From: Mangrovibacillus cuniculi
GTDB taxonomy: Bacteria > Bacillota > Bacilli > Bacillales > R1DC41
DNA length: 64,000 nt
Direction: 5' to 3'
Assembly: GCF_015482585.1 (NCBI RefSeq)
Contig: NZ_CP049742.1
Coordinates: forward strand, 260,501 to 324,500
Translations under genes and position numbers: made by a program
Part shown: in pieces, positions 1-64,000 of the stretch
How the letters are laid out: the number at the start of each line of letters is the position of its first letter
How positions within the stretch are numbered: position 1 is the first letter of the stretch
Notes under the pieces: model-generated
Told to the model about the DNA's origin: nothing
The model's database searches: none
Seen by the model: only the letters and a program-made list of their open reading frames with translations

Positions 1-209
1 TTAATACAGGAGTAAATGAATTACAAACAATACATTTCTTAATCCCTTTTATGAATCTATTTAGCATATTAAAAGAACTCTGTTTAGGAATTATTCATGT
101 GCCTCATATATTGTTAATGATTGGAAGTAACTTAATTTTAATAGCAATTCTATTTATTATAAGTCGTATTTTGTTTAGCAAAGATAAGTGGGTTGTTTCT
201 TCTAACTAA
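1..209 (+). CDS. ABC-2 type transporter permease, C-terminal end (partial)
   Basis: Only the last 68 codons are present, read in frame from base 3 to the TAA at 207-209. The peptide has an amphipathic start (FLIPFMNLFSILKELCLG) and then a hydrophobic helix (HILLMIGSNLILIAILFIIS) ending in a short charged tail. This P-x-x-N-x-x-x-x-x-K-E-L then single helix then basic tail layout is typical of the end of NatB/ABC-2 permeases that export Na+, drugs or lipids with a separate ATPase. The rest of the gene lies outside the window, so the substrate cannot be judged. A hairpin terminator follows at 279. Confidence 0.55.
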   Translation, partial: NTGVNELQTIHFLIPFMNLFSILKELCLGIIHVPHILLMIGSNLILIAILFIISRILFSKDKWVVSSN

Positions 210-278
210 TCTTGTGCAAATTAGAAGTCTCATTCATCAACTATCTTTGTTACAGAATATGTAAATGATAGAAATGAG

Positions 279-312
279 ATACATCCATTGATTTACGATG
301 GATGTATTTTTT
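279..312 (+). terminator. Rho-independent terminator after the permease
   Basis: Perfect 10-bp stem ATACATCCAT / ATGGATGTAT around a 9-base loop, followed by a T run. It separates the permease end from the DUF6194 gene. Confidence 0.8.
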
Positions 313-418
313 AACTCTTGGAATTTAACTTTGTTATTATTAGATATGGTTAAAAGGAAAGTGCTTTATGATAAATTTAAAAAAGAACAAGGTGTAATAT
401 AAGGGGAGAATCAGATTG

Positions 419-865
419 ATGAGTAACGAAATGATTGAATATGTAATTAATACGTATCCAGGTACAGTTGTAACCAATAATTGGGGAGAGCAAGGAGTAT
501 TTTATAATCCCGATAGAAAGCTACCAAAAGGCATATACATCCTAACGATTAAAGAAAAAGATGGAGCGAATGACCGAGCATCTCAACTTAATAGAGAGGG
601 ATTGTATCGCATAAATCTTGGGATTAGTAAAACTTCTTTTATAAAATTATTTGGAGAAATACCTAAAAGGCCATCTGCTGGAAACGTAATAGATATGGAG
701 TATGATTTTTCAATGGTAGATGAAATACTACCTCATCCTGTTTACGGTTGGATGTCATGGATTTCTGTAATAAATCCTTCTTTACATACATTCGAAAAAA
801 TGAAGCCATATATTGATGAGGCGTATAACTTAGCCAAAGAAAAGTATCAAAAAAAGAAAATATGA
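419..865 (+). CDS. DUF6194 family protein
   Basis: Cytosolic protein of about 148 residues with no signal peptide or membrane segment. The pattern EMIEYVINTYPG near the N-terminus, FYNPDRKLP, then A-S-x-L-N-R-E-G-x-Y-R-x-N-L-G and the closing HPVYGWMSWISVINPS matches the DUF6194 family, whose biochemical role is unknown. The start is either TTG at 416 or ATG at 419; GGGGAG at 403-408 fits both, and ATG is preferred. It stands alone after a terminator and shows no functional link to its neighbours. The family call is secure; the function is not known. Confidence 0.75.
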   Translation: MSNEMIEYVINTYPGTVVTNNWGEQGVFYNPDRKLPKGIYILTIKEKDGANDRASQLNREGLYRINLGISKTSFIKLFGEIPKRPSAGNVIDMEYDFSMVDEILPHPVYGWMSWISVINPSLHTFEKMKPYIDEAYNLAKEKYQKKKI

Positions 866-940
866 AATCTTTTGGACCGGTAAGATTTATTTTCCTGCAC
901 TGGTATGATAAAACCTCCGCCAAATGAAGGAGTGCATTCC

Positions 941-979
941 ATCCATATTTTGCTATAGTAATAGTAACAAAATATGGAT
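941..979 (+). promoter_or_regulatory. Inverted repeat over an extended -10 promoter (MFS gene)
   Basis: A perfect 12-bp inverted repeat, ATCCATATTTTG (941-952) and CAAAATATGGAT (968-979), flanks TGCTATAGT (951-959), an extended -10 of the TGnTATAAT type. A repressor bound here would cover the start of transcription of the MFS gene at 1007. No regulator gene lies next to it. The hairpin would also sit in the 5' leader of the message. Confidence 0.5.
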
Positions 980-1006
980 CAACATCCAAAGAGAGCAGGA
1001 AGCATT

Positions 1007-2230
1007 ATGAAAATCAAAGAAAAAATGAGAGCTTATCATCCAATTGTGTGGACACTGTTATTTGGAACAGTTTTTGCGCGTGGAGCAAGCTTTATGGCAT
1101 TACCGTTTTTAGCTTTGTATCTATCTCAAACAAAAGAAGTACATCCGATTTTAATAGGATTAATAATTGGTATCGGTCCACTAAGCGGAACGATAGGTGG
1201 ATTTATCGGTGGTCACTTATCTGATAAATATGGAAGAAAAATAGTCATGATCACCGCCATGTTTGTGTGGGGACTAGTCTACATTGGTTTCTCCATCGCT
1301 TCTAGTGTTGCCGTTTTCTTCTTATTAAATGCGATTAATGGGATTTGTCGTTCCTTCTTTGAACCTACTAGCCAAGCGTTGATGGCAGATGTGACGGAAA
1401 AAGAACGTAGATTACGAGTTTTCTCAATGAGATATACAGCAATCAATATGGGAGCAGCATTGGGTCCTTTACTAGGTGCGTACGTAGGAATTATGAATGC
1501 GAACTGGACGTTTATGTTTACAGGCTTCTTCTATTTCCTATACACCATTGTTTTATTAGTGATGATCAGTAAATACGAAGTGTCATCCAATACACCGAGC
1601 AGCAAGAAAACGACGATGGTTGACGCGTTTGGAATAGTACGCAAAGATGCTGCTTTACGATTCTTTATAGTAGGTGGAATTTTAGTTAACATCGGTTATT
1701 CGCAAATCGAATCAACCTTACCTCAGCATTTAAGTTTGACTCTAAAAGACGGCGTTTTGCTTTATAGTGTATTGTTATCGTTAAACGCTATTGCTGTTAT
1801 TATCTTGCAAATACCGTTAAGTAGATTTGCCGAGCGCTTTCGAGTGATGCACACGATGATGATTGGTAGTGGATTTTTCGCGCTTGGTTTTATTGGGTTT
1901 GCCTTATCGAGTAATTGGATTTTGTTTATTTTTTCTATGATTGTTTTAACTATCGGCGAAATATTTGTTTTCCCTTCAACTAGTGTCTTTATTGACCAGA
2001 TTGCCCCTGAAGAAATGAGAGGAACCTATTTCGGTGCAGGCCAATTCCGATCTGCAGGTTTCTTTATAGGACCTGCGATGGGCGGTTGGATCTTTAGCGA
2101 ATGGTCTGGGACATTACTGTATCTTTTGATGGGGATGATTGTTTTAGCAAGCATTTATTTTTACAAGCTAGGTGATTATCAAAGGAAGAAAGTACAGGAA
2201 GTGAATACTGAAGCAAGTCCTCAGATGTGA
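1007..2230 (+). CDS. MFS transporter, DHA1-like drug/solute exporter
   Basis: About 407 residues, mostly hydrophobic, consistent with 12 membrane helices split by a central cytoplasmic loop (SNTPSSKKTTMVDAF). The loop after helix 2 reads GGHLSDKYGRK, the MFS motif A (G-x-x-x-D-x-x-G-R-K/R) that drives the alternating-access switch. Length and motif fit the 12-helix H+ antiporters of the DHA1 group; the substrate cannot be told. ATG at 1007 is chosen because GCAGGAAG lies just upstream; an in-frame ATG at 974 falls inside the upstream inverted repeat and has no Shine-Dalgarno sequence. Confidence 0.85.
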   Translation: MKIKEKMRAYHPIVWTLLFGTVFARGASFMALPFLALYLSQTKEVHPILIGLIIGIGPLSGTIGGFIGGHLSDKYGRKIVMITAMFVWGLVYIGFSIASSVAVFFLLNAINGICRSFFEPTSQALMADVTEKERRLRVFSMRYTAINMGAALGPLLGAYVGIMNANWTFMFTGFFYFLYTIVLLVMISKYEVSSNTPSSKKTTMVDAFGIVRKDAALRFFIVGGILVNIGYSQIESTLPQHLSLTLKDGVLLYSVLLSLNAIAVIILQIPLSRFAERFRVMHTMMIGSGFFALGFIGFALSSNWILFIFSMIVLTIGEIFVFPSTSVFIDQIAPEEMRGTYFGAGQFRSAGFFIGPAMGGWIFSEWSGTLLYLLMGMIVLASIYFYKLGDYQRKKVQEVNTEASPQM

Positions 2231-2263
2231 CTACTGGAATAATATAATTTTGTCTGAATCCTA

Positions 2264-2292
2264 TTGTCAAAAAGTGATTTCCGAGCGATAAT
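2264..2292 (+). promoter_or_regulatory. Sigma-A promoter for the DAACS symporter
   Basis: TTGTCA (2264-2269), a 17-bp spacer and GATAAT (2287-2292), followed by AGGAGG before the ATG at 2325. It implies the symporter can be transcribed independently of the MFS gene. Confidence 0.5.
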
Positions 2293-2324
2293 TGTTTCTT
2301 TATGTTAACTAGGAGGTAAGATAG

Positions 2325-3593
2325 ATGCAAGTAATTTGGAAAAACTACCGAATGGCTATTATGCTAGTAGTAGCGCTTGTCATTGGTGGCTCAGCTGGTA
2401 TTATTTTTGGGCCAAAAGCTGCTGTGGTAAAGCCGTTAGGTGATATTTTTATTAATTTAATGTTTATGATTATTGTTCCGCTTGTGTTCTTTAGCATTGC
2501 TTCCGCCATTGCAAATATGGACGGAGTAAAAAGATTAGGGAAGATTATGGGAAACACAGCGGTCGTATTCTTTGTGACAGCTACTATTTCAGCTGTGCTA
2601 GCTCTAGTTGGTACGATTGTTTGGAATCCCTTAAATGATAGCGATGCAGCTATTGTTAATGCAATGCTCGAAAATACGGAGGTAGAAGCAGCGGAAGAAT
2701 TATCTGTTGCAGATCAATTAGTGCAAACAGTTACGGTTTCGGACTTTTCTTTATTATTATCCAAAAGTAATATGTTGCAACTAATTGTCTTTTCTTTATT
2801 ATTTGGACTTGCTACTTCTCTTGCTGGAGAAAAAGGTCGTCCAGTCGCAACATTTCTAAGCTCGGGTACAGCTGTAATGATGAAAATGGTATCCATTATT
2901 ATGTATTACGCTCCTATTGGCTTAGGGGCATACTTTGCAACTGTTATTGGAGAATTAGGACCTCAATTGTTAGAAGGATATGTTCGAGTATTCCTATTAT
3001 ACGTTGCATTAACAGTGATTTACTATTTCGGATTCTTTACTCTATATGCTTTTTTAGCTGGTGGAAAACTGGGTGTCGTAACCTTTTGGAAGAATGCAGT
3101 TAGCCCGTCCGTAACGGCTTTAGCTACTTGTTCAAGTGCTGCTTCAATCCCTGTGAATTTAGCTGCAGCTCATCGTATGGGTGTTCCAAAAGATATTGCG
3201 GAAACGGTTATTCCGCTTGGTGCTAACACGCATAAGGATGGATCTGTATTCGGTGGCGTGCTGAAAATTGTTTTCTTATTCGTTTTATTTGGAAAAGACA
3301 TGACAAGTTTCTCAGCGGTTATTAGTATTTTAACAGTAGCATTCTTAGTAGGTGCTGTTATGGGAGCAATCCCTGGAGGCGGAATGATTGGAGAGATGCT
3401 TATTTTAAGTATTTTTGGATTCCCGCCGGAAGTACTGCCTCTAATCGCAGTAATTAGTACCATCATAGATGCGCCAGCTACTTTACTGAATTCTACTGGT
3501 AATACAGTTTGTGCCATGATGGTTGCTAGACTGGTTGAAGGTAAGGATTGGTTAGTACGTCAATTGAAATCGGATGAAAAGCAAGTTGCTTAA
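2325..3593 (+). CDS. Dicarboxylate/amino acid:cation symporter (DAACS family)
   Basis: 422-residue membrane protein of the glutamate/dicarboxylate symporter fold (eight helices plus two re-entrant hairpins). Hairpin HP1 is seen as ATCSSAASIPVNLAAA, equivalent to the serine-rich TRSSSATLP loop, and helix 7 as PLGANTHKDGSVFGG, equivalent to the NMDGT motif that binds Na+ and substrate. The change of NMDGT to NTHKDGS marks a subgroup away from the classical GltP/DctP proteins, so glutamate should not be assumed as substrate. An acidic insert (NAMLENTEVEAAEELSVADQ) follows helix 3. Own promoter and AGGAGG ribosome site; strong terminator at 3598. Confidence 0.85.
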   Translation: MQVIWKNYRMAIMLVVALVIGGSAGIIFGPKAAVVKPLGDIFINLMFMIIVPLVFFSIASAIANMDGVKRLGKIMGNTAVVFFVTATISAVLALVGTIVWNPLNDSDAAIVNAMLENTEVEAAEELSVADQLVQTVTVSDFSLLLSKSNMLQLIVFSLLFGLATSLAGEKGRPVATFLSSGTAVMMKMVSIIMYYAPIGLGAYFATVIGELGPQLLEGYVRVFLLYVALTVIYYFGFFTLYAFLAGGKLGVVTFWKNAVSPSVTALATCSSAASIPVNLAAAHRMGVPKDIAETVIPLGANTHKDGSVFGGVLKIVFLFVLFGKDMTSFSAVISILTVAFLVGAVMGAIPGGGMIGEMLILSIFGFPPEVLPLIAVISTIIDAPATLLNSTGNTVCAMMVARLVEGKDWLVRQLKSDEKQVA

Positions 3594-3597
3594 TTGT

Positions 3598-3633
3598 AAC
3601 CCCTGGTCAGTGCTGCTGGCTGGGGTTTTTTTT
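3598..3633 (+). terminator. Rho-independent terminator after the symporter
   Basis: AACCCCTGGTCAG pairs with CTGGCTGGGGTT around a 5-base loop, followed by eight T. The tandem array starts about 15 bases later. Confidence 0.85.
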
Positions 3634-3647
3634 GTGGGTAAAGTGTT

Positions 3648-4174
3648 TGCCGTGGTATAGCTGAGCGGAGGAAAAGTGGTTTAGGTATACCAGGGGAAGC
3701 TGCCGCGGTATAGCAGAGCGGAGGAAAAGTGGTTTAGGTATACCAGAGGAAGCTGCTACGGTATAGCAGAGCGGAGGAAAAGTGGTTTAGGTATACCAGG
3801 GGAAGCTGCCGCGGTATAGCAGAGCGGAGGAAAAGTGGTTTAGGTATACCAGAGGAAGCTGCTACGGTATAGCAGAGCGGAGGAAAAGTGGTTTAGGTAT
3901 ACCAGGGGAAGCTGCCGCGGTATAGCAGAGCGGAGGAAAAGTGGTTTAGGTATACCAGAGGAAGCTGCTACGGTATAGCAGAGCGGAGGAAAAGTGGTTT
4001 AGGTATACCGGAGGAAGCTGCTGCGGTATAGCAGAGCGGAGGAAAAGTGGTTTAGGTATACCAGAGGAAGCTGCTGCGGTATAGCAGAGCGGAGGAAAAG
4101 TGGTTTAGGTATACCGGAGGATCCTGCCGTGGTATAGGAGAGAGGAAGAAAAGTGATTTAGGTATACCGCAAGA
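3648..4174 (+). repeat. Tandem array A: ten 53-bp units
   Basis: Ten units begin at 3648, 3701, 3754, 3807, 3860, 3913, 3966, 4019, 4072 and 4125, exactly 53 bp apart. Each holds GCGGTATAGCAGAGCGG, a purine tract GGAGGAAAAGTGG and TTTAGGTATACC; GGTATA and TATACC can pair across the unit. Two variants (CCAGGGGAAGCTGCCGCGG and CCAGAGGAAGCTGCTACGG) alternate over several units, showing growth by 106-bp dimers. The last unit is degenerate and runs straight into array B. No gene is seen. A copy of the same family is at 30.3 kb. Confidence 0.95.
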
Positions 4175-4860
4175 GCGTCTCGCAGACTACGAGAAGAGGG
4201 AATCCGGTGTTCAGGTGTCCCACAAGAGCTTCTCGCGGACCACGAGAAGAGGGAATCCGGTGTTCAGGTGTTCCACAAGAGCGTCTCGCGGACCACGAGA
4301 AGAGGGAATCCGGTGTTCAGGTGTTCCACAAGAGCGTCTCGCAGACCACGAGAAGAGGGAATCCTGTGTTCAGGTGTCCCACAAGAGCTTCTCGCGGACC
4401 ACAAGAAGAGGGAATCCGGTGTTCAGGTGTTCCACAAGAGCGTCTCGCGGACCACGAGAAGAGGGAACCCAGTGTTCAGGTGTCCTATAAGAGCGTCTCG
4501 CGGACCACGAGAAGAGGGAATCCGGTGTTCAGGTGTTCCACAAGAGCGTCTCGCGGACCACGAGAAGAGGGAATCCGGTGTTCAGGTGTTCCACAAGAGC
4601 GTCTCGCGGACCACGAGAAAAGGGAACCGAATGTTCAGGTGTCCCGCAAGAGCTTCTCGCGGACCACAAGAAGAGGGAATCCGGTGTTCAGGTGTTCCAC
4701 AAGAGCGTCTCGCGGACCACGAGAAGAGGGAATCCGGTGTTCAGGTGTTCCACAAGAGTGTCTCGCGGACCACGAGAAGAGAGGAAAAGGAGTGCAGGTG
4801 CCCCGCAAGAACGTCTCGCAGACCACAAGAAGAGAGGACAAACATTGTAGGTACTCCACA
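4175..4860 (+). repeat. Tandem array B: thirteen 53-bp units, diverged relative of A
   Basis: Thirteen units begin every 53 bp from 4175 to 4811. The unit reads GCGTCTCGCGGACCACGAG, then AAGAGGGAATCCGGTGTTC, then AGGTGTTCCACAAGA. TCTCG/CGAGA (CTTCTCG/CGAGAAG in some units) forms a hairpin with loop CGGACCA. Aligned with array A it keeps the period and the order palindromic core, purine tract, then GGT-T-(C)AGGT-T-CC, so A and B look homologous. The unit has no stop codon in any forward frame, which creates long overlapping open frames that I do not regard as genes. The last unit decays before 4900. Confidence 0.95.
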
Positions 4861-4902
4861 AGGTCAAAATATAATCCAGCTCTTAAATGAACAGTATAGA
4901 TA

Positions 4903-4954
4903 TTGACTAACATCTATCTATCATCTAAAATACAAAACGTAATAATTACGTTTT
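4903..4954 (+). promoter_or_regulatory. Sigma-A promoter with a Zur-box-like palindrome at the transcription start
   Basis: TTGACT (4903-4908), 17-bp spacer, TAAAAT (4926-4931), then a 21-bp perfect palindrome at 4934-4954 with core AACGTAATAATTACGTT. The B. subtilis Zur consensus is TCGTAATnATTACGA; this site keeps CGTAAT-n-ATTACG and differs only at the outermost base of each half. Its place, just downstream of -10, fits repression. Fur (GATAATGATTATC) and PerR (TTATAATnATTATAA) boxes fit less well. Confidence 0.6.
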
Positions 4955-4984
4955 AAAGTATAAATGATGTAAAGGAGATAGGTC

Positions 4985-6151
4985 ATGAAAGAGTGGATTA
5001 TTATTGGTGGCGGCATACAAGGATGTACTTTGGCAACGTATCTACTGGAGCACGGATGTACAAAAGTGGAAGACATGCAGATTATAGATCCCTATAGAGA
5101 ACCGTTAGCACAGTGGAAAACATACACAAAGCGTATAGCAATGTCTAATTTACGTTCACCAGCTGTTCATCACTTAGCTCCGAACCCTTATCATATAACG
5201 CAATTTGCTAAGAAGAATCAGTGGAATAATGCTTTTTACGGCTACTATAAAAAACCTAACTTAGAATTTTTCAATCATCATAGTGAAGACATTATCGAAC
5301 AATTACAATTACACTTAGCTTGGAAACAAGGAAGAGTAGAAGACATAGAGAGACATAATGATCAATGGATAGTTTCACTTGAGTCAGGTGATAAAATCAA
5401 AGCAAAAAATGTAGCGATTACCGCTGGCTTTACAGAGCAGTTATTGGTACCGGAATGGGCTGGGGAATTAAAGCAAAACTATCCACATTTAGTTTGGCAC
5501 ATATTTGAAAAAGAAGAGTGGGATCATGCCGAAATAGGAGGTAATGTTGCTGTAATTGGTGGAGGAATTACAGGAGCTCATGCTGCAATAAAATGGAGTA
5601 ACTTAGGGAAACAAGTTACGTTGCTTATTAAGAATCCTTTAAAAATTCATGAGTTTGATAGTGACCCAGGATGGTTAGGACCAAAAAATATGACGAAATA
5701 CCGGAAAATAGATGATTATAAACAAAGAAGAACTTTAATCAAACAAGCAAGACATAAAGGTTCGCTCCCGCCAAACATCTATCAAAAATTAATGAAATAT
5801 GTCCAGCAAGGAAAAGTTACTATTGTAGAAGATACGATTCAAAGCGCAATAATAAAACAGCAACAAGTTCAGCTACAGTCTGAAAGCAATAGTTTTCAGT
5901 TTAATCAAGTAATATTAGCTACAGGTTTTACTTCTAATATTCAAGAAATTAACTGGTTACAACGTATAATTAAAAGTGAACAACTAACTTGCGCGCATTG
6001 TGGTTTTCCAATTGTAACAAGGGACCTTCAATGGACAAAAGGATTATATGTAACAGGTGCTTTAGCGGAGTTGGAGATTGGACCTACTGCGAGAAATATC
6101 TCTGGTGCAAGAACAGCAGCAGAAAGAATCGTAAAATCTGTTTCAACCTAG
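4985..6151 (+). CDS. FAD/NAD(P)-binding oxidoreductase (flavin monooxygenase-like fold)
   Basis: 388 residues. The N-terminus IIIGGGIQGCTLATYLLEHG is the FAD-binding GxGxxG fingerprint. A second nucleotide fold, VAVIGGGITGAHAAIKW, lies about residue 187, followed by FDSDPGWLGPKNM and RRTLIKQARHKGSLPP, segments seen in NAD_binding_9/SidA-like flavoproteins. A C-terminal ATGF motif (VILATGFTSN) closes the FAD domain, as in flavin monooxygenases and amine N-hydroxylases. The substrate is unknown. It starts with AAGGAGA then ATG and is single-gene, behind a strong promoter carrying a Zur-box-like palindrome. A role under zinc shortage is inference only. Confidence 0.75.
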   Translation: MKEWIIIGGGIQGCTLATYLLEHGCTKVEDMQIIDPYREPLAQWKTYTKRIAMSNLRSPAVHHLAPNPYHITQFAKKNQWNNAFYGYYKKPNLEFFNHHSEDIIEQLQLHLAWKQGRVEDIERHNDQWIVSLESGDKIKAKNVAITAGFTEQLLVPEWAGELKQNYPHLVWHIFEKEEWDHAEIGGNVAVIGGGITGAHAAIKWSNLGKQVTLLIKNPLKIHEFDSDPGWLGPKNMTKYRKIDDYKQRRTLIKQARHKGSLPPNIYQKLMKYVQQGKVTIVEDTIQSAIIKQQQVQLQSESNSFQFNQVILATGFTSNIQEINWLQRIIKSEQLTCAHCGFPIVTRDLQWTKGLYVTGALAELEIGPTARNISGARTAAERIVKSVST

Positions 6152-6194
6152 AGTTGCTTTTGAGAATTACTTATGATAAGTTACTAACATGAAA

Positions 6195-6217
6195 TGACCA
6201 TATTGTTCATTTGGTCA
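6195..6217 (+). promoter_or_regulatory. YhgD-type operator 1
   Basis: 23-bp imperfect palindrome TGACCA-N11-TGGTCA just upstream of the TetR gene. Its reverse complement, TGACCAAATGAACAA followed by TATGGTCA, differs at only two positions from the site at 6832-6854. It supports autoregulation and excludes the open-frame start at 6194. Confidence 0.75.
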
Positions 6218-6241
6218 AACACTATAAGTTGGGGGGATTAT

Positions 6242-6808
6242 GTGGACAGGAAACGCTTAATATTGGAAGCTGCAACGAAATCTTTTACCTTGTTCGGTTA
6301 TAAAGCAACAACAATGGATCAAGTTGCAAAGATTGCAAACGTTGGTAAAGGGACGATATATACTTTTTACAAAAATAAAGAGGAACTGTTTCAGGAAATT
6401 GTGCAATCTGTTATTCAAGAGATGAAAATAAAGGCAGAAGGTACATTGACCAATAATGAAACCTTCCAAGAACGTGTTCATAAAGTACTATACGAACTTC
6501 TGCACTATCGAACGCATCATCAACTCTTAATTAAACTTTCTCAGGAAGAAACTGAAATGAGAACACCAGCTGTGAAAGAAATGGTCAAAGAAATTGAGAC
6601 AGCAATTATTTCTTATGTAGAAGAGAAAGTAAAGGTTGCAATTGAAGATAAAGAGATCGAACCTTGTAATCCTAAACTAACTGCCTTTCTTTTATTAAAA
6701 ATATATGTATCCCTAGTATTCGACTGGGAACAGCAAAACGACCCTTTATCAAAAGAAGAGATCGCACAAGTGTTAGAAATGTATTTATTTAAAGGACTAT
6801 CAACATGA
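6242..6808 (+). CDS. yhgD: TetR-family repressor, YhgD-like
   Basis: 188-residue TetR regulator. The helix-turn-helix is at the N-terminus: RLILEAATKSFTLFGYKATTMDQVAKIANVG followed by KGTIYTFYKNKEELF, the standard TetR signature; the remaining helical domain would bind a ligand and dimerise. GTG at 6242 is chosen because GGGGGG lies five bases upstream and because the alternative start at 6194 would place its own operator inside the coding sequence. It is followed by a YhgE-type gene, and both genes have a TGACCA-N11-TGGTCA site in front, so I infer it represses itself and yhgE. Confidence 0.85.
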   Translation: MDRKRLILEAATKSFTLFGYKATTMDQVAKIANVGKGTIYTFYKNKEELFQEIVQSVIQEMKIKAEGTLTNNETFQERVHKVLYELLHYRTHHQLLIKLSQEETEMRTPAVKEMVKEIETAIISYVEEKVKVAIEDKEIEPCNPKLTAFLLLKIYVSLVFDWEQQNDPLSKEEIAQVLEMYLFKGLST

Positions 6809-6831
6809 TAGTTTTCTTTTTTGAACTAAAA

Positions 6832-6854
6832 TGACCAAATGAACAAAGTGGTCA
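6832..6854 (+). promoter_or_regulatory. YhgD-type operator 2, upstream of yhgE
   Basis: TGACCA-N11-TGGTCA, nearly identical to the reverse complement of the site at 6195. It lies between yhgD and yhgE, just before TGGTAAAAT (6857-6865), a possible extended -10, and AGGAGG. This suggests yhgE has its own repressible promoter. Confidence 0.75.
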
Positions 6855-6880
6855 TATGGTAAAATAGGAGGAGAAAACAA

Positions 6881-8977
6881 ATGTTATTAAAAGAATGGAA
6901 ACATATCTTTACTACCAAAAAAATATTGATCCCAATGATTGCTGTCTTACTAATTCCTGTCTTATATGCTGGAATGTTTCTATGGGCTTTCTGGGATCCA
7001 TATGAAGGGTTAACTGATTTGCCAGTAGCCATCGTAAATCTAGATGAAGGTGCTGATTATAACGGGGAAAAAGTCCAAGTTGGAGAAGACTTAGTGGAAA
7101 AGTTGAAAGAATCCAAGGATTTTGATTATCACTTCGTATCAAAAAAAGAAGCTTACGAAGGATTAGAGACAGAGAAGTACTATATGGTAATTGAACTTCC
7201 ACAAAATTTTTCTGAGAATGTTACCACTGTAACGGCCGATGAGCCGGAGCAACTATCGCTAAAGTTTGTCCCAAATGAAGGGTATAACTTTTTAGCGGGT
7301 CAAATTGGGCAAACAGGGGTAAAAGAAATTAAGTCTAGCATAGCTGCAAATATTTCAGAAAAATACGCAGAAGTTCTTTTTGAAAGTATTGAAGAACTAG
7401 GTGATGGATTAGCAACTGCTAGTGAGGCATCAGTAGAATTATCAGAAGGCGCTGGAAAGGTTAACGACGGTGGAGAAAAGTTAACAAATGGTCTATCGGA
7501 ATTATCGGAAGGTACTAACCGTTTCGCGACAGGAACAAATGATTTATCAAGTGGAGCTTCTAAGCTCTACCAGGGTACATCTGAACTATCGAAAGGTTTA
7601 CAAGAGATAAATGAAAAATATGGGGAACTTTCTAACGGAATAAATGGTATTCAAACGGGATCTACAGATTTGAAAAATGGTTTACATGAGCTGTCAGGTG
7701 GAACAGATTTCTTAGTAAAAGGTTTACAAGAAATCTCAAAAAACACACAAACTTTAGCCTCTGGAGCAGAGGCTATTTCAACAAATGCTCAAAGCCTTGC
7801 TAGTGGAATGAGTCAATTGGATAAAAGCTTACAACCAATGCTAGAGCAACTGCCACCTGAACAAAAAGCAGCATTACAACAAAGTCTATCGCAATTAGTT
7901 AACGGAACTAGTATGCTTGCTGAGAAAAATAGTGAACTGGCCCAAGGAATAGGAAAATTAGAAACTGGTCAACAATCAGCTCTTGCTGGTGCGGAAAAAG
8001 TCAATGCAGGTGCTACGAAACTAGATGATGGATCCGCTAAGCTTGCAGAAGGTACAAACCAACTAGCAGCAGGCTCTGCTAAAATGCAAGAAGCATTAAA
8101 ACAAGCTTCGGAAGGTAGTGTAGCTCTTGTAGATGGTAGCAAGCAAGTATCAGATGGTACCAATACATTAGCAGAAAAAACAAAAGATCTTACCTCAGGT
8201 GTTGCTGCACTATATAGCGGGGCAAACGAATTAAACGATGGAACGAATAAGTTATTGGATGGAAGTAAAGAATTCGCGGATAAATTAAAATCATCTGCAG
8301 AAGAAGCGTCCATTTCCGTTAATGAAAATAACTATAGAATGGTCGGGGATCCGATTAAATTAGAACAGGACTCCTATCATGAAGTACCAAACTATGGTAC
8401 AGGATTTGCACCGTACTTTATTTCATTAGGTTTATTTGTAGGTGCATTATTAATTAGTATCGTTTACCCGCTAAAAGAAGCGGCATCTACACCTACTAGT
8501 GGATGGAGTTGGTTTAGCTCTAAATGGGTGACACTGTTTGGAGTTGCAGTAATTCAATCCATTATTGTGGATGCGATTCTGTTATTTGGTTTACGTATGG
8601 AAGTACAAAACGTAGGACTTTTTGTTATAACGACTTTATTAACAAGTGTTACTTTCATGGGACTAATTCAACTGTTGGTAACAACGTTAGGAGACCCAGG
8701 AAGATTTGTAGCAATCTTAATCTTAATACTTCAATTAGTAACAAGTGCCGGTACATTCCCATTAGAATTAATACCAGAGCAATTACAATGGTTTAACCCG
8801 TTACTACCGATGACATATTCAGTTAGTGCATTTAAATCGGTCATTTCTACAGCAAGTATGGACGGTCTATTACACAATAGTCTAATTCTATTGATGTTTA
8901 CTGTCATAACATTTATTGGTACGTGGGTTTACTTTACGTTTCAAACGAAAAAATTACAGGTGAAATCTGCCGAGTAA
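6881..8977 (+). CDS. yhgE: YhgE/Pip family membrane protein (ABC-2-like, phage infection protein family)
   Basis: 698 residues. One N-terminal membrane helix (KKILIPMIAVLLIPVLYAGMF) is followed by the family motif DLPVAIVNLDEGA, then a long extracellular region (about residues 170-480) made of heptad-like repeats of the type G-x-x-L-x-x-G-x-x-x-L-x-x-G, including SQLDKSLQPMLEQLPPEQ. About five C-terminal helices form an ABC-2-like membrane domain. Relatives include the Lactococcus phage receptor Pip and EsaA-like proteins; B. subtilis YhgE is of unknown function. It has AGGAGG before ATG, is preceded by its TetR repressor, and is followed 51 bases on by a small membrane gene. Confidence 0.9.
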   Translation: MLLKEWKHIFTTKKILIPMIAVLLIPVLYAGMFLWAFWDPYEGLTDLPVAIVNLDEGADYNGEKVQVGEDLVEKLKESKDFDYHFVSKKEAYEGLETEKYYMVIELPQNFSENVTTVTADEPEQLSLKFVPNEGYNFLAGQIGQTGVKEIKSSIAANISEKYAEVLFESIEELGDGLATASEASVELSEGAGKVNDGGEKLTNGLSELSEGTNRFATGTNDLSSGASKLYQGTSELSKGLQEINEKYGELSNGINGIQTGSTDLKNGLHELSGGTDFLVKGLQEISKNTQTLASGAEAISTNAQSLASGMSQLDKSLQPMLEQLPPEQKAALQQSLSQLVNGTSMLAEKNSELAQGIGKLETGQQSALAGAEKVNAGATKLDDGSAKLAEGTNQLAAGSAKMQEALKQASEGSVALVDGSKQVSDGTNTLAEKTKDLTSGVAALYSGANELNDGTNKLLDGSKEFADKLKSSAEEASISVNENNYRMVGDPIKLEQDSYHEVPNYGTGFAPYFISLGLFVGALLISIVYPLKEAASTPTSGWSWFSSKWVTLFGVAVIQSIIVDAILLFGLRMEVQNVGLFVITTLLTSVTFMGLIQLLVTTLGDPGRFVAILILILQLVTSAGTFPLELIPEQLQWFNPLLPMTYSVSAFKSVISTASMDGLLHNSLILLMFTVITFIGTWVYFTFQTKKLQVKSAE

Positions 8978-9028
8978 TTATTCTTTTTCTTCTCCTTTCT
9001 TATAAATATTACTAAAGGGGGAGTTGTA

Positions 9029-9211
9029 ATGGAGACATTTGGAAGAGGTTGTTTGTACATTATAGTAGGGTTAGGGGTATTATTCTTACTAGCTGTATTT
9101 ACTCAGAGTCATATTAACGTTCCATTTTTTATTGCAATACCTTTAATTATTTTTGCTTTTGTCATGGCCAAGAAGAAGACAGATGAGAACAATAAAAATG
9201 ATGATCTTTAA
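9029..9211 (+). CDS. Small membrane protein, 60 aa
   Basis: METFGRG, then two hydrophobic helices (LYIIVGLGVLFLLAVF and VPFFIAIPLIIFAFVM), and a charged tail KKKTDENNKNDDL. AAAGGGGGAG precedes the ATG. It sits between yhgE and a terminator, so it is probably the last gene of that unit. I do not recognise a family. Confidence 0.65.
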   Translation: METFGRGCLYIIVGLGVLFLLAVFTQSHINVPFFIAIPLIIFAFVMAKKKTDENNKNDDL

Positions 9212-9256
9212 AAAAAGTGACTTGGAAAAAACTAAAAGAGGATGAGACAAAACTAG

Positions 9257-9293
9257 AAAAGGTACATTCAAAAAGAACGAATGTACCTTTTTC
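9257..9293 (+). terminator. Terminator of the yhgE unit
   Basis: AAAGGTACATTC and GAATGTACCTTT form a perfect 12-bp stem with a 9-base loop and a short T run. Confidence 0.85.
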
Positions 9294-9350
9294 ACATTAT
9301 TTTTGAGTTATTAATATGCAGTATTATTGATTTTACAGTATTAGTCTTTG

Positions 9351-9660
9351 GGATTGGAGCGGAAGGGGGCGACTCCTACGGGAAAGGTGGGTTACTGAGA
9401 CCCCACAGGAGCGTACGCAAAGTGAGGCCGTGTCCAGCTGCAGGTGCGCAACCGCTCGGAAAAGTCCAAAAGCCCTCCGGTGGCTGAATTCTGGGACCTT
9501 CTGCTAAATACCGGTGACATCACGTCACCAACGCAGAAGACAGTACCTCACGTACAAGCCCTCGGTCTTCCAAACTTTTCTGCCGCGGCTGAACGCGCGC
9601 CTTCCGCTTTTCGAAGTGGAAAGCGTCCCCCTGCAGCGGAAATCCCTGTGCAGTCACTTT
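9351..9660 (+). repeat. Dispersed mosaic repeat, long form
   Basis: About 310 bp, much more GC-rich than its surroundings. The first 66 bp (GGATTGGAGCGGAAGGGGGC... to CCCCACAGGAGCG) and the last 44 bp (GTGGAAAGCGTCCCCCTGCA... to GTGCAGTCACTT) recur at 40037-40180. The inner part (CAGCTGCAGGTGCGCAACCG onward, through CGGTCTTCCAAACTTT) recurs in reverse orientation at 18.5 kb. No protein-coding signal. It fills the gap between the yhgE unit and the yrk operon; the element is bounded by flanking AT-rich DNA without obvious target duplications. Confidence 0.85.
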
Positions 9661-9717
9661 TGGTTTATGTCCAAGCATCATTTTTGTAGGAAAATAAAAT
9701 TTCAAGAAGTATGACGG

Positions 9718-9744
9718 TTGACAATATACTCTACGGGGTATAAT
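9718..9744 (+). promoter_or_regulatory. cstR promoter with CstR-type operator
   Basis: TTGACA (9718-9723) and TATAAT (9739-9744) enclose ATACTCTACGGGGTAT (9726-9741), a 16-bp palindrome-like site of the CstR/CsoR class (ATACC-N6-GGTAT). The -35 to -10 spacing is 15 bp, shorter than the usual 17. Confidence 0.7.
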
Positions 9745-9772
9745 ATAGCATCACAAGTAAACAAGGAGATGA

Positions 9773-10039
9773 ATGACATTGGAATACAATGATTTAGTAA
9801 AAAATAGAGTAAAACGAATTGAAGGCCAGCTTCGTGGAGTTCTTCGTATGATGGAAGAAAATAAAGACTGTAAAGATGTAGTGACGCAGCTATCTGCTAT
9901 AAGATCCGCGGTTGATCGTACTATGGGTGTAATAGTAAGTGAAAATTTAGTGGAGTGTGTAGTAGAAGCTAAAGAAAATGGAGAAGACACGGACGCGCTT
10001 ATCAAAGAGGCGGTTAACCTTCTAGTAAAAAGCCGATAA
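9773..10039 (+). CDS. yrkD: CstR-like persulfide-sensing repressor (CsoR family)
   Basis: 88-residue all-helical CsoR/DUF156 protein. NRVKRIEGQLRGVLRMMEE is the conserved DNA-contact helix. Cys33 (KDCKDV) and Cys62 (ENLVECVVEA) are the two conserved thiols, and the His of the copper-sensing CsoR His-x3-Cys motif is missing, which points to the CstR branch that senses persulfides and polysulfides by forming a thiol-persulfide or polysulfide link. Starting at TTG 9779 instead of ATG 9773 would put the cysteines at 31 and 60, exactly as in S. aureus CstR; AAGGAG at 9763 fits either. It heads an operon equal in order to B. subtilis yrkD-yrkE-yrkF-yrkH-yrkI-yrkJ. Confidence 0.9.
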   Translation: MTLEYNDLVKNRVKRIEGQLRGVLRMMEENKDCKDVVTQLSAIRSAVDRTMGVIVSENLVECVVEAKENGEDTDALIKEAVNLLVKSR

Positions 10040-10056
10040 AAAATTTTATTAACACG

Positions 10057-10136
10057 TTGACAAGAATTTTTATATGTTATAATATACCCCTAGAGGTATT
10101 AAAAATTTTTAAACAGTAATATACCTGTATGGGTAT
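10057..10136 (+). promoter_or_regulatory. Second yrk promoter with two CstR-type operators
   Basis: TTGACA (10057-10062) and TATAAT (10078-10083, preceded by TGT as an extended -10), again 15 bp apart. Operator-like ATACCCCTAGAGGTAT (10084-10099) follows at +1, and ATACCTGTATGGGTAT (10121-10136) follows 21 bases later. Between them lies AAAAATTTTTAA. This promoter would drive yrkE and downstream genes separately from the repressor. Confidence 0.75.
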
Positions 10137-10159
10137 ATAAATATAAGGAGGAACTATTA

Positions 10160-10639
10160 ATGGCAGAGACAAAGAAAACTACTATTGTATTGTTCAGTGG
10201 AGATTATGATAAAGCTATGGCAGCATATATTATTGCAAATGGTGCAGCTGCTTATGATCATGAAGTGACTATCTTCCATACATTTTGGGGATTAAATGCA
10301 CTTCGCAAGGATGAACCAATTCAAACGAAAAAAGGATTCATGGAAAAGATGTTCGGTAAAATGATGCCACGTGGTGCTGATAAGATGGGACTATCCAAAA
10401 TGAACTTTGCTGGAATGGGACCGAAGATGATAAAAGGTGTAATGAAAAAACATAATGCGATGCCTTTACCAGACTTAATTGAAATGGCCCAAGAGCAAGG
10501 TGTAAAGTTAGTAGCATGTACCATGACAATGGATTTACTAGGTTTACAACAAGAAGAGTTATTAGATGGATTGGATTATGCTGGTGTTGCAGCATATTTA
10601 GCTGATGCAGAAGAAGGAAACGTAAACTTATTTATCTAA
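10160..10639 (+). CDS. yrkE: DsrE/DsrF/DrsH-like sulfur carrier, YrkE-like
   Basis: 159 residues with the DsrE fold: TTIVLFSGDYDKAMAAYIIANGAAAYDHEVTIF split as strand-helix-strand, a middle insert rich in Met and Lys (GFMEKMFGKMMPRGADK), and KLVACTMTMDLLG with the conserved Cys near residue 120, which is expected to carry sulfane sulfur. Family members relay persulfide sulfur with TusA and rhodanese proteins, both encoded next door. Start ATG with AAGGAGGAA upstream. Confidence 0.9.
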   Translation: MAETKKTTIVLFSGDYDKAMAAYIIANGAAAYDHEVTIFHTFWGLNALRKDEPIQTKKGFMEKMFGKMMPRGADKMGLSKMNFAGMGPKMIKGVMKKHNAMPLPDLIEMAQEQGVKLVACTMTMDLLGLQQEELLDGLDYAGVAAYLADAEEGNVNLFI

Positions 10640-10640
10640 A

Positions 10641-10674
10641 ATTTTTTTAAAAACTAATATACCTACGGGGGTAA
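10641..10674 (+). promoter_or_regulatory. Intergenic CstR-type site overlapping the yrkF ribosome binding site
   Basis: An A/T tract (AATTTTTTTAAAAACTAAT) leads into ATACCTACGGGGGTAA (10659-10674). The G run of the operator-like half is also the Shine-Dalgarno sequence for ATG 10680. In RNA, UACC could pair with GGUA and partly hide the site. Confidence 0.55.
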
Positions 10675-10679
10675 TAGAA

Positions 10680-11252
10680 ATGAATAATTTAAAAGCAAAC
10701 TTAGTACTTGATGCTAAAGGGCTAGCTTGCCCGATGCCTATCGTTAAGACGAAAAAAACAATGAACGACTTGCAACCTGGTGAGGTTTTAGAGGTAATGG
10801 CTACGGATAAAGGATCTCTTGCTGATCTTAAGGCATGGTCCGAAAAGACAGGCCATCAATATATTGGTACCGTTGAAAAAAATGATGTGCTTCATCATTT
10901 TATAAGAAAATCAACAGGAGAAGAAAAAGTAGAAAAAACGTTTGAAACAGTCATTTCAAATGAGAAGTTACTAGATGTTTTAGATCAAGATGATTCTAAT
11001 GTTGTCCTAGATGTAAGAGAACACGCTGAGTATGCCTTTGCCCATATTCCTGGTGCAATTTCTATTCCATTTGGAGAATTAGAATCTCGTATAAACGAAC
11101 TTTCTAAAGAGCAACCTATATATGTTGTTTGTAGAACGGGAAACAGAAGTGATATGGCAGCTCAAAAGCTAGTAGCAAGTGGGTTCACTAACGTAACAAA
11201 TGTTGTACCAGGTATGAGTAACTGGTCAGGTTCAACGAAGTCTGAGCTATAA
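10680..11252 (+). CDS. yrkF: TusA-rhodanese fusion sulfurtransferase, YrkF-like
   Basis: 190 residues, two domains. Residues 8-75 form a TusA (SirA) domain with LDAKGLACPMPIVKTK, catalytic Cys17. Residues 90-185 form a rhodanese domain with the active loop CRTGNR, Cys151, preceded by VVLDVREHAEYAFAHIPGA. Such fusions accept sulfane sulfur at one Cys and pass it to the other. It lies between the DsrE protein and the persulfide dioxygenase, so internal sulfur relay is expected. Start set by the GGGGG ribosome site that overlaps an operator-like sequence. Confidence 0.92.
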   Translation: MNNLKANLVLDAKGLACPMPIVKTKKTMNDLQPGEVLEVMATDKGSLADLKAWSEKTGHQYIGTVEKNDVLHHFIRKSTGEEKVEKTFETVISNEKLLDVLDQDDSNVVLDVREHAEYAFAHIPGAISIPFGELESRINELSKEQPIYVVCRTGNRSDMAAQKLVASGFTNVTNVVPGMSNWSGSTKSEL

Positions 11253-11286
11253 AAATTTTTAACTATTAATATACCTTAGGGGGTAA
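11251..11286 (+). promoter_or_regulatory. Intergenic CstR-type site overlapping the yrkH ribosome binding site
   Basis: AAAAATTTTTAACTATTAAT leads into ATACCTTAGGGGGTAA (11271-11286), and the G run serves as Shine-Dalgarno for ATG 11291. The layout is the same as at 10641-10674. Confidence 0.55.
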
Positions 11287-11290
11287 AAAG

Positions 11291-12418
11291 ATGACAGTTC
11301 ACAAAATGGAAGCAGCGGAATTAGCCAAAAAAGTTATTAACCAAGAAGAACTATTTATCCTTGATGTACGTAATGAAGACGCTTTTCAAGACTGGAAAGT
11401 GGACGGTAAAAACTTTATGTATATGAATATCCCATACTTTGATTTATTGGACGGGGTAGAAGAAATCTTAAAAGACATTCCTGAAAACAAAGAAGTGATA
11501 GTGGTTTGTGCAAAAGAGGGATCTTCTATAATGGTAGCGGAAATGCTTTCCGAATCTGGTCGAGAAGTGTTTTATCTCTCAGGTGGAATGAAAGCTTGGA
11601 GTGAGTACCTAGAGCCAGTGAAAGTAGGAGATTTAGCGGATGGTGGTGAAGTTTATCAATTTGTTCGCTTAGGTAAAGGGTGTCTATCTTACATGGTAAT
11701 CTCTAATGGGGAAGCAGCAGTTATTGATTCAACGAGAATGGCAAACGTATATGTGGAATTTGCAAAAGACAAACAAGCAAAAATTACACACGTCTTTGAT
11801 ACGCATCTTCATGCAGATCACATTTCAGGTGGTCGTGAAATAGCTAAAGTAACTGGTGCAACTTACTGGTTACCACCAAAAGATGCAGAGGAAGTAACGT
11901 TCACTTACTCTCCTATAGAAGACGATACAGAAGTAACGGTAGGAAATACGGCAATTCGTATTCAAGCGTTATACACTCCTGGACACACAATCGGTTCCAC
12001 TTCTTTTATTATTGATAATCAGTTTTTATTAACAGGAGATATTTTATTTATTGATTCCATCGGTCGTCCAGATTTAGCTGGTAAAGCAGAGGATTGGGTT
12101 GGTGATTTACGCAACAGTCTATATAAACGTTATAAAGAACTTGCGGATGACTTGATCGTTATGCCAGCGCATTTCATGATTATTGATGAATTAAATGAAG
12201 ATGGAAGTGTGAAAGCCACACTAGGAAAGCTATTTGCAGAGAACCATGGATTACAAATAGAGGATGAAGCAGAATTCCGTGCGTTGGTAACAGAAAACTT
12301 ACCACCACAACCAAATGCTTACCAAGAAATTCGTGAAACAAACATGGGGAAAATCACTCCAGATGAAGAAAAACAACGTGAAATGGAAATCGGCCCTAAC
12401 CGCTGTGCAGTAAGATAA
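11291..12418 (+). CDS. yrkH: Rhodanese-metallo-beta-lactamase persulfide dioxygenase, YrkH/CstB-like
   Basis: 375 residues. Residues 1-110 are a rhodanese-like domain with DVRNEDAF and Cys73 in VVCAKEGSS. Residues 120-350 are a metallo-beta-lactamase fold with the iron site THLHADH (His172, His174, Asp176, His177), YTPGHTIGS and [17 protein letters not shown], the pattern of ETHE1/CstB persulfide dioxygenases, which oxidise persulfides to sulfite. The domain order (rhodanese first) differs from S. aureus CstB (dioxygenase first) but matches B. subtilis YrkH. The product sulfite would leave through the TauE-type exporter downstream. Confidence 0.9.
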
Positions 12419-12441
12419 GAAAATTTTAGGAGGAAACAAAG

Positions 12442-12666
12442 ATGAATTCAACAAAAGTATTAGATGCAAAAGGTTTAGCTTGTCCAATGCCAATCGTAAG
12501 AACAAAAAAAGCGATGAACGAACTTGCAACTGGAGATGTTTTAGAAGTTCACGCAACCGATAAAGGAGCAAAAGCGGATATGTCTGCTTGGGCTAAATCT
12601 GGAGGGCATGAAATTCTTCAGGTAGAAGAAGGCGAAGTAATTAAAATTTGGATTAAAAAAGGATAA
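12442..12666 (+). CDS. yrkI: TusA-family sulfur carrier, YrkI-like
   Basis: 74 residues, single TusA domain. LDAKGLACPMPIVRTKKAM carries the conserved Cys-Pro-x-Pro centre and closely resembles the N-terminal domain of the TusA-rhodanese fusion upstream, suggesting duplication. AGGAGGAAAC precedes the ATG. AAAATTTTAG upstream recalls the A/T tracts before the other genes of this operon, but here no operator-like site follows. It is the last gene before the hairpin at 12689. Confidence 0.9.
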   Translation: MNSTKVLDAKGLACPMPIVRTKKAMNELATGDVLEVHATDKGAKADMSAWAKSGGHEILQVEEGEVIKIWIKKG

Positions 12667-12688
12667 TGATATAAAGTACCGTACTTTG

Positions 12689-12736
12689 AAAAGTTACCTA
12701 AAAAGTGCTGTGAAAAGAGCGTTTAGGTAACTTTTT
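12689..12736 (+). terminator. Hairpin terminator after yrkI
   Basis: AAAAGTTACCTAAA and TTTAGGTAACTTTTT form a long stem around an unpaired middle, ending in T. It may terminate only part of the transcripts, leaving yrkJ at lower expression. Confidence 0.75.
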
Positions 12737-12800
12737 GTTACGTGATCGGTATCAACTCATCGTTAGCCAGTGATGTGGCTTGAACTTAGATGAGTTTCCT
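12732..12800 (+). repeat. Dispersed 70-bp repeat R2, copy 1
   Basis: Starts in the terminator T run: TTTTTGTTACGTGAT, then CAACTCATCGTTAGCCA, GTGATGTGGCTTGAAC and GATGAGTTTCC. AACTCATC pairs with GATGAGTT, and AGCCA pairs with TGGCT inside it, so this copy can fold into a nested hairpin. Other copies are at 14695 and 25116. Confidence 0.75.
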
Positions 12801-12836
12801 TCAGATCATTTTAGCGATACGAAAGGAGTGTCTAGG

Positions 12837-13613
12837 TTGGATATTACATGGTTATTCGTTATTTTTCTCATAGGTTTCATTGGTTCTTTTATTTCCGGGA
12901 TGCTAGGAATAGGTGGCTCGATTATTAAATATCCTATGCTACTTTATATACCCCCTATGGTAGGGTTGACAGCATTTACCGCTCATGAAGTATCCGGCAT
13001 TAGCGCGATTCAGGTATTCTTTGCGACCATTGGTGGAGTCTGGGCTTATCGCAAAGGTGGTTATTTAAATAAAGATTTAATTATCTACATGGGTACTAGT
13101 ATTTTAATTGGAAGTTTTATTGGTGGATTTGGATCCAAACTGTTACCGGAGAGTGGAATTAATATAACCTATGCAACGTTAGCAATCATAGCGGCTGTCA
13201 TGATGTTTGTCCCTAAAAAAGGGTTAGATGATATACCTTTTGATCAAGTAACGTTTTCAAAAAGTTTAGCAGCAGTCCTAGCACTGGTCGTAGGTATTGC
13301 TTCAGGAATTGTTGGCGCAGCTGGAGCGTTTCTTTTAGTACCGATTATGTTAGTTGTGTTAAAAATTCCTACACGTATGACGATTGCTTCTTCTTTAGCA
13401 ATCACATTTATCTCTTCCATTGGTGCGACGGCAGGGAAGATTACAACAGGGCAAATCGAGTATACTCCTGCAGTGATTATGATTATTGCAAGTTTGTTAG
13501 CTTCTCCATTGGGTGCTATGGTGGGGAAAAAAATGAATACAAAAGTATTGCAAATCATCTTGGCTGTGTTAATTGCAACAACTGCCATAAAGTTGTGGTT
13601 AGATATCTTATGA
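12837..13613 (+). CDS. yrkJ: TauE/SafE sulfite exporter family protein, YrkJ-like
   Basis: 258-residue membrane protein with about eight helices in two inverted halves. The signature [17 protein letters not shown] near residue 21 and its echo [17 protein letters not shown] in the second half are typical of TauE/SafE (DUF81). In cst operons this protein is thought to export sulfite made by the persulfide dioxygenase. TTG at 12837 is chosen because GAAAGGAGTG lies eight bases upstream; the longer open frame from 12780 starts inside the dispersed repeat with no ribosome site. Confidence 0.88.
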
Positions 13614-13697
13614 TCTAGGTAAAAAGAATGGATTAGTTGAGTATGCATCCCGTGATAGTTTAGTATAGTAGTAACAAAAGAGTGATCGGGGTGCGCA

Positions 13698-14648
13698 ATG
13701 AAAAAATATCTTATATGGGGTATATCCATAGTGGCTTTTATGGTAGTAGTTCTGTTGGCTGCTGGCTTCTATTTTTATGATGTCGCAATTGACCGCAGTG
13801 ACGAACCTTTAGCGTTACATGGTGGAAAAGATGAATCCATAGAAGTTTTTATGTCCGAAGAACAATCGATAGCAGAAGAAGTTATCAAGCTTTGGGATGA
13901 AGCGAATTCTGGTAAGGTAGTAGAGATGGCTTCAGATGATGGTTTGCTGTTGAAAGCTGATTTGGTTTCACAACCGATACAGAGTAAAAAAGCAGCTATC
14001 CTTGTTCATGGGTATAAAGGGAATAGGACGCAAATGCCTGGAATATCTAAATACTATCATGATTGTGGGTACAATGTCTTAAGGCCAGATTTACGTGGTC
14101 ACGGTGAGAGTGAAGGAGACTATATTGGGTATGGTTGGCATGAAAGACTAGACTTAGTTCAGTGGATAGAATTCCTGAAAGAAGAAACGGGTGCAGAGGA
14201 GATCGTCCTTCACGGTTTCTCTATGGGTGCTGCTACCGTTTTAATGACTAGTGGGGAAGATCTACCCCAAGAAGTAAAGGCTGTGGTAGCAGACAGTGGT
14301 TATACAAGTGTAATGGATGAATTATCTCACCAGTTAAAGTATTTATACAATCTACCAAGTTTCCCAATTATGCAAGTAACAAGCCTCATTACAGATGCAC
14401 GTGTCGGGTACAATTTCACAGAAGCGTCTGCTTTAGAACAAGTGAAGAAAAACAAAGTGCCATTGTTTATTATCCATGGTGCGGATGACGAATTAGTACC
14501 AACTCGTATGGCAGAGGCACTTTATGAGGCAGCCAATGTGGAAAAATATATCTGGATTGCACAAGGAGCTCAGCATACGGAGGCATTTACAGTAAATCAG
14601 GTAGAATATGAGCAAAGGTTGACAGAGTTTTTAGATAAACTAAATTAA
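13698..14648 (+). CDS. Membrane-anchored alpha/beta hydrolase, YqkD-like
   Basis: 316 residues. An N-terminal helix (IWGISIVAFMVVVLLAAGFYFY) anchors the protein, with the catalytic part outside. The hydrolase core shows AAILVHGYKGN (oxyanion hole), LRPDLRGHGESEG, the nucleophile elbow HGFSMGAA (Ser), HGADDELVP (Asp) and GAQHTEAF (His), a full triad. The substrate is unknown; overall shape and length resemble B. subtilis YqkD. GATCGGGGTG lies upstream of the ATG. A strong hairpin ends the unit. Confidence 0.82.
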   Translation: MKKYLIWGISIVAFMVVVLLAAGFYFYDVAIDRSDEPLALHGGKDESIEVFMSEEQSIAEEVIKLWDEANSGKVVEMASDDGLLLKADLVSQPIQSKKAAILVHGYKGNRTQMPGISKYYHDCGYNVLRPDLRGHGESEGDYIGYGWHERLDLVQWIEFLKEETGAEEIVLHGFSMGAATVLMTSGEDLPQEVKAVVADSGYTSVMDELSHQLKYLYNLPSFPIMQVTSLITDARVGYNFTEASALEQVKKNKVPLFIIHGADDELVPTRMAEALYEAANVEKYIWIAQGAQHTEAFTVNQVEYEQRLTEFLDKLN

Positions 14649-14658
14649 GGTGAAATTA

Positions 14659-14702
14659 AGAAGGTAAGACAAAGTGATTCTTTGTTTTATCTTCTTTTTT
14701 TG
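14659..14702 (+). terminator. Terminator after the hydrolase
   Basis: AAGAAGGTAAGACAAAG pairs with CTTTGTTTTATCTTCTT (two G-U pairs) and is followed by T7. Confidence 0.85.
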
Positions 14703-14764
14703 TTACGTGATGTAACAACTCAGTGTTAGCCACGTGATTTGCCCCGTTCTTAACTGTGTATCCT
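14695..14764 (+). repeat. Dispersed 70-bp repeat R2, copy 2
   Basis: TTTTTTTGTTACGTGATGTA, CAACTCAGTGTTAGCCACGT, GATTTG and TTCTTAACTGTGTATCC. GTTAC-GTGAT-GTAAC makes a small hairpin. Like the other two copies it begins in the T run of a terminator. Confidence 0.75.
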
Positions 14765-14780
14765 CATACAAGTTAAACCA

Positions 14781-14820
14781 TTGATCAAACGTTTGATCAA
14801 CAAAAATGTGAGCGTTTACG
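14781..14820 (+). promoter_or_regulatory. Perfect 20-bp palindrome plus cre-like site upstream of the SDR gene
   Basis: TTGATCAAACGTTTGATCAA (14781-14800) is a perfect palindrome centred on CG, typical of TetR or LacI-type operators. Six bases on, TGTGAGCGTTTACG (14807-14820) matches the CcpA cre consensus TGWAANCGNTNWCA at 12 of 14 positions. Both lie upstream of a plausible promoter (TTGGAA 14865, TATAAT 14890). No regulator gene is adjacent. Confidence 0.5.
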
Positions 14821-14919
14821 ACAAAATTCCCAAAATTACTACTCAATTACATCTAAACATTTATTTGGAAAAACCGATAATTATATAAGTATAATAGTAA
14901 CTTAATTGGAGGTAATAAA

Positions 14920-15687
14920 ATGAAATTACAAGATAAAGTATGTGTTATTACAGGTGGATCTGAAGGTATTGGTAGAGCAACTGCACTTAAATTTGTACAA
15001 GATGGTGCAAAAGTAGTGATTGCTGATGTATCTGTGGATGCAGGAAATCAGCTAGTGGAGGAAATTAAAACGCAAGGTGGAGAAGCGACTTTCTTTCAAA
15101 CAGATGTAACGGACTTTCAACAGGTAGAACAATTAGTTCATTTTACAGTAGATACATATGGCAAAATCGACGTGATGTTTAACAATGCAGGAATTGGGAT
15201 TAACAAACCATTTTTAGATCACTCTCCTGAAGACTACCATAAAGTTGTAGGTGTGAATCAACATGGCGTGTATTATGGAATGCTAGCTGCAGCAAGAAAG
15301 ATGAAAGAACTAGGAACAAGAGGAGTCATCATAAATAATGCATCTGTTTTTGGGTACGTAGCATCTCTTGGAATTACTGGATATCAGGCTGCTAAAGGTG
15401 CAGTAGTGATGTTAACGAAACATGGTGCACTTGAATTAGCTCCACACGGCATTCGAGTGGTAGGTGTCGGACCAGCTGCGGTTAACACTAAAATCGTACA
15501 AGGATATCGTGAAGCCGGTTTATTGGACTACATGAAGTCTCAACAGTTAACAAGAGATTTAATAGAACCAGAAGAAGTAGCAGAAGTAGTTGCTTTCTTA
15601 GCTACTGATGAAGCGCGTGTGTTAAATGGATCTGTTGTAATGGCCGATGATGGGTTTGCAAGTTTTAAATCGGACATTCGTCCTTAA
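14920..15687 (+). CDS. SDR-family NAD(P)-dependent oxidoreductase
   Basis: 255 residues, classical short-chain dehydrogenase. TGGSEGIGRATA is the TGxxxGxG cofactor loop, Asp in VVIADVS suggests NAD+ preference, NNAG is at residue 90, and the catalytic Ser-Tyr-Lys is seen as NNASVFGYVASLGITGYQAAK. A C-terminal NGSVVMADDGFASF segment matches the family. The substrate is unknown. It is monocistronic or followed at 29 bases by the chemoreceptor gene. The 20-bp palindrome upstream suggests ligand-responsive control by an unlinked repressor, and the cre-like site suggests carbon control. Confidence 0.88.
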   Translation: MKLQDKVCVITGGSEGIGRATALKFVQDGAKVVIADVSVDAGNQLVEEIKTQGGEATFFQTDVTDFQQVEQLVHFTVDTYGKIDVMFNNAGIGINKPFLDHSPEDYHKVVGVNQHGVYYGMLAAARKMKELGTRGVIINNASVFGYVASLGITGYQAAKGAVVMLTKHGALELAPHGIRVVGVGPAAVNTKIVQGYREAGLLDYMKSQQLTRDLIEPEEVAEVVAFLATDEARVLNGSVVMADDGFASFKSDIRP

Positions 15688-15716
15688 TACCAACGATATA
15701 AAAAGGAGTGGATTCC

Positions 15717-17195
15717 GTGAATAATATTACAGAAATGATGAAAAAAGATAGTAGTACAAAGAATCTATTAATGTATAGTGTTTTTGCCTTTTCTATCTTG
15801 GCTGCATTAATAAAATCTCTTGTTACAAAAGAATCAGCAACCATTATTTTATTTAGTACAGAATTAATACTTTTTACAGTTGTTTACCTATTAGGAGAAA
15901 AGGTTATTAAGCGCCCAACGATCTTCCCTTTATTAGGTATTATTTCCGTTAACGTGTTTACCATTGCAGGTATCTTTGTTGCAGGTGGTGGATGGACAGT
16001 TATCATTGTTACGTTTTTGTTAGCTATTTTTGCAGCTGTACCTTTCAAGAAGTACTTGTTTGCCTTAGGATATTCTCTCGGTCTTCTTACAATTTTGTTG
16101 GCAATTACGAATAGCACAAAAGAAGCGGAATCCATTCAATCTAATGCAGCTACTGTTTTATTAATATATGTTCTTACTGGAGTAATGCTGTTTGTTTTAA
16201 TTCAATTAAATGAAAAACTAGCTAAGAATGTACAGGAATTACTTCAATTTTCTAATGAAATTGCTGCTACACAACAAAGCCAACGAGAACAATTAGAGTA
16301 TAAGGTTGGACATATTTTAGAAGATGTTTCTACTGTAAATGATCGCTTGCAAAATAACTTTGTAGCACAATCTGATATTCAAATTGTTCTACAGGAGATT
16401 GCACAAGGGAGTCAGCAACAAAGTGAACAAATCTCGGAGATTACTGATAATGCAAGGTTCTCACACCGTTCTATGGAACAGCTAAAGAGTTCCATGACGA
16501 CTCTTCTTCAAGACACTAATATAACGAAGAAAGTTTCGGAAGATGGCGAGAAAAAAGTATTAGCATTCTCGACAGATGTAAAAGAAATATCTGTTTTTAT
16601 AAAAGAATTACATGACATGTTCACAGATTTAAGTGAAAAGATCAAGGAAACAAACATGTTTTCTGATAGCATCAAGCAGATCTCTGAACAAACGAACCTT
16701 TTAGCATTAAATGCATCTATTGAAGCGGCACGTGCTGGAGAAGCAGGAAAAGGATTTTCTGTTGTAGCAGATGAAATTCGAAAGTTAGCAGAAATGACGA
16801 ATAAAACAGCAGAAAGTATTACAACAAATTTAAATGCTGTGAATAACGAAAACGTTACAACACTTTCTAAAATGGATACAAGTGAACAGAAGGTATTGGC
16901 GATGTATGAATCCTCAGAAGAAGTAGTAAGTGCTTTTTCGCAACTTTCCGAGATGTTTAATCGATTAAGAGAAAATGTAAAAGAAACAGATGCTTTTACA
17001 GAGGATGTAACAGTAAATAGCACAAAGATTGAACAATCTACAGCAGAATTAGCGGCAATTATTGAGCAAGCAAGTGCCAGTATAGAGGAAATAAACGCTA
17101 CTGTGGAAAACTTATCAAAAGATAATGAGAAAATCTCCATTCTGATGGATCAAACGGCTGCTAGCGCAAAAGAAATTATTGATACAAAAAAGTAA
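15717..17195 (+). CDS. Methyl-accepting chemotaxis protein with multi-span membrane sensor
   Basis: About 493 residues. Residues 15-165 hold some five to six membrane helices with almost no extracellular loop, so there is no dCache-type ligand domain. Residues 190-490 are the cytoplasmic coiled coil. The hairpin tip is [20 protein letters not shown] followed by [18 protein letters not shown], the invariant CheA/CheW contact region. The sensor may detect a membrane, redox or energy signal. GTG at 15717 is chosen because AAGGAG sits eight bases upstream; the GTG at 15708 overlaps that site. A terminator follows. Confidence 0.88.
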
Positions 17196-17205
17196 TTAAA
17201 ACCAT

Positions 17206-17240
17206 AAAAAAGTGCTCCGAGATAATCTCGAGTACTTTTT
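17206..17240 (+). terminator. Terminator after the chemoreceptor
   Basis: AAAAGTGCTCCGAGA-TAA-TCTCGAGTACTTTT stem-loop with a long T run. Confidence 0.85.
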
Positions 17241-17327
17241 TTATTTTGGAATTTATTTAAATAGATGTAAAGATAAAAATCAATCATGTTACTATTATAT
17301 TTAGTTAAACGAGACTTAGGAGGAAGC

Positions 17328-17933
17328 ATGAATAATAATCAAAACGACTTTAGTTTAAATATATTTACTGGCGAAGAAGACAATGGCTTTTATGAAAATA
17401 GACATCATCATCGCTATGAAGCAACACCATATGGAGCATTAGATTTGTTATTCTCAACTATCTCTATTCGTCCGAATGAGACGTTTGTAGACGTTGGTTG
17501 TGGAAAAGGAAGAACGCTATTCTTTGTAGTAGAACGATTCGGTTGCAAAGGGATTGGCATTGAAATGGACGACCATTTTTATCGGGAATGTCTATTAAAT
17601 AAAGAGAGTTTTGGAGAAAGTTATCCCGAAGAACAAGAAGGTGTATCATTTTACCATGGACTTGCTGATCACTATCCGATTTCTGCAAATGATTCGGTCT
17701 TCTATTTCTTTAACCCATTTTCTATTGAAATTTTTCGTGCGTTTACGTATCGTCTTATTGAATCAGTGTCAGAGAATCCCCGTGAACTTACATTAATTCT
17801 CTATTATCCATCTTCTGATTATGTTCACTTTTTAGCAATGGAGACGTACTTTGAAGAAGTGGAATGTGTGAAGTGGCAGACGGATGATCCGAGAGAATTA
17901 TTTTTAGTTTATAAATACCAGTCATTCGAATAA
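17328..17933 (+). CDS. Class I SAM-dependent methyltransferase
   Basis: About 201 residues. FVDVGCGKGRTLFFVV near residue 60 is motif I of Rossmann methyltransferases, and GIGIEMDDHFY supplies the acidic residue that binds the SAM ribose. FYFFNPFSIEIF takes the place of motif IV. The substrate is unknown. ATG at 17328 is chosen because of AGGAGGAAGC just upstream; the open frame begins earlier at 17286 without a ribosome site. The GNAT gene follows 18 bases later, probably in the same transcript. Confidence 0.82.
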   Translation: MNNNQNDFSLNIFTGEEDNGFYENRHHHRYEATPYGALDLLFSTISIRPNETFVDVGCGKGRTLFFVVERFGCKGIGIEMDDHFYRECLLNKESFGESYPEEQEGVSFYHGLADHYPISANDSVFYFFNPFSIEIFRAFTYRLIESVSENPRELTLILYYPSSDYVHFLAMETYFEEVECVKWQTDDPRELFLVYKYQSFE

Positions 17934-17951
17934 AGAAGGGGTAGATTTACA

Positions 17952-18419
17952 TTGACAATTACTTTGGAGTTATTAGTAGAAGAGACCATTTATATAGCAG
18001 AAGAGATCATCAATTCTAATCCTCGTTATAATGAGATGGAACATCAGAAAGCTGTCCGGAGTAAAGAGGAAATAAGAGAAGAATTCTTAACAGATAAGAC
18101 AGAAAGCTATTTGATTAAATTAGATGATACATATATAGGAATGTTGGAATATATGCGTAAAAATCCGAAAGACGGTTACTTCTGGCTAGGATTTCTTTTG
18201 ATTCATGGAGATTATCAAGGGTATTCGTTTGGAACGCAGGCCTATCTGCATTTAGAAGAGCAAGTGCGAGAAATGGGAGTAGCTGCAATCCGCTTGGCTG
18301 TTTTGGTGAAAAATGAAAGTGGAAGAAGGTTTTGGGAGAGACTTGGCTTTACATACTATGACACAACGGTCAGTAATCATGGTAACGAGGTTTATTGTTT
18401 GGAGAAGCAGTTACTGTAA
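17952..18419 (+). CDS. GNAT-family N-acetyltransferase
   Basis: 155 residues. The acetyl-CoA loop is seen as FLLIHGDYQGYSFGTQAYLHLEE (Q/R-x-x-G-x-G/A type, here QGYSFG), followed by IRLAVLVKNESGRRFWERLG and FTYYDTT, the C-terminal half of the GNAT fold. The substrate cannot be assigned. Start TTG at 17952 with AAGGGG upstream. No clear U-tailed terminator; the dispersed repeat lies beyond. Confidence 0.8.
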   Translation: MTITLELLVEETIYIAEEIINSNPRYNEMEHQKAVRSKEEIREEFLTDKTESYLIKLDDTYIGMLEYMRKNPKDGYFWLGFLLIHGDYQGYSFGTQAYLHLEEQVREMGVAAIRLAVLVKNESGRRFWERLGFTYYDTTVSNHGNEVYCLEKQLL

Positions 18420-18474
18420 AAGAAAACAAGAAGTGGGTTACGCAAAAGTTTCCTACTTCTTGGTGTTTAGGCTA

Positions 18475-18690
18475 AAACCGTTACCTTTCGTTCCAGGCAC
18501 TTCGCTTTTCAATGGGGCAATCGAAAAGCGGAATGTGCGCGTTAAACCGCAGCAGCAAAGTTGGAAAGACCGAGCAGGCGGTTCTTCAGCCACCACAGGG
18601 CTTTCTGACTTTGCCGAGCGGTTGCGCACCTGCAGCTAGACACACAGTCAAGCCGCTGACCCCCCCAGAAGTCTTCGTGCCTTCCACTAC
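18475..18690 (-). repeat. Dispersed mosaic repeat, inner-segment copy (inverted)
   Basis: Read on the minus strand, 18645 to about 18520 gives CTAGCTGCAGGTGCGCAACC, GCTCGGCAAAGTCAGAAAGC, CCTGTGGTGGCTGAAG and CGGTCTTTCCAACTTTGC, which matches the inner part of the 9.4-kb element. CGCTTTTC and GAAAAGCG form a hairpin at about 18503-18530. The outer segments of the 9.4-kb form are not seen here. The stretch 18420-18789 otherwise holds nothing I can support. Confidence 0.75.
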
Positions 18691-18789
18691 GGGCAACAAA
18701 TTAGTGCAAAAAATAATCAACTTCTAATGTGACTTGAGGTAGATAATGCAAGTTATTTTTTACTTACCCATTTTTAATACAAATATTAG

Positions 18790-19308
18790 TTAATACTCCC
18801 AAACTAAATCGTCTATTTTCCACGAACCATCTTCTAGTATAAGAGTTATTACCTCTTTGTGAGGAGCATACAGTCCGTCACCTTTTTCGTCGCTTACTGT
18901 AGCAGTTGTTTCGTTTACTTTTTCGAAAATAGGATTTGTCATGGTATCAAAATAGAAAGTTGCCTCTAAGAATTCACTTCCCTCGTAGGCTAGGCTCCAC
19001 TCTCCGTTCACTTCTTTTAAGTTGCCACCACCAAGGATAATATTGTTAATATAATTTTCTGTAAAGATTTCTTCTAAAAACGTGATTGTTTCTTCAGTAG
19101 TAGTGGGAAGATTTTCATAGGAATAATAAGTTCGTAGTAATACACTGCCTTGATCAAGGACTGTTAATGCTTCTTTTAATGAAAATGGAATTTCTTCTGG
19201 TGTTGATGCTTTTAGTGTATCTGTTTCCGGTTCTATTGTAGCTTCTTTCGATCCACAACTTATTAACATGAGACTAATACAAGTTATTCCTACAATCTTT
19301 TTTAACAT
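18790..19308 (-). CDS. Putative lipoprotein of unknown function
   Basis: 172 residues. MLKKIVGITCISLMLISCGS is a lipoprotein signal with lipobox LISC, so the mature protein is probably anchored by Cys18. The rest is an acidic, soluble domain ending in ITLILEDGSWKIDDLVWEY, a pattern common in small Bacillus lipoproteins whose C-terminal fold resembles DUF4878/NTF2-like chains; that is only a resemblance. ATG at 19308 is preferred because AAAGGAG lies upstream. Confidence 0.7.
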   Translation of the reverse strand: MLKKIVGITCISLMLISCGSKEATIEPETDTLKASTPEEIPFSLKEALTVLDQGSVLLRTYYSYENLPTTTEETITFLEEIFTENYINNIILGGGNLKEVNGEWSLAYEGSEFLEATFYFDTMTNPIFEKVNETTATVSDEKGDGLYAPHKEVITLILEDGSWKIDDLVWEY

Positions 19309-19381
19309 TTCATCGTCTCCTTTTATATAGCTAATCATCAGACGAGGGAAAGATTATGGAAGTTACTGTCCAATAAAAATT

Positions 19382-19882
19382 TTATAAATATCTCACATAA
19401 CGAAGAGACACATAATGGTCTTCCTTTTTAGTCCCGTGGTCTAATTTTTCAAATTGATAAAGAAAACCTCTTGCTTCATAAAAAGGAATTCCTTTTTGAT
19501 TATCTTTTGCTACAGAGACCCACTGCTCTCTTGCTCCTTGAGATAGCTGTAAATCTGTCATGTACTCTAATAACTTGGTTCCAATTCCTTCATTTCTTCT
19601 AGAAGGATCTAAATACAAGACATATATTTCACTTGAGGTGGCATCTATCATCCCACCACCACCTGCGCCAATTACTTTTCCATCTTCCACAGCAACAATC
19701 CATCCATCCCATCCTTCTGGGGAAAGTACTTCTTTTGTAATACGTTCTATACTATAAAAATCCTTAATAACTTTTTCCAAATAATACGTATCATATAAGT
19801 CTTTATACGTTTGGCGATTCCCCTCTGTACACACCCAAACAATCCCTGACACATCTCGTAATTCTGCCTTTCTTATTATCAC
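19382..19882 (-). CDS. GNAT-family N-acetyltransferase
   Basis: 166 residues. IIRKAELRDVSGIVWVC is the GNAT start, IYVLYLDPSRRNEGIGTKLLEYM carries the R/Q-x-x-G-x-G/A acetyl-CoA loop (RRNEGIG), and NQKGIPFYEARGFLYQF gives the last strand pair. Start is GTG at 19882 with GAGGTG seven bases upstream. It precedes the lipoprotein gene on the same strand by 73 bases and may be co-transcribed with it. The substrate is unknown. Confidence 0.85.
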   Translation of the reverse strand: MIIRKAELRDVSGIVWVCTEGNRQTYKDLYDTYYLEKVIKDFYSIERITKEVLSPEGWDGWIVAVEDGKVIGAGGGGMIDATSSEIYVLYLDPSRRNEGIGTKLLEYMTDLQLSQGAREQWVSVAKDNQKGIPFYEARGFLYQFEKLDHGTKKEDHYVSLRYVRYL

Positions 19883-20027
19883 GTGTATTCACCTCTTTTC
19901 TACTTATTTCGACAGTTAAGAATAAGTTTCCTACTTTATAACAATAATTGATGAAAACATTTAGATGTTTAGTGGTTTTGCACTTAGGTGCCTAGTAGTG
20001 TAACGTAAGATTGTCGAGGTGAAGAGA

Positions 20028-21146
20028 ATGAAAAATATTGTGATTATTGGTGCTGGCATAGTTGGAGCTTCCACGGCCTATGAACTAGCGAAAAGAGGAT
20101 GGAACGTTACTATTATTGATCGAGAAGATAAAGGAAGGGCGACAGATGCTGCAGCAGGTATCATTTGTCCATGGCTTTCCCAACGCAGAAATAAGGCTTG
20201 GTACGCAATGGTAAAAGGGGGAGCAAAACATTACCCTGAGCTCGTTAACGAACTAGAAGCTTTGGGAATAGATGATATAGGGTATCAGAATGTAGGCACT
20301 CTCTGTCTACATGAGGATATGGATAAACTAGAAAAAATGGCAGAACGTGCACAGAAACGAAAAGAAGATGCACCGGAGATAGGAGATATCCACATATTTT
20401 CACCAATGGAAGTAAAAAAACGATTTCCTATTGTGAAAGAAACATATGGAGCCGTGTTTGTCTCTGGAGGCGCTCGGGTCGATGGGAGAAAAATGAGAGA
20501 AGCATTAATGAACGCTGCCAAAAAGCATGGAGCTATCGTGCTGTCAGGAGACGCCAAACTCAAACTAGGACTAAAAGGAACTTGGGAAGTCATTCTAGGA
20601 GATACAGTTCTCGAATCAGAAGATGTTATGGTTGCTGCTGGAGCGTGGGCTAGTCAGATAACTAATCAAATAGGTGTAAAGTTAGCGATCTCTCCTCAAA
20701 AAGCCCAAATTGTCCACAGTAATTTAGAGGGAGAGGATACATCCATGTGGCCTGTAGTTATGCCACCTGGCAATCAATATATGGTTACATTTGGTCCAAA
20801 TCGCATCGTAACTGGTGCAACACATGAGGATGAGAAAGGCTTTGACAATCGACCTACTCTTGGTGCCCTTGAAGAAATTACCAGCAAAGCGCTAGCGGTC
20901 GCTCCTGGCCTTCAAGAGGCTACCTATGTGGAGACGAGAGTGGGATTCCGTCCTGTCGCACCGAATTTTCTACCGATTATAGGAGAGCTACCTGGAAAGA
21001 AGGGTATTCATTTAATAAATGGGTTAGGCGCATCCGGTTTGACTAGCGGTCCTTTCCTTGGGGCTGAGATGGCAAAAGCGCTGTCTAATGAAAAAACAGA
21101 GCTTGATTGGGACTTGTACAAAATCGAAAATGCACTGATAGAGTAA
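20028..21146 (+). CDS. FAD-dependent oxidoreductase, DAO/DadA family
   Basis: 372 residues. NIVIIGAGIVGASTAYELAK is the FAD dinucleotide fingerprint at the N-terminus, followed by AAAGIICPWLSQRRNKAWY, the DadA-like FAD contact. The C-terminus VETRVGFRPVAPNFLPIIGE and GLGASGLTSGPFLGAEMA is typical of the glycine/D-amino acid oxidase (DAO) fold. The substrate is probably a D-amino acid or N-methyl amino acid, but this cannot be fixed. ATG at 20028 is chosen because GAGGTG lies six bases upstream; the GTG at 20019 lies inside that site. Confidence 0.85.
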   Translation: MKNIVIIGAGIVGASTAYELAKRGWNVTIIDREDKGRATDAAAGIICPWLSQRRNKAWYAMVKGGAKHYPELVNELEALGIDDIGYQNVGTLCLHEDMDKLEKMAERAQKRKEDAPEIGDIHIFSPMEVKKRFPIVKETYGAVFVSGGARVDGRKMREALMNAAKKHGAIVLSGDAKLKLGLKGTWEVILGDTVLESEDVMVAAGAWASQITNQIGVKLAISPQKAQIVHSNLEGEDTSMWPVVMPPGNQYMVTFGPNRIVTGATHEDEKGFDNRPTLGALEEITSKALAVAPGLQEATYVETRVGFRPVAPNFLPIIGELPGKKGIHLINGLGASGLTSGPFLGAEMAKALSNEKTELDWDLYKIENALIE

Positions 21147-21158
21147 TTTACCAACAGG

Positions 21159-21488
21159 TTATTCACATTCTGCTTGTTGGCCCATTTTTCTACTTCCCCA
21201 AGCACACATAGCATTTAACATTGGACGCATAGTTTCTCCTTCGCTTGTTAATGAGTACTCCACTCTTGGTGGCATTTCATCATAGACAGTGCGATGAATA
21301 ATATGATCTGCTTCTAGCTCTCGTAATTGTTGCGAGAGCATTTTTTTCGTAATGTCTGGTATTGCTCTTTGTAAATCGCTAAATCTCATCGTATCCGTTT
21401 CTTTTAACAAACAAAGAATTACTACTTTCCATTTACCTCCGATGACGGAAAGGGTAGCTTCTACTGGATTATGGTAAGTTGTGGTCAT
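21159..21488 (-). CDS. HxlR-family transcriptional regulator
   Basis: 109 residues. The winged helix is seen as NPVEATLSVIGGKWKVVILCLL, MRFSDLQRAIPDITKKMLSQ and RTVYDEMPPRVEYSLTSEG, the core HxlR/YodB/HypR pattern. Unlike YodB, the early conserved Cys is not present at the N-terminus; Cys residues are at KVVILC and MCAW, so thiol sensing is possible but not shown. AGGAAGG precedes the ATG at 21488. It is divergent from a VOC protein and an MDR reductase, which it probably controls. Confidence 0.85.
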   Translation of the reverse strand: MTTTYHNPVEATLSVIGGKWKVVILCLLKETDTMRFSDLQRAIPDITKKMLSQQLRELEADHIIHRTVYDEMPPRVEYSLTSEGETMRPMLNAMCAWGSRKMGQQAECE

Positions 21489-21534
21489 GTTCTTGTTCCT
21501 TCCTATGACTGATTTTGCTGTGAATTGGTGACAA

Positions 21535-21554
21535 TGGTTACGAAGATGTAACCA
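21535..21554. promoter_or_regulatory. Inverted repeat between hxlR-like gene and VOC gene
   Basis: TGGTTAC-GAAGAT-GTAACCA, perfect 7-bp arms, in the divergent promoter region. A second, wider pair, GGTGA (21555) and TCACC about 18 bases on, follows at once. Either could be the regulator's operator. Confidence 0.5.
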
Positions 21555-21636
21555 GGTGAGAAAAAAGTGCCTACTAGTCACCATGTATGTCCCTAAGTAT
21601 ACTGAAGAAACGGAAAGAACAAAAGGAGGAAGAATT

Positions 21637-22134
21637 ATGACAAACGTTTATCCACGAGCATTTTCCCATATCGGATTATCAGTACCAAATGTAGAGGAAG
21701 CAGTTGCGTTTTATCGAGATGTACTAGGATGGTATGTCATTATGGAACCTTCCACCATCGTAGAAGACGATTCAGCTATTGGCCAAATGTGTACAGATGT
21801 TTTTGGACCAGGTTGGGGCTCCTTTAAAATTGCTCACATGTCCACAAGTGACAAAGTTGGAATTGAATTATTCGAGTTTGCTACAAATGAAAAGCCTGAG
21901 AATAACTTTGAATATTGGAAAACAGGCATTTTCCATTTCTGTGTTCAAGATCCTGATATCGAAGGACTAGCAAAGAAAATAGTGGATGCTGGTGGCAAAC
22001 AAAGAATGCCAATTAGAGAGTACTATCCTGGAGAAAAGCCTTTTAAAATGGTTTACTGCGAAGATCCATTTGGGAATTTAATAGAGATTTATACGCATAG
22101 CTACGAATTAACGTATTCGGAAGGAGCGTACTAA
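21637..22134 (+). CDS. VOC-family (glyoxalase/dioxygenase-like) protein
   Basis: 165 residues with two beta-alpha-beta-beta-beta modules. FSHIGLSVPNVEEAVAFYRDVLG opens the fold (metal His in SHIGLS), FHFCVQDPDIEGLAKKI holds the second His, and DPFGNLIEIYTHSYE ends with the conserved Glu, so a metal site is complete. ATG at 21637 has AAAAGGAGGAAG upstream. It overlaps the next gene by one base (TAATG), so the two are translationally coupled. A role in electrophile or quinone turnover is inferred from the HxlR and MDR neighbours. Confidence 0.85.
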   Translation: MTNVYPRAFSHIGLSVPNVEEAVAFYRDVLGWYVIMEPSTIVEDDSAIGQMCTDVFGPGWGSFKIAHMSTSDKVGIELFEFATNEKPENNFEYWKTGIFHFCVQDPDIEGLAKKIVDAGGKQRMPIREYYPGEKPFKMVYCEDPFGNLIEIYTHSYELTYSEGAY

Positions 22135-23117
22135 TGATGAAAGCGTTACTGTTAGAAGATAAAGGTAAATGGGAACAAATGAAAGTAGGAGAAACGGACA
22201 AGCCTATTCCAAAGGTAGGAGAAGTGCTAGTGAGAATGAAGGCTGCTGGTTTAAACCCTGTTGATTACAAAACGGCAACTGGTGGCATTCCAGCTTGGAA
22301 TTATCCACATATCTTAGGTGTGGATGGAGCAGGAGTAATTGAGGAACTAGGAGAAGGTGTAGATACTTGGAAAGTAGGAGATCGTGTTGTTTTCCACAGT
22401 GACATGACAAAGAGAGGGAATTACGCAGAGTATAATGTGACAAGTGCCCATACAATTTCTCGTATCCCAGATGAAATTTCTTTCGTTGATGCAGTGGCAC
22501 TTCCTTGTGCAGGATATACGGCTTATCAAGCATTATTTTATAAGTTACACATCCAAATGGGAGACAGTATCCTAATTCATGCTGGTGCTGGTGGAGTTGG
22601 TGGATTTGCCATTCAACTTGCAAAACAGGCTGGTTTGACTGTTATCACAACAGCTTCATCGGAGAATCACGATTATGTAAAATCTCTTGGAGCGGATTAT
22701 GCCATTGACTATCGTGAACAAGACTTTGTACAAGAAGTGATGACAATGACAGAAGGACTTGGCGTTGATCATGTATTAGACGCTGTTAACCGAGAGAACG
22801 CAGATAAGTCTGTCAAAGCATTAGCTTTTAACGGACAAATTGCCTTCATTGCTGGTCCGCCAGATGCGAATGCCAATATTCGTTTTGACCATCCGCTTTC
22901 ATTCCACCAAGTAGCTCTAGGTTCTGTTCACGGTTCAGGTAACTTCCGTCAACAACAAACATTGCAAACAATGGGAGATATCATGCTTGAGATGGTGCAA
23001 AAGGGAACGTTGAAAACACTAGTGGAAAAAGAAGTTACACTTGAAGAAGTACCTGCTGCGTTAAAACAATTATCTGAGCGTCATGTTAAAGGAAAGATTA
23101 TTGCTACAATAGATTAA
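22134..23117 (+). CDS. Zinc-independent quinone oxidoreductase / MDR-family dehydrogenase
   Basis: 327 residues. The N-terminal GroES-like domain has AAGLNPVDYKTATGG and HILGVDGAGVIEELGEGV; the NADPH loop is HAGAGGVGGFAIQLAKQAG. Cys ligands for catalytic or structural zinc are missing, which fits the quinone oxidoreductase (QOR) branch. It probably reduces quinones or enones with NADPH. Its ATG overlaps the stop of the VOC gene, with a second in-frame ATG at 22137. It ends at a strong terminator. Confidence 0.88.
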   Translation: MMKALLLEDKGKWEQMKVGETDKPIPKVGEVLVRMKAAGLNPVDYKTATGGIPAWNYPHILGVDGAGVIEELGEGVDTWKVGDRVVFHSDMTKRGNYAEYNVTSAHTISRIPDEISFVDAVALPCAGYTAYQALFYKLHIQMGDSILIHAGAGGVGGFAIQLAKQAGLTVITTASSENHDYVKSLGADYAIDYREQDFVQEVMTMTEGLGVDHVLDAVNRENADKSVKALAFNGQIAFIAGPPDANANIRFDHPLSFHQVALGSVHGSGNFRQQQTLQTMGDIMLEMVQKGTLKTLVEKEVTLEEVPAALKQLSERHVKGKIIATID

Positions 23118-23120
23118 GTA

Positions 23121-23151
23121 GAGAACCGCCTAACTTGTTTGGGCGGTTTTC
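23121..23151 (+). terminator. Terminator after the MDR gene
   Basis: GAACCGCC-TAACTTGTTT-GGGCGGTTTT stem-loop. Confidence 0.85.
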
Positions 23152-23207
23152 AGTTGTTGGTTACTAATTAGATAGAACTTGCTATTATAGTGAATGGGAG
23201 GGGTTTG

Positions 23208-23528
23208 ATGAAATTGATTGGTGTTGAAATGGATAAAGAAACACGGTGTAAACATTACCATTCAGAAGTAGATCGTATTGCAATAAAGTTTGCTTGTTGT
23301 GAAACCTATTATCCGTGTTATAAGTGTCATGAAGAGTTAGTGGATCATAAACCAATTAGAATGAAGTTGAGTCAGGGGAATGAGTTGGGAGTTTTGTGTG
23401 GAGCTTGTTATACGGAATTAACCATAAATGAGTACTTACATGCAAATAACCAGTGTCCAAAGTGTAGTAAATCTTTTAATCCAGGGTGTAAGTTACATAA
23501 TGATCTATATTGGGAAGATGACTTATAA
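23208..23528 (+). CDS. CHY zinc finger protein
   Basis: 106 residues with Cys/His ligands spaced as in CHY fingers: C-K-H-Y-H near the start, then H-S-E, CCETYYPCYKCHEEL, VLCGACYTELT and CPKCSKSFNPGCKLH. Together these could bind about three zinc ions. The family occurs in eukaryotic ubiquitin ligases (RCHY1) and as small bacterial proteins of unknown function. GGGAGGGG precedes the ATG at 23208, and TGCTATTAT (23180-23188) is a likely extended -10. It stands alone. Confidence 0.88.
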   Translation: MKLIGVEMDKETRCKHYHSEVDRIAIKFACCETYYPCYKCHEELVDHKPIRMKLSQGNELGVLCGACYTELTINEYLHANNQCPKCSKSFNPGCKLHNDLYWEDDL

Positions 23529-23617
23529 GTGCTAATGGTGAAGCACACCAAGGGATGCAAAAAGGAAGAACTATTTTTGTCCCTTGGTATCGAATCACAC
23601 AACTCGTACTAGTATTT

Positions 23618-24097
23618 CTACTTTTTCGTTACATCCTGATATTCTTTCGTTGATCCATCTGAATAAACGATCTCTAAGTCAAAGTTCGTATAGTCTTCTG
23701 GCAGATTAAAAATGTTTAAAACCTCTGCAATGACGTCCTCTGTTTTTGTAGATTGATCAAACGTTAACTGGGTAAAATACGTTTCTAATTTCCCGTATGC
23801 TTCATCACTCTCCAGCATTTCTTGCTTTAAATCGTCTTCAATCACTGCTTCCATTCCTCTTGCTTCATTAACATATTCTGCTTCATAGCTGTCATTACCA
23901 TATTCAACATCTAGATCAAAACTAGTAAAATCATAAGGACTTTCTGATTCGGGAATTTTATCTTCACCTAATGCCACTCTTTCATCTTCCTCTAAAGGTG
24001 CCTCTGAATTAGGTTCCGTAACTTTGTCACTATCGTTACCACATGCGCTTAACAATGTATAACTACACAGTAAACAGACCAGTAAAAATTTCTTCAA
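23618..24097 (-). CDS. YusW-like lipoprotein
   Basis: 159 residues. MKKFLLVCLLCSYTLLSACG is a lipoprotein signal with lipobox LSAC. Two matched modules follow, DFTSFDLDVEYGNDSYEAEY and DYTNFDLEIVYSDGSTKEYQ, the internal repeat of the YusW-like domain, a small beta fold of unknown role. TTG at 24097 is chosen because AAGGAG lies eight bases upstream; a GTG at 24106 overlaps that site. It is convergent with the CHY gene. Confidence 0.8.
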   Translation of the reverse strand: MKKFLLVCLLCSYTLLSACGNDSDKVTEPNSEAPLEEDERVALGEDKIPESESPYDFTSFDLDVEYGNDSYEAEYVNEARGMEAVIEDDLKQEMLESDEAYGKLETYFTQLTFDQSTKTEDVIAEVLNIFNLPEDYTNFDLEIVYSDGSTKEYQDVTKK

Positions 24098-24215
24098 ACT
24101 ACTCACTCCTTTTCCCCTAAGTATTTCCTTTTGTAAACAAAGTTATTACAAATACTGATAATGGAGTGGCTCACAATAATTTGGTACACTGATAGATATG
24201 GAGAGGAGCGATTAC

Positions 24216-24863
24216 ATGCCCGTTAAGATTAAAGTATTTTCAGATTTTGCTTGTCCATTTTGTTATTTAGCTGAAGCACCTTTGAAAGAAGCGATAAAAG
24301 GGGAGTCGGTAGAAGTAGAATGGATGCCATTTGAATTAAGACCTTTACCGCACCCTACATTGTCTTCTAAAGATCCGTATATACAACAAGCTTGGAATGG
24401 TTCTGTTAAACCATTAGCTGAACAATTAGGTGTTAAAATGCTTTTACCAGATATGGACCCGTTACCCCATACCCATTACGCTCATGAAGGATATCAATTT
24501 GCGAAAACACAAGATAAAGAAACGGAATATGTGGAAGCTGTTTTGAAAGCTTTTTGGGAGAATGGTTTGGATATTGGAAAAATAGACATTTTAGCGACTA
24601 TCGCAGAGGGTATTGGTTTATCAAAACAAGAATTTACAGACGCCTTGACTAATCGTACGTTTAAACAAAGTCACGAACAAGCGCTTCAATATGCCTATGG
24701 AGAAGCTAATATAAAAGCAGTACCTACGTTCTTTATTGGTAATCGTCGTGTACAAGGATTACATTCAGCTACACAATTGAAAGAAATTATTAAACAAGAA
24801 GCGAATAGTAGTACACAAGATTTGCAAGGATTAGCTTGTGAACCTGGAAAGGACTTCTGCTAA
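24216..24863 (+). CDS. DsbA-family oxidoreductase, FrnE-like
   Basis: 215 residues. The thioredoxin fold is split by a helical insert; KIKVFSDFACPFCYLAEAPL gives the active CPFC (Cys13, Cys16), and IKAVPTFFIGNRRVQG has the cis-Pro loop (VPT) and final strands. No signal peptide, so it is cytosolic, like FrnE and the 2-hydroxychromene-2-carboxylate isomerase-like DsbAs. Two more Cys sit at the C-terminus (LACEPGKDFC), as in some FrnE proteins. ATG at 24216 has GAGAGGAGCG upstream. The next gene starts one base after the stop. Confidence 0.85.
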   Translation: MPVKIKVFSDFACPFCYLAEAPLKEAIKGESVEVEWMPFELRPLPHPTLSSKDPYIQQAWNGSVKPLAEQLGVKMLLPDMDPLPHTHYAHEGYQFAKTQDKETEYVEAVLKAFWENGLDIGKIDILATIAEGIGLSKQEFTDALTNRTFKQSHEQALQYAYGEANIKAVPTFFIGNRRVQGLHSATQLKEIIKQEANSSTQDLQGLACEPGKDFC

Positions 24864-24864
24864 A

Positions 24865-25095
24865 ATGTACTTAACTGTTGAGGAAACAGCAGAGTATCTG
24901 TCATTGGCACCTGAAGTAATAAAGTACTTAATTCAGGAAAAGAAAATCAGAGCATTGTTTGACGGAGAGCAGTATATTATTTATAAAGATCAATTTGATA
25001 CGCACTTAGAACAAGTAGAATTAATCAAGAAACAAATAGAAGAGTATCTATCAGAACCAATATCAGAAGACATTGATATAAAAGATGAAGACTAG
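24865..25095 (+). CDS. Excisionase-like helix-turn-helix protein
   Basis: 76 residues. MYLTVEETAEYLSLAPEVIK followed by YLIQEKKIRALFDGEQYIIY is the HTH_17/Xis-type winged MerR half that binds DNA, followed by an acidic helical tail. No phage genes are nearby, so it is more likely a host regulator than a true excisionase. It begins right after the DsbA-like stop and uses AAAGGA within that gene's end, so it is co-transcribed and coupled. Confidence 0.75.
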   Translation: MYLTVEETAEYLSLAPEVIKYLIQEKKIRALFDGEQYIIYKDQFDTHLEQVELIKKQIEEYLSEPISEDIDIKDED

Positions 25096-25121
25096 AGGGT
25101 ATAAGCCTTTTAGTCTTTTTT
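25088..25121 (+). terminator. Terminator after the HTH gene
   Basis: AAGACTAGAGG-GTATAAG-CCTTTTAGTCTT stem with T7. Confidence 0.7.
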
Positions 25122-25186
25122 TGTTCCGTGACCAATAACAACTTATCGTTAGCCACGTGATGTAGCTCGCTCTTAGCTGAGTTTCT
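25116..25186 (+). repeat. Dispersed 70-bp repeat R2, copy 3
   Basis: TTTTTTTGTTCCGTGACC, CAACTTATCGTTAGCCACGT, GATGTAGCTCGCTCTTAGCT and GAGTTTC. It again begins in a terminator T run. Confidence 0.75.
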
Positions 25187-25252
25187 ATTATAGCCAGCAT
25201 TTTATTTAGTCCAACATGTCACGTGCACTGTTATGTCGAATTATGTAGTAAT

Positions 25253-25281
25253 TTGACTTATAATGTAGCCTTTTCTAATAA
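25253..25281 (+). promoter_or_regulatory. Probable sigma-A promoter of the BMP-kinase pair
   Basis: TTGACT (25253-25258), 17 bp, TAATAA (25276-25281). A further TATAAT is at 25290-25295. The leader to TTG 25352 is short. Confidence 0.45.
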
Positions 25282-25351
25282 ATAACGTGTATAATAAGGA
25301 GGATTAAGGGCTTATTTAGTAAAGTGAAAGAAGAGTTTAGGAGGCAGGTCG

Positions 25352-26338
25352 TTGAAACAACAAAAGATTGGCACATGGTTATTACTTATAGGAAGTGGAA
25401 TTGCTGTAACGTGTTTACTTCTCACAGCAATTTACGTAATAAAGACAATGAATTCCGTTAACCATGAAAAAACTAGCAATAGAACAACGACTGTTACTAT
25501 ATTAACTACTGATGTCATAGCAGATCAAAGCTGGGGAAGTCTAGCATATAACGGAATGATAAATATTCAACAGAACTTCGAAGTGGATACAGAAATTAAA
25601 AGTGAACTTTCTGATGAGCAATCTATAGAAAACGCAGCAATTGATGCTGCTGAAAATGGTTCAGACATTATCATTGGACACGGAAGAGAGTTTTCTACTA
25701 TTTTCAATCAGGTTGCAAGCAATTACAAAGATACTTTTTTCGTTACCATTCACGGAGATAGTAAGCATGAAAACCAAGCTGTATATACATATGATCAAGG
25801 AGAAATGGAATATTTTGCAGGTATTGCAGCTACTTTGGTGACGAAGAGTAATAAAATTGCCTTAATAGATGCGTATGAAGCTAGAGAAAAAAATCCTCAA
25901 TTTGAGCGGGCGATTAAAGAATATGCACCAGAAGCGGAGTTTTCCTATGTGGTAGTAGACAGTAGAGATGATGGAGAAAAAGCGTTAACGTTAATGAATG
26001 AGCTCTTAGAAGAGGGATATGATGTTTTTTATTCAAAAGGCAACGGTTTTAATCGTGAAGTGATAAAAAGAGCGATAGAAACAGACACGTTTGTGATTGG
26101 TTATTTAGATGACCAATCTTATATGGGAAAGTCAAATGTTATAACTAGCGTAATGAATGATGTCCCTTCAGCTTATTTAGCTATCATGAAGGACTATTTT
26201 AGTGATACTGGCATCAAAGCTGGGAAAAAGATATTAACAGAGGATGATGGTGTGTACCGCTTAGCTGAATTAGGTCCAATGTTGACGGAAAAAGATAAGC
26301 AATTTATTGCAAAAGAAAAAGAAACATTCTCTCAATGA
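25352..26338 (+). CDS. BMP-family binding protein with N-terminal membrane anchor
   Basis: 328 residues. The N-terminus GTWLLLIGSGIAVTCLLLTA is a membrane anchor without a lipobox. The rest matches the Bmp/PnrA periplasmic binding fold: VTILTTDVIADQSWGSLAYN, DIIIGHGREFSTIF, AGIAATLVTKSNKIALIDAYEA and GNGFNREVIKRAIE. True nucleoside-binding lipoproteins of this family sit with an ABC permease and ATPase; none is here, and a sensor kinase follows 21 bases on. Relatives without a transporter include Bacillus Med. I infer a sensory role. Start TTG with AGGAGG upstream. Confidence 0.75.
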   Translation: MKQQKIGTWLLLIGSGIAVTCLLLTAIYVIKTMNSVNHEKTSNRTTTVTILTTDVIADQSWGSLAYNGMINIQQNFEVDTEIKSELSDEQSIENAAIDAAENGSDIIIGHGREFSTIFNQVASNYKDTFFVTIHGDSKHENQAVYTYDQGEMEYFAGIAATLVTKSNKIALIDAYEAREKNPQFERAIKEYAPEAEFSYVVVDSRDDGEKALTLMNELLEEGYDVFYSKGNGFNREVIKRAIETDTFVIGYLDDQSYMGKSNVITSVMNDVPSAYLAIMKDYFSDTGIKAGKKILTEDDGVYRLAELGPMLTEKDKQFIAKEKETFSQ

Positions 26339-26359
26339 AAATAGAAGGTGGCGAGCAAA

Positions 26360-28123
26360 ATGAAAAATTGGTCTTTTAGAAACCGTATTTTGTTCACTCA
26401 ACTTTTCATCATTTGTATATTTAGTGGATCCTCCTTATTTTTAGTCTACACAATAGGAGATGTTCATCAAGTTTCCCAATCTATCCACGACGAACGCTTA
26501 CCTGAATTATCTTTATACTCCAAATGGACAGAAACACTACGTGCAAGGAAGGCAATAGTGCGAAATTATATCCAAGGAACGAATCAACATACTGTTATCT
26601 CAAATTATGAGAGTCTTATTCATTCGCAAGGTATGCCTTTATATATTCCATCAAGTCTAGCTGGAGTGAAAACGGATATTGAAAGATTAGATTTTTTAAT
26701 GATTAACAACGTAAAAGGGTTAATTCTTTATAATAATAATGAAGCGGCAAGAGAATTCTTATTAACTGAATATATTCCCCTTTTAAACGATATTATTGCT
26801 GAAGTAGATAGAAGACAATTAGCGGCACTAAGTCTACTCTCCGATCAGTCTAATTCTATGGAAGATAGCATTTATCACTCACTTTGGTTGCTATTTGTAT
26901 TAACGGCAGTAACAATAGCTGGATCAATTCTATTCGCTTATCGCATTAGTCGTCACTTAACAAAACCGGTAGAATCACTTGTTACGCAAGTGGATACCAT
27001 AGCATCTGGGAAGTACGGTTACACGATAAAGTCACTAGAGCAGATTGAGTTGAATCAACTAGCGCAATCCATCAATCACATGTCAAGTGAGCTAAAATCC
27101 TCTTTTACAAAAGTGGTAGAATCGAGGAATTATAGAGAACAAATGGTTAATTCGTTACCTATTGGAATTGTCACTATTCTAGATAATGAATCTACTATTT
27201 CTTTAAACAAAGAAGCGCAAGAAAAATTATCTTTCTTAGATAGAGATATACACACTATCCATCCAGAAGATCTACCTGATGAGAACTATGACTTTTGGTT
27301 GCTGTTTTTTTCAAAAAGTGCTTTTCAGATGAAGAAACTAGTTATGGATTTACCAATTGGTCATGAAGTTTGGCTAGTTTCACAAGTTCATTTATTAGAT
27401 CAAAATGACAAAAAAATTGGTAGACTGCTGTACTTTATTGATGTGACAGAGTCTACTAAGCTAGAAGAAAGAATGAGGCAGTCAGAGAAACTGGCATCTG
27501 TTGGAGAGATGGCTGCAGGTGCTGCTCATGAAATCAGAAATCCGTTAGCGGTTATTCATGGCTTTTTAACCATAATGGAGCAATCTTTTTCAGCTGAAAT
27601 GCGAAACGAATATTATTTACCTTTAATTCAAAAAGAGATTAAACGAATTAATTTAATTATTGAAGAGATGTTGTTACTGGCTAAACCAGGGGCTCCAATA
27701 ATGAGGAAAAGTAAAATTATTGATGTCCTGAATGAACTGATTCCGTTATACGATATGGAACAAAATGTACAATTTCAAATAGATATATGTGATATGGAAT
27801 TGTACATCGATCCAAAGCAAATGAAACAAGTTTTTCACAACCTTTTCCGAAATTCATTAGAAGCTATGAATACCAAAGGGACAATAAGTATTTGGTCAGA
27901 ACATTTAGATGGTACTTATAAAGTATTAATAAAAGACAATGGTCCGGGAATGTCAGAAGAAACCATCCAAAAAATGTTTGAACCATTTTATAGTTCGAAG
28001 GAAAGTGGTACTGGGTTAGGTCTTACAATTATTCAGAGAATTATGGAGAACCATGATGGAAGAATTGAATTACAAGAGTCTAACCATCAAGGTACTACTT
28101 TTGTGTTAGTCTTTCCGGTTTAA
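26360..28123 (+). CDS. Membrane sensor histidine kinase with HAMP and PAS domains (orphan)
   Basis: 587 residues. Helix 1 (ILFTQLFIICIFSGSSLFLV) and helix 2 (about 175-197) enclose a helical extracellular domain of about 140 residues. A HAMP linker, a PAS-like domain (about 240-370), HisKA with His390 in AAHEIRNPLAVIHGF, and an ATPase domain with NLFRNSLEAM, DNGPGMS and GTGLGLTI follow. The HEIRNPL dimerisation helix is typical of sporulation-type phosphorelay kinases (KinA-E). No response regulator is adjacent. It is transcribed with the membrane-bound BMP-like protein, which may present its signal. ATG at 26360 has AAGGTGG upstream. Confidence 0.88.
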   Translation: MKNWSFRNRILFTQLFIICIFSGSSLFLVYTIGDVHQVSQSIHDERLPELSLYSKWTETLRARKAIVRNYIQGTNQHTVISNYESLIHSQGMPLYIPSSLAGVKTDIERLDFLMINNVKGLILYNNNEAAREFLLTEYIPLLNDIIAEVDRRQLAALSLLSDQSNSMEDSIYHSLWLLFVLTAVTIAGSILFAYRISRHLTKPVESLVTQVDTIASGKYGYTIKSLEQIELNQLAQSINHMSSELKSSFTKVVESRNYREQMVNSLPIGIVTILDNESTISLNKEAQEKLSFLDRDIHTIHPEDLPDENYDFWLLFFSKSAFQMKKLVMDLPIGHEVWLVSQVHLLDQNDKKIGRLLYFIDVTESTKLEERMRQSEKLASVGEMAAGAAHEIRNPLAVIHGFLTIMEQSFSAEMRNEYYLPLIQKEIKRINLIIEEMLLLAKPGAPIMRKSKIIDVLNELIPLYDMEQNVQFQIDICDMELYIDPKQMKQVFHNLFRNSLEAMNTKGTISIWSEHLDGTYKVLIKDNGPGMSEETIQKMFEPFYSSKESGTGLGLTIIQRIMENHDGRIELQESNHQGTTFVLVFPV

Positions 28124-28159
28124 AAAGTGCCGATGACCATTTCGTCATCGGCACTTTTA
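28123..28159 (+). terminator. Terminator after the kinase
   Basis: AAAAGTGCCGATGAC-CATTTC-GTCATCGGCACTTTT, a perfect 15-bp stem that works in both directions and also serves the convergent ade gene. Confidence 0.9.
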
Positions 28160-28183
28160 TTTATATCAGGAAAAATTAACTGC

Positions 28184-29926
28184 TTAATTGGTTGGTACGT
28201 CGATATGTTGCATCAGTTCTGCGTCAAATAACCCTCTATTAGTCAGTTTTATCCTTGGGATAACAGGAAGACAAAGGAACGATAATTGATGAAACGGATT
28301 TATCGCTTGTGTTATTGGGAAATGTAGAAGCGCTTCATGAAGCCTGTTTAACTCTCCTATTACGGTTTCAATTGGTTTACTGCTCATCAAACCAGCAATA
28401 TCAAGTACGACAGATGCTATTACTTTTCCATTATCCACTAAAACCAATCCACCATTCTGTTGAACAACTTGTTCAATCGCAATCTTCATATCGTCATCAT
28501 TCATACCGACAGAAACAATGTTATGAGAATCATGGGATACAGATGTTGCCAAAGCTCCAGACTTTAATTCAAAGCCTTTTACAATCCCAACGCCAACTTG
28601 ATTCGTTCCATGATGTCTTTCCACTACAGCGATTTTTGCAAGACCATCGTCTTTGGTAGGAATAAAGACATCATCTCCAACGTTGACTGGTAAATGAAGC
28701 TTTTCCGTAAGGAGAGAATGATGTTTCATTCCAATAACATTTGCGTTCTTACACCCTTTCATAGGGAGGGTGAGCATTTCTTTCCTAAAGTTTCCTATAT
28801 TAATAGAAGGGAGAGGGGTAGATAAATGGTTTACTGGACTTTCTTCCAACAACATATATTCTCCATCTTCAGCAACTAGTTGCCCATCTTTCCAGACTGC
28901 TTTCACAGACATCCAGGAGTGAAGTCCATCTACAAGTACTAGATCCGCACGATACCCGGGTGTAATAGCTCCTCTATCTTTTAATCCAAAACAAGTAGCA
29001 GCATTGCGCGTAGCCATTTGAATGGCAGTAATAGGGTCAATGCCTAGCTCAATGGATTTTCGAATATGAAAATCAATACTTCCTTCTTTCACTAATTCAT
29101 CTATGTGCTTGTCATCTGTGCAAAATAAAAACTGATGAGATGTTTCCGGTGTAATGGCTGGAAGTAGAGATGCCAAATCTTTGGCACCGGTTCCTTCTCT
29201 AATCATGACATGAAAACCTAGTTCAATTCGTGCCATTGCTTCTTGCATAGTTGTAGCTTCATGGTCTGTATTGATTCCGACTGCTCGATAGACACTTAAC
29301 GCAGTTGAAGAGAGACCCGCACCATGGCCATCTATTGTTCTTTGCGCGTTGTGAGCGTCGACAATCTTTTGAATCATGTCTTCTTCTGCATGATGAACAG
29401 CAGGATAATCCATGACTTCTGCCAAACCTTGTACAGACGAATTCTCGTAATAATTGTATAAATCAGTAGCAGTTAGTTTTGCACCATTGTCTTCAAAAGG
29501 TGTTGCTGGAACCGAAGAGGGTAGGCCAAAACGAATGTCTAGCTTAGCATTTTTTGCATCTTCCATCATAAAATCAATTCCAGCTTTCCCAGCTACATTT
29601 GCTATTTCGTGGGGATCTGTTATAACAGTCGTAACGCCGTGTGGTAATACTGCTTTGGAAAAAGAAGAGGGTGTCACAAAGCTCGATTCTATGTGGACAT
29701 GTCCATCAATAAATCCAGGTACAAGGTATTGTCCTTTGGCGTCATAGGTGTTTTTCCCTTGGAAGTCTCCAATTCCAGCAATGAATCCATCCACTATTGC
29801 AACGGAACCTTTTTGTATTTTTCCGTTCCAAACATTGACGACTTTGGCGTTTGTAATCACTAGATCTGCTAATTCTCTTTTTGTAGCAACTGCAATTCTT
29901 TTTTGTAGATTTTTCATAGTTGTCAT
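28184..29926 (-). CDS. ade: Adenine deaminase
   Basis: 580 residues of the amidohydrolase superfamily. The metal ligands appear as GFIDGHVHIESS, ITDPHEIANV, DGHGAGLS and FCTDDKH, the standard order for adenine deaminase (Ade), which converts adenine to hypoxanthine and ammonia. The N-terminal beta-sandwich (DLVITNAKVVNVWNGKIQKG) and the C-terminal domain with SVSHDSHNIVSVGMNDDDM are also characteristic. ATG at 29926 has AAGGAG nine bases upstream. A riboswitch and terminator precede it, so expression is controlled by a purine. Confidence 0.95.
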   Translation of the reverse strand: MTTMKNLQKRIAVATKRELADLVITNAKVVNVWNGKIQKGSVAIVDGFIAGIGDFQGKNTYDAKGQYLVPGFIDGHVHIESSFVTPSSFSKAVLPHGVTTVITDPHEIANVAGKAGIDFMMEDAKNAKLDIRFGLPSSVPATPFEDNGAKLTATDLYNYYENSSVQGLAEVMDYPAVHHAEEDMIQKIVDAHNAQRTIDGHGAGLSSTALSVYRAVGINTDHEATTMQEAMARIELGFHVMIREGTGAKDLASLLPAITPETSHQFLFCTDDKHIDELVKEGSIDFHIRKSIELGIDPITAIQMATRNAATCFGLKDRGAITPGYRADLVLVDGLHSWMSVKAVWKDGQLVAEDGEYMLLEESPVNHLSTPLPSINIGNFRKEMLTLPMKGCKNANVIGMKHHSLLTEKLHLPVNVGDDVFIPTKDDGLAKIAVVERHHGTNQVGVGIVKGFELKSGALATSVSHDSHNIVSVGMNDDDMKIAIEQVVQQNGGLVLVDNGKVIASVVLDIAGLMSSKPIETVIGELNRLHEALLHFPITQAINPFHQLSFLCLPVIPRIKLTNRGLFDAELMQHIDVPTN

Positions 29927-29983
29927 GTAAAGTCACTCCTTGTATTTTCAATGAAATGACTCTATTGGTGATAAAAAGGATAC

Positions 29984-30016
29984 AAAAAAACCCTAGTTTA
30001 CAAGAAACTAGAGTTT
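29984..30016 (-). terminator. Riboswitch-controlled terminator in the ade leader
   Basis: On the minus strand AACTCTAGTTT pairs with AAACTAGGGTT around a short loop, followed by T7. Upstream in the RNA, AAACTAG can pair with CTAGTTT of the terminator stem as an antiterminator. Confidence 0.75.
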
Positions 30017-30095
30017 GACAGCGAAAAAGTTGCTAGTTTGTCTTGAGTTGTAGTGAACAAAACAAACTCTCTCATAAAAGAGTGGAGCAACAATT

Positions 30096-30162
30096 CTCGT
30101 AGTCAAACCATTTACGGTAGTTTGGTAGAAACTTTTGGACCATATCTCCAATATTATACGAG
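30096..30162 (-). ncRNA. Purine riboswitch aptamer (guanine class)
   Basis: Read on the minus strand: P1 CTCGTA / TACGAG, then TAATATTGGAGATATGGTCC, AAAAGTTTCTACCAAACTAC and CGTAAATGGTTTGACTACGA. The conserved ATATGG, GTTTCTACC and the J3/1 bases GACTACG are all present. The discriminating base (position 74 of the xpt aptamer) is C, which marks guanine/hypoxanthine rather than adenine specificity. The 67-nt aptamer lies about 170 nt before the ade start and is followed by a terminator, so ligand binding probably shuts ade off. I see no coding region here. Confidence 0.92.
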
Positions 30163-30266
30163 TCGATATTTGCTATTTAATGATACATATTACGTGCTTC
30201 TGTTTGGTATGTCAATGATTTTTTATGCTGATGAAAAGGGTGTTTCTAGCTCTTTGGAAGCATGAG

Positions 30267-30625
30267 TGGTATAGGAGAGGGATTAGGTACACAGAAGGAA
30301 GCGCCAGCGGTATAGCAGAAGAGAGGAAAACGGGTTTAGGTATATCGGAGGAAGCGCCAGCGGTATAGCAGAGGAGGGGAAAACGGGTTTAGGTATACCG
30401 GAGGAAGCTGCCGCGGTATAGCAGAAGAGAGGAAACCGGGTTTAGGTATACCGGAGAAAGCTGCCGCGGTATAGCAGAAGAGAGGAAACCGGGTTTAGGT
30501 ATACTGGAGGAAGCGCCAGCGGTATAGCAGAGGAGGGGAAAACGGTTTTAGGTATACCGGAGGAAGCGCCAGCGGTATAGCAGAAGAGGTATATAGGAAT
30601 TCAGGTATACCGCAAGAAGCTCTAA
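30267..30625 (+). repeat. Tandem array A2: 53-bp units, same family as 3.6 kb
   Basis: CGGTATAGC starts at 30308, 30361, 30414, 30467, 30520 and 30573, exactly 53 bp apart, with a degenerate, shorter copy before (30267). The unit keeps GCGGTATAGCAGAAGAGAGG, AAAACGGGTTTAGGTATACC and GGAGGAAGC. It lies upstream of the ade riboswitch and downstream of the mhqD terminator, in the same orientation (purine-rich plus strand) as array A, although here both flanking genes are on the minus strand. Confidence 0.92.
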
Positions 30626-30630
30626 CAAAT

Positions 30631-30665
30631 CAAAAAAAGTACACACAAGCCTAGCTTGTGTGTAC
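30631..30665 (-). terminator. Terminator of the mhq operon
   Basis: Plus-strand GTACACACAAGC and GCTTGTGTGTAC pair perfectly; on the minus strand the stem is followed by T7. Confidence 0.9.
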
Positions 30666-30674
30666 GAATCAAAC

Positions 30675-31298
30675 TTACAATAAACTACAACGCTCAGAAT
30701 CCCAATCAAGCCACTCTTTCGCTTGATCCACTTCCTCACGTGTTAACTGATGTCCGCCAGGTTGCCACTTCAATGTTACGTCAGCGCCAGCAGACTTTAA
30801 TAATTCATTTAGTTCCTCCGTTTCAGCAGGAGCACAAATTGGATCATGCTTTCCTGCTCCAATAAACACCGGAGTGCTCTCCAAGTTCGGCAGCTCAACG
30901 CCTCTTCGTGGAACCATTGGATGGAACAGAATCGCTCCAGCTAACGCTCGCTCATAGTGGAACAACAAGCTCCCTGCGATATTTGCTCCATTAGAATACC
31001 CAACTGCTACCATGTTCTCCCTGTTAAAACCATATTTCTCGGCTGCTTCATCAAGAAAATCATACAGCTCTTTTGTGCGGAAGATTAAATCCTCTTCGTC
31101 AAAGACCCCTTCTGCCAAGCGGCGAAAGAAGCGAGGCATTCCGTTTTCCGACACATTTCCTCTAACACTCAACACCGAAGAATCAGGTGAAATCATTTCA
31201 GCAATCGGAAGTAGGTCATGCTCGTTACCGCCTGTTCCGTGAAGAAGTAATAAAACGGGTGCGCTAGCATCTTTACCTTGTTGAAAAATATGTTTCAT
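30675..31298 (-). CDS. mhqD: Carboxylesterase/phospholipase-type hydrolase, MhqD-like
   Basis: 207 residues, alpha/beta hydrolase of the carboxylesterase 2 type. LLLLHGTGGNEHDLLP forms the oxyanion hole, GYSNGAN is the nucleophile elbow (Ser), GAGKHDPICA holds the Asp and GGHQLT the His. In B. subtilis MhqD belongs to the MhqR regulon, thought to handle products of quinone ring cleavage. It is the third gene after mhqR and mhqO on the same strand, 17 bases from mhqO, and ends at a terminator. Confidence 0.88.
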   Translation of the reverse strand: MKHIFQQGKDASAPVLLLLHGTGGNEHDLLPIAEMISPDSSVLSVRGNVSENGMPRFFRRLAEGVFDEEDLIFRTKELYDFLDEAAEKYGFNRENMVAVGYSNGANIAGSLLFHYERALAGAILFHPMVPRRGVELPNLESTPVFIGAGKHDPICAPAETEELNELLKSAGADVTLKWQPGGHQLTREEVDQAKEWLDWDSERCSLL

Positions 31299-31315
31299 AA
31301 GTTAAGTCCTCCTAC

Positions 31316-32293
31316 TTATTCAGGTTTTGTATTTAAAGGCTTTAAACGTGCTTCGATTTCTTTTCGACGCCCCTCTAAAAATGGAGGTAGGGCAAGTGTT
31401 TCACCTAAATGTTCGAACTCTTCGTCTGTATCGAATCCTGGATCGTCTGTTGCTAATTCGAACAGAATTCCATTTGGTTCACGATAATAAAGGGAACGGA
31501 AATAGAATCGATCTACGAAGCCTGAGTTTGGAATACGTACTTCTTTAATTATTTCAATCCACTTTTCCAACTCTTCCTTATTTTCTACACGGAAAGCAAC
31601 ATGATGTACCCCACCTCGTCCTAGACGCTCTGCAGGGAGATCATTACGCTCTTCAATGTGAATTTCTGCGCCAGATCCACCTTCACCAGTTTCTAAAACT
31701 ATGACATCTGGTTGACCGGCAACATCACTAGGGTAGCGACGGTTTTCACGGAATCCCATCACCTCTTTCATTAAAAGAAGCGTATTATCTGCAACTGGTA
31801 CAGTTAAATGAATGGGGCCTAAACCAACGATTCCAAACTCTTGCGGTACAGGGCTCTTTTCCCATGGAGTCCCGCCTGCTACTCCAGTATCTTTTTCATC
31901 AGAGACTAAGATTAAACGTTGTCCTTCTGGATCACGGAAACGTAAGCTTGCTCTTCCAGTACGATGATCAATTTCTTCATGTAGTACTTCTAGCTTTTCA
32001 AAACGTTTTTTCCAATATGCCAATGCAGCATCAGATGGAACTCGTAAAGAAGTAGCAGAAATACTGTTGTTCCCTTCATGGTTGCGTCCTGCCATTGGTA
32101 TTTCAAAAAAAGTTAAGCCGGTACCAGGATTTCCACGCTCATCTCCATAGTATAGATGGTAAACGCCTACGTCATCTTGGTTCACGGTTTTCTTTACTAA
32201 ACGAAGTCCCATCACGTCTGTGTAAAAGGATAAATTCTTTTGTGCATCAGCTGTTAAAGCAGATAAGTGATGAATTCCTTTCATTGTTGCCAT
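31316..32293 (-). CDS. mhqO: Ring-cleaving dioxygenase, MhqO/MhqA-like (VOC superfamily)
   Basis: 325 residues made of two VOC modules. MKGIHHLSALTADAQKNLSF starts the first, GLGPIHLTVPVADNTLLLMK the second. Iron ligands are His in GIHHLSAL, His in GGVHHVAFRV and Glu in NGILFELATD. MhqA, MhqE and MhqO of B. subtilis confer resistance to methylhydroquinone and catechol; assignment to O rather than A is by length and neighbourhood. It starts three bases after the mhqR-like stop, so both are one transcript. Confidence 0.85.
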   Translation of the reverse strand: MATMKGIHHLSALTADAQKNLSFYTDVMGLRLVKKTVNQDDVGVYHLYYGDERGNPGTGLTFFEIPMAGRNHEGNNSISATSLRVPSDAALAYWKKRFEKLEVLHEEIDHRTGRASLRFRDPEGQRLILVSDEKDTGVAGGTPWEKSPVPQEFGIVGLGPIHLTVPVADNTLLLMKEVMGFRENRRYPSDVAGQPDVIVLETGEGGSGAEIHIEERNDLPAERLGRGGVHHVAFRVENKEELEKWIEIIKEVRIPNSGFVDRFYFRSLYYREPNGILFELATDDPGFDTDEEFEHLGETLALPPFLEGRRKEIEARLKPLNTKPE

Positions 32294-32296
32294 ATT

Positions 32297-32731
32297 TTAT
32301 TCCTCCATATCCATTTGTAATTTTTTTAATAAGGTGTGAAGCTGCTTCCGTTCTTCTTTCGTTAAAGCATCGAACTGTCCTATCTGAAACTCTTCTTGCT
32401 TTGGTACTACTTTTTCAAAAAGCTCTCTACCTTTTTCTGTTAAGGAGATGAACTTTGTTTTCCATTCTTGTGTACGTTGGATAAGTCCTAACTGCTCCAT
32501 TTTTGATAGGAGATGAGTCATATTTCCTTTCGTGACAAGTAATTTATCAGCTAACTCTTGTTGGGATAGTCGGTCAAAAGTTCCTACTTGTACTAACACG
32601 TCAAATTGAGATATTGATAAACCATATTCCTTTAAATAGTGATTGGAATGCTTGACACTTTGTTGATAAAAACGGGAAAGGCGATACCACAGTAATATAC
32701 CTAATCGATCTTCTGATGATTTACGCACCAT
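32297..32731 (-). CDS. mhqR: MarR-family repressor, MhqR-like
   Basis: 144 residues. The winged helix is seen as LSISQFDVLVQVGTFDRLSQ, QELADKLLVTKGNMTHLLSK and MEQLGLIQRTQEWKTKFISL. It heads an operon with MhqO-like and MhqD-like genes, as expected for a repressor of quinone detoxification. No Cys is present, so unlike OhrR or YodB it must sense by ligand binding. A large inverted repeat covers its own promoter (32754-32809); this does not look like the TCGAnnTCGA box of B. subtilis MhqR. Confidence 0.82.
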   Translation of the reverse strand: MVRKSSEDRLGILLWYRLSRFYQQSVKHSNHYLKEYGLSISQFDVLVQVGTFDRLSQQELADKLLVTKGNMTHLLSKMEQLGLIQRTQEWKTKFISLTEKGRELFEKVVPKQEEFQIGQFDALTKEERKQLHTLLKKLQMDMEE

Positions 32732-32753
32732 AAGTGTCCTCCCTTGCTTATAA

Positions 32754-32809
32754 GTTTAATACTAAACTGATTACATTTTCAGTTTAGTATTAAACTGATG
32801 TTTTGTCAA
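32754..32809 (-). promoter_or_regulatory. mhq promoter within a nested inverted-repeat operator
   Basis: Minus strand: TTGACA (32809-32804), 17 bp, TAAACT (32786-32781). Two 17-bp arms, GTTTAATACTAAACTGA (32754-32770) and TCAGTTTAGTATTAAAC (32779-32795), are perfect inverted repeats 8 bp apart. Each arm region is itself a palindrome of the type CAGTTTA-N4-TAAACTG, so there may be two MarR dimer sites, one over the -10 and one downstream. Confidence 0.8.
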
Positions 32810-32884
32810 TGCTCTTGCTCATTTTTCTCTATCTCCACAAATTCATGCTACTATAGAAGAAATACATAAAAGGGAGTGGAGAGT

Positions 32885-33379
32885 ATGTTAGGTCATCATG
32901 AACTAATTAGAGAAAGTGTGTTGGACGCAGTAAAAGGATTAACGAAAGAACAACTGCATTACAAGCCGAAACATGGCGGTTGGTCCATCATAGAAATCAC
33001 AGAGCATATGTACTTAATGGAAATTAATATTGTCGGTATCATGATGCATGTGATGCAAAGTGGAGAAGAGATAGAAGATACGAATGCACAAATTGGGCGT
33101 ACTGTAGATAGATCTTATAAAATAGAAGCACCTGATCAAATGGCTCCAAAAGGAGAATGGGAATCGTATGATGACATTGCTTCTCACTTCTTTGCATCAA
33201 GAGGAGCACTTCAACAATTTTTAGAAACAGTTGACCAAAACTTATTAAGTAAGAGAGGATTCCCTCATCCTGTGTTTGGTTTAATGTCTTTACGACAATG
33301 GGTTGAATTTATTAGTTATCATGAAGAACGTCATTTGAATCAATTAGATGAAGTTTTAGATGAATTAGGCGTAGAATGA
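32885..33379 (+). CDS. DinB-family four-helix protein
   Basis: 164 residues. The DinB fold is seen from KGLTKEQLHYKPKHGGWSII through EITEHMYLMEINIVGIMMHV and the end ISYHEERHLNQL. Three His (TEHMYL, and HEERH) sit where the family binds a metal ion. Bacterial members include bacillithiol transferases and other thiol transferases; which applies here is unknown. ATG at 32885 has AGGGAG eight bases upstream. Divergent from mhqR. Confidence 0.82.
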   Translation: MLGHHELIRESVLDAVKGLTKEQLHYKPKHGGWSIIEITEHMYLMEINIVGIMMHVMQSGEEIEDTNAQIGRTVDRSYKIEAPDQMAPKGEWESYDDIASHFFASRGALQQFLETVDQNLLSKRGFPHPVFGLMSLRQWVEFISYHEERHLNQLDEVLDELGVE

Positions 33380-33457
33380 AATCCTTCATTGCGAACAGAC
33401 ACGTCATCTATTACACTGTTTGTTAGTATGATTTGAGCGGATAGGTGGTGAATAGGA

Positions 33458-34231
33458 ATGAATGAGCAAGAAGCAATCCAACAAGAAACATATGACATAA
33501 TGGAAGTTTGCTTATTGGCAGGGAGAATTATGATTCAAAGCGGAGCGGAAACGTATCGAGTGGAAGACACTATGACTCGAATTGCTTATGCTTACGGAGC
33601 ACGAGAATCGCACTGCTATGTCACGCCAACCGGCATTATCTTTTCTATTGAAAGCTCTGAGCCAACGAAGACTAAGTTAATAAGGATTTCTGAAAGAACT
33701 ATTGATCTCCGGAAAGTAACGCGAGCCAATAGTATTTCGCGTCAGATTACTGCTGGTGAGTTATCGTTAGAACAAGCTTATCGTGCCTTTAAAACGTTAC
33801 AAGGGCAAAATGAAACGTACTCACTTGGTGCTCAAGTGGTTGCTGCAGCTATTTCAAGTGGATGCTTTATGATTATGTTCCGAGGAAGTTGGATTGATTT
33901 CATTCCTGCTGTGTTTGTTGGTGGATTAGGATTCATTGCCTACATTTATTTTCAGCGAATTTTAGAAGTGAAATTTTTCTCTGAGTTTTTAGGTTCCTTT
34001 GTGATTGGATTAGCTTCTTTTGGTCTCGTATCTATTGGTTTAGGAGATCAAATTGATAAAATTATTATTGGATCAGTCATGCCACTCGTACCTGGTTTAC
34101 TCTTAACAAACGCTGTTCGAGATTTGATGGCTGGGCATTTGGTTTCTGGAATATCAAAAGGAGCAGAGGCATTTCTGACCGCATTTGCCATTGGAGCAGG
34201 TATCGCCGTAGTGTTATCATTTTTCGTCTAG
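33458..34231 (+). CDS. Threonine/serine exporter, ThrE N-terminal half (YjjP-like)
   Basis: 257 residues. A cytosolic N-terminal domain (about 1-115) contains LAGRIMIQSGAETYRVEDTM and YVTPTGIIFSIE, the DUF1212 signature, followed by about five membrane helices (for example PAVFVGGLGFIAYIYF and IIIGSVMPLVPGLLLTNAVR). In Corynebacterium ThrE this half is fused to the next; here, as in E. coli YjjP/YjjB, the two are separate. Paired with the next gene 15 bases downstream. Confidence 0.85.
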   Translation: MNEQEAIQQETYDIMEVCLLAGRIMIQSGAETYRVEDTMTRIAYAYGARESHCYVTPTGIIFSIESSEPTKTKLIRISERTIDLRKVTRANSISRQITAGELSLEQAYRAFKTLQGQNETYSLGAQVVAAAISSGCFMIMFRGSWIDFIPAVFVGGLGFIAYIYFQRILEVKFFSEFLGSFVIGLASFGLVSIGLGDQIDKIIIGSVMPLVPGLLLTNAVRDLMAGHLVSGISKGAEAFLTAFAIGAGIAVVLSFFV

Positions 34232-34246
34232 AAAGGAGACGCCAAT

Positions 34247-34684
34247 GTGTTTGCACAATTAGTAACCAGTTTTATCGCAGCCATGGCTTTTGGCGTAATT
34301 TTTAACATCCCAAGAGAATCACTAGTGAAGTGTGGTTTAGTCGGAATGTTAGGATGGATGATTTACTTCGCTATGGTGGAAATGTCGTTTGACTCTGTTC
34401 CTGCAACATTAGCTGCAGCTTTTGTAGTGTCGATCTTAAGTCAGTGGTTTGCGAAGAGATACAGAACGCCAATGATTATCTTCTCTGTAGCGGGGATTAT
34501 CCCTCTTGTTCCAGGTGGAATGGCATACGATGCGATGAGAAATCTAGTAGAAACAGATTACAACCAAGCATTGCAGTTAGCGACAAAAGCATTTATGATT
34601 TCTGGCTCCATCGCTATCGGACTAGTATTCTCGGAAGTATTTAATCAAATCTTAAAGAAAATACCCCGTGTTAGAAGAGGTTGA
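34247..34684 (+). CDS. Threonine/serine exporter, ThrE_2 half (YjjB-like)
   Basis: 145 residues, about four to five membrane helices. AMAFGVIFNIPRESLVKCGL and VGMLGWMIYFAM open the protein and IPLVPGGMAYDAMRNLVETD is the conserved loop of the DUF3815/ThrE_2 domain, echoing the PLVPG loop of the first half. Start is GTG at 34247, eight bases after AAAGGAG; the ATG at 34245 is out of frame. It would form one exporter with the preceding protein. Confidence 0.85.
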   Translation: MFAQLVTSFIAAMAFGVIFNIPRESLVKCGLVGMLGWMIYFAMVEMSFDSVPATLAAAFVVSILSQWFAKRYRTPMIIFSVAGIIPLVPGGMAYDAMRNLVETDYNQALQLATKAFMISGSIAIGLVFSEVFNQILKKIPRVRRG

Positions 34685-34726
34685 AAAATTTATCTATTAA
34701 TTAAAATGGACATATTAATATAACGC

Positions 34727-34762
34727 AAAAAGGTGAATTCGAATTTGAATTCACCTTTTTGC
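34727..34762 (+). terminator. Terminator after the ThrE pair
   Basis: AAAAAGGTGAATTC-GAATTT-GAATTCACCTTTTT, a perfect 14-bp stem. Confidence 0.88.
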
Positions 34763-34813
34763 TACCAAGAATTCAAAGATGTACTTCCCTCAATTTCCAC
34801 TCCACCTAATATT

Positions 34814-34840
34814 GTTGGAGCGGAACCCCTTTGCAGTCAC
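34814..34840 (+). repeat. Remnant of the dispersed mosaic repeat
   Basis: GTTGGAGCGGAACCCCTTTG followed by CAGTCAC joins the left tip (TTGGAGCGGAA) and right tip (TGCAGTCAC) of the element seen at 9.4 and 40.0 kb, with the interior lost. It suggests deletion between the ends. Confidence 0.45.
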
Positions 34841-34957
34841 ATTATATCTACACCCATCGAAGTATTCAAAAAATATAGAAAATACGATATGATACTAACA
34901 TATATTTAGAGAGTCGAAATAAACAGAGCGATTGAATGGACGGAAAGGATGTTGTGA

Positions 34958-36724
34958 ATGAATAAACTTCGAGACACGGTTTGGGGTTATCGATTATCAA
35001 TATTTGTCGCCGTGTTCCTGATGTTAGTAGAACTTGCAGTGGAGCTTGCGCTGCCATTTATATTAAAGAAAATCGTAGACGATGGAATTCAAGTAAGTAA
35101 TATGGATGCGGTAGTTTACTGGGGAGTATGGATGGTTGTGTTGTCAATCTTAGCCTTCTTTTCAGGTGTGACGAACACCTTTTTCTCCGGAAGAGTCAGT
35201 CAAGGAGTATCGTATGACTTGAGAAAAGCACTAATGGAGAAGGTACAGAAATTCTCTTACAGTGATTTACATATGTTTTCCACCTCCAGTTACATTACCC
35301 GTATGACCAACGATGTCACACAAATCGGAAACACATTATTTATGAGTTTGCGTGTAATGCTTCGTGCGCCGCTTCTCATCATCGGTAGCGTCATCATGAG
35401 TTTTATTATTGATCCAGGTTTAACAATTATCTTACTGGCAACTGTTCCAATCATTATCACTTTTTTAATTTTTGTACTAAGAATAGGAAGCAAACAATTC
35501 AAACAAGTTCAACAACGATTAGATGAAGTAAACCGCGTCATCCGTGAAAACTTAATGGGCGTCCGAATTGTTCGTGCATTTATCCGTGCGCCAAAAGAAG
35601 AAAGTCGATTTGGACACGTAAACAGCGAACTAAAAGATGATACTATTCGCGTGTTAAAACTGATGGAAACAATGATGCCAATTCTTCTGTTAGTCATGAA
35701 CACTGCGATTCTACTTCTATTAATCATTGGACGTGAAAAAGTATTAGCGGGACAGACGAACGTCGGAGATATGGTTGCGTTAATGAACTACGCTCTTCGT
35801 GTGTCTTCGGTCTTCTCTATATTCTCGTTTCTCATTATGGCATTCTCACGTGCTAGAGCATCAGCAGGGCGTGTGGCAGAAGTGCTAGATGCAGACGAGA
35901 AGTTACCAGAATTAAAAGAAGGAAGAGTAAATTTACGTCTTACTGCTCCGCCTTCTATCCAATTTGATAAAGTATCTTACGATTATCCTGAATCATCCGA
36001 GTATGCACTAACACAAGTTTCTTTACAGGTGAGACAAGGAGATAAGCTTGCCATCATGGGGGGAACTGGTGCGGGAAAGAGTACACTACTTCAGCTTATT
36101 CCAGGGTTACTGGTACCGACAAATGGGGAAATCCAAATCAATGAAACATCTATTGCGGACCTCTCTATCTCAGAACTTAGAAAAATGATTGGGTACGTCC
36201 CACAAGAATCATTCTTGTTCTCCGGTACTATCCGTGAAAATTTGCTGTGGGGAGCTAGAGAAGTAGACAATCAAACAATGCTAGAAGCGGCTAAAGCTGC
36301 ACAGATTCATGAAACGATTGAAAAGCTTCCTAACGGATACGATACAGTCATTGGACAAAAAGGGATGTCACTGTCTGGAGGACAAAGGCAGCGTCTGTCA
36401 CTAGCTCGAGCGTTAGTGATGAATCCAAAAATATTATTATTAGATGATACAACTAGTGCATTAGATGCTGCTACGGAATCAAAAGTGTGGGAGTCTTTAG
36501 AACAAATGGACAGTACAATGTTATTAATTACACAAAAGGTGAAAACTGCTTCTAAATGTGATTCTATTCTTCTACTAGATCATGGTGAAGTCGTAGCACA
36601 TGGTACACATCAAGAATTGTTAGCGACTTCTACTATTTATCAAGCGATTGTTCAATCTCAACTAGAGGAGGGAGAAACATGGCCATTGTTAACCACGGCA
36701 GAGCAACCGATCGAGCTGAATTAA
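34958..36724 (+). CDS. Heterodimeric ABC exporter subunit 1 (degenerate ATP site side)
   Basis: 588 residues: six membrane helices (about 15-300) then an ATPase domain (about 340-575). Walker A GGTGAGKST and signature LSGGQRQRLSLARAL are intact, but Walker B reads KILLLDDTTSALD, so the catalytic Glu is Asp, and the switch loop has LLITQKV with Gln in place of His. These are the marks of the non-catalytic half of asymmetric exporters such as TmrAB, BmrCD or YfiBC. The next subunit supplies the complementary canonical residues. It has AAAGGATG upstream and a 46-base overlap with the next gene. Confidence 0.9.
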   Translation: MNKLRDTVWGYRLSIFVAVFLMLVELAVELALPFILKKIVDDGIQVSNMDAVVYWGVWMVVLSILAFFSGVTNTFFSGRVSQGVSYDLRKALMEKVQKFSYSDLHMFSTSSYITRMTNDVTQIGNTLFMSLRVMLRAPLLIIGSVIMSFIIDPGLTIILLATVPIIITFLIFVLRIGSKQFKQVQQRLDEVNRVIRENLMGVRIVRAFIRAPKEESRFGHVNSELKDDTIRVLKLMETMMPILLLVMNTAILLLLIIGREKVLAGQTNVGDMVALMNYALRVSSVFSIFSFLIMAFSRARASAGRVAEVLDADEKLPELKEGRVNLRLTAPPSIQFDKVSYDYPESSEYALTQVSLQVRQGDKLAIMGGTGAGKSTLLQLIPGLLVPTNGEIQINETSIADLSISELRKMIGYVPQESFLFSGTIRENLLWGAREVDNQTMLEAAKAAQIHETIEKLPNGYDTVIGQKGMSLSGGQRQRLSLARALVMNPKILLLDDTTSALDAATESKVWESLEQMDSTMLLITQKVKTASKCDSILLLDHGEVVAHGTHQELLATSTIYQAIVQSQLEEGETWPLLTTAEQPIELN

Positions 36725-38457
36725 CGGATCAATGGGGGACGATTAAACGTCTTTCTCGATACCTCTTACATGAACGAAAGAAGATGATTGGGATCGGGCT
36801 GTTGATTTTGGGGAGTACCATTGGATCGGTTGGAGGTCCTTTATTAATCGGGTTTGCGATCGATGACTGGATTGTCAATCAACAAACAGGTACTATTTGG
36901 CCATTGTTAGTTGGATTAGTATCTTTGTTTATTGGTCAGAGTGTGACTTTATGGATTCAGCAGTTTTTGATGATTGATGTAGCACAAAATGCCATTTTTC
37001 GTTTACGAACGGAGCTGTTTCATGCTCTGCAGCAGCTACCAATTCCGTTTTATGATAAAAGACGACATGGAGAGCTCATGAGCCGTGTGACGAATGACGT
37101 CGATCAAATCAGTAACACCTTAAACTCTGCTGTTATCCAAATCGTATCAAGTGTCTTAACATTAGGGACGATTACGGCACTTATGATTTGGTTAAGTCCT
37201 ACGTTGACTGTCATTACGTTGATGATTATTCCATTAATGTTTCTATCAATAAAATGGATTACGAAGCGAACTGGTCCATCTTTTAAAGAAACACAAAAAG
37301 CAGTAGGGGATTTAAACGGCTATATTGAAGAAACGGTAAGTGGGCAAAAGCTCGTAAAGGCGTTTTCTCAAGAAGAAAGAGTGTTAGCTGAATTTGAAGA
37401 AAAAAGCTCGAGACTAAAAAAAGCAGCTTACCGTGCGCAACTATTCTCTGGTGCTATTCCTAAAGTGATGAACTTATTGAACAATGGTAGTTTTGCTTTA
37501 ATTGCTGGTGTTGGGGGATATCTCGCTTTGACAGGGACTCAAGTAACGGTTGGAGTTATTGTAATATTTGTCGAGTATGCAAGACAATTTACACGACCTT
37601 TAAATGATTTGGCAAACCAATTTAATACGTTGTTATCTGCCATTGCGGGAGCGGAGCGTGTTTTTGCCATTATGGATGAGCCGAAAGAAGCTTCTAAAGA
37701 CGGTGCAAAGGATGTTGACTTAACACGAGGTAAAGTGGAGTTTAAGGATATTTCTTTTGGATATGAAGAAGGAGAACGTACAATTAAGGATATTTCTTTT
37801 ACGGCAAACCCTGGGGATACTGTTGCATTTGTTGGACCAACGGGGGCTGGTAAGACGACTGTGACAAATTTATTGGGCCGATTTTATGAACCACAAGAAG
37901 GACAAATATTCATTGATGATATTCCTTTGGATAAAATGACGCTTCATTCTACTAGACAGGCCATGGCATTTGTTTTACAAGATCCGTTTTTATTTGAGGG
38001 AACTATCAGGGAGAATATTCGATATGGTCGTTTGCAAGCTTCGGATGAAGAAGTGATAGAAGCTGCAAAGTTAGCTAATGCACATCGATTTATTAAGAAA
38101 CTACCAAGAGGATATGACACCGTTCTATCGCAAGATGACTCTGGAATAAGTCAAGGTCAAAGACAATTATTATCTATAGCTAGAGCTTTTATTGCTAAGC
38201 CGACAATTTTAATTTTAGATGAGGCAACAAGTAGTATTGATACAATTACGGAAATTTATATTCAAGAAGCGTTAAAGCGCCTGATGGTGGGAAGAACATC
38301 GTTTGTTATTGCTCACCGCTTAAACACCATTAGACAAGCCGATCAGATCATTGTGTTAAAAGATGGTGAAATGATTGAGTCCGGAACGCACACTGAATTA
38401 GTAAGAAGAAGAGGTTTTTACGCAGATTTAGTGGAGAAACAAACCGCTATTAGTTAG
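36679..38457 (+). CDS. Heterodimeric ABC exporter subunit 2 (catalytic ATP site side)
   Basis: 592 residues with six membrane helices and an ATPase domain. Walker A is GPTGAGKTT, Walker B TILILDEATSSID keeps the catalytic Glu, and the switch His is present in FVIAHRLNTI. Its signature is changed to ISQGQRQLLS instead of LSGGQ. Together with subunit 1 this yields one complete and one degenerate ATP site. Substrates of such pairs are usually drugs, lipids or peptides and cannot be fixed here. Start ATG at 36679, inside the end of subunit 1, after GAGGAGGG, so translation is coupled. Confidence 0.9.
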   Translation: MAIVNHGRATDRAELTDQWGTIKRLSRYLLHERKKMIGIGLLILGSTIGSVGGPLLIGFAIDDWIVNQQTGTIWPLLVGLVSLFIGQSVTLWIQQFLMIDVAQNAIFRLRTELFHALQQLPIPFYDKRRHGELMSRVTNDVDQISNTLNSAVIQIVSSVLTLGTITALMIWLSPTLTVITLMIIPLMFLSIKWITKRTGPSFKETQKAVGDLNGYIEETVSGQKLVKAFSQEERVLAEFEEKSSRLKKAAYRAQLFSGAIPKVMNLLNNGSFALIAGVGGYLALTGTQVTVGVIVIFVEYARQFTRPLNDLANQFNTLLSAIAGAERVFAIMDEPKEASKDGAKDVDLTRGKVEFKDISFGYEEGERTIKDISFTANPGDTVAFVGPTGAGKTTVTNLLGRFYEPQEGQIFIDDIPLDKMTLHSTRQAMAFVLQDPFLFEGTIRENIRYGRLQASDEEVIEAAKLANAHRFIKKLPRGYDTVLSQDDSGISQGQRQLLSIARAFIAKPTILILDEATSSIDTITEIYIQEALKRLMVGRTSFVIAHRLNTIRQADQIIVLKDGEMIESGTHTELVRRRGFYADLVEKQTAIS

Positions 38458-38466
38458 TAAATTGGA

Positions 38467-38505
38467 CGAACCCCGAGATGATCATCATCTCGGGGTTCGA
38501 ATTTT
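38467..38505 (+). terminator. Terminator after the ABC exporter
   Basis: CGAACCCCGAGATGAT and ATCATCTCGGGGTTCG form a 16-bp perfect stem followed by AATTTT. Confidence 0.88.
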
Positions 38506-38940
38506 GTGCTTTCCTGTACCGAACATGGAAAGCTTCTGATCGGCAGTCAACGTCATTAGACAGAGACCGGATATATATGCTTGCTTTTAACAGTCATGAT
38601 TGACCTATATAATCGTAGATAAATTTCACTTTTATGCCGCGGTTCATCCTCTACGCTGTGAATGATATGAGCCCTACCTCTCTCACATCTTGACAGCTCC
38701 TAGGCTGATCCAGTTAATTTTCATTTTATGAATCGTTTCGATCTTTAATAGATGATTGTTCAGCGTTAGGACGCCAGTATGACCAATCATAAGCTTTTCT
38801 TAAGCAAGAATACTATCATAACATGTATGTATTCTAGAGTCAAACTTATTTAGTATGCATAGTAAGTACCGTTGCAAATATCGAGTTATTATTATCCAAA
38901 ACTGGCCTTCAGGAATAGGAACTTGTATAATGTTTGATGG
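38506..38940. other. Non-coding stretch with no recognised feature
   Basis: About 430 bp between the ABC exporter terminator and the ppaC leader. No open frame with a ribosome site and no known repeat is seen. TTGACA at 38690 with GTTAAT 17 bp on is a weak promoter-like pair, and TATAAT at 38926 is probably the ppaC -10. It may be decayed coding DNA or hold a small RNA; I cannot support either. Confidence 0.4.
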
Positions 38941-38974
38941 AGTATTGGTATACATACAAAAAGGAGAGATTATA

Positions 38975-39901
38975 ATGGCGAAATCATTAGTTTTTGGACA
39001 TAAAAATCCTGATACAGATACGATCTGTTCAGCAATTGCATATGCAACATTAAAGCAAAAAATCGGAGAAGATGTAGAAGCTGTTCGTCTAGGTGCAGTT
39101 GGACCTGAGACACAATTTGCTTTGGATACTTTCGGAGTAGAAGCGCCTCGTGAAGTGAAAACAGTTGCGAACGAAGTAGAGACAGTTATTTTAGTAGACC
39201 ACAACGAGCGTCAACAAAGTGCAGAAGACATTGCTGACGTACGTGTGACAGAAGTAATCGACCATCACCGAATAGCAAACTTTGAAACTGCTGACCCAGT
39301 TTACTATCGTGCTGAACCAGTTGGATGTACAGCAACAATCTTGAATAAGATTTTTAAAGAAAAAGGTGTAGAAATCGATAAAGCGACAGCTGGCTTAATG
39401 CTATCCGCAATTATTTCTGACTCTTTATTATTTAAATCACCGACTTGCACACAAGAAGATGTGGATGCAGCGAAAGAATTAGCTGCTATTGCAGGCGTTG
39501 ATGCAGAAGAATACGGCTTAGAAATGTTAAAAGCGGGAGCATCTTTATCAGGCAAATCAGCTCGTGATTTAATCACAATTGATGCAAAAGAATTCTCCAT
39601 GGGAAGCTATAAGGTAGAAGTTGCTCAAGTTAACACGGTGGATGTAAACGATGTATTTGCTCTTCGTAAAGATATCGAGAAAGAAATTGCGATTAATTTA
39701 GAAGAAAATGGATTAGACCTTTTCGTATTCGTGGCAACAGATATTCTTTCAAACGACTCAACAATCCTAGCTCTAGGTGCACAAGCGAAGGCAGTGGAAA
39801 CAGCGTTTGAGGTAAAATTAACGGACGATATGGCAATCTTAAAAGGTGTTGTATCACGTAAGAAGCAAATAGTTCCTAACTTAACAGCAGCGTTAAGCTA
39901 A
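38975..39901 (+). CDS. ppaC: Manganese-dependent inorganic pyrophosphatase
   Basis: 309 residues, family II pyrophosphatase of the DHH superfamily. [17 protein letters not shown] supplies His and Asp metal ligands, VILVDHNE and [10 protein letters not shown] the DHH centre, [10 protein letters not shown] follows, and the C-terminal DHHA2 domain ends with [10 protein letters not shown], whose RKKQ binds pyrophosphate. It hydrolyses PPi from biosynthesis in the cytosol. ATG at 38975 follows AAAGGAGAG; the open frame extends upstream to 38855 but without a ribosome site or family similarity. Confidence 0.95.
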
Positions 39902-39924
39902 TAACGCAAGGGGCAAATCTAAAG

Positions 39925-39961
39925 AAGCAGGTGTACTCTTCAAAGAGTGCACCTGCTTTTT
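39925..39961 (+). terminator. Terminator after ppaC
   Basis: AAGCAGGTGTACTCTT-CAA-AGAGTGCACCTGCTTTTT. Confidence 0.9.
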
Positions 39962-40036
39962 ATGTGTAAGAAAAGTATAATATGCTAGGGTAATAAAATT
40001 ATTGCAGAATTTGTGACTTTCCAGAATTAATCTCCG

Positions 40037-40180
40037 GGATTGGAGCGGAAGGGGGCGACTCCTACGGGAAAGGTGGGATACTGAGACCCCACAGGAGCGC
40101 GATCTATCGCGACGAGGAGGCTCAGCATCCCGCCCCGTGGAAAGCGTCCCCCTGCAGCGGAAATCCCTGTGCAGTCACTT
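40037..40180 (+). repeat. Dispersed mosaic repeat, short form
   Basis: 144 bp: GGATTGGAGCGGAAGGGGGC to GACCCCACAGGAGCG, a short middle CGATCTATCGCGACGAGGAG, and GTGGAAAGCGTCCCCCTGCA to CAGTCACTT. GGGATACTGAG pairs with CTCAGCATCCC, and CGCGAT with ATCGCG, so the copy can form a large branched hairpin. It shares both ends with the 9.4-kb form but has a different middle. Confidence 0.85.
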
Positions 40181-40212
40181 AATGGTTTTTCTAAACAATG
40201 ATACCAAGTAAA

Positions 40213-40632
40213 TTAAACTACCTCTAACTCTACTTCAATATTTCCACGAGTTGCCTTCGAGTATGGGCATACACCGTGCGCTTTTTCCACTAGTTCTTTT
40301 GCTTCTGCTTGGTCGACACCATCTACAGAAACTTCTAATTTAACTGCTAAGCCAAAACCGCCGTCTGTATCTTTTCCGATACTAACATGCGCTGTCACTG
40401 TGGAAGTGATTTTCTTTTTCGCTTGCCCAGCAACTAGTTGAAGGGCGCTATCAAAACATGCCGCGTATCCAGCTGCGAAAAGTTGCTCTGGGTTCGTAGC
40501 ACCTTCTTTTTCTGCTCCACCTAACGATTTAGGCATAGATAAAGATAAATCAATGACGTTATCGGATGAAACGACCTTTCCGTTACGTCCACCTTCTGCT
40601 TTTGCTTTTGCTGTATAAAGTACTTGTACCAT
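40213..40632 (-). CDS. ohr: Organic hydroperoxide resistance protein Ohr
   Basis: 139 residues, OsmC/Ohr fold. The two reactive thiols are Cys59 (AAGYAACFDSA) and Cys122 (HGVCPYSKA), spaced as in Ohr, which reduces organic hydroperoxides with lipoyl or dithiol donors. EGATNPEQLFAAGYAACF is the family signature. ATG at 40632 has AAGGAG eight bases upstream; GTG at 40641 overlaps that site. Divergent from ohrR with a shared operator between them. Confidence 0.93.
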   Translation of the reverse strand: MVQVLYTAKAKAEGGRNGKVVSSDNVIDLSLSMPKSLGGAEKEGATNPEQLFAAGYAACFDSALQLVAGQAKKKITSTVTAHVSIGKDTDGGFGLAVKLEVSVDGVDQAEAKELVEKAHGVCPYSKATRGNIEVELEVV

Positions 40633-40698
40633 GTAACTCACTCCTTTGTTTTAAATGAACAATTAAACCATAACACGCAGCAAATTATATTGCAAAAA

Positions 40699-40720
40699 AT
40701 TTAATTGTGCACAATTAAAT
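40699..40720. promoter_or_regulatory. OhrR operator candidate
   Basis: A 22-bp perfect palindrome whose left half is ATTTAATTGTG and right half CACAATTAAAT, in the ohr-ohrR divergent region. The known OhrR box is built of TACAATT/AATTGTA; the AATTGT-ACAATT core fits. A further half site, ACAATTAAA, is near 40660, closer to ohr. Confidence 0.75.
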
Positions 40721-40806
40721 GTTCTTCTATATTCGATTTAGGGCATAATAGGCAAGAAAGCTAGGCAATTCAACAATTTTTCGGTAAGATGATGAAGGTA
40801 GAAAGG

Positions 40807-41268
40807 ATGACCGTTGTGAATAACTCATTATTACTCGAACAGCAGCTATGCTTTCGTTTATATACCGCCTCACGCGAAATAACGAAATTCTATCGTCCGC
40901 TTTTAGAAAAGTTGAATCTTACCTATCCACAGTATTTAGTGATGCTCTATTTGTGGGAAACTAATACAGGTTCTGTAAAAGATATTGGAGAACGATTACA
41001 CTTGGACTCTGGAACGTTAACTCCTATGTTAAAAAGGATGGAACAAAGAAATTTGTTAACGAGAGAGCGCTCTAAAACGGATGAACGAACAGTGATTGTG
41101 AAAATCACACAAGAAGGAACAACTTTAAAAGAGAAGGCTCAAGAGGTACCCGTCAAAATCTTTGAAAAGTTAAACGTAGGAAAAGAAGAATATCTTCAGA
41201 TGCTAAATTTATTAGATACAGTACTAGAACAATTTACAAAAGCAGATTTAGAAGGAAAAGGTGAATAG
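40807..41268 (+). CDS. ohrR: Organic hydroperoxide sensor repressor OhrR (MarR family)
   Basis: 153 residues. The reactive Cys lies at residue 15 in LLLEQQLCFRLYTASREITK if ATG 40807 is the start, exactly as in B. subtilis OhrR, which supports this start over 40789 or GTG 40816. LTYPQYLVMLYLWE, DIGERLHLDSGTLTPMLKRM and RERSKTDERTVIV are the recognition helix and wing. No second Cys is seen, so it is of the one-Cys type that needs a small thiol to form a mixed disulfide. It faces ohr across a palindromic operator. Confidence 0.9.
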   Translation: MTVVNNSLLLEQQLCFRLYTASREITKFYRPLLEKLNLTYPQYLVMLYLWETNTGSVKDIGERLHLDSGTLTPMLKRMEQRNLLTRERSKTDERTVIVKITQEGTTLKEKAQEVPVKIFEKLNVGKEEYLQMLNLLDTVLEQFTKADLEGKGE

Positions 41269-41269
41269 A

Positions 41270-42367
41270 ATGACATTATGGGAAAAGACAGGTTTTGAAA
41301 CAAAAACTTCTATACAAGAACAAGCTATGCCGCTATTAGAAGAAGGGAAAGATGTAATTGGTCAATCCCCAACAGGAACAGGTAAAACGTTAGCATTTTT
41401 GCTTCCTGCATTGGAACGAATTGATGTAAAGAAACAAAACGCTCAGGTGCTAATCCTTGCATCTTCACAAGAATTAATCATGCAAACATACCAAGAGGCG
41501 TTAAAGTATACAAAAGAAAAAGGGATTACAGCCGGTAGCTTTATTGGTGGTGCAAATATTAAAAGACAAGTAGAAAAACTAAAGAAGAGCCCACAACTGA
41601 TCTTAGGTACACCTGGACGAGTTCTAGAACTAATTAAGTTGAAGAAATTAAAAATGCATGCAATCAAACTAATTATTCTGGATGAGGCTGATCAAGTGTT
41701 AGCAAGAGAACATCGTAAAACAGTGGACACTATTATCTCTTCTACGTTAAAAAGTGAGCGTCAATTAGCTGCTTTCTCCGCTACGATGCCAAATGACATT
41801 ATTGACGTCGCGAAAAATTGGATGAATGACCCAACAGTGATCAAAGTGGAGCAAGAAACATTGTTCGCAGATGCAAAGGTAGATTATTTCTATCTAGAGT
41901 GTGAGCAAAGAGAAAAATCTACTCTTTTAGAAAAAATGGCAAGGTTTGAAGGAATGAGAGGGTTAGCCTTTTCAAATGATATAACAGAATTAAATGTTTT
42001 AGAGCAAAAATTACGTTTTAAGAAAGTTAACGTAAGAGCTCTCCATGGGGAAAAGGACAAACTAGATAGAGAACAGGCTATTCAACAGTTCAGAGCGAAT
42101 AATGTTCCGATTCTTTTAGCAACAGATGTAGCATCTCGTGGATTAGACATTCCTGATGTTGGAACTGTCATTCATATCGATTTTCCATTAGATGAGGACC
42201 AAGCGACACACCGTTCTGGAAGAACAGGTAGAGCGGGGAAAGATGGTCAAGTAGTGTTCCTTCTTACACCAAGAGAAGTTCGTGAATGCAAACAACTTGC
42301 TGCGTCAAAAGGGTGGAACCTTGTACAAAAAGTTATTCGTGCAAGTGAATTTGTAGATCCTAAATAA
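41270..42367 (+). CDS. yfmL: DEAD-box RNA helicase, YfmL-like
   Basis: 365 residues, just the two RecA domains with no C-terminal extension, as in B. subtilis YfmL, a short helicase linked to ribosome assembly. Motifs: Q motif TSIQEQAMPLL, Walker A SPTGTGKT, TPGR, DEAD in LIILDEADQVL, SAT in AAFSATMP, ATDVASRGLD and HRSGRTGRAG. ATG at 41270 follows AAAAGGTG and lies one base after the ohrR stop, so the two are co-transcribed. Confidence 0.9.
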   Translation: MTLWEKTGFETKTSIQEQAMPLLEEGKDVIGQSPTGTGKTLAFLLPALERIDVKKQNAQVLILASSQELIMQTYQEALKYTKEKGITAGSFIGGANIKRQVEKLKKSPQLILGTPGRVLELIKLKKLKMHAIKLIILDEADQVLAREHRKTVDTIISSTLKSERQLAAFSATMPNDIIDVAKNWMNDPTVIKVEQETLFADAKVDYFYLECEQREKSTLLEKMARFEGMRGLAFSNDITELNVLEQKLRFKKVNVRALHGEKDKLDREQAIQQFRANNVPILLATDVASRGLDIPDVGTVIHIDFPLDEDQATHRSGRTGRAGKDGQVVFLLTPREVRECKQLAASKGWNLVQKVIRASEFVDPK

Positions 42368-42438
42368 AGAACCTACTCATAGGCCAAGCTTGGTTTTCCA
42401 TACTATAAGGTAAGGATAGTGGTGAAGGAGGAGCAAGG

Positions 42439-42666
42439 ATGCGTAAATCAAAAAAGCCCGTATTCTATGTCATCCACAGTCGCTGGTTTTTTCAAAAACA
42501 AGGGATGTCTATCCTTGTTTCAACATTATTTTACTTAACCTTAAAAAAGTATGGAATAAGTGAGCTTGGAGCTATTATTGGATGTAGTGTTTTAACTATG
42601 GTTTCACAATGGATAATAAGTAAGGGAATTGGCTGGCAAGCAAACTGGATGACGAAAGATTCATGA
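42439..42666 (+). CDS. Small membrane protein, 75 aa
   Basis: Basic N-terminus (MRKSKKPVFYVIHSRWFFQK), then a hydrophobic pair (GMSILVSTLFYLTLKKYG and LGAIIGCSVLTMVSQWIISK). GAAGGAGGAG precedes ATG. It is followed 22 bases later by the kinase gene, so they may share a transcript. I do not recognise a family. Confidence 0.7.
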   Translation: MRKSKKPVFYVIHSRWFFQKQGMSILVSTLFYLTLKKYGISELGAIIGCSVLTMVSQWIISKGIGWQANWMTKDS

Positions 42667-42687
42667 TGGCATGAAAGGAGATGAGGT

Positions 42688-43974
42688 ATGAAGACAGAAC
42701 AGCGAATAGCTTTTAAAGTTGCTATTATATATGTTTTTTTTGGCGTTGCTTGGATCTTCATATCAGATCTTATTAGCTTTACATTGGCACAAAATAAAAT
42801 GGAATTGTACTTGTCATTTCAACGATCCAAAGGTGCTATGTTTGTTATATTAACAGGAATACTCCTTTATTGGCTGGTTCTAATTCAAACGAAGAAAGAA
42901 CATCAAGTAGAAGCAGAGCTTCTTAAGAAAGAGCGTCAACTTTTAAGAAGACAGCAACACGTTCAATCTTTATTCTTTCAAAATCCTGATGCTGTCATCG
43001 AGTACAAAACAGACGGAACGGTTAAAGCGATGAACAAGATGGCAGAACACCTACTTCGTTCTTCTGCTGAGGAACGTATTGGAAAGACGGGTTTGCCTTT
43101 TATATCAGAGGACAAGGTAAAAGAAGTTCGTCAATCCTTTGAAAGAGCGTTACTAGGTGTGCCAGATGAGATAGAACTTCAACTAAATGAATCTTGTGAC
43201 AGCATTATTTTACGTAATGCCTTTTTACCAATTGTCCTAAATGAAAAAGTAGTGGGAGTATATGGCATAGCTCGTGATATTACACAAGAAAAACAACAGG
43301 AAGAATTAGTACTTTCTTCAGAAAAGTTAGCATTAGTTGGGCAACTGGCAGCATCAGTTGCACATGAGATTAGGAATCCTTTAACGTCAATTAAAGGGTT
43401 TGTACAATTGATGGAAACAACAAAAGAGGTCAACCCTGAACATGTGTCCATTATGTTGTCAGAAATTGATCGTATACACTTAATTGCAAGTGAAATGCTA
43501 GTACTTGGTAAAAAGCAAGATGTCCCTATGAAGAAGGTACATATCCAGTCTATTATTTCTAAGGTGATCTATCTAATGGATTCCCAAGCTCACTCAAAAA
43601 ATGTTCCGTTAAAATTTATTGATACAAAAAATGAGCCTTTGTATGTTTACGCTGATGAGAATCAATTGAAACAGGTATTAGTAAATTTAATTAAAAATGG
43701 AATTGAAGCAACAGATAATCATAAACCAGTAGTAGTAGAAGTCTGGAAAGAGAACAATCGTATTGAACTGACTGTTAGCGATCAAGGTGTCGGAATCGAA
43801 GAAGAAAAGTTGGCTTCCATTGGACAACCATTCTTTTCTACCAAGAATGATGGGACAGGCTTAGGATTAGAAGTATGTAAGAGGATAGTGGAAAGACATC
43901 AAGGAGAAATTGATATCCAATCCAAACCTAACGAAGGAACGATTGTGAACGTTACCTTACCTGCCTTTGAATAA
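42688..43974 (+). CDS. Membrane PAS sensor histidine kinase (orphan, sporulation-kinase-like)
   Basis: 428 residues. Two N-terminal helices (VAIIYVFFGVAWIFISDLIS and AMFVILTGILLYWLVLIQ) with a short loop, a coiled coil, a PAS domain (about 95-210) and HisKA with His226 in SVAHEIRNPLTSIKGFVQLM, then NLIKNGIEAT, DQGVGI and GTGLGLEV of the ATPase. The HEIRNPLTSIKGF segment closely follows KinA/KinB/KinE-type kinases that feed Spo0F. No response regulator is next to it. AAAGGAGATG upstream of the ATG. Confidence 0.88.
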   Translation: MKTEQRIAFKVAIIYVFFGVAWIFISDLISFTLAQNKMELYLSFQRSKGAMFVILTGILLYWLVLIQTKKEHQVEAELLKKERQLLRRQQHVQSLFFQNPDAVIEYKTDGTVKAMNKMAEHLLRSSAEERIGKTGLPFISEDKVKEVRQSFERALLGVPDEIELQLNESCDSIILRNAFLPIVLNEKVVGVYGIARDITQEKQQEELVLSSEKLALVGQLAASVAHEIRNPLTSIKGFVQLMETTKEVNPEHVSIMLSEIDRIHLIASEMLVLGKKQDVPMKKVHIQSIISKVIYLMDSQAHSKNVPLKFIDTKNEPLYVYADENQLKQVLVNLIKNGIEATDNHKPVVVEVWKENNRIELTVSDQGVGIEEEKLASIGQPFFSTKNDGTGLGLEVCKRIVERHQGEIDIQSKPNEGTIVNVTLPAFE

Positions 43975-44069
43975 GCGATAAATGCATAACTAGGGACAAC
44001 AGGAAGAACCTTCTTAGTCGGACGAGCATACTGTAAAGTTATCGGTAACGGAGTGGCGAGGTGACAATG

Positions 44070-44405
44070 TTGTTTACAGAAAGAGATGCACTTTTACTTA
44101 GGTTAAAACAATTGGAAGATCTAGAAGAAAAACAACTGGAACAAATTCAACTGGAAAAAGAAGCTATCTTGAAACGGTTGGGTACTGATCAAACAGATAT
44201 ACGAATGGTTCAAAAGTTTGTGGAAGATTTACTACAAAATAATACTTCTGCATTGTCGTCCAAAGAGCTGAAGGAAGCTGTTTCACATAAGTTTGGAAGT
44301 AAATGGACAGAGGACTTCCCAGGATTTATGAAGACCATCATGAGTAATAACGTACGAGTCGTTCGCCCATATCGTGGCCATTATTATTATCATCAAGATG
44401 ATTAA
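44070..44405 (+). CDS. Rok-like nucleoid/regulatory protein, short form
   Basis: About 111 residues. The start MFTERDALLLRLKQLEDLEE resembles the B. subtilis Rok N-terminus (MFNEREALRLRLEQL), the oligomerisation coiled coil, and the end SSKELKEAVSHKFG ... VVRPYRGHYYYHQ resembles Rok's winged-helix DNA-binding end (SSELQKEIEKESG ... KKPYRGQYIL). The long linker of Rok is almost absent. Rok represses competence and silences AT-rich foreign DNA. TTG at 44070 is preferred for spacing to GAGGTG and for the match to Rok; ATG 44067 or GTG 44061 are alternatives. Confidence 0.7.
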   Translation: MFTERDALLLRLKQLEDLEEKQLEQIQLEKEAILKRLGTDQTDIRMVQKFVEDLLQNNTSALSSKELKEAVSHKFGSKWTEDFPGFMKTIMSNNVRVVRPYRGHYYYHQDD

Positions 44406-44436
44406 AGGAGCTATCCCATTGAGGAATAGCTCCTTT
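44404..44436. terminator. Bidirectional terminator between the rok-like gene and yfmM
   Basis: AAAGGAGCTAT-CCCATTGAGGA-ATAGCTCCTTT, T-rich on both sides. Confidence 0.8.
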
Positions 44437-44447
44437 GTTAAAAGAAA

Positions 44448-46004
44448 TTATAAAACCTTCGTCGTCCAGTTTTCTCCGTTCCAAACATCCGTTACTACGT
44501 CTTGATAAAATTCAGGTTCATGGCAGATGATTAGGATAGAGCCTTTGTACGCCTTAAGTGCACGTTTTAACTCATCTTTTGCTTCCACATCTAAGTGGTT
44601 TGTCGGCTCATCGAGTACTAATAAATTCGTCTCACTATTAATTAGCTGACAAAGTCGAACTTTTGCTTTTTCTCCACCACTTAAGACAGTAACTTTACTC
44701 TCAATGTGTTTCGTCATCAATCCACATTTTGCAAGAGCAGCACGCACTTCGTATTGCGTCATGTGAGGGAACGTATCCCATACTTCTTCAATACACGTGT
44801 TGTGATTTTCTCGTTTAGGTTCCTGTTCAAAATACCCTGTCTCTAAGTAATCTCCTAACTCTACTTGACCTTCAAGAGAACGGATCTCGCCCAAAATACT
44901 TTTTAGGAGCGTTGTTTTACCAATACCATTAGCACCAACCAAGGCAACCTTCTGACCACGTTCCATCTTCAAATTTAAAGGTCTTGATAAAGGAGTATCA
45001 TATCCAATGACAAGATCCTTTGTTTCAAATATAGTTCGACCAGAAGTACGAGCTTCTCTAAATTGGAACTCTGGCTTCGGTTTCTCCGCTGCAAGTTCAA
45101 TCATGTCCATCTTATCTAGTTTCTTTTGACGAGACATTGCCATGTTACGTGTAGAAACACGGGCTTTGTTACGAGCAACAAAATCTTTTAGCTCTGCCAC
45201 TTCTTTTTGTTGGCGCTTATAAGCAGATTCTAATTGCTGTTTTTTCATTTCATATACTTGACGGAACTCATCGTAATCGCCAACATATCGAGTTAACTGT
45301 TGATTTTCTACATGATAGATCAAGTTAATTACGCTATTTAAGAAGGGAATATCATGTGAGATAAGAATAAAGGCATTCTCATACTCTTGCAGATATCGCT
45401 TTAACCACTCAATATGTTGTTCATCTAAGTAGTTTGTTGGCTCATCTAGAAGAAGAATTTCAGGCTTTTCTAGTAAAAGCTTTGCCAATAGGACCTTGGT
45501 ACGTTGACCACCACTCAAATCGTGAACATCTTTATCTAGCCCAACTTCATCAAGCCCTAGACCACGAGCGATTTCTTCTACTTTTGCGTCAATTGTATAG
45601 AAATCGTTGTTTGTCAGCATATCTTGAATCGTTCCTGTTTCTTCAAGAAGAGCTTCTAACTCTTCCGGGTCTACTTCTCCCATTTTTGCAAACAGGTCAT
45701 TCATTTTCTGTTCAAGGTCAAACAAATAAGAGAATGCAGTCTTTAATACATCTCGGATACTCATACCTTGCTTCAGCTGAGCATGCTGATCTAAGTAACC
45801 TACTCGAACATTTTTACTCCATTCGACTTTTCCTTCGTCAGGTTGAAGTTTTCCTGTAATTATATTCATAAAGGTAGACTTTCCTTCACCGTTTGCTCCA
45901 ATCAAACCGATGTGTTCACCTTTTAATAAACGAAATGTTACGTCTTGGAAAATTGCTCGATCACCGAATCCATGTGAGAGCTTTTGTACATGTAATATAC
46001 TCAT
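44448..46004 (-). CDS. yfmM: ABC-F family ATPase, YfmM-like
   Basis: 518 residues with two ATPase domains and no membrane part. Walker A motifs GANGEGKST and GANGIGKTT; signatures LSGGQRTKVLLAKLL and LSGGEKAKVRLCQL; Walker B LLLDEPTNYLD and LVLDEPTNHLD with both catalytic Glu present. The linker QKKLDKMDMIELAAEKPKPE is the ABC-F P-site tRNA interaction motif region. Length and sequence match B. subtilis YfmM, a ribosome-associated ABC-F protein. It is alone on the minus strand. Confidence 0.93.
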   Translation of the reverse strand: MSILHVQKLSHGFGDRAIFQDVTFRLLKGEHIGLIGANGEGKSTFMNIITGKLQPDEGKVEWSKNVRVGYLDQHAQLKQGMSIRDVLKTAFSYLFDLEQKMNDLFAKMGEVDPEELEALLEETGTIQDMLTNNDFYTIDAKVEEIARGLGLDEVGLDKDVHDLSGGQRTKVLLAKLLLEKPEILLLDEPTNYLDEQHIEWLKRYLQEYENAFILISHDIPFLNSVINLIYHVENQQLTRYVGDYDEFRQVYEMKKQQLESAYKRQQKEVAELKDFVARNKARVSTRNMAMSRQKKLDKMDMIELAAEKPKPEFQFREARTSGRTIFETKDLVIGYDTPLSRPLNLKMERGQKVALVGANGIGKTTLLKSILGEIRSLEGQVELGDYLETGYFEQEPKRENHNTCIEEVWDTFPHMTQYEVRAALAKCGLMTKHIESKVTVLSGGEKAKVRLCQLINSETNLLVLDEPTNHLDVEAKDELKRALKAYKGSILIICHEPEFYQDVVTDVWNGENWTTKVL

Positions 46005-46275
46005 TTATCGACACCTTTTCCTCTATAGAATCCCTTTTATTATAAAGCACTATAGGCTTTAGGAATAGTGGCAACCTTTTCTGTTTTTTAAATTAAGATT
46101 TAGAGAGATTTTGTCGGTACGTTCCCTCTTTACACAAAACGTATTCGGTACTATGATGAGCATAGTGTTTTTTTGAAACAAATCATCAAGCTATTCGTAT
46201 ATAAGCTATTCATGTTGATAAGTGCTGGCTTACTAGCGTATGGAAATGGCGCGACCTTGGAAGGAGTTAGTCAAA

Positions 46276-46959
46276 ATGACAAAGAGAGCCTTAATTGTTG
46301 GAGGAACTGGATTAGTAGGAAAGTGTGTGGTAAAACACCTATTAACGAACGATCAGTTCTCTCATGTAACTATGCTGACGAGACGAAAAACTACATGGGA
46401 GCATTATAAATTAGAAGAAAAAGTCATTGATTTTGATAGTTTAGAAAATGTTTTAGTAGACCTAGATACTACATATGACGTAGTCTATTGTTGTCTTGGA
46501 ACAACAATGAAGAAAGCTAGGTCCAAAAGAGCATTTTTAAAAGTAGACTTTGACTATCCACTTGCTGTTGCGAAATGGGTGGAAGAAGTAAAAATACCTA
46601 AGTTACTCATCATTACAGCAATCGGAGCAAATGCCTCCTCTCCTTTCTTCTACAGCAGGGTAAAAGGAGAATTGGAATTAAAGGTGCGTTCTTTACAAAT
46701 ATCTACTGTGTATTTTATTCGCCCTTCTTTACTTCTAGGTGACCGAAATGAGTTTAGAACTGGTGAGAAGATTGGAGAATGGTTAGGAAAAGTCCTTCAG
46801 CCAGTAATGATAGGGAAGTGGAAGAAGTATCGAAGCATTGCTGCAAAAGATGTTGCTAGTGCAATGATTCGTTTAAGTTTGGAAAACGCTCATACAGGTA
46901 AACATACGATTGAATCCTCTGCATTACAAGATCTTGCTAATGAGCGAGTATACGCATAA
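46276..46959 (+). CDS. NAD(P)-binding epimerase-like oxidoreductase
   Basis: 228 residues, atypical SDR. RALIVGGTGLVGKCVVKHLL has the GxxGxxG loop; VVYCCLGTTMKKARSKRAFL, LLIITAIGANASSPFFYSRV (with Y-x-x-x-K as YSRVK) and IRPSLLLGDR follow, the pattern of HTATIP2/YraR-like proteins. No substrate can be given. ATG at 46276 follows AAGGAG nine bases upstream. Stretch 46005-46275 between divergent genes holds only a promoter region that I cannot resolve. Confidence 0.82.
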   Translation: MTKRALIVGGTGLVGKCVVKHLLTNDQFSHVTMLTRRKTTWEHYKLEEKVIDFDSLENVLVDLDTTYDVVYCCLGTTMKKARSKRAFLKVDFDYPLAVAKWVEEVKIPKLLIITAIGANASSPFFYSRVKGELELKVRSLQISTVYFIRPSLLLGDRNEFRTGEKIGEWLGKVLQPVMIGKWKKYRSIAAKDVASAMIRLSLENAHTGKHTIESSALQDLANERVYA

Positions 46960-46960
46960 A

Positions 46961-47010
46961 AACATCCACCACGAGAAGGTATTGTTACTTTCGTGGTGGA
47001 TGTTTATTTT
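46961..47010. terminator. Bidirectional terminator
   Basis: AACATCCACCACGA and TCGTGGTGGATGTT form a 14-bp stem shared by two convergent genes. Confidence 0.85.
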
Positions 47011-47746
47011 ATATTGGCTTTTTTCTTTGATACGCTAGGTACAATGCTCTCCCTGCTAATAAAATAGCAAGACCAAATGCAACAATTGCAATGGCATTTT
47101 CGTCACCCCATGCCTTAAATCCAATTCCTGTAAATGCCCAAGTGAACACTGGTGTATAAGATAAGTCTTTGAAATTTTTATCAATCCATATGGCTAAGAC
47201 TGTCGCAAGGAATAATAAAGCATTTGTCCAAGTTGCATCACTAAACCCAAAACCATCAAAGCCACGAGTATTTAACCAATAGCTAATATTCACAATGGTG
47301 GCAACGGAAATCCATCCCATATGGATAGACCAAGGGAAGCGGTCCCAAAAGCGGAATGGTTTAGATTGGATAGAAACATACATCCAAATTAAACTGCCTA
47401 AATAAAAGAGCATGATGAGAACAGATATGCCAACTTGTTGGTAATGCCAAAATGTTAACCAAAGGATATTGGCAGCTGAAATAGCGATGAAAGGTGTAAA
47501 TGTTCGATCTACTAAGTCCGGCTTCTCCGTTCTTCCGAGTAGTAACAGTATAGACCAGGCAATAGTTATAAGATAGATAAATCCCCAAATACTGAAGACA
47601 TAACCTGGTGGAGTTATATACATAGGTACTGCATCAGACAATTCTCCAGTTGACTTTCCATTTAAGGGTAAGTAATTCGCTAACCCGTTATATCCAATTA
47701 CAAGTAGTAACAAAACAAAAATAATCCCTGCTTTTATTTTGTTCAT
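47009..47746 (-). CDS. TspO/MBR-related tryptophan-rich membrane protein
   Basis: 245 residues, about seven helices, rich in Trp. LPLNGKSTGELSDAVPMYIT and PPGYVFSIWGFIYLITIAWS is the W/P-rich loop of the TspO/MBR fold (PPGYVFSIWG, compare P-x-W-x-F-x-x-x-W), followed by several W motifs. It is longer than classical five-helix TspO and belongs to the extended family often annotated as tryptophan-rich sensory protein. Ligand unknown. AAGGAGGAG upstream of its ATG. Confidence 0.75.
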   Translation of the reverse strand: MNKIKAGIIFVLLLLVIGYNGLANYLPLNGKSTGELSDAVPMYITPPGYVFSIWGFIYLITIAWSILLLLGRTEKPDLVDRTFTPFIAISAANILWLTFWHYQQVGISVLIMLFYLGSLIWMYVSIQSKPFRFWDRFPWSIHMGWISVATIVNISYWLNTRGFDGFGFSDATWTNALLFLATVLAIWIDKNFKDLSYTPVFTWAFTGIGFKAWGDENAIAIVAFGLAILLAGRALYLAYQRKKPI

Positions 47747-47892
47747 AGATACTCCTCCTTTTTGTTTACACTATTCCACAGCTAAGGTCTTGATAACCAC
47801 CCTAATGTGCTTGGACATACTTTTTCTTGTACAAGCATACATTCGTAAGAGGCCGTTCGTATAATCGGAATGTAGAAAGGGGTCTTTCTCTT

Positions 47893-49206
47893 GTGAGTGT
47901 ATTTGCAAAAGGGTTAATTTGGCTTGTGATTGCCGCATTTTTTGGTGAGAGCATTGAATTTTTTATCAATATGGTGTTAGCTAATCACCTTGGCGAGTCT
48001 GGCCTTGGTCATTACATGACTATTATTCCCACTTTATTTCTAATCATGATTTTAGCAAGTTTAGAGTTACCCATTTCGGTATCTAAATTTGTCGCGGAAA
48101 AAGATAAAATGTACTATCCTGTGATGCTACGATACGCTTTTCGTCTCATGACAATAGTTTCTTTAGTAGGCATGACAATCATTGTCTTAGCTTATCCTTT
48201 TTTTCCTTTCTCCCAGATGGTTGACGCTAGACTCCAATGGTTTCTTATTGCGTTTGTTCCAATCATTGCGTATTCATCTATCGCAAGAGGATACTTTATG
48301 GGAACACACCAAATGGGCGCGATTGCCTTCTCTAACTTTCTGAGAAAAGTAGTTCAACTAATTTTGTTATTTATGATCTTTACACAATTAAATATGACGG
48401 AACCACTTGCGATCTTGGTAGCCATAGGCATGTTGATTAGCTCCGAGCTAATTGTTTGTCTTTATTTAATGATGGCTTTCCACAGAAACTGGCATAAGAG
48501 GAAGCCGGAAGAGGACGAGTGGTTAGATAAAGTGAGGATTCGTCGAGCATTAATGGGCATCTCTATTCCAACAACTGGCTTAAGATTATTCCATGCCATG
48601 ACGCATGCTGTACAACCGTTTTTTATAAAAATGACACTAATCCTCTCTGGTGTTGCAGCAGTGACAGCTAATGAGCAGTTTGGTTTAGTAGCTGGTGTAG
48701 CGCTAACCATTGGTTTTTTTCCAGCATTTATTTCACACTCTTTATTGATGGTGCTAATACCTTTGGTGTCCGAAGCTCAAGCAAACGGTGACACAGATAA
48801 ATTGAAGCGTTTGGTGAAAAAATCATTAATTGTTACAGCTTCTTACGCAGGGCCATCCGTTATAATATGCTTGCTTTTTGCGGACCCTTTAACGGCGTTG
48901 TTTGTGAAAAACGGAATTGCAGCGCATTACTTAGTGCTATTGTGGCCGTACTTTGTAACACACTTTTTTGTCATACCATTACAGGCTTTTCTCATTGGGC
49001 TTGGATATGTAAAAGCAACATTTTGGCAAACAGTCTGGGTGACCATCGTACAATTTAGTTGCATTTGGGGACTGGGATTTGTAATGGGATTAGGAATGGA
49101 CGGTGTTTTACTTGCGTTAAATATTAGTGGTGTATTATTGCTAGCGTTGCATACTATATCCTTAATTCCAATTTTAAACAAGAAAGAGAGAACGATTTTA
49201 ACATAA
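47893..49206 (+). CDS. Polysaccharide/lipid flippase of the SpoVB-YkvU type (MVF family)
   Basis: 437 residues, about 12-14 helices. AAFFGESIEFFINMVLANHL and GESGLGHYMTIIPTLFLIMI start the MATE/MVF fold; SKFVAEKD and IARGYFMGTHQMGAIAFSNF are the conserved loops of the SpoVB group. Length is closer to YkvU (about 445) than to SpoVB (about 518). The family flips lipid-linked wall precursors, in some members for the spore cortex; a spore role is inference. GTG at 47893 follows AAAGGGG. It is followed by a large repeat array. Confidence 0.8.
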   Translation: MSVFAKGLIWLVIAAFFGESIEFFINMVLANHLGESGLGHYMTIIPTLFLIMILASLELPISVSKFVAEKDKMYYPVMLRYAFRLMTIVSLVGMTIIVLAYPFFPFSQMVDARLQWFLIAFVPIIAYSSIARGYFMGTHQMGAIAFSNFLRKVVQLILLFMIFTQLNMTEPLAILVAIGMLISSELIVCLYLMMAFHRNWHKRKPEEDEWLDKVRIRRALMGISIPTTGLRLFHAMTHAVQPFFIKMTLILSGVAAVTANEQFGLVAGVALTIGFFPAFISHSLLMVLIPLVSEAQANGDTDKLKRLVKKSLIVTASYAGPSVIICLLFADPLTALFVKNGIAAHYLVLLWPYFVTHFFVIPLQAFLIGLGYVKATFWQTVWVTIVQFSCIWGLGFVMGLGMDGVLLALNISGVLLLALHTISLIPILNKKERTILT

Positions 49207-49245
49207 CTCTTTTTACTAGGTTGGTAGCTAGAGTGGGGTGCAAAA

Positions 49246-49668
49246 GCGCTTAAGCCGCAGTGGGGGAGCGAGTAAAGCAGGTACAAAAGCGCTTAAGCCG
49301 CAGTGGGAGAGCGAGGAAAGCAGGTACAAAAGCGCTTAAGCCGCAGTGGGAGAGCGAGTAAAGTGGGTACAAAAGCGCTTAAGCCGCAGTGGGGGAGCGA
49401 GGAAAGCAGGTACAAAAGCGCTTAAGCCGCAGTGGGAGAGCGAGGAAAGCAGGTACAAAAGCGCTTAAGCCGCAGTGGGAAAGCGAGGAAAGCAGGTACA
49501 AAAGCGCTTAAGCCGCAGTGGGAGAGCGAGGAAAGCAGGTACAAAAGCGCTTAAGCCGCGGTGGGAGAGCGAGGAAAGCAGGTACAAAAGCGCTTAAGCC
49601 GCAGTGGGAAAGCGACGAAAGTAGGTACAAAAGCGCTTAAGCCGCCATGCGAGAGTGAGAGAACAGGC
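49246..49668 (+). repeat. Tandem array C: ten 43-bp units
   Basis: AGCGCTTAAGCCGC recurs at 49246, 49289, 49332, 49375, 49418, 49461, 49504, 49547, 49590 and 49633 (43-bp steps). Each unit has the palindromes AGCGCT and GCTTAAGC and a purine tract GGGAGAGCGAGGAAAGCAGG. It begins right after the flippase gene and runs into array D. Confidence 0.95.
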
Positions 49669-49935
49669 GACAAAGCGCTTAAGCCGCCATGCGAGAGTGG
49701 GAGAACAGGCGACAAAAGGCATAAGTCGCCATGCGAGAGTGAGAGAACAGGCGACAAAAGGCATAAGTCGCCATGCGAGAGTGAGAGAACAGGCGACAAA
49801 AGGCATAAGTCGCCATGCGAGAGCGAGAGAACAGGCGACAAAAGGCATAAGTCGCCATGCGAGAGCAGGAGAACAGGCGACAAAGTACATAAGTCGCCAT
49901 TCCAATGATAGGAAAGATGCGACAAAGCCCATAAG
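49669..49935 (+). repeat. Tandem array D: 42-bp units, diverged relative of C
   Basis: GACAAA recurs at 49669, 49711, 49753, 49795, 49837, 49879 and 49921 (42-bp steps). The unit reads GACAAAAGGCATAAGTCGCC, ATGCGAGAGTGAGAGAACAG, GC. GGCGAC pairs with GTCGCC. It aligns with array C (AAG-CCGC / AAG-TCGCC, then G-AGAG-GAG-AA-CAGG) with one base lost. Because 42 is a multiple of three, open frames pass through; I do not call a gene. Confidence 0.93.
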
Positions 49936-50139
49936 TCACCACAAAACCATCAAAGCAGGATTAGCGTAAGCAATACCTATACGCTAATCCTTTTTTTGTT
50001 ACGAAACTAATCAGAATTAACAATAATGCTAAAAAACCTACCTTCCATACGTCTTAAGTCCCATACGAAGTTCCATCTGCAGCTCGTTATAGGAAAAACA
50101 AGAAACAGATAAACTTACATCAAGAAAGGAGGCGGTAAC

Positions 50140-50481
50140 GTGAAAAAACTTGGCTTAGGCATAATTGCTGTAATAGCAGCGGGGATTATTTTTATCAACA
50201 TCCCTTCTCTACTATTTTTAATTGTTACAGTTGGAGTCGCGTACTGGTCTTTTAAAAAGTATATGGAGTCCACAGGTGGTTTCAGTAAAGTAGCATGGTT
50301 TGCTATTGGATTAGGTTTTGCTTTTTTAGCAATCACCAATGTTCCAGCTTTAATCGGTTTAGTTGGTGTTTGGATGATTTGGTTAGTAGTAAAAAAGTGG
50401 AACAAGCAAGAGAATGCAACAATCGAGGGAGATCCGTTCAAGCACTTTGAAGATGAATGGTCAAAATTACAAACGAAATGA
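50140..50481 (+). CDS. liaI: LiaI-like membrane protein
   Basis: 113 residues, about four short helices (LGLGIIAVIAAGIIFINI, LLFLIVTVGVAYWSF, VAWFAIGLGFAFLAIT, LIGLVGVWMIWLVV) and a charged tail. Sequence alone would not fix its family, but it stands 9 bases before a LiaH-type PspA protein and in front of liaF-liaS-liaR, the place of LiaI, which anchors LiaH at the membrane during wall stress. AAAGGAGGCGG precedes the GTG start. Confidence 0.7.
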   Translation: MKKLGLGIIAVIAAGIIFINIPSLLFLIVTVGVAYWSFKKYMESTGGFSKVAWFAIGLGFAFLAITNVPALIGLVGVWMIWLVVKKWNKQENATIEGDPFKHFEDEWSKLQTK

Positions 50482-50490
50482 GGAAAATGG

Positions 50491-51114
50491 ATGTCTACTT
50501 TTATGCAACGATTAACAAACACAGTAATGGCAGATTTACATGCGGTATTAGATAAAAAGGAAGAGAAGAATCCAATCGCCACTTTAAACCACGCATTCCG
50601 ACAAGCTGAAAAAGAGACAGAAAAAGTAGGAGAGTTAGTTAACCGTCAATACCGTCTGGTAGATGAGTGGGAGACAAAACTTGATCAATCAAAAAAGCAG
50701 TTAGCCAAGCGTGAAAATCAATTAGTATTAGCGAATCACCATCAAGAAAAAGAGCTGATTACCTTTGCAGAAAAAGAAGTCGCTCGGTTTACTACATTAA
50801 TAGAGGACTTGTCCCAAACACTGCAAGAAGCTAAAACGGAAGTAACTCGTCTAGAAATGAAATATACAGAAATGAAAAATAAGCTAGAAGACATGAGAAT
50901 TAGGCAATTAAAAGTGATGCAGCAAGAAAATGTTGTTCGTGCAACCGAAAAAGCTAACCATTTAGTGGATGCAAGTAAGTACGAGGGAACATTAGAATCA
51001 AAGGTATCCCAAGTAGAGAAGTACATGAAAAGAATGGAAGAGAAATTGACGAGACAGCAAAGGTTTGACAGTATTGATCAACGTTTTGAAGAGTTAGAAA
51101 AGAAAAACAGCTAA
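50491..51114 (+). CDS. liaH: LiaH, PspA/IM30-family phage shock protein
   Basis: 207 residues, almost fully helical and charged, the PspA/Vipp1 coiled-coil fold that builds large rings under the membrane. Family features: QRLTNTVMADLHAVLDK, NPIATLNHAFRQAEKETEKV and long heptads (RLVDEWETKLDQSKKQLAKR). It protects the envelope when LiaRS sees lipid II-type antibiotics. Preceded by LiaI and followed by a strong terminator, so liaIH forms its own transcript as in B. subtilis. Confidence 0.88.
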   Translation: MSTFMQRLTNTVMADLHAVLDKKEEKNPIATLNHAFRQAEKETEKVGELVNRQYRLVDEWETKLDQSKKQLAKRENQLVLANHHQEKELITFAEKEVARFTTLIEDLSQTLQEAKTEVTRLEMKYTEMKNKLEDMRIRQLKVMQQENVVRATEKANHLVDASKYEGTLESKVSQVEKYMKRMEEKLTRQQRFDSIDQRFEELEKKNS

Positions 51115-51117
51115 TAT

Positions 51118-51160
51118 TTGTACAAAAAGCTGCCTTTGTATTGGCAGCTTTTTGTACAAA
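51118..51160 (+). terminator. Terminator between liaH and liaF
   Basis: TTTGTACAAAAAGCTGCC and GGCAGCTTTTTGTACAAA form an 18-bp stem. It separates the highly induced liaIH part from liaFSR. Confidence 0.88.
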
Positions 51161-51259
51161 TAAATTAATCGGAAGAGTCGATGGTCAACACTTTTCAACT
51201 ACTAATAGAAAGGGTAAAATTTATAGGTAGCATAGAAGGACAATTGGGAGGTGGAAGAC

Positions 51260-51949
51260 TTGAAATGGAAAGAAAAAGGGATTTTGCAGCGCTTGATGAT
51301 TGTGGCAGTAATTTTATTTTCTATTGAACTATTATTTATAAGAACAGGATTCCTCGTCCCAATTGGCTTTGCTTCCTTATGTATGTATTTTGGATGGAAG
51401 AAAAGAAAGAAAATTATTTGGAAACTAGTTGGTTGGCTAGGAGTCATCATCTTAATCGCTCTAGCTTTTGAACTAATCACCATTAGACTATTATTCTTTG
51501 TTTTACTAATTTGGGGAGTAGTTCAGTTGTCTAACCGAAAAACAAGTGCATACAATGTCCTAAAGCAAGACACCGCTTCACCCATTCAAAATCTGGTTAT
51601 TGGGCACCAAACTACCCCAACTTCCCCCTACGTGTGGAAGGATATATCTTTTAATCAACTTATTGGAGATTCACAAATTGACTTAACTGGTACAGTCTTA
51701 CCTGAGAGAGAATGTTTCATTGTGGCACAACAAGCTATCGGAGAATTGACAGTAGTGATGCCATATAATGTGGAGTTTTCTGTGAAACATACTTCCCTGT
51801 TTGGAGAAACGAAAATAGTCGAATCGTCCACTAATTCAAATTGGAAACAAAATATCTATTATGAAACAGTCGGATTCCAATCATCTACCTCAAGAGTCAG
51901 AATAATCACGACTGGATTCTTTAGTAGAGTAAAGGTGATTAGAGGATGA
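51260..51949 (+). CDS. liaF: LiaF, inhibitor of LiaRS
   Basis: 229 residues. Three to four N-terminal helices (about 10-95) and a C-terminal beta domain: LIGDSQIDLTGTVLPERECF, IVAQQAIGELTVVMPYNVEF and TTGFFSRVKVIRG, the DUF2154/LiaF C-terminal fold. LiaF keeps the kinase LiaS in its phosphatase state until envelope stress. TTG at 51260 follows GGGAGGTGG; a GTG at 51251 lies in that site. Its last bases overlap the liaS start (ATGA type). Confidence 0.88.
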   Translation: MKWKEKGILQRLMIVAVILFSIELLFIRTGFLVPIGFASLCMYFGWKKRKKIIWKLVGWLGVIILIALAFELITIRLLFFVLLIWGVVQLSNRKTSAYNVLKQDTASPIQNLVIGHQTTPTSPYVWKDISFNQLIGDSQIDLTGTVLPERECFIVAQQAIGELTVVMPYNVEFSVKHTSLFGETKIVESSTNSNWKQNIYYETVGFQSSTSRVRIITTGFFSRVKVIRG

Positions 51950-52983
51950 TGATGTCTAAGAGATGGTTTTTGTTTGTGATCATAAATGTCATAGTGGTGT
52001 CGTTTTTTTCCTTAACCATGGTTGGGGTTTATTTTCCACCAATTGCATGGGATTTGTGGTGGGAGGAAGAGATATTTGATCTTCCGTGGATTGTAGTATT
52101 TCTCTCTTTCCCAATCTTCTTTACCATGGCAATGGGTAGTATTTTTCTTTACCTAGATTTTAAAAGACAGCGTACTTTGGCCGTTTGGTTAATGGAAATT
52201 AAAGATCGAGGAATGCCTACTGCCAGCACTACAGAGGAAGTAGCAAGGAACATGTCATCAAGCTCTACTTTGTTAAAAGAAGTATCTTCTTCTTTACAGG
52301 GAGAAAGATTAGAACAGCAAAGAAAAGTAAATGAGCAATCAGAAACGATGGAAAGAGAAATCCAAACAGTAGTAGAAAATGAAAGAAATCGTCTTGCGAG
52401 AGAACTGCATGATTCTGTAAGTCAGCAACTTTTTGGAGCATCTATGTTGTTATCTACTTTACAAGAAACGAGTAAGGATACTCCTCTGGCTTCTTTAATT
52501 ACAAAGACACAGGGAATTGTTCATCAATCTCAACTAGAAATGAGGGCCTTACTTCTTCACTTAAGGCCTGTGCCTTTAAAAGACAAAACCTTGCAAGAAG
52601 GAATGTATGGATTAATGCACGAACTGGAGGCTCAAACTTCTTTTGAGTTTGTTGCGACTTTAGAAGATTTTACATGTGAAAAAGGTGTAGAAGATCACAT
52701 TTTTCGTATTTTCCAAGAAGCTATTTCGAACATTATCCGCCACGCGAATGCTACGAAAGTAGAAGTTCAATTACTTCAACGAAATCATCAGTTGTTATTA
52801 TTTATTAAAGATAACGGTAAAGGATTTGAAATGGTAGATAACAAATTATCTTCTTACGGACTTTCAACGATGAAAGAAAGGGCGGAAGAAATCGGTGGCT
52901 TCTGTAAAGTAGTTAGCGTGATAGGAGAAGGGACACAGGTTTCTGTAACTGTACCTTTAGAAGAAAGAGAGGGAGACCAATGA
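51946..52983 (+). CDS. liaS: LiaS sensor histidine kinase (HisKA_3)
   Basis: 345 residues. Two helices close to the N-terminus (LFVIINVIVVSFFSLTMVG and WIVVFLSFPIFFTMAMGSIF) with a very short outer loop, an intramembrane-sensing kinase. VVENERNRLARELHDSVSQQ carries the phosphorylated His of the NarL-type kinases; FQEAISNIIRHANA, DNGKGFE and GLSTMKERAEEIGG are the ATPase motifs. Three ATG in a row (51946, 51949, 51952); any may start. It overlaps liaF and liaR by four bases each. Confidence 0.9.
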   Translation: MMMSKRWFLFVIINVIVVSFFSLTMVGVYFPPIAWDLWWEEEIFDLPWIVVFLSFPIFFTMAMGSIFLYLDFKRQRTLAVWLMEIKDRGMPTASTTEEVARNMSSSSTLLKEVSSSLQGERLEQQRKVNEQSETMEREIQTVVENERNRLARELHDSVSQQLFGASMLLSTLQETSKDTPLASLITKTQGIVHQSQLEMRALLLHLRPVPLKDKTLQEGMYGLMHELEAQTSFEFVATLEDFTCEKGVEDHIFRIFQEAISNIIRHANATKVEVQLLQRNHQLLLFIKDNGKGFEMVDNKLSSYGLSTMKERAEEIGGFCKVVSVIGEGTQVSVTVPLEEREGDQ

Positions 52984-53624
52984 TTAGAATATTGATTGTG
53001 GATGACCATGAGATGGTACGACTGGGTGTAGGAACCTATTTGCGATTACAACAGGATATGGAAGTAGTGGCAGAAGGGACAAATGGTGTAGAAGCAATTG
53101 AACTTGCCCTTCTCCATAAGCCAGATGTTATCTTAATGGATTTAGTTATGGACGAAATGGATGGAATCGCAGCAACTAAAGAGCTAATTTCAAAATGGCC
53201 CGAAGTGAAGATCATGATAATGACAAGCTTTTTAGATGATGAAAAAGTATACCCTGCACTTGAAGCGGGTGCAACAAGTTATCTACTGAAAACCTCAACG
53301 GCTGCTCAAATAGCTGAGGCAATCAGAAAGACGGTTCAAGGGGAATCGGTATTAGAGCCCGAAGTTACACAAAAGATGATGAAACGGATGAGAGGTGGCC
53401 AAACGCAAGATCTACATGATGAATTAACGCAGAGAGAGATGGAGATTCTCCAGTTGATGACAAAAGGAAAATCGAATCAAGAGATCGCAGATGAATGTTT
53501 CATTACGTTAAAAACAGTAAAAACACATGTCAGTAATATATTGAGTAAGTTAAGAGTACAAGATCGAACACAAGCAGTCATTTATGCTTTTCAGCACGGT
53601 ATAGTCACGAAAGAAGGGGGTTAA
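52980..53624 (+). CDS. liaR: LiaR response regulator (NarL/LuxR type)
   Basis: 214 residues. Receiver domain with IRILIVDDHEMVRLG, phospho-acceptor Asp in DVILMDLVMDEMDG, Thr/Ser in MIMTSF and Lys in LLKTS. C-terminal LuxR helix-turn-helix LTQREMEILQLMTKGKSNQE followed by IADECFITLKTVKTHVSNIL. It activates the liaI promoter and its own operon. Start ATGA overlap with liaS. Confidence 0.92.
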   Translation: MIRILIVDDHEMVRLGVGTYLRLQQDMEVVAEGTNGVEAIELALLHKPDVILMDLVMDEMDGIAATKELISKWPEVKIMIMTSFLDDEKVYPALEAGATSYLLKTSTAAQIAEAIRKTVQGESVLEPEVTQKMMKRMRGGQTQDLHDELTQREMEILQLMTKGKSNQEIADECFITLKTVKTHVSNILSKLRVQDRTQAVIYAFQHGIVTKEGG

Positions 53625-53628
53625 AAAC

Positions 53629-54182
53629 ATGTTAACGAAGCAGGACAGAACCGTCATGCATAGTTATCCAGGAATGGTTGCAATTGTATCCGTTCGATCT
53701 AGGGGGAAAGAAAACGCTATGGCAGCAGGTTGGCACTCGTATATTTCTTATGAGCCACCGATTTATGGGGTGGCGATAGGGAGAGAAAGGTTTACGTATA
53801 ACCTGTTGAAAGAAGGGGGGAGTTTACCATCTCGTTTTTGCCTTTCGAGCTTGCAGAAAAAATTCAACAATTAGGAACGTTATCAGGAGAAGAGGTAGAT
53901 AAATTTAGAGCACTTGGTTTATCCACTTTTGAAGCAACTTGTGTAAATGCTCCGATTTTAAAAGATGCCTATGTCGCTTATGAGTGTAAAGTAAGAGACG
54001 TGCAAACATATGGAGATCACGATTGGTTTGTCGGGGATATGGTAGCTTTTTATCGCAACGAAGAATTTTTCTTAGAAAATGGTCTGCCTGACTTGGATAA
54101 ACTACAAATACCTCTTTACTTAGGTAGGTCTCTATACGGAAAGTTTGATGCAGATGTTAAAATAATAGATACATATAAATGA
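53629..54182 (+). pseudogene. Flavin reductase-like (FMN split barrel) gene, frameshifted at a G6 run
   Basis: Two open pieces make one protein of about 184 residues. Piece 1 (53629-53874) starts MLTKQDRTVMHSYPGMVAIV and has NAMAAGWHSYISYEPPIYGV and FTYNLL, the front of a flavin reductase domain. Piece 2 (53838-54182) continues with PFELAEKIQQLGTLSGEEVD and CVNAPILKDAYVAYECKV. The break is at six G (53815-53820): one extra G, or a -1 slip, restores KEGGEFTISFLPFELAEK, the expected family sequence. It may be a pseudogene, a phase-variable gene, a programmed frameshift or a sequencing error. It follows liaR by 4 bases. Confidence 0.8.
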
Positions 54183-54183
54183 T

Positions 54184-54228
54184 AAAAAGACGAGACAGGT
54201 AGGCGAACTACTTATCTCGTCTTTTTTG
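54184..54228. terminator. Terminator after the flavin reductase gene
   Basis: AAAAGACGAGA and TCTCGTCTTTT stem with a T run; it also serves the convergent gene. Confidence 0.8.
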
Positions 54229-54241
54229 TATGAATTCAGAA

Positions 54242-54694
54242 TTAAAAAGGCTTAATAGACATTAGAATAATGAGCACAATAGCAGCAGTATGCATCGTCC
54301 AGTTCAGTGGTTGCGTGCTTTTTAAAATGGATAGATAGTTCTCCGATAATTCTTCCCTATCTTCTTTTGCTAATTCCTCTCTAAGTGCAGCGATTTTCTT
54401 TGGCAAAATTCCTGCAACGATAGGCTGGACAGCGATATAAATAATAATAGAAGCGATATACCAAACCTGTGTAAATAAATGAGTATGTAAAACTCCTAAA
54501 AGTAAACCTGTAGCAAGTAACGCTAAGCTCCCAAACTTCGCCATTTTCTCTAAATAGTCTAACAGATCAATAGACCATAAAGCTTTGGCACGTGTAGTTG
54601 CTTTGTTTAAAATGGTGGGCATGGCAAAGCTACTTCCAATCCCTACAACAGCCGCTATTACGTGAAGTAAAACGATGAATCCGTAAAAAGTCAT
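54242..54694 (-). CDS. DUF2269 family membrane protein
   Basis: 150 residues, four helices. FYGFIVLLHVIAAVVGIGSS with the His in helix 1, LALLATGLLLGVLHTH, IIIYIAVQPIVAGIL and MHTAAIVLIILMSIKP match DUF2269, whose His pattern suggests heme or metal binding; function unknown. ATG at 54694 follows AGGAGG; the open frame extends upstream without a ribosome site. Confidence 0.8.
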   Translation of the reverse strand: MTFYGFIVLLHVIAAVVGIGSSFAMPTILNKATTRAKALWSIDLLDYLEKMAKFGSLALLATGLLLGVLHTHLFTQVWYIASIIIYIAVQPIVAGILPKKIAALREELAKEDREELSENYLSILKSTQPLNWTMHTAAIVLIILMSIKPF

Positions 54695-54923
54695 GTATCT
54701 TTCCTCCTGGATAAGTATTTTCCTATTATACATATTTTTAGTAACTTTTGGTTATGTATATAAAATTATTACTCTCTCAAGAATATTTATATAGTTGTGG
54801 TGCCAGAAGTAGATGGAAGGAGTTTTGTAATTTTATAACGAGTTACCGTGTGAAAGCATACAACATTTGGTACAATAGAAGAATACTAGAACGAAGACCC
54901 AAAAATAATATCGGAGGGATTCG

Positions 54924-57900
54924 ATGAAAGAACCTCAGGAAGTACATATTGTGGGTATTGGTGCCTCAGCAGGAGGACTCGAATCCATAGAAACGTTTCT
55001 TTCTGCAACGTCAGAAGAGAAGACGTCTTTTGCCTATGTAATTGTTCAACACCTTTCGCCTAATTATAAGAGTTTTTTACCACAACTCCTATCTAAGGAA
55101 ACAACGTTACCCGTAAAAGTGTTAAAAGATGGAGAACGAATTAAAAAAAATCACGTCTATATTTGCCCTCCTAATTACTATGTAAAAATGGCGAATAAAA
55201 ACGAAATTACATTATCGAAATATGACGAGAATCAAAAAATACACCTACCAATTAACACATTTTTTATTTCATTAGCTAAATATGTAAAAGAAAAAGCTGT
55301 TGGTGTTGTGTTATCAGGAAAAGGTTCAGATGGAACAATTGGACTAAAGCATATAAAAGAAGCAGGAGGTCTTTGCCTAGCACAAGATAACACGGCGAAA
55401 TTCCTAGATATGCCTCAAAATGCTCAAAGCACAGGGTCTGTTGATTTTGTCTTACCGCCCAAAAAAATGGTCAAGCAAATCCATAAGTTTTTCGATTATC
55501 GAAATTACGAGTTTTCCGAAATCACACTTCGAGAAATTTACCAACTTTTGTATAAACAAACTAATATTGATTTTTCACACTATAAATCAAACAGTATGTC
55601 CCGAAGAATGGAACGTCGTATGAATTTAGCACAAGAAACATTCCATTCAGCAGAAGAATACAAACGTACTTTACTAGAGAAACCCGAAGAGTTAAAGAAA
55701 TTACAAGAGGACCTACTAATTGGTGTAACTCATTTCTTTCGTGATGATGAAGCTTTCCTCCATTTAAGACACGAAATAGTTCCAAAGATTATAGAAAATG
55801 CTATGGCTAATCAAGAGAAGATGATTCGCGTTTGGTCTGCGGGATGCTCTACTGGACAAGAAGCATATTCTATCGCCATGGTATTTAAGGAAGTTTTAGA
55901 AGAAAAAGATATTGATATGAATGTGCAGATATTTGCTACAGATGTAAATAAAGAATCAATAAAGGTTGCGAGCCAAGGGATCTATCGTCAAAGTATTGTT
56001 ACTGGTTTCCCATCTAGTTATATTACGAAGTATTTACGTAAAGTAGAAGAAGGGTATCAAGTTTCAAAAGTCATAAGAAGAATGGTTGTGTTTGCGCCTC
56101 ATAATTTGGCGAAAGACTCACCCTTTGTGAATTTAGACTTTATTATATGCCGCAATGTAATGATTTACTTCCAAACCGAATTACAGCAAAAAATACTAAG
56201 TTTATTTCATTTTGCGCTGAAAAATAATGGTTTTTTGTTCTTAGGCCCAAGCGAAACAATTGGAAAAATGGGTACCTTCTTTGAACCGGTTTCTCTTAAA
56301 TGGAAAACGTTTAAGAATCAAGTTACATTTGATCAGTTATCTTCTAGAAGTTTTCAGTCTGTTCCAACCAATGTAGCAGAAGAGACTGCAGTCACAAGAG
56401 CTTATGATTCCTATAGACCTTTAACGTCCCATAAATCAATGGATCAATTACACTTAGCACTAATTGATTCCTCGATCGAGCCGTGTGTAGTGATTGACGA
56501 AAAAGAAGACGTAATATTTTCGTCCACGGGAGCACAGAAGTTTTTATCCTTCCCAAGTGGTCGTGCGCATTATAATATTCATCAGATTGTTTCCACTAAT
56601 CTTTCTGTTGCAATTGGCTCTGCCATTAAGAAAGTAATTAAAACGACTCATGCCATCACGTACAAAAATATTCACACAGAGAATGGCCCAGTTTCAATTA
56701 GAGTCGTGCCTCTTCAACAAAGAGGAAGTATGATTACGCATTTCGGTATCTTCTTTGAACAGGTAAAAGCCCTGGAAGATTCAACCTTGTTTATGGATGC
56801 TTACACATTTGAGCCTGAAGTTGTTATTAGCCAACGTATTTTTGACTTAGAAGACGAGCTTAACGAAACAAAGCAAAAATTACAAAATACTATTGAAGAG
56901 TTAGAAACTTCTAATGAAGAATTACAGGCTACGAATGAAGAGTTAATAGCTGCAAACGAGGAACTACAGTCGACAAACGAAGAAATGCAATCAGTAAATG
57001 AAGAGTTAATGAATGTAAATGTTTCGTATGAAATGAAAATTAATGAGTTAACTGGTATGAATAACGACATGGATAACCTGTTAATCAGTACTAATATTGC
57101 TACCATCTTTTTAAATAGAGAATGGGAAGTAAAGTTATTTACACCAGAGTCGACAAGGATATTTAAACTTATTGAACAAGATATCGGTAGAAGTATATAT
57201 GACATTAAGAATGACTTAGATTATGAAGAACTTCAACGCGACTTAGAAGATACTTTATATGATGAAAAAGTTAATGAGCGAATTTGTAAGACAAGATTTG
57301 GTGACTGGTATCAAATTAAGATGATGCCTTACAGAACAGGGGAAAACAAAATTGATGGGGTCGTCTTAACGTTTACTGATATTACACAATTAAAAAGTAT
57401 GAATAACGAGTTAAGTGTAAGTATGCAAGCACTGGAGAATGCTCCTTCAAACATTGTCCTAACAGACTTTATGGGAAGAATAGAATATATAAACGAAAAA
57501 TTCACCTATTTAGTCGATCAACCTAAAGAAGTGATATTAGGGAAGAAGCTAAAAGAGGTTTACCAAGACTTTATTCAAGTACAACAATTTGATGATGTTT
57601 GGCGAAAAGCAAGGGCAGGAGAAAAGATTACAACTGAATGGATTTACAAGAAGGAGAATAATCAAGAGTTCTGGGAGCGTGTAACGTTTATCCCTGTAGA
57701 AAATAGTGAGGGAGACGTTGCAGAAATATTGCGAATTGGTGAAGAGATAACCGAATATAAACAATCGGAGAAACGACTAATTCAATCAGAGATGTTGTCT
57801 GCAGTTGGACAACTTGCTGCTGGTATTGCTCACGAAATCAGAAATCCACTTACTTCACTTAGAGGTTTCTTACAGTTAATGCAACAATCTAAAACGTATA

Positions 57901-58442
57901 ATGAGTCCTATGCAGATGTTATGATGTCAGAATTTATCCGATTAGAATCTATTATTACAGAACTAATGGTGTTAGGGAAACCAAGGAGTTCTGACAAGAA
58001 AATGGTGTCCATACATAAACTACTTAATGAAGTGTGTTTAGTCTTAGACTCTCAAGCTTTAATGTCCAACAGTACAATAGAGAGAGCCTTCGTTGATGAA
58101 GATGTATTTGTGCTGGGAATTGATCATGAGTTAAAGCAAGTCTTTATAAACTTGATTAAAAACGCTATTGAAGCAATGGGAAGTAAAGGTGGAGTCATGA
58201 CTGTATCAACCAATAGTTTAGAAGATTATATAGAAATAGTGGTCCAGGATAATGGGGTAGGGATGCCACCTGAGTTAATTGAAAGATTAGGAGAACCATT
58301 CTTAACAACAAAAGAAAAAGGAACAGGTTTAGGGTTAATGATGACAAAAAACCTGATCCATTATCATGAAGGATCACTTGTCTTCGTGAGCGAAGAAGGT
58401 AAGGGAACAACCGCGACAATAACATTACCTGTAAGCTATTAA
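54924..58442 (+). CDS. CheB-CheR-PAS-histidine kinase fusion protein
   Basis: 1172 residues, no membrane segment. Residues 1-190: CheB methylesterase with Ser15 (GASAGG), His43 and Asp136. Residues 205-475: CheR with IRVWSAGCSTGQEAYSIAM and FIICRNVMIYF. Residues 500-620: PAS-like. Residues 645-720: coiled coil LNETKQKLQNTIEELETSNE, typical of such fusions. Two further PAS domains follow, then HisKA with His970 (AAGIAHEIRNPLTSLRGFLQ) and ATPase motifs NLIKNAIEAM, DNGVGMP and GTGLGLMM. CheB/CheR fusions are usually signal-transfer proteins outside chemotaxis. No receptor or response regulator is adjacent. The stop overlaps the stop of the convergent PAS-like gene by four bases. Confidence 0.92.
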   Translation: MKEPQEVHIVGIGASAGGLESIETFLSATSEEKTSFAYVIVQHLSPNYKSFLPQLLSKETTLPVKVLKDGERIKKNHVYICPPNYYVKMANKNEITLSKYDENQKIHLPINTFFISLAKYVKEKAVGVVLSGKGSDGTIGLKHIKEAGGLCLAQDNTAKFLDMPQNAQSTGSVDFVLPPKKMVKQIHKFFDYRNYEFSEITLREIYQLLYKQTNIDFSHYKSNSMSRRMERRMNLAQETFHSAEEYKRTLLEKPEELKKLQEDLLIGVTHFFRDDEAFLHLRHEIVPKIIENAMANQEKMIRVWSAGCSTGQEAYSIAMVFKEVLEEKDIDMNVQIFATDVNKESIKVASQGIYRQSIVTGFPSSYITKYLRKVEEGYQVSKVIRRMVVFAPHNLAKDSPFVNLDFIICRNVMIYFQTELQQKILSLFHFALKNNGFLFLGPSETIGKMGTFFEPVSLKWKTFKNQVTFDQLSSRSFQSVPTNVAEETAVTRAYDSYRPLTSHKSMDQLHLALIDSSIEPCVVIDEKEDVIFSSTGAQKFLSFPSGRAHYNIHQIVSTNLSVAIGSAIKKVIKTTHAITYKNIHTENGPVSIRVVPLQQRGSMITHFGIFFEQVKALEDSTLFMDAYTFEPEVVISQRIFDLEDELNETKQKLQNTIEELETSNEELQATNEELIAANEELQSTNEEMQSVNEELMNVNVSYEMKINELTGMNNDMDNLLISTNIATIFLNREWEVKLFTPESTRIFKLIEQDIGRSIYDIKNDLDYEELQRDLEDTLYDEKVNERICKTRFGDWYQIKMMPYRTGENKIDGVVLTFTDITQLKSMNNELSVSMQALENAPSNIVLTDFMGRIEYINEKFTYLVDQPKEVILGKKLKEVYQDFIQVQQFDDVWRKARAGEKITTEWIYKKENNQEFWERVTFIPVENSEGDVAEILRIGEEITEYKQSEKRLIQSEMLSAVGQLAAGIAHEIRNPLTSLRGFLQLMQQSKTYNESYADVMMSEFIRLESIITELMVLGKPRSSDKKMVSIHKLLNEVCLVLDSQALMSNSTIERAFVDEDVFVLGIDHELKQVFINLIKNAIEAMGSKGGVMTVSTNSLEDYIEIVVQDNGVGMPPELIERLGEPFLTTKEKGTGLGLMMTKNLIHYHEGSLVFVSEEGKGTTATITLPVSY

Positions 58443-59065
58443 GAGATATCTGGTAAGTTCAACAATGTTTGATAATAGGTAACGATGGACCTGATTTCAT
58501 GTAATTCTTGCGTAATGAGGTCCACTGTTTCCCATTTCCCTAATTCAATCATATCTGGACGGATAGTGGATAATAAATCTTCCATACGTTGAAGCTTTTC
58601 AATGGCTAGATCAATTCTTTTTTCTTCTACTAATAGAGAAGAAATATCAATTGTTGATAAGAATGGCTCCAACATGGAAATCCATTGTTTCCTTTCAGAT
58701 GTTTTTATTTTTTCATAATTCGAATCCACTAGTTGCTGACGTAAATCATGCATTTGGAATCGAATTTTTTTTATATCATCTTGTGATTCCGTAAAGACAA
58801 TATAATGCTTTTTTTCATGTACACTGTATGAATAATTAATCTTATAAAGGCAAGGTACAAGTTCGTCCCCTTTTGTTAAATGAATTTCACCAGAGCGCGG
58901 CTTCCTATCAGTTGTATAGGATCTCCATTTTGTATAACTATCTGGATCAATGATGTCTTCTAAATGCATACATGGTAAGGAGTCTTTTGCTTTATTTGAC
59001 ATAAAGGAGATCGTTAAGTCTTCTTCTAAGACAAATAAAATTACAGGGATGTTAGCAGGATTCAT
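58439..59065 (-). CDS. Putative PAS-like signalling protein with helical C-terminus
   Basis: 208 residues. Residues 8-95 look like a PAS domain: IPVILFVLEEDLTISFMSNK, then MHLEDIIDPDSYTKWRSY and a closing strand pair KKHYIVFTESQDDIKKIRFQ. Residues 100-208 are helical (MHDLRQQLVDSNYEKIKTSE and later heptads) but I see no HisKA or ATPase motif. It may be an adaptor or anti-kinase. It starts within the stop of the B12-binding gene (ATGA overlap), so the two are coupled. Family not recognised. Confidence 0.55.
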   Translation of the reverse strand: MNPANIPVILFVLEEDLTISFMSNKAKDSLPCMHLEDIIDPDSYTKWRSYTTDRKPRSGEIHLTKGDELVPCLYKINYSYSVHEKKHYIVFTESQDDIKKIRFQMHDLRQQLVDSNYEKIKTSERKQWISMLEPFLSTIDISSLLVEEKRIDLAIEKLQRMEDLLSTIRPDMIELGKWETVDLITQELHEIRSIVTYYQTLLNLPDIS

Positions 59066-59727
59066 CTTAGTGTGACCTCCTTTTGGAAAGAGGTATCTTG
59101 CATGTTCTTATGCGTTAACCAGTGTTGAAGATCGTAAAGAGATGTAATTCTTTCTACGTTCCTAGGCAACATCATTTTTTCTTTTAAGGCTACAATTCGA
59201 CCGCCGACAAATATAGAAGGACGATGGGACAGGGATGCTAATTCTGATGTACATTCTTCTACATTTTTAATGAGGCCTCGCATGGATACAGATATACCAA
59301 TTAACTGTGGCTTCCATTTTTTCGCAAAATGCACAGCGTATTTTGTAGGCAAATTAGGTCCAAGAAATTTCACTTCCCAGCCTGATAAAGAGAGGATGGA
59401 GGCAGTCATTTTTAGACCAAGATAATGTTCTTCCCCCTCTACACAGAATAACATAGCAGTTCTCTCTATCTTCGTTTGGGAATCCTCAGCTTTTTGCAAG
59501 AAAGAAAGAATATAGTCTACAGTCATTGTGGCTAAGTGTTCGTCGGCAACAGTAACTTCATCACTTTCCCATTTATCGCCTACTGTGTACAAAGCTGGTT
59601 TTAATAACTCTTCGAATATAGTTAAATTACTCCAGCCAAGCTTTCGGCATTCCTCTACAATACTTATTAATTTACTAGTGTTTCCTTCAAGCATTGTATC
59701 CGTAGCATGTGTAATCATCGATTGCAT
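59062..59727 (-). CDS. Cobalamin-binding protein with CarH-type Wx9EH motif (putative B12 photoreceptor)
   Basis: 221 residues in two parts. Residues 1-80 form a four-helix bundle with W53-ESDEVTVAD-E63-H64, the Wx9EH motif that contacts the adenosyl group in CarH/LitR light sensors. Residues 90-210 form the Rossmann B12 domain with EEHYLG (E-x-H-x-x-G, His101 as lower cobalt ligand), GWEVKFLGPNLPTKYAVHFA and IGISVSMRG. The MerR DNA-binding domain of CarH is missing, so any output must pass through a partner, most simply the PAS-like protein encoded in overlap. GGAGGG precedes the ATG. The B12 call is strong; light sensing is inference. Confidence 0.8.
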   Translation of the reverse strand: MQSMITHATDTMLEGNTSKLISIVEECRKLGWSNLTIFEELLKPALYTVGDKWESDEVTVADEHLATMTVDYILSFLQKAEDSQTKIERTAMLFCVEGEEHYLGLKMTASILSLSGWEVKFLGPNLPTKYAVHFAKKWKPQLIGISVSMRGLIKNVEECTSELASLSHRPSIFVGGRIVALKEKMMLPRNVERITSLYDLQHWLTHKNMQDTSFQKEVTLR

Positions 59728-59845
59728 AGAAATCCCTCCCTTCTACTAGTTTTATAGCTTATCTTTAACCGTAACACTTTTTGCTGATAATAGCCAATTC
59801 CATGTTTTACTTCTGTAAAATGGATAAGGAAAAATAAAATATTTT

Positions 59846-59871
59846 TGAAACTTTTTTCCTTATCCACCGTA
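59846..59871 (+). promoter_or_regulatory. Sigma-W promoter of yuaF-floT
   Basis: TGAAAC (59846-59851), 16-bp spacer, CGTA (59868-59871), an exact match to the sigma-W consensus. The flotillin operon of B. subtilis is controlled in the same way. Inverted repeats overlap the spacer. Confidence 0.9.
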
Positions 59872-59912
59872 TTTAGATAAGGAAAGCAACAAACACGGAA
59901 GGAGGCGTAGAG

Positions 59913-60434
59913 ATGTTGGAAGGGATAGCTTTGCAAGATTGGTATTTATACATTCTGATTGCTATGACTGGCGTCACGGTATTGTACTTATTTTTTGGTG
60001 ATGTAGCAGAAGGAGCATTCGCTGGAATTGATTGGCTGAATCCAGTTCTCATTTTTTCTTTTATTACATTCACAGCAGGATCAGCTTATATAGGAGAGTT
60101 GTTGACATCGTTCTCTTCCATACTAATTTTAATTGGAAGTGCATTAGCTTCAATAGGAATCACTACGTTGCTTAACATCTTTGTCTTGATTCCTCTATCA
60201 TCAGCAGAAGAATCTCTTGTGTACACAGAAGAATCATTAAAAGGAAGAATAGCGAAAGTAATCATATCAATTCCCAAAGATGGATATGGTGAAATTGTGC
60301 TAGAGGGCAATGGCGGAACAATTTCCAAATCTGCTCAAGGGTATGAGAATGAAGATATTCCGGAAGGCTCTCACGTTCTCGTAATTGACGTGGAACATGG
60401 TGTTGCAGTGGTAATGCCTTATAAACCAATTTAA
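59913..60434 (+). CDS. yuaF: NfeD-family membrane protein YuaF
   Basis: 173 residues. Four N-terminal helices (from WYLYILIAMTGVTVLYLFFG to ILIGSALASIGITTLLNIFV) and a C-terminal OB-like beta barrel (LKGRIAKVIISIPKDGYGEI to VLVIDVEHGVAVVMPY), the NfeD domain. NfeD proteins pair with flotillins and help organise membrane microdomains. Own sigma-W promoter; AAGGAGG before ATG; 13 bases before floT. Confidence 0.9.
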   Translation: MLEGIALQDWYLYILIAMTGVTVLYLFFGDVAEGAFAGIDWLNPVLIFSFITFTAGSAYIGELLTSFSSILILIGSALASIGITTLLNIFVLIPLSSAEESLVYTEESLKGRIAKVIISIPKDGYGEIVLEGNGGTISKSAQGYENEDIPEGSHVLVIDVEHGVAVVMPYKPI

Positions 60435-60447
60435 AGGAGGAAAAGAA

Positions 60448-61995
60448 ATGGGCACAGGTCTTTACATTGTTATTGGATTAATTGCTTTTATACTTATTGC
60501 ATTTATTGCGGTGTTTGTAACGAAATACCGTACAGCTGGTCCCGATGAAGCACTAATCGTTACGGGAAGTTACTTAGGTGGAAAGAACGTACATGTGGAT
60601 GAGTCAGGAAATAAAATTAAGATTATCCGTGGTGGCGGTACGTTTATTCTTCCTGTTTTCCAACAAGCAGAACCGTTAAGTTTACTTTCAAGTAAGTTAG
60701 AAGTTACAACTCCTGAGGTATATACGGAGCAAGGTGTACCAGTTATGGCGGATGGAACTGCAATCATTAAGATTGGTGGATCTATTGGTGAAATCGCAAC
60801 GGCAGCCGAGCAGTTCCTTGGAAAGTCTAAAGCGGATCGTGAAGGAGAAGCGCGTGAGGTACTAGAAGGACACCTTCGTTCTATCTTAGGGTCCATGACG
60901 GTAGAAGAAATTTACAAGAACCGTGAAAAATTCTCACAAGAAGTGCAACGCGTTGCTTCACAAGATTTAGCCAAAATGGGTCTAGTTATTGTATCATTCA
61001 CCATTAAAGATGTAAGAGATAAAAATGGTTACTTAGACTCTCTTGGTAAACCTCGTATCGCTCAAGTTAAACGTGATGCGGATATTGCCACTGCAGAAGC
61101 GGATAAAGAAACACGTATTAAACGTGCGGAAGCGGATAAAGATGCGAAGCGTTCTGAATTAGAGCGTGCTACAGAAATTGCAGAAGCAGAAAAAACTAAT
61201 GCAATGAAAACAGCAGAGTATCGCCGCGAACAAGATATTGCACGAGCTCGAGCTGACCAAGCGTATGACTTAGAAACAGCAAGAGCAAAACAAGAAGTTA
61301 CAGAGCAAGAGATGCAAGTCCGTATCATTGAACGTCAAAAGCAAATCGAACTAGAGGAAAAAGAGATTCTACGTCGTGAAAGACAGTATGATTCTGAAGT
61401 GAAGAAAAAAGCAGATGCAGACCGTTACTCTGTTGAGCAATCAGCAGCAGCGGAAAAAGCGAAAGCAATCGCAGCCGCAGAAGCAGAACAATATCGTATT
61501 GAAGCAATGGCGAAAGCAGAAGCGGAGCGTGTACGTGTAGACGGTATCGCAAAAGCAGATGCAGAAAAAGCTCAAGGTACTGCAGAATCAGAAGTTATCC
61601 GTCTAAAAGGTCTTGCAGAAGCAGAAGCAAAACGTAAGATTGCAGAAGCATTTGATGAGTTCGGTGAAGCAGCTATCTTGGACATGGTATTAAAAATGTT
61701 ACCTCAGTATGCGAAAGAAGTTTCAGCGCCATTGTCTAACATTGATAAGATTACGGTAATCGATTCCGGAAGTGATTCAGCGAACGGAGGAGCAAACAAA
61801 GTAACTGCTTATGCGACAAACTTAATGTCTACCATGCAAGAATCATTAAAAGAAACATCTGGTATCGATGTGAAAGAGTTACTAGAGAACCTTTCTGGTA
61901 AAGGTAATGTAAGAAATAGCATTGATGATTTAGCAAAGCAACTGACTGCTGGCAAGGCGGCAAAACAAGTGGAAGCGGAAGACGAGAAAGAGTAA
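60448..61995 (+). CDS. floT: Flotillin FloT
   Basis: 515 residues. One N-terminal membrane helix (YIVIGLIAFILIAFIAVFV), a PHB/SPFH domain (about 30-215, with GTFILPVFQQAEPLSLLSSK), then a long Ala/Glu/Lys-rich coiled coil (EADKETRIKRAEADKDAKRS and many AEAE repeats) and a C-terminal oligomerisation part. It scaffolds lipid-ordered membrane domains and is a sigma-W product, so it joins the lia operon as envelope-stress protection. The yuaI gene that follows in B. subtilis is absent. Confidence 0.95.
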   Translation: MGTGLYIVIGLIAFILIAFIAVFVTKYRTAGPDEALIVTGSYLGGKNVHVDESGNKIKIIRGGGTFILPVFQQAEPLSLLSSKLEVTTPEVYTEQGVPVMADGTAIIKIGGSIGEIATAAEQFLGKSKADREGEAREVLEGHLRSILGSMTVEEIYKNREKFSQEVQRVASQDLAKMGLVIVSFTIKDVRDKNGYLDSLGKPRIAQVKRDADIATAEADKETRIKRAEADKDAKRSELERATEIAEAEKTNAMKTAEYRREQDIARARADQAYDLETARAKQEVTEQEMQVRIIERQKQIELEEKEILRRERQYDSEVKKKADADRYSVEQSAAAEKAKAIAAAEAEQYRIEAMAKAEAERVRVDGIAKADAEKAQGTAESEVIRLKGLAEAEAKRKIAEAFDEFGEAAILDMVLKMLPQYAKEVSAPLSNIDKITVIDSGSDSANGGANKVTAYATNLMSTMQESLKETSGIDVKELLENLSGKGNVRNSIDDLAKQLTAGKAAKQVEAEDEKE

Positions 61996-62011
61996 TAGAA
62001 ATAGTTACGAG

Positions 62012-62039
62012 AGGTGCACTTACGATAAGTGCACCTTTT
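62012..62039 (+). terminator. Terminator after floT
   Basis: AGGTGCACTTA-CGA-TAAGTGCACCTTTT. Confidence 0.88.
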
Positions 62040-62099
62040 GCTATTGGAGTTAGACATCACTGGCCGTTAAAACTTTTCTGACGGAACAAAATGAGCCAC

Positions 62100-62200
62100 G
62101 AGAAGAGAATAGAGGTCGTCTATACGCATCTGGCGAGAGAAAACCAGTGCTGAGAAGAGAATAGAATAGAGGGCGCCTATAACCATCTGGCGAGAGAAAC
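62100..62200 (+). repeat. Two degenerate 52-bp repeats
   Basis: GAGAAGAGAATAGAGG...CTAT...CATCTGGCGAGAGAAA occurs at 62100 and again at 62152 with a small insertion. CCACGAGAAGAG before the first copy recalls array B (ACCACGAGAAGAGGGA). The rest of 62040-62290 shows nothing else. Confidence 0.6.
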
Positions 62201-62307
62201 TAACTTGTAAGGAGAGTATAAGCACATAGATAAGACAGCACTTTTCTATTTCTTTAATGAAAATGCTATACTGTTAAAACGAGACATTATGCAAGGAGGA
62301 AAACACC

Positions 62308-63408
62308 TTGGTGCAGCATCTAATAGAAGAAGCAGAAAAATTCATTGTGCAATTTTATATAGAAAATCAATTATCTGAAGAAGATTTACATAGAAGGTTA
62401 ACGGAAGTCAAAGAGGAAATTCGTGAAACAGGTACATACAAGCATACCTATGACGAACTGGATTATGGTGCTAAACTTGCCTGGCGCAACAGTAACCGCT
62501 GCATCGGACGATTATTTTGGAAGACTCTACATGTATTAGATGTTAGAGATAGTAAAACTCCTCAAGAAGTAGAAAGTGCTTTACTTCAACATGTTGAGTA
62601 CGCAACAAATAACGGGAAGATCTATCCAACGATTTCCATATTTGCTCCTACCGTAAACAATAAGGCTCCTGTACGTTTATGGAATCATCAATTAATACGT
62701 TATGCAGGTTATCAAAAAGAAGATGGTATAGTGGGAGACCCAGCTTCTATCGAGTTTACTAAAGTATGTGAGTCGCTAGGGTGGAAGGGAGAGGAAACTC
62801 ATTTTGACGTCTTACCACTAGTATACAAATTGGAAGACGAAGAAACACCGAGATTACTTGAAATCCCAAATAATCTGATCTTAGAAGTCTCCATTAAGCA
62901 TCCAGAATTCCAGTGGTTCGAGGATCTTCAATTGAAATGGTATGGAGTGCCAATGATTGCGGACATGAAATTAGAAATCGGTGGAATTGAGTATCAAGCA
63001 GCTCCGTTTAACGGTTGGTACATGGAGACAGAAATCGGAGCAAGAAACTTAGCTGATGAAAATAGGTACAACTATTTGCCGAAAGTGGCGTCTTGTATGG
63101 GACTAGATACTTCTAGAAACAGTACATTTTGGAAAGATCGCGCACTAATCGAATTAAATCATGCGGTGCATTACTCCTTTAAAGAAGCAGGAGTGAGCAT
63201 TGTAGACCATCATACAGCTGCCCAACAGTTCAAACGTTTTGAACAACAAGAAGAACATGCAAACAGAGAAGTAACAGGAGACTGGACGTGGCTAATCCCA
63301 CCGGTTTCTCCAGCTACAACGCATATCTTCCATAAATCATACGATCCAACGTGGAAAACGCCTAATTACTTTTATCAAGAAAAATCTTATACCATTCAAA
63401 ATAAGTAA
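62308..63408 (+). CDS. nos: Nitric oxide synthase oxygenase
   Basis: 366 residues, the bacterial NOS oxygenase domain without a reductase. [14 protein letters not shown] holds the heme-ligating Cys65, [15 protein letters not shown] the Arg-binding Glu, and the C-terminal [20 protein letters not shown] with Trp residues over heme and pterin. It makes NO from arginine with electrons from cellular flavoproteins; in Bacillus NO protects against oxidants and antibiotics. Start TTG 62308 (or GTG 62311) follows AAGGAGG. Monocistronic. Confidence 0.95.
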
Positions 63409-63447
63409 AAAAGAAGCGAGAATCCAATTAGGAAACTCGCTTCTTTC
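63407..63447. terminator. Bidirectional terminator after nos
   Basis: AAGAAGCGAG and CTCGCTTCTT stem with A and T runs on both sides. Confidence 0.85.
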
Positions 63448-63448
63448 A

Positions 63449-63691
63449 TTATCCAAAGTCATATCTGTTCTTTATATGAGGGTAGATAGCAACAAATTGA
63501 GTATAAAGTCTTTCAAACTCTTCATAAGAAAGATGAAGAATTTGATAATTATACGTAGCCAGAAAATCCTCCATGCACTCTACATCTGCTCCGTATAAAA
63601 GTCTAGATTGCTCCAATGAAGTTAACATACTTGAATACGTTTCCTCTAAGTCATAGTCAGTAAACAAGCTACGAATCTCTGCATTGTTCAT
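63449..63691 (-). CDS. Small acidic protein of unknown function, 80 aa
   Basis: MNNAEIRSLFTDYDLEETYS and YGADVECMEDFLATYNYQIL followed by HLSYEEFERLYTQF; soluble, acidic, rich in Tyr and probably helical. AAAGGAGG precedes the ATG. It lies 68 bases downstream of the MreB/Mbl-family gene on the same strand. No family recognised. Confidence 0.65.
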   Translation of the reverse strand: MNNAEIRSLFTDYDLEETYSSMLTSLEQSRLLYGADVECMEDFLATYNYQILHLSYEEFERLYTQFVAIYPHIKNRYDFG

Positions 63692-63759
63692 GAGGAAAAA
63701 CCTCCTTTACAGTCGTGCTTTGTTTAGTGTAACCATGAAGTTGCTAGATTATCCGAGTT

Positions 63760-64000
63760 TTACTTAGCGATTTTATTTAATTGCTGAAGCATAGACAGAG
63801 ATTTTCCTGTTCCGATAGCGACAGACTCTAATGGGTTAGGTGCTAAGTGTACGGGAACGCTTAACTCAGAAGTTAACCAGTCTTGTAAACCATTTAATAA
63901 CGCTCCACCACCAGTAATGACTACTCCGTGGTCAACAATGTCGCCACTTAATTCTGGAGGAGACTGTTCTAAAGTAGAACGGACAGTTTCTAAGATAGCT
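63760..64000 (-). CDS. MreB/Mbl-family actin-like cell shape protein, C-terminal part (MreBH-like)
   Basis: Partial: 80 codons plus one base at the window edge. The peptide [79 protein letters not shown] is the end of the MreB fold, with the ATP-contact loop [25 protein letters not shown] looks more like MreBH than MreB or Mbl, but the fragment is short. The protein guides lateral wall synthesis. Confidence 0.85.

Follow-up and report, generated by a model that had tools for sequence, protein, structure and literature searches.

A conserved gene trio in Mangrovibacillus cuniculi that probably encodes a vitamin B12 light sensor signaling through a small adaptor to a giant enzyme

Gene organization and the CheB-CheR-PAS-kinase

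The window, i.e., the 64,000-nt stretch of Mangrovibacillus cuniculi NZ_CP049742.1 that was analyzed (260,501 to 324,500, forward strand) and within which all positions are given here, carries three overlapping open reading frames (ORFs). An ORF for a CheB-CheR-PAS-PAS-histidine kinase (CheBR-kinase; 54924..58442, plus strand, 1172 aa) converges with minus-strand ORFs for an adaptor (58439..59065, 208 aa) and a B12 protein (59062..59727, 221 aa). The stop of the B12 gene and the start of the adaptor gene have the four bases ATGA in common (59062..59065, minus strand), which suggests translational coupling, and the stop ends of the adaptor and kinase genes overlap convergently by four bases on opposite strands (58439..58442), with identical -4 spacing at two related loci, L065 and L085. 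The three ORFs and both overlaps are as described in the initial annotation, which was also right that none of the proteins has a membrane segment: a Kyte-Doolittle scan (19-residue window) gave maxima of 0.96, 1.34, and 1.29 and no transmembrane-like stretch.

Pfam places CheB, CheR_N, CheR, PAS_10, PAS_4, HisKA, and HATPase_c domains, in this order, on the 1172-residue protein, in agreement with the domain string first proposed for it. The CheB methylesterase domain (54951..55481) contains GASAGG, QHLS, and GSDG motifs, and the CheR SAM-binding domain (55725..56303) contains AGCSTGQEAYS, ATD, and CRN motifs; PAS_10 (57069..57386) and PAS_4 (57432..57758) precede the HisKA (DHp) domain (57804..57986), whose H-box, HEIRNPL, is intact and which among PDB entries comes closest in sequence to sporulation kinase B (3d36), and the HATPase_c catalytic domain (58125..58433), all on the plus strand. 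CheB, CheR, PAS_10, HisKA, and HATPase_c, with their motifs, are joined in one chain as in known CheB-CheR-PAS histidine kinase fusions, with the difference that this one is linked to a B12 sensor and a PAS-DHp adaptor, and a genome search found no second CheB-CheR fusion. The protein resembles the sporulation kinases KinB and KinD in its HisKA/ATPase region, nearest to KinB in the PDB, and in being an orphan (a HisKA kinase with no neighboring regulator in a genome that has both Spo0F and Spo0A), but it differs from them in its N-terminal CheB-CheR part and its predicted B12-PAS input; against the curated KinD model it scored 176.5 of 775 bits, under the cut-off.

The nearest response regulator seen (52980-53624) immediately follows its own kinase (51946-52983), and other ORFs intervene between it and the CheBR-kinase. 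We rejected this self-contained LiaSR-like pair as a partner of the module, and the earlier statement that no response regulator is adjacent holds. Rfam matches in the window at gathering thresholds were limited to one purine riboswitch and two sRNAs, all elsewhere than the module; with no cobalamin riboswitch there, control of the module by such an element was rejected. A promoter/terminator scan gave 4 promoter-like sites versus 20.1 expected, none of them at gene starts.

The B12 protein and the adaptor

Pfam recognizes B12-binding_2 and B12-binding and no other domain in the 221-aa protein, and neither Pfam nor the AF2 model (pLDDT 93.9) has a DNA-binding or globin domain, bearing out its description as stand-alone. 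It consists of a four-helix cap and a Rossmann B12 domain and is assigned as a cobalamin sensor of the CarH/photocobilin type. The Wx9EH motif claimed for it is complete and correctly spaced, comprising Trp53 (59569..59571, equivalent to CarH W131) and Glu63-His64 (59536..59541), and His101 (59425..59427), the predicted lower ligand of cobalt, is present in GEEHYLG (all codons on the minus strand). Because none of these four residues varies across the 94 loci, the window counted, and because the gene pairing recurs, the motif and the pairing reflect more than chance. The light-responsive cobalamin-binding domain defined in SignatureFinder by GxxW, EH, GxxH, and GxxxP motifs is also complete (G50-W53, E63-H64, G98-H101, and G123-P127); the full signature occurs in 46 of the 94 loci, and the other 48 deviate at G98, G123, or P127, singly or in combination. 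Absent from the initial annotation is Glu54 (59566..59568, minus strand), which occupies the site of CarH His132; the 94 loci have E (79), Q (14), or L (1) at this position and never His. In CarH this residue serves the bis-His light state, and the photoactive relatives CtMerR and the photocobilins likewise have no His there.

The closest PDB sequences are CtMerR and the photocobilins, ahead of MttC and TtCarH. Structural comparison, in which a family missing from the match list was not counted as evidence, gave Z scores of 25.1 for SasPcob, 24.8 for CtMerR, and 23.1 for AbDPcob, followed by MetH (21.7), monomethylamine corrinoid protein (20.1), and CarH (about 19), i.e., methyl carriers have the same fold and a higher Z than CarH. 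Against the CarH model the protein scored 54.4 of 400 bits, under the cut-off. It is like CarH/LitR and CtMerR in B12 domain fold and light signature but has neither the N-terminal MerR helix-turn-helix DNA-binding domain nor, as noted, His132 of CarH/LitR, and its output would be a signaling protein rather than DNA. The photocobilins SasPcob and AbDPcob are alike in having a CarH-type B12 domain, the W..EH signature, and no His at the His132 position (PMC10979010). These comparisons support a photoreceptor-type protein of the CarH/photocobilin kind.

No Pfam model, PAS models included, exceeded its cut-off on the 208-aa adaptor, and among 87 partner proteins of the related loci PAS_9 (7) and PAS (5) gave weak matches. 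The AF2 model of the adaptor, of moderate quality (pLDDT 74, pTM 0.44), has the strand and helix order of a PAS domain at its N terminus, followed by helices. Foldseek returned the PAS-histidine kinase 4gcz as the top match (E 1.1e-5, with an rmsd of 17 Å for the alignment spanning PAS and DHp), and its PAS matches of the N terminus include 8px4 (TMt 0.70, rmsd 1.9), so that the PAS-like character first ascribed to this protein stands. In hhalign comparisons (tail set of 20 adaptors), the tail matched the DHp of kinase-type partners with a probability of 74.5 (E 2.7e-5) versus at most 2.8 in 20 shuffles; the match to the DHp of its own class's kinase was weak (6.2), and those to the CheR-only tail (0.4), a coiled coil (0.1), and PAS_10 (0.1) were negative. 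We refine the PAS-like protein to what the models indicate is a PAS fold (about aa 7-93) plus a degenerate kinase-dimerization (DHp-like) hairpin (about aa 141-202), which in the alignment has no phosphoacceptor His; if this reading is right, it is a case of a dead kinase-dimerization domain retained as an adaptor.

Related loci in Bacillales

The comparison set comprised 80 regions hand-picked for spread among the listed matches, 14 named loci, and the window (95 in all). One locus without an open B12 frame (L097) was removed, its genome (G145) being re-examined as L168, and merging of identical B12 proteins (L003/L057, L004/L068, and L009/L111) reduced the remaining 94 loci to 91. Alignments covered 66 of the 94 B12 proteins (A4), 13 chosen adaptors (A2), and 87 of the 94 partners (A1), the other 7 loci having no same-strand gene within 120 bases. 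In narrow searches the family contained only this genome; the module is not peculiar to it, many Bacillales having kept it with outputs that can be exchanged. At most of the 91 loci, the gene behind the B12 gene encodes a partner with a common PAS-like N terminus and a varying C-terminal part, namely, STAS in 56, a kinase without the phosphoacceptor His in 5, GGDEF in 1, and nothing in 4. The 21 loci of the window's clade have the short adaptor as partner, as a rule accompanied by a CheB-CheR-PAS-kinase in convergent orientation or by a reduced version of it, and this convergent arrangement is seen in several families and across reductive stages. The outcome named beforehand as refuting, that the genes are not kept together, did not materialize.

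Thirteen of 21 CheB-CheR fusion matches in the order, the 12 best included, have a B12 match no more than 6 kb away, as do 9 of 9 in the next block of matches (CheR-only). The other 8 fusions are not near any listed B12 match, and no B12 gene was recognized by eye near three of these (L165 to L167), which indicates that the fusion family has other uses. At 10 loci the identities of the B12 and CheBR proteins are correlated (Spearman 0.82), a value reached in 0 of 2,000 permutations.

Forty of the 91 loci contain, besides the B12 gene, a stand-alone photoglobin-like (bilin-globin) gene, which provides independent support for light sensing. In the alignment of these 40 (A5), an invariant Asp and Trp align with Asp270 and Trp296 of SasPcob; the 40-row profile reached bilin proteins in the PDB with modest E values (0.0018 to 0.051), and a single sequence gave chance-level matches only (0.3 to 0.64). 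To judge from these sequences, the B12 gene and the separate photoglobin-like gene are, in effect, a split photocobilin. No photoglobin match was found by a search of the window's genome or beside the module in any of the 21 CheBR/CheR loci of its clade, and the strongest light-linked evidence therefore comes from relatives. Schneider et al. 2022 reportedly predicted, from domain fusion and gene neighborhood, that photoglobin/B12 sensors couple to signal-transduction proteins. A precedent for a globin gene linked to a separate B12-binding protein exists in a different phylum: BBAG-2 bilin-binding globins, reported as biliverdin specific, have genes associated with those of such proteins and of haem oxygenase in, for example, Myxococcales, and the main text of PMC10151467, which describes them, has no occurrence of Bacillus, Firmicutes, Bacillota, or STAS. 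The globin is fused in photocobilins, separate in the Bacillales relatives, and absent here. Photocobilins act via protein-protein contacts, and the link of SasPcob to STAS and SpoIIE/PP2C proteins predicted in PMC10979010 resembles the STAS partners in Bacillales, the partner here being instead a PAS adaptor and CheBR-kinase. To judge by titles and opening lines of abstracts, no paper listed in the literature searches dealt with the Bacillales cassette, and an earlier description is possible.

Signaling route and competing explanations

The three genes probably form a conserved vitamin B12 light sensor signaling via a small adaptor to a giant enzyme, and relatives probably connect this sensor to outputs of other kinds. 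For this locus we regard as fairly probable a cytosolic adenosylcobalamin (AdoCbl) photosensor acting through the PAS adaptor on the CheBR-kinase, with the sporulation phosphorelay as a possible destination of the signal. The B12 protein would bind AdoCbl in darkness, with H101 below the cobalt and W53, E63, and H64 around the adenosyl group; light would break the Co-C bond and change the shape or oligomeric state of the protein, and the adaptor would read this change and relay it; the simplest way would be for its DHp-like helices to dock onto the DHp/PAS region of the kinase. As no response regulator lies beside the kinase, and as it is of the sporulation type, Spo0F would be the likeliest phosphate acceptor. 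The Cob_adeno_trans adenosyltransferase found in the genome also counts in favor of this reading. The initial interpretation (a light/B12 sensor working through a PAS adaptor on a giant kinase, new for the group, and possibly linked to sporulation or general stress) is partly supported overall: the photoreceptor-type protein, the PAS-fold adaptor, and the linkage of the genes sustain its core, the module turns out to extend beyond this genome, and the physiological link gains from the orphan sporulation-type kinase and from a possible general-stress link through STAS partners in sister loci.

Possible, if unlikely, is that the true output lies in CheR/CheB: the B12-adaptor pair would control reversible glutamyl methylation of a partner, with the kinase as an accessory. 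The CheR motifs occur throughout the 10 CheBR proteins and also in 9 reduced Sutcliffiella-type proteins, which have lost CheB, PAS, and kinase and retain CheR plus a DHp-like tail without the phosphoacceptor His, such helices thus persisting on both adaptor and CheR-only protein; the kinase domain is also gone from L047 and L048. Phosphotransfer is therefore ruled out as an output shared by every member, and the kinase is perhaps neither the sole nor the principal one. Against this, the H-box and ATPase domain are intact in 8 of 10 CheBR loci, the sequence retrieved for L005 and the four PAS-only loci showed no CheR, and we know of no methylation substrate.

Binding of AdoCbl is by itself a signal for CarH-type sensors, and the module could sense corrinoid availability rather than light, the holo or apo state of the B12 protein setting that of adaptor and kinase. 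We consider this rather unlikely. In its favor, B12 binding drives assembly (PMC8221060), Glu54 replaces the His132 of the CarH light state, and the genome has an adenosyltransferase (Cob_adeno_trans) and no photoglobin; against it, photoactive relatives lack His132 too, the photoglobin-like genes paired with the B12 gene in sister loci fit light and not B12 level, and the window has no cobalamin riboswitch at the Rfam gathering threshold. That the CheBR-kinase is a mere neighbor, with the B12 protein and adaptor working together and functionally unlinked to it, is improbable given the convergent layout that recurs in several families through reductive stages and the covarying identities; its opposite strand, the B12-adaptor pairs without CheBR-kinase in STAS, HK, and PAS-only relatives, and the 8 fusions located elsewhere would fit such independence. 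The reading as a corrinoid methyl carrier that serves a methyltransferase system, suggested by the fold common to MetH and monomethylamine corrinoid protein and by weak model matches, is highly improbable and was set aside, since pyl_corrinoid, MtgC, MtbC, and MtaC gave 53, 39, 39, and 32 bits versus cut-offs of 215, 370, 350, and 420, MttC has Phe opposite W53 in the alignment and lacks EH, visual inspection of the ORFs in 50000-64000 revealed no recognizable corrinoid methyltransferase, and the partners in relatives are signaling proteins.

More speculatively, Bacillales may possess a trans-acting, modular B12 (often bilin) light cassette whose PAS adaptor has interchangeable ends (STAS, dead-His kinase, GGDEF, or bare DHp hairpin) and which in the window's clade governs a CheB-CheR-kinase that has retained protein methylation as its output, beside or instead of phosphotransfer; we hold this only tentatively. 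If the light-sensor reading is right, non-phototrophic spore-formers have a green-light sense, in many relatives perhaps a red one, made of exchangeable parts and coupled to sporulation or general stress; a CheB-CheR-kinase fusion gains a candidate role; and natural pairings of B12 sensors with kinase, STAS, CheR, and GGDEF outputs would be useful for optogenetics. As a side observation, the genome also has a separate B12 protein (L002), the N-terminal part of which looks MerR-type by eye.

A stand-alone cobalamin protein and its neighbors

The initial annotation had proposed a light-sensing module of a B12 protein (59062-59727, minus strand), a PAS-like adaptor (58439-59065, minus strand), and a CheB-CheR-PAS-kinase (CheBR-kinase; 54924-58442, plus strand), and an ORF check returned the same strands and lengths and a 4-base overlap at both junctions. 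The residues W53, E63, H64, and H101 are all present as described in the 221-amino-acid (aa) B12 protein, which comprises B12-binding_2 and B12-binding domains (Pfam), and the 1,172-aa protein is indeed a CheB-CheR_N-CheR-PAS_10-PAS_4-HisKA-HATPase_c fusion. As was also stated, none of the three proteins has a transmembrane-like stretch and no response regulator adjoins the module; the nearest one seen (52980-53624) comes after its own kinase. A gene that we take to be flavin-reductase-like (53629-54182) is split into two overlapping ORFs in different frames, reflecting a frameshift or sequencing error. Rfam features of the window are a purine riboswitch (30080-30181, minus strand), a BsrC-like RNA (38652-38736, plus strand), and a Bacillaceae-1 RNA (9488-9556, plus strand).

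The light signature of cobalamin photoreceptors is defined as GxxW, EH, GxxH, and GxxxP in the available text of PMC11796333, and all four motifs occur in the window protein (GDKW, EH, GEEH, and GPNLP). Among 94 loci compared, the W, E, H, and cobalt-ligand His are invariant, and the complete signature is retained in 46 (G98 in 46, G123 in 87, and P127 in 91). The position of His132 in the MerR-type photoreceptor TtCarH is Glu54 in the window protein and is His in 0 of the 94 loci. According to the same text, His132 makes the bis-His light state of TtCarH, and its equivalent is Arg, Gln, or Tyr in the MerR-type CtMerR and the fused B12-globin photocobilins SasPcob and AbDPcob, all of which are photoactive. 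Therefore, the missing His is no argument against light sensing, although a different light state is predicted from its loss.

The alternative that the protein is a methyl carrier was weighed by sequence and fold. In a PDB sequence search, CtMerR and the photocobilins were closest, followed by the methyl carrier MttC and then TtCarH; compared with the window protein, MttC has Phe at the W53 position and lacks the EH. An AlphaFold model (66-row alignment, pLDDT 93.9) matched SasPcob (Z 25.1), CtMerR (24.8), and AbDPcob (23.1) and, at lower scores, MetH (21.7), a monomethylamine corrinoid protein (20.1), and CarH (about 19). Since methyl carriers share this fold and score above CarH, the fold alone cannot settle function.

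Partners of the B12 gene across Bacillales

Matches to the B12 protein at an E value of 0.001 were found in 238 of 299 genomes of the order, a figure that takes in MerR-like paralogues such as the second B12-type locus of the window's own genome (L002). Our sample consisted of 80 regions hand-picked among the matches listed, 14 named loci, and the window; 91 loci remained once one had been discarded and three identical B12 proteins had been collapsed. A same-strand gene lies no more than 120 bases downstream of the B12 gene in 87 of 94 loci, and these partners align over a common N-terminal part (P7, P9, D40, S43, K46, and E60 nearly invariant) that is PAS-like, as seen in the model of the window adaptor. 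The C-terminal part varies. By our own profiles, it is STAS at 56 of the 91 loci, HisKA/HATPase at 5, and GGDEF at 1; 4 partners have little past the PAS part, 4 loci have no partner, and the partner at the other 21 is a short adaptor, which L004 has lost by deletion. Pfam independently gave STAS in 54, HATPase_c in 5, and GGDEF in 1 of the 87 partners. Convergent to the adaptor, 8 of the 21 loci have a CheB-CheR-PAS-kinase and 2 a kinase-less version; another 10 have either CheR alone or a remnant, and in 1 we found no CheR.

In the B12 tree, all CheBR, CheR, and PAS-only loci form one 25-row group that includes the window (support 95/89), within which the exact placement of the window is unsure (88/66). 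The five kinase-partner loci form a separate group (98/95); their partners, PAS-histidine kinases downstream of the B12 genes (L015:8614-9720, L016:8542-9648, L072:7884-8987, L101:7899-9032, and L104:5644-6750), all keep the ATPase domain and have all lost the phosphoacceptor His, the residue there being E, T, N, S, and N. The GGDEF partner (L125:7999-8943) stands behind a distant B12 homologue and follows the same logic, with a diguanylate cyclase as output. In L064, L087, and L091, a 185-aa gene, presumably carbonic-anhydrase-like, is second after the B12 gene, behind a PAS-only partner.

When the CheB-CheR part of the window was searched against the 299 genomes, the best 21 matches spanned both domains, one of them (genome G145) truncated with a stop. 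Thirteen lie within 6 kb of a listed B12 match and eight do not; the top 12, the window among them, are all B12 linked, and in one linked genome (G283) the B12 frame is itself interrupted by a stop. The following nine matches are CheR-only proteins, all at B12 loci, and lower-ranked ones are mostly ordinary CheR-sized frames. Across 10 loci, pairwise identities correlated between B12 and CheBR (Spearman 0.82) and between B12 and adaptor (0.70), with 0 of 2,000 label permutations as high in either case, and between adaptor and CheBR (0.54; 15 of 2,000). The B12-CheBR linkage is not due to chance, and the genes are kept together. By eye, two CheB-CheR fusions (L166 and L167, about 6850-8475) have no recognized B12 gene nearby; the one in L167 is followed by a PAS-GGDEF-like protein and the one in L166 by two shorter ORFs of this type.

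A photoglobin-like gene beside the B12 gene in relatives

A photoglobin-like (bilin-globin-like, stand-alone) gene encoding about 120 aa immediately precedes the B12 gene in 33 of 56 STAS loci (23 are without it) and in all four partner-less loci, and sits about 1.4 kb downstream of it in three of five kinase-type loci, a fourth (L101/L145) having a fragment. It was found at none of the 21 CheBR/CheR loci, none of the 4 PAS-only loci, and not at the GGDEF locus; several CheBR genomes (e.g., G037, G077, G005, and G117) encode it elsewhere. The dropped G145 locus (L168, 4917-7258), where photoglobin-like and ABM-like genes lie beside a decayed CheB-CheR and a truncated B12 gene, connects the photoglobin cassette with the CheBR clade.

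Against all PDB sequences, a 40-row photoglobin-like profile placed phycocyanin alpha (E 0.0018), SasPcob (0.0043), and AbDPcob (0.051) on top, the fourth match being at chance level (0.2). Its invariant Asp38 and Trp64 align to SasPcob chain positions 264 and 290 and, with a numbering offset of 6 that we worked out manually using residues W61, E71-H72, and H108 of PMC10979010, correspond to Asp270 and Trp296, which that source in its available text reports as biliverdin contacts. Among the 25 best photoglobin loci (L137 to L161), an ABM-family gene (ABM by Pfam for L072) is directly upstream in 24, the B12 gene lies within the same 3.3-kb piece in 12, and all three genes are present in 11, such as L141 (abm, 1184-1483; photoglobin-like, 1504-1842; B12, 1900-2427). 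PDB relatives of the ABM-like protein include, as weak matches, the heme-degrading IsdG, IsdI, and HmoB. Such company of the B12 gene is expected for a light sensor, not for a methyl carrier. Schneider et al. (2022), describing the photoglobin family, reportedly predicted photoglobin-B12 coupling in signaling, and therefore we do not claim the cassette as undescribed. Precedents in the available texts are the association, in Myxococcales, of globin genes with genes for heme oxygenase and separate B12-binding proteins (PMC10151467) and a predicted link of SasPcob to STAS and PP2C proteins (PMC10979010). Since a genome search gave no photoglobin-like candidate in the window's genome, adenosylcobalamin (AdoCbl) alone would be the chromophore here.

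Adaptor and possible outputs

The 208-aa adaptor matched no Pfam model above its cutoff. Its AlphaFold model (13-row alignment, pLDDT 74.3, pTM 0.44) has a PAS-like N terminus, in agreement with the initial annotation, and a long two-helix hairpin; top Foldseek matches were PAS/LOV-histidine kinases (e.g., 4gcz, E 1.1e-5, whole length, 17 Å RMSD) and isolated PAS domains (e.g., 8px4, TMt 0.70, RMSD 1.9). By hhalign, its tail aligned with the dimerization domain (DHp) of the kinase-type partners at sister loci (probability 74.5, E 2.7e-5; at most 2.8 in 20 column shuffles). Its match to the DHp of its own clade's kinase was weak (6.2), and the CheR-only tail gave none (0.4). No adaptor in the alignment has a His at the phosphoacceptor position. 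On the basis of this model, the tail alignment, and the absent His, the adaptor looks like a relative of PAS-DHp kinases that has lost its catalytic domain and His.

The loci nearest to the window by tree path (L047 and L048) have lost the kinase domain and kept CheB, CheR, and PAS. Sutcliffiella-type loci encode a 328- to 352-aa CheR protein with a C-terminal DHp remnant that lacks the His (nine proteins; tail versus DHp, hhalign probability 95.4), and decayed remains occur at Priestia flexa L004 and in G145 (L168). Phosphotransfer is thus not universal in the clade. CheR and DHp-like helices outlast the kinase across this series, and their persistence leads us to suggest that protein methylation may be an output.

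In the window, the H-box and the ATPase region of the orphan kinase are intact, and the PDB protein nearest to its kinase domain is sporulation kinase B (E 2.4e-37). The genome encodes a 125-aa Spo0F (E 2.3e-61 to solved Spo0F) and a Spo0A above its model cutoff; Spo0F might be the phosphate target of the CheBR-kinase. A sensory role, predicted from sequence, is well supported by comparison: the module probably senses in the manner of CarH and the photocobilins, with the B12 protein acting in trans on a CheB-CheR-kinase by way of a PAS adaptor. The type of sensing would be like that of CarH and photocobilins, whereas its action in trans, the PAS adaptor, and the CheB-CheR-kinase would be a new variation. 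The genome encodes a Cob_adeno_trans adenosyltransferase, implying a route from cobalamin to AdoCbl. Two such genes score equally (G000:C1:1527-2024 and C1:383451-383948), a duplication or an assembly repeat.
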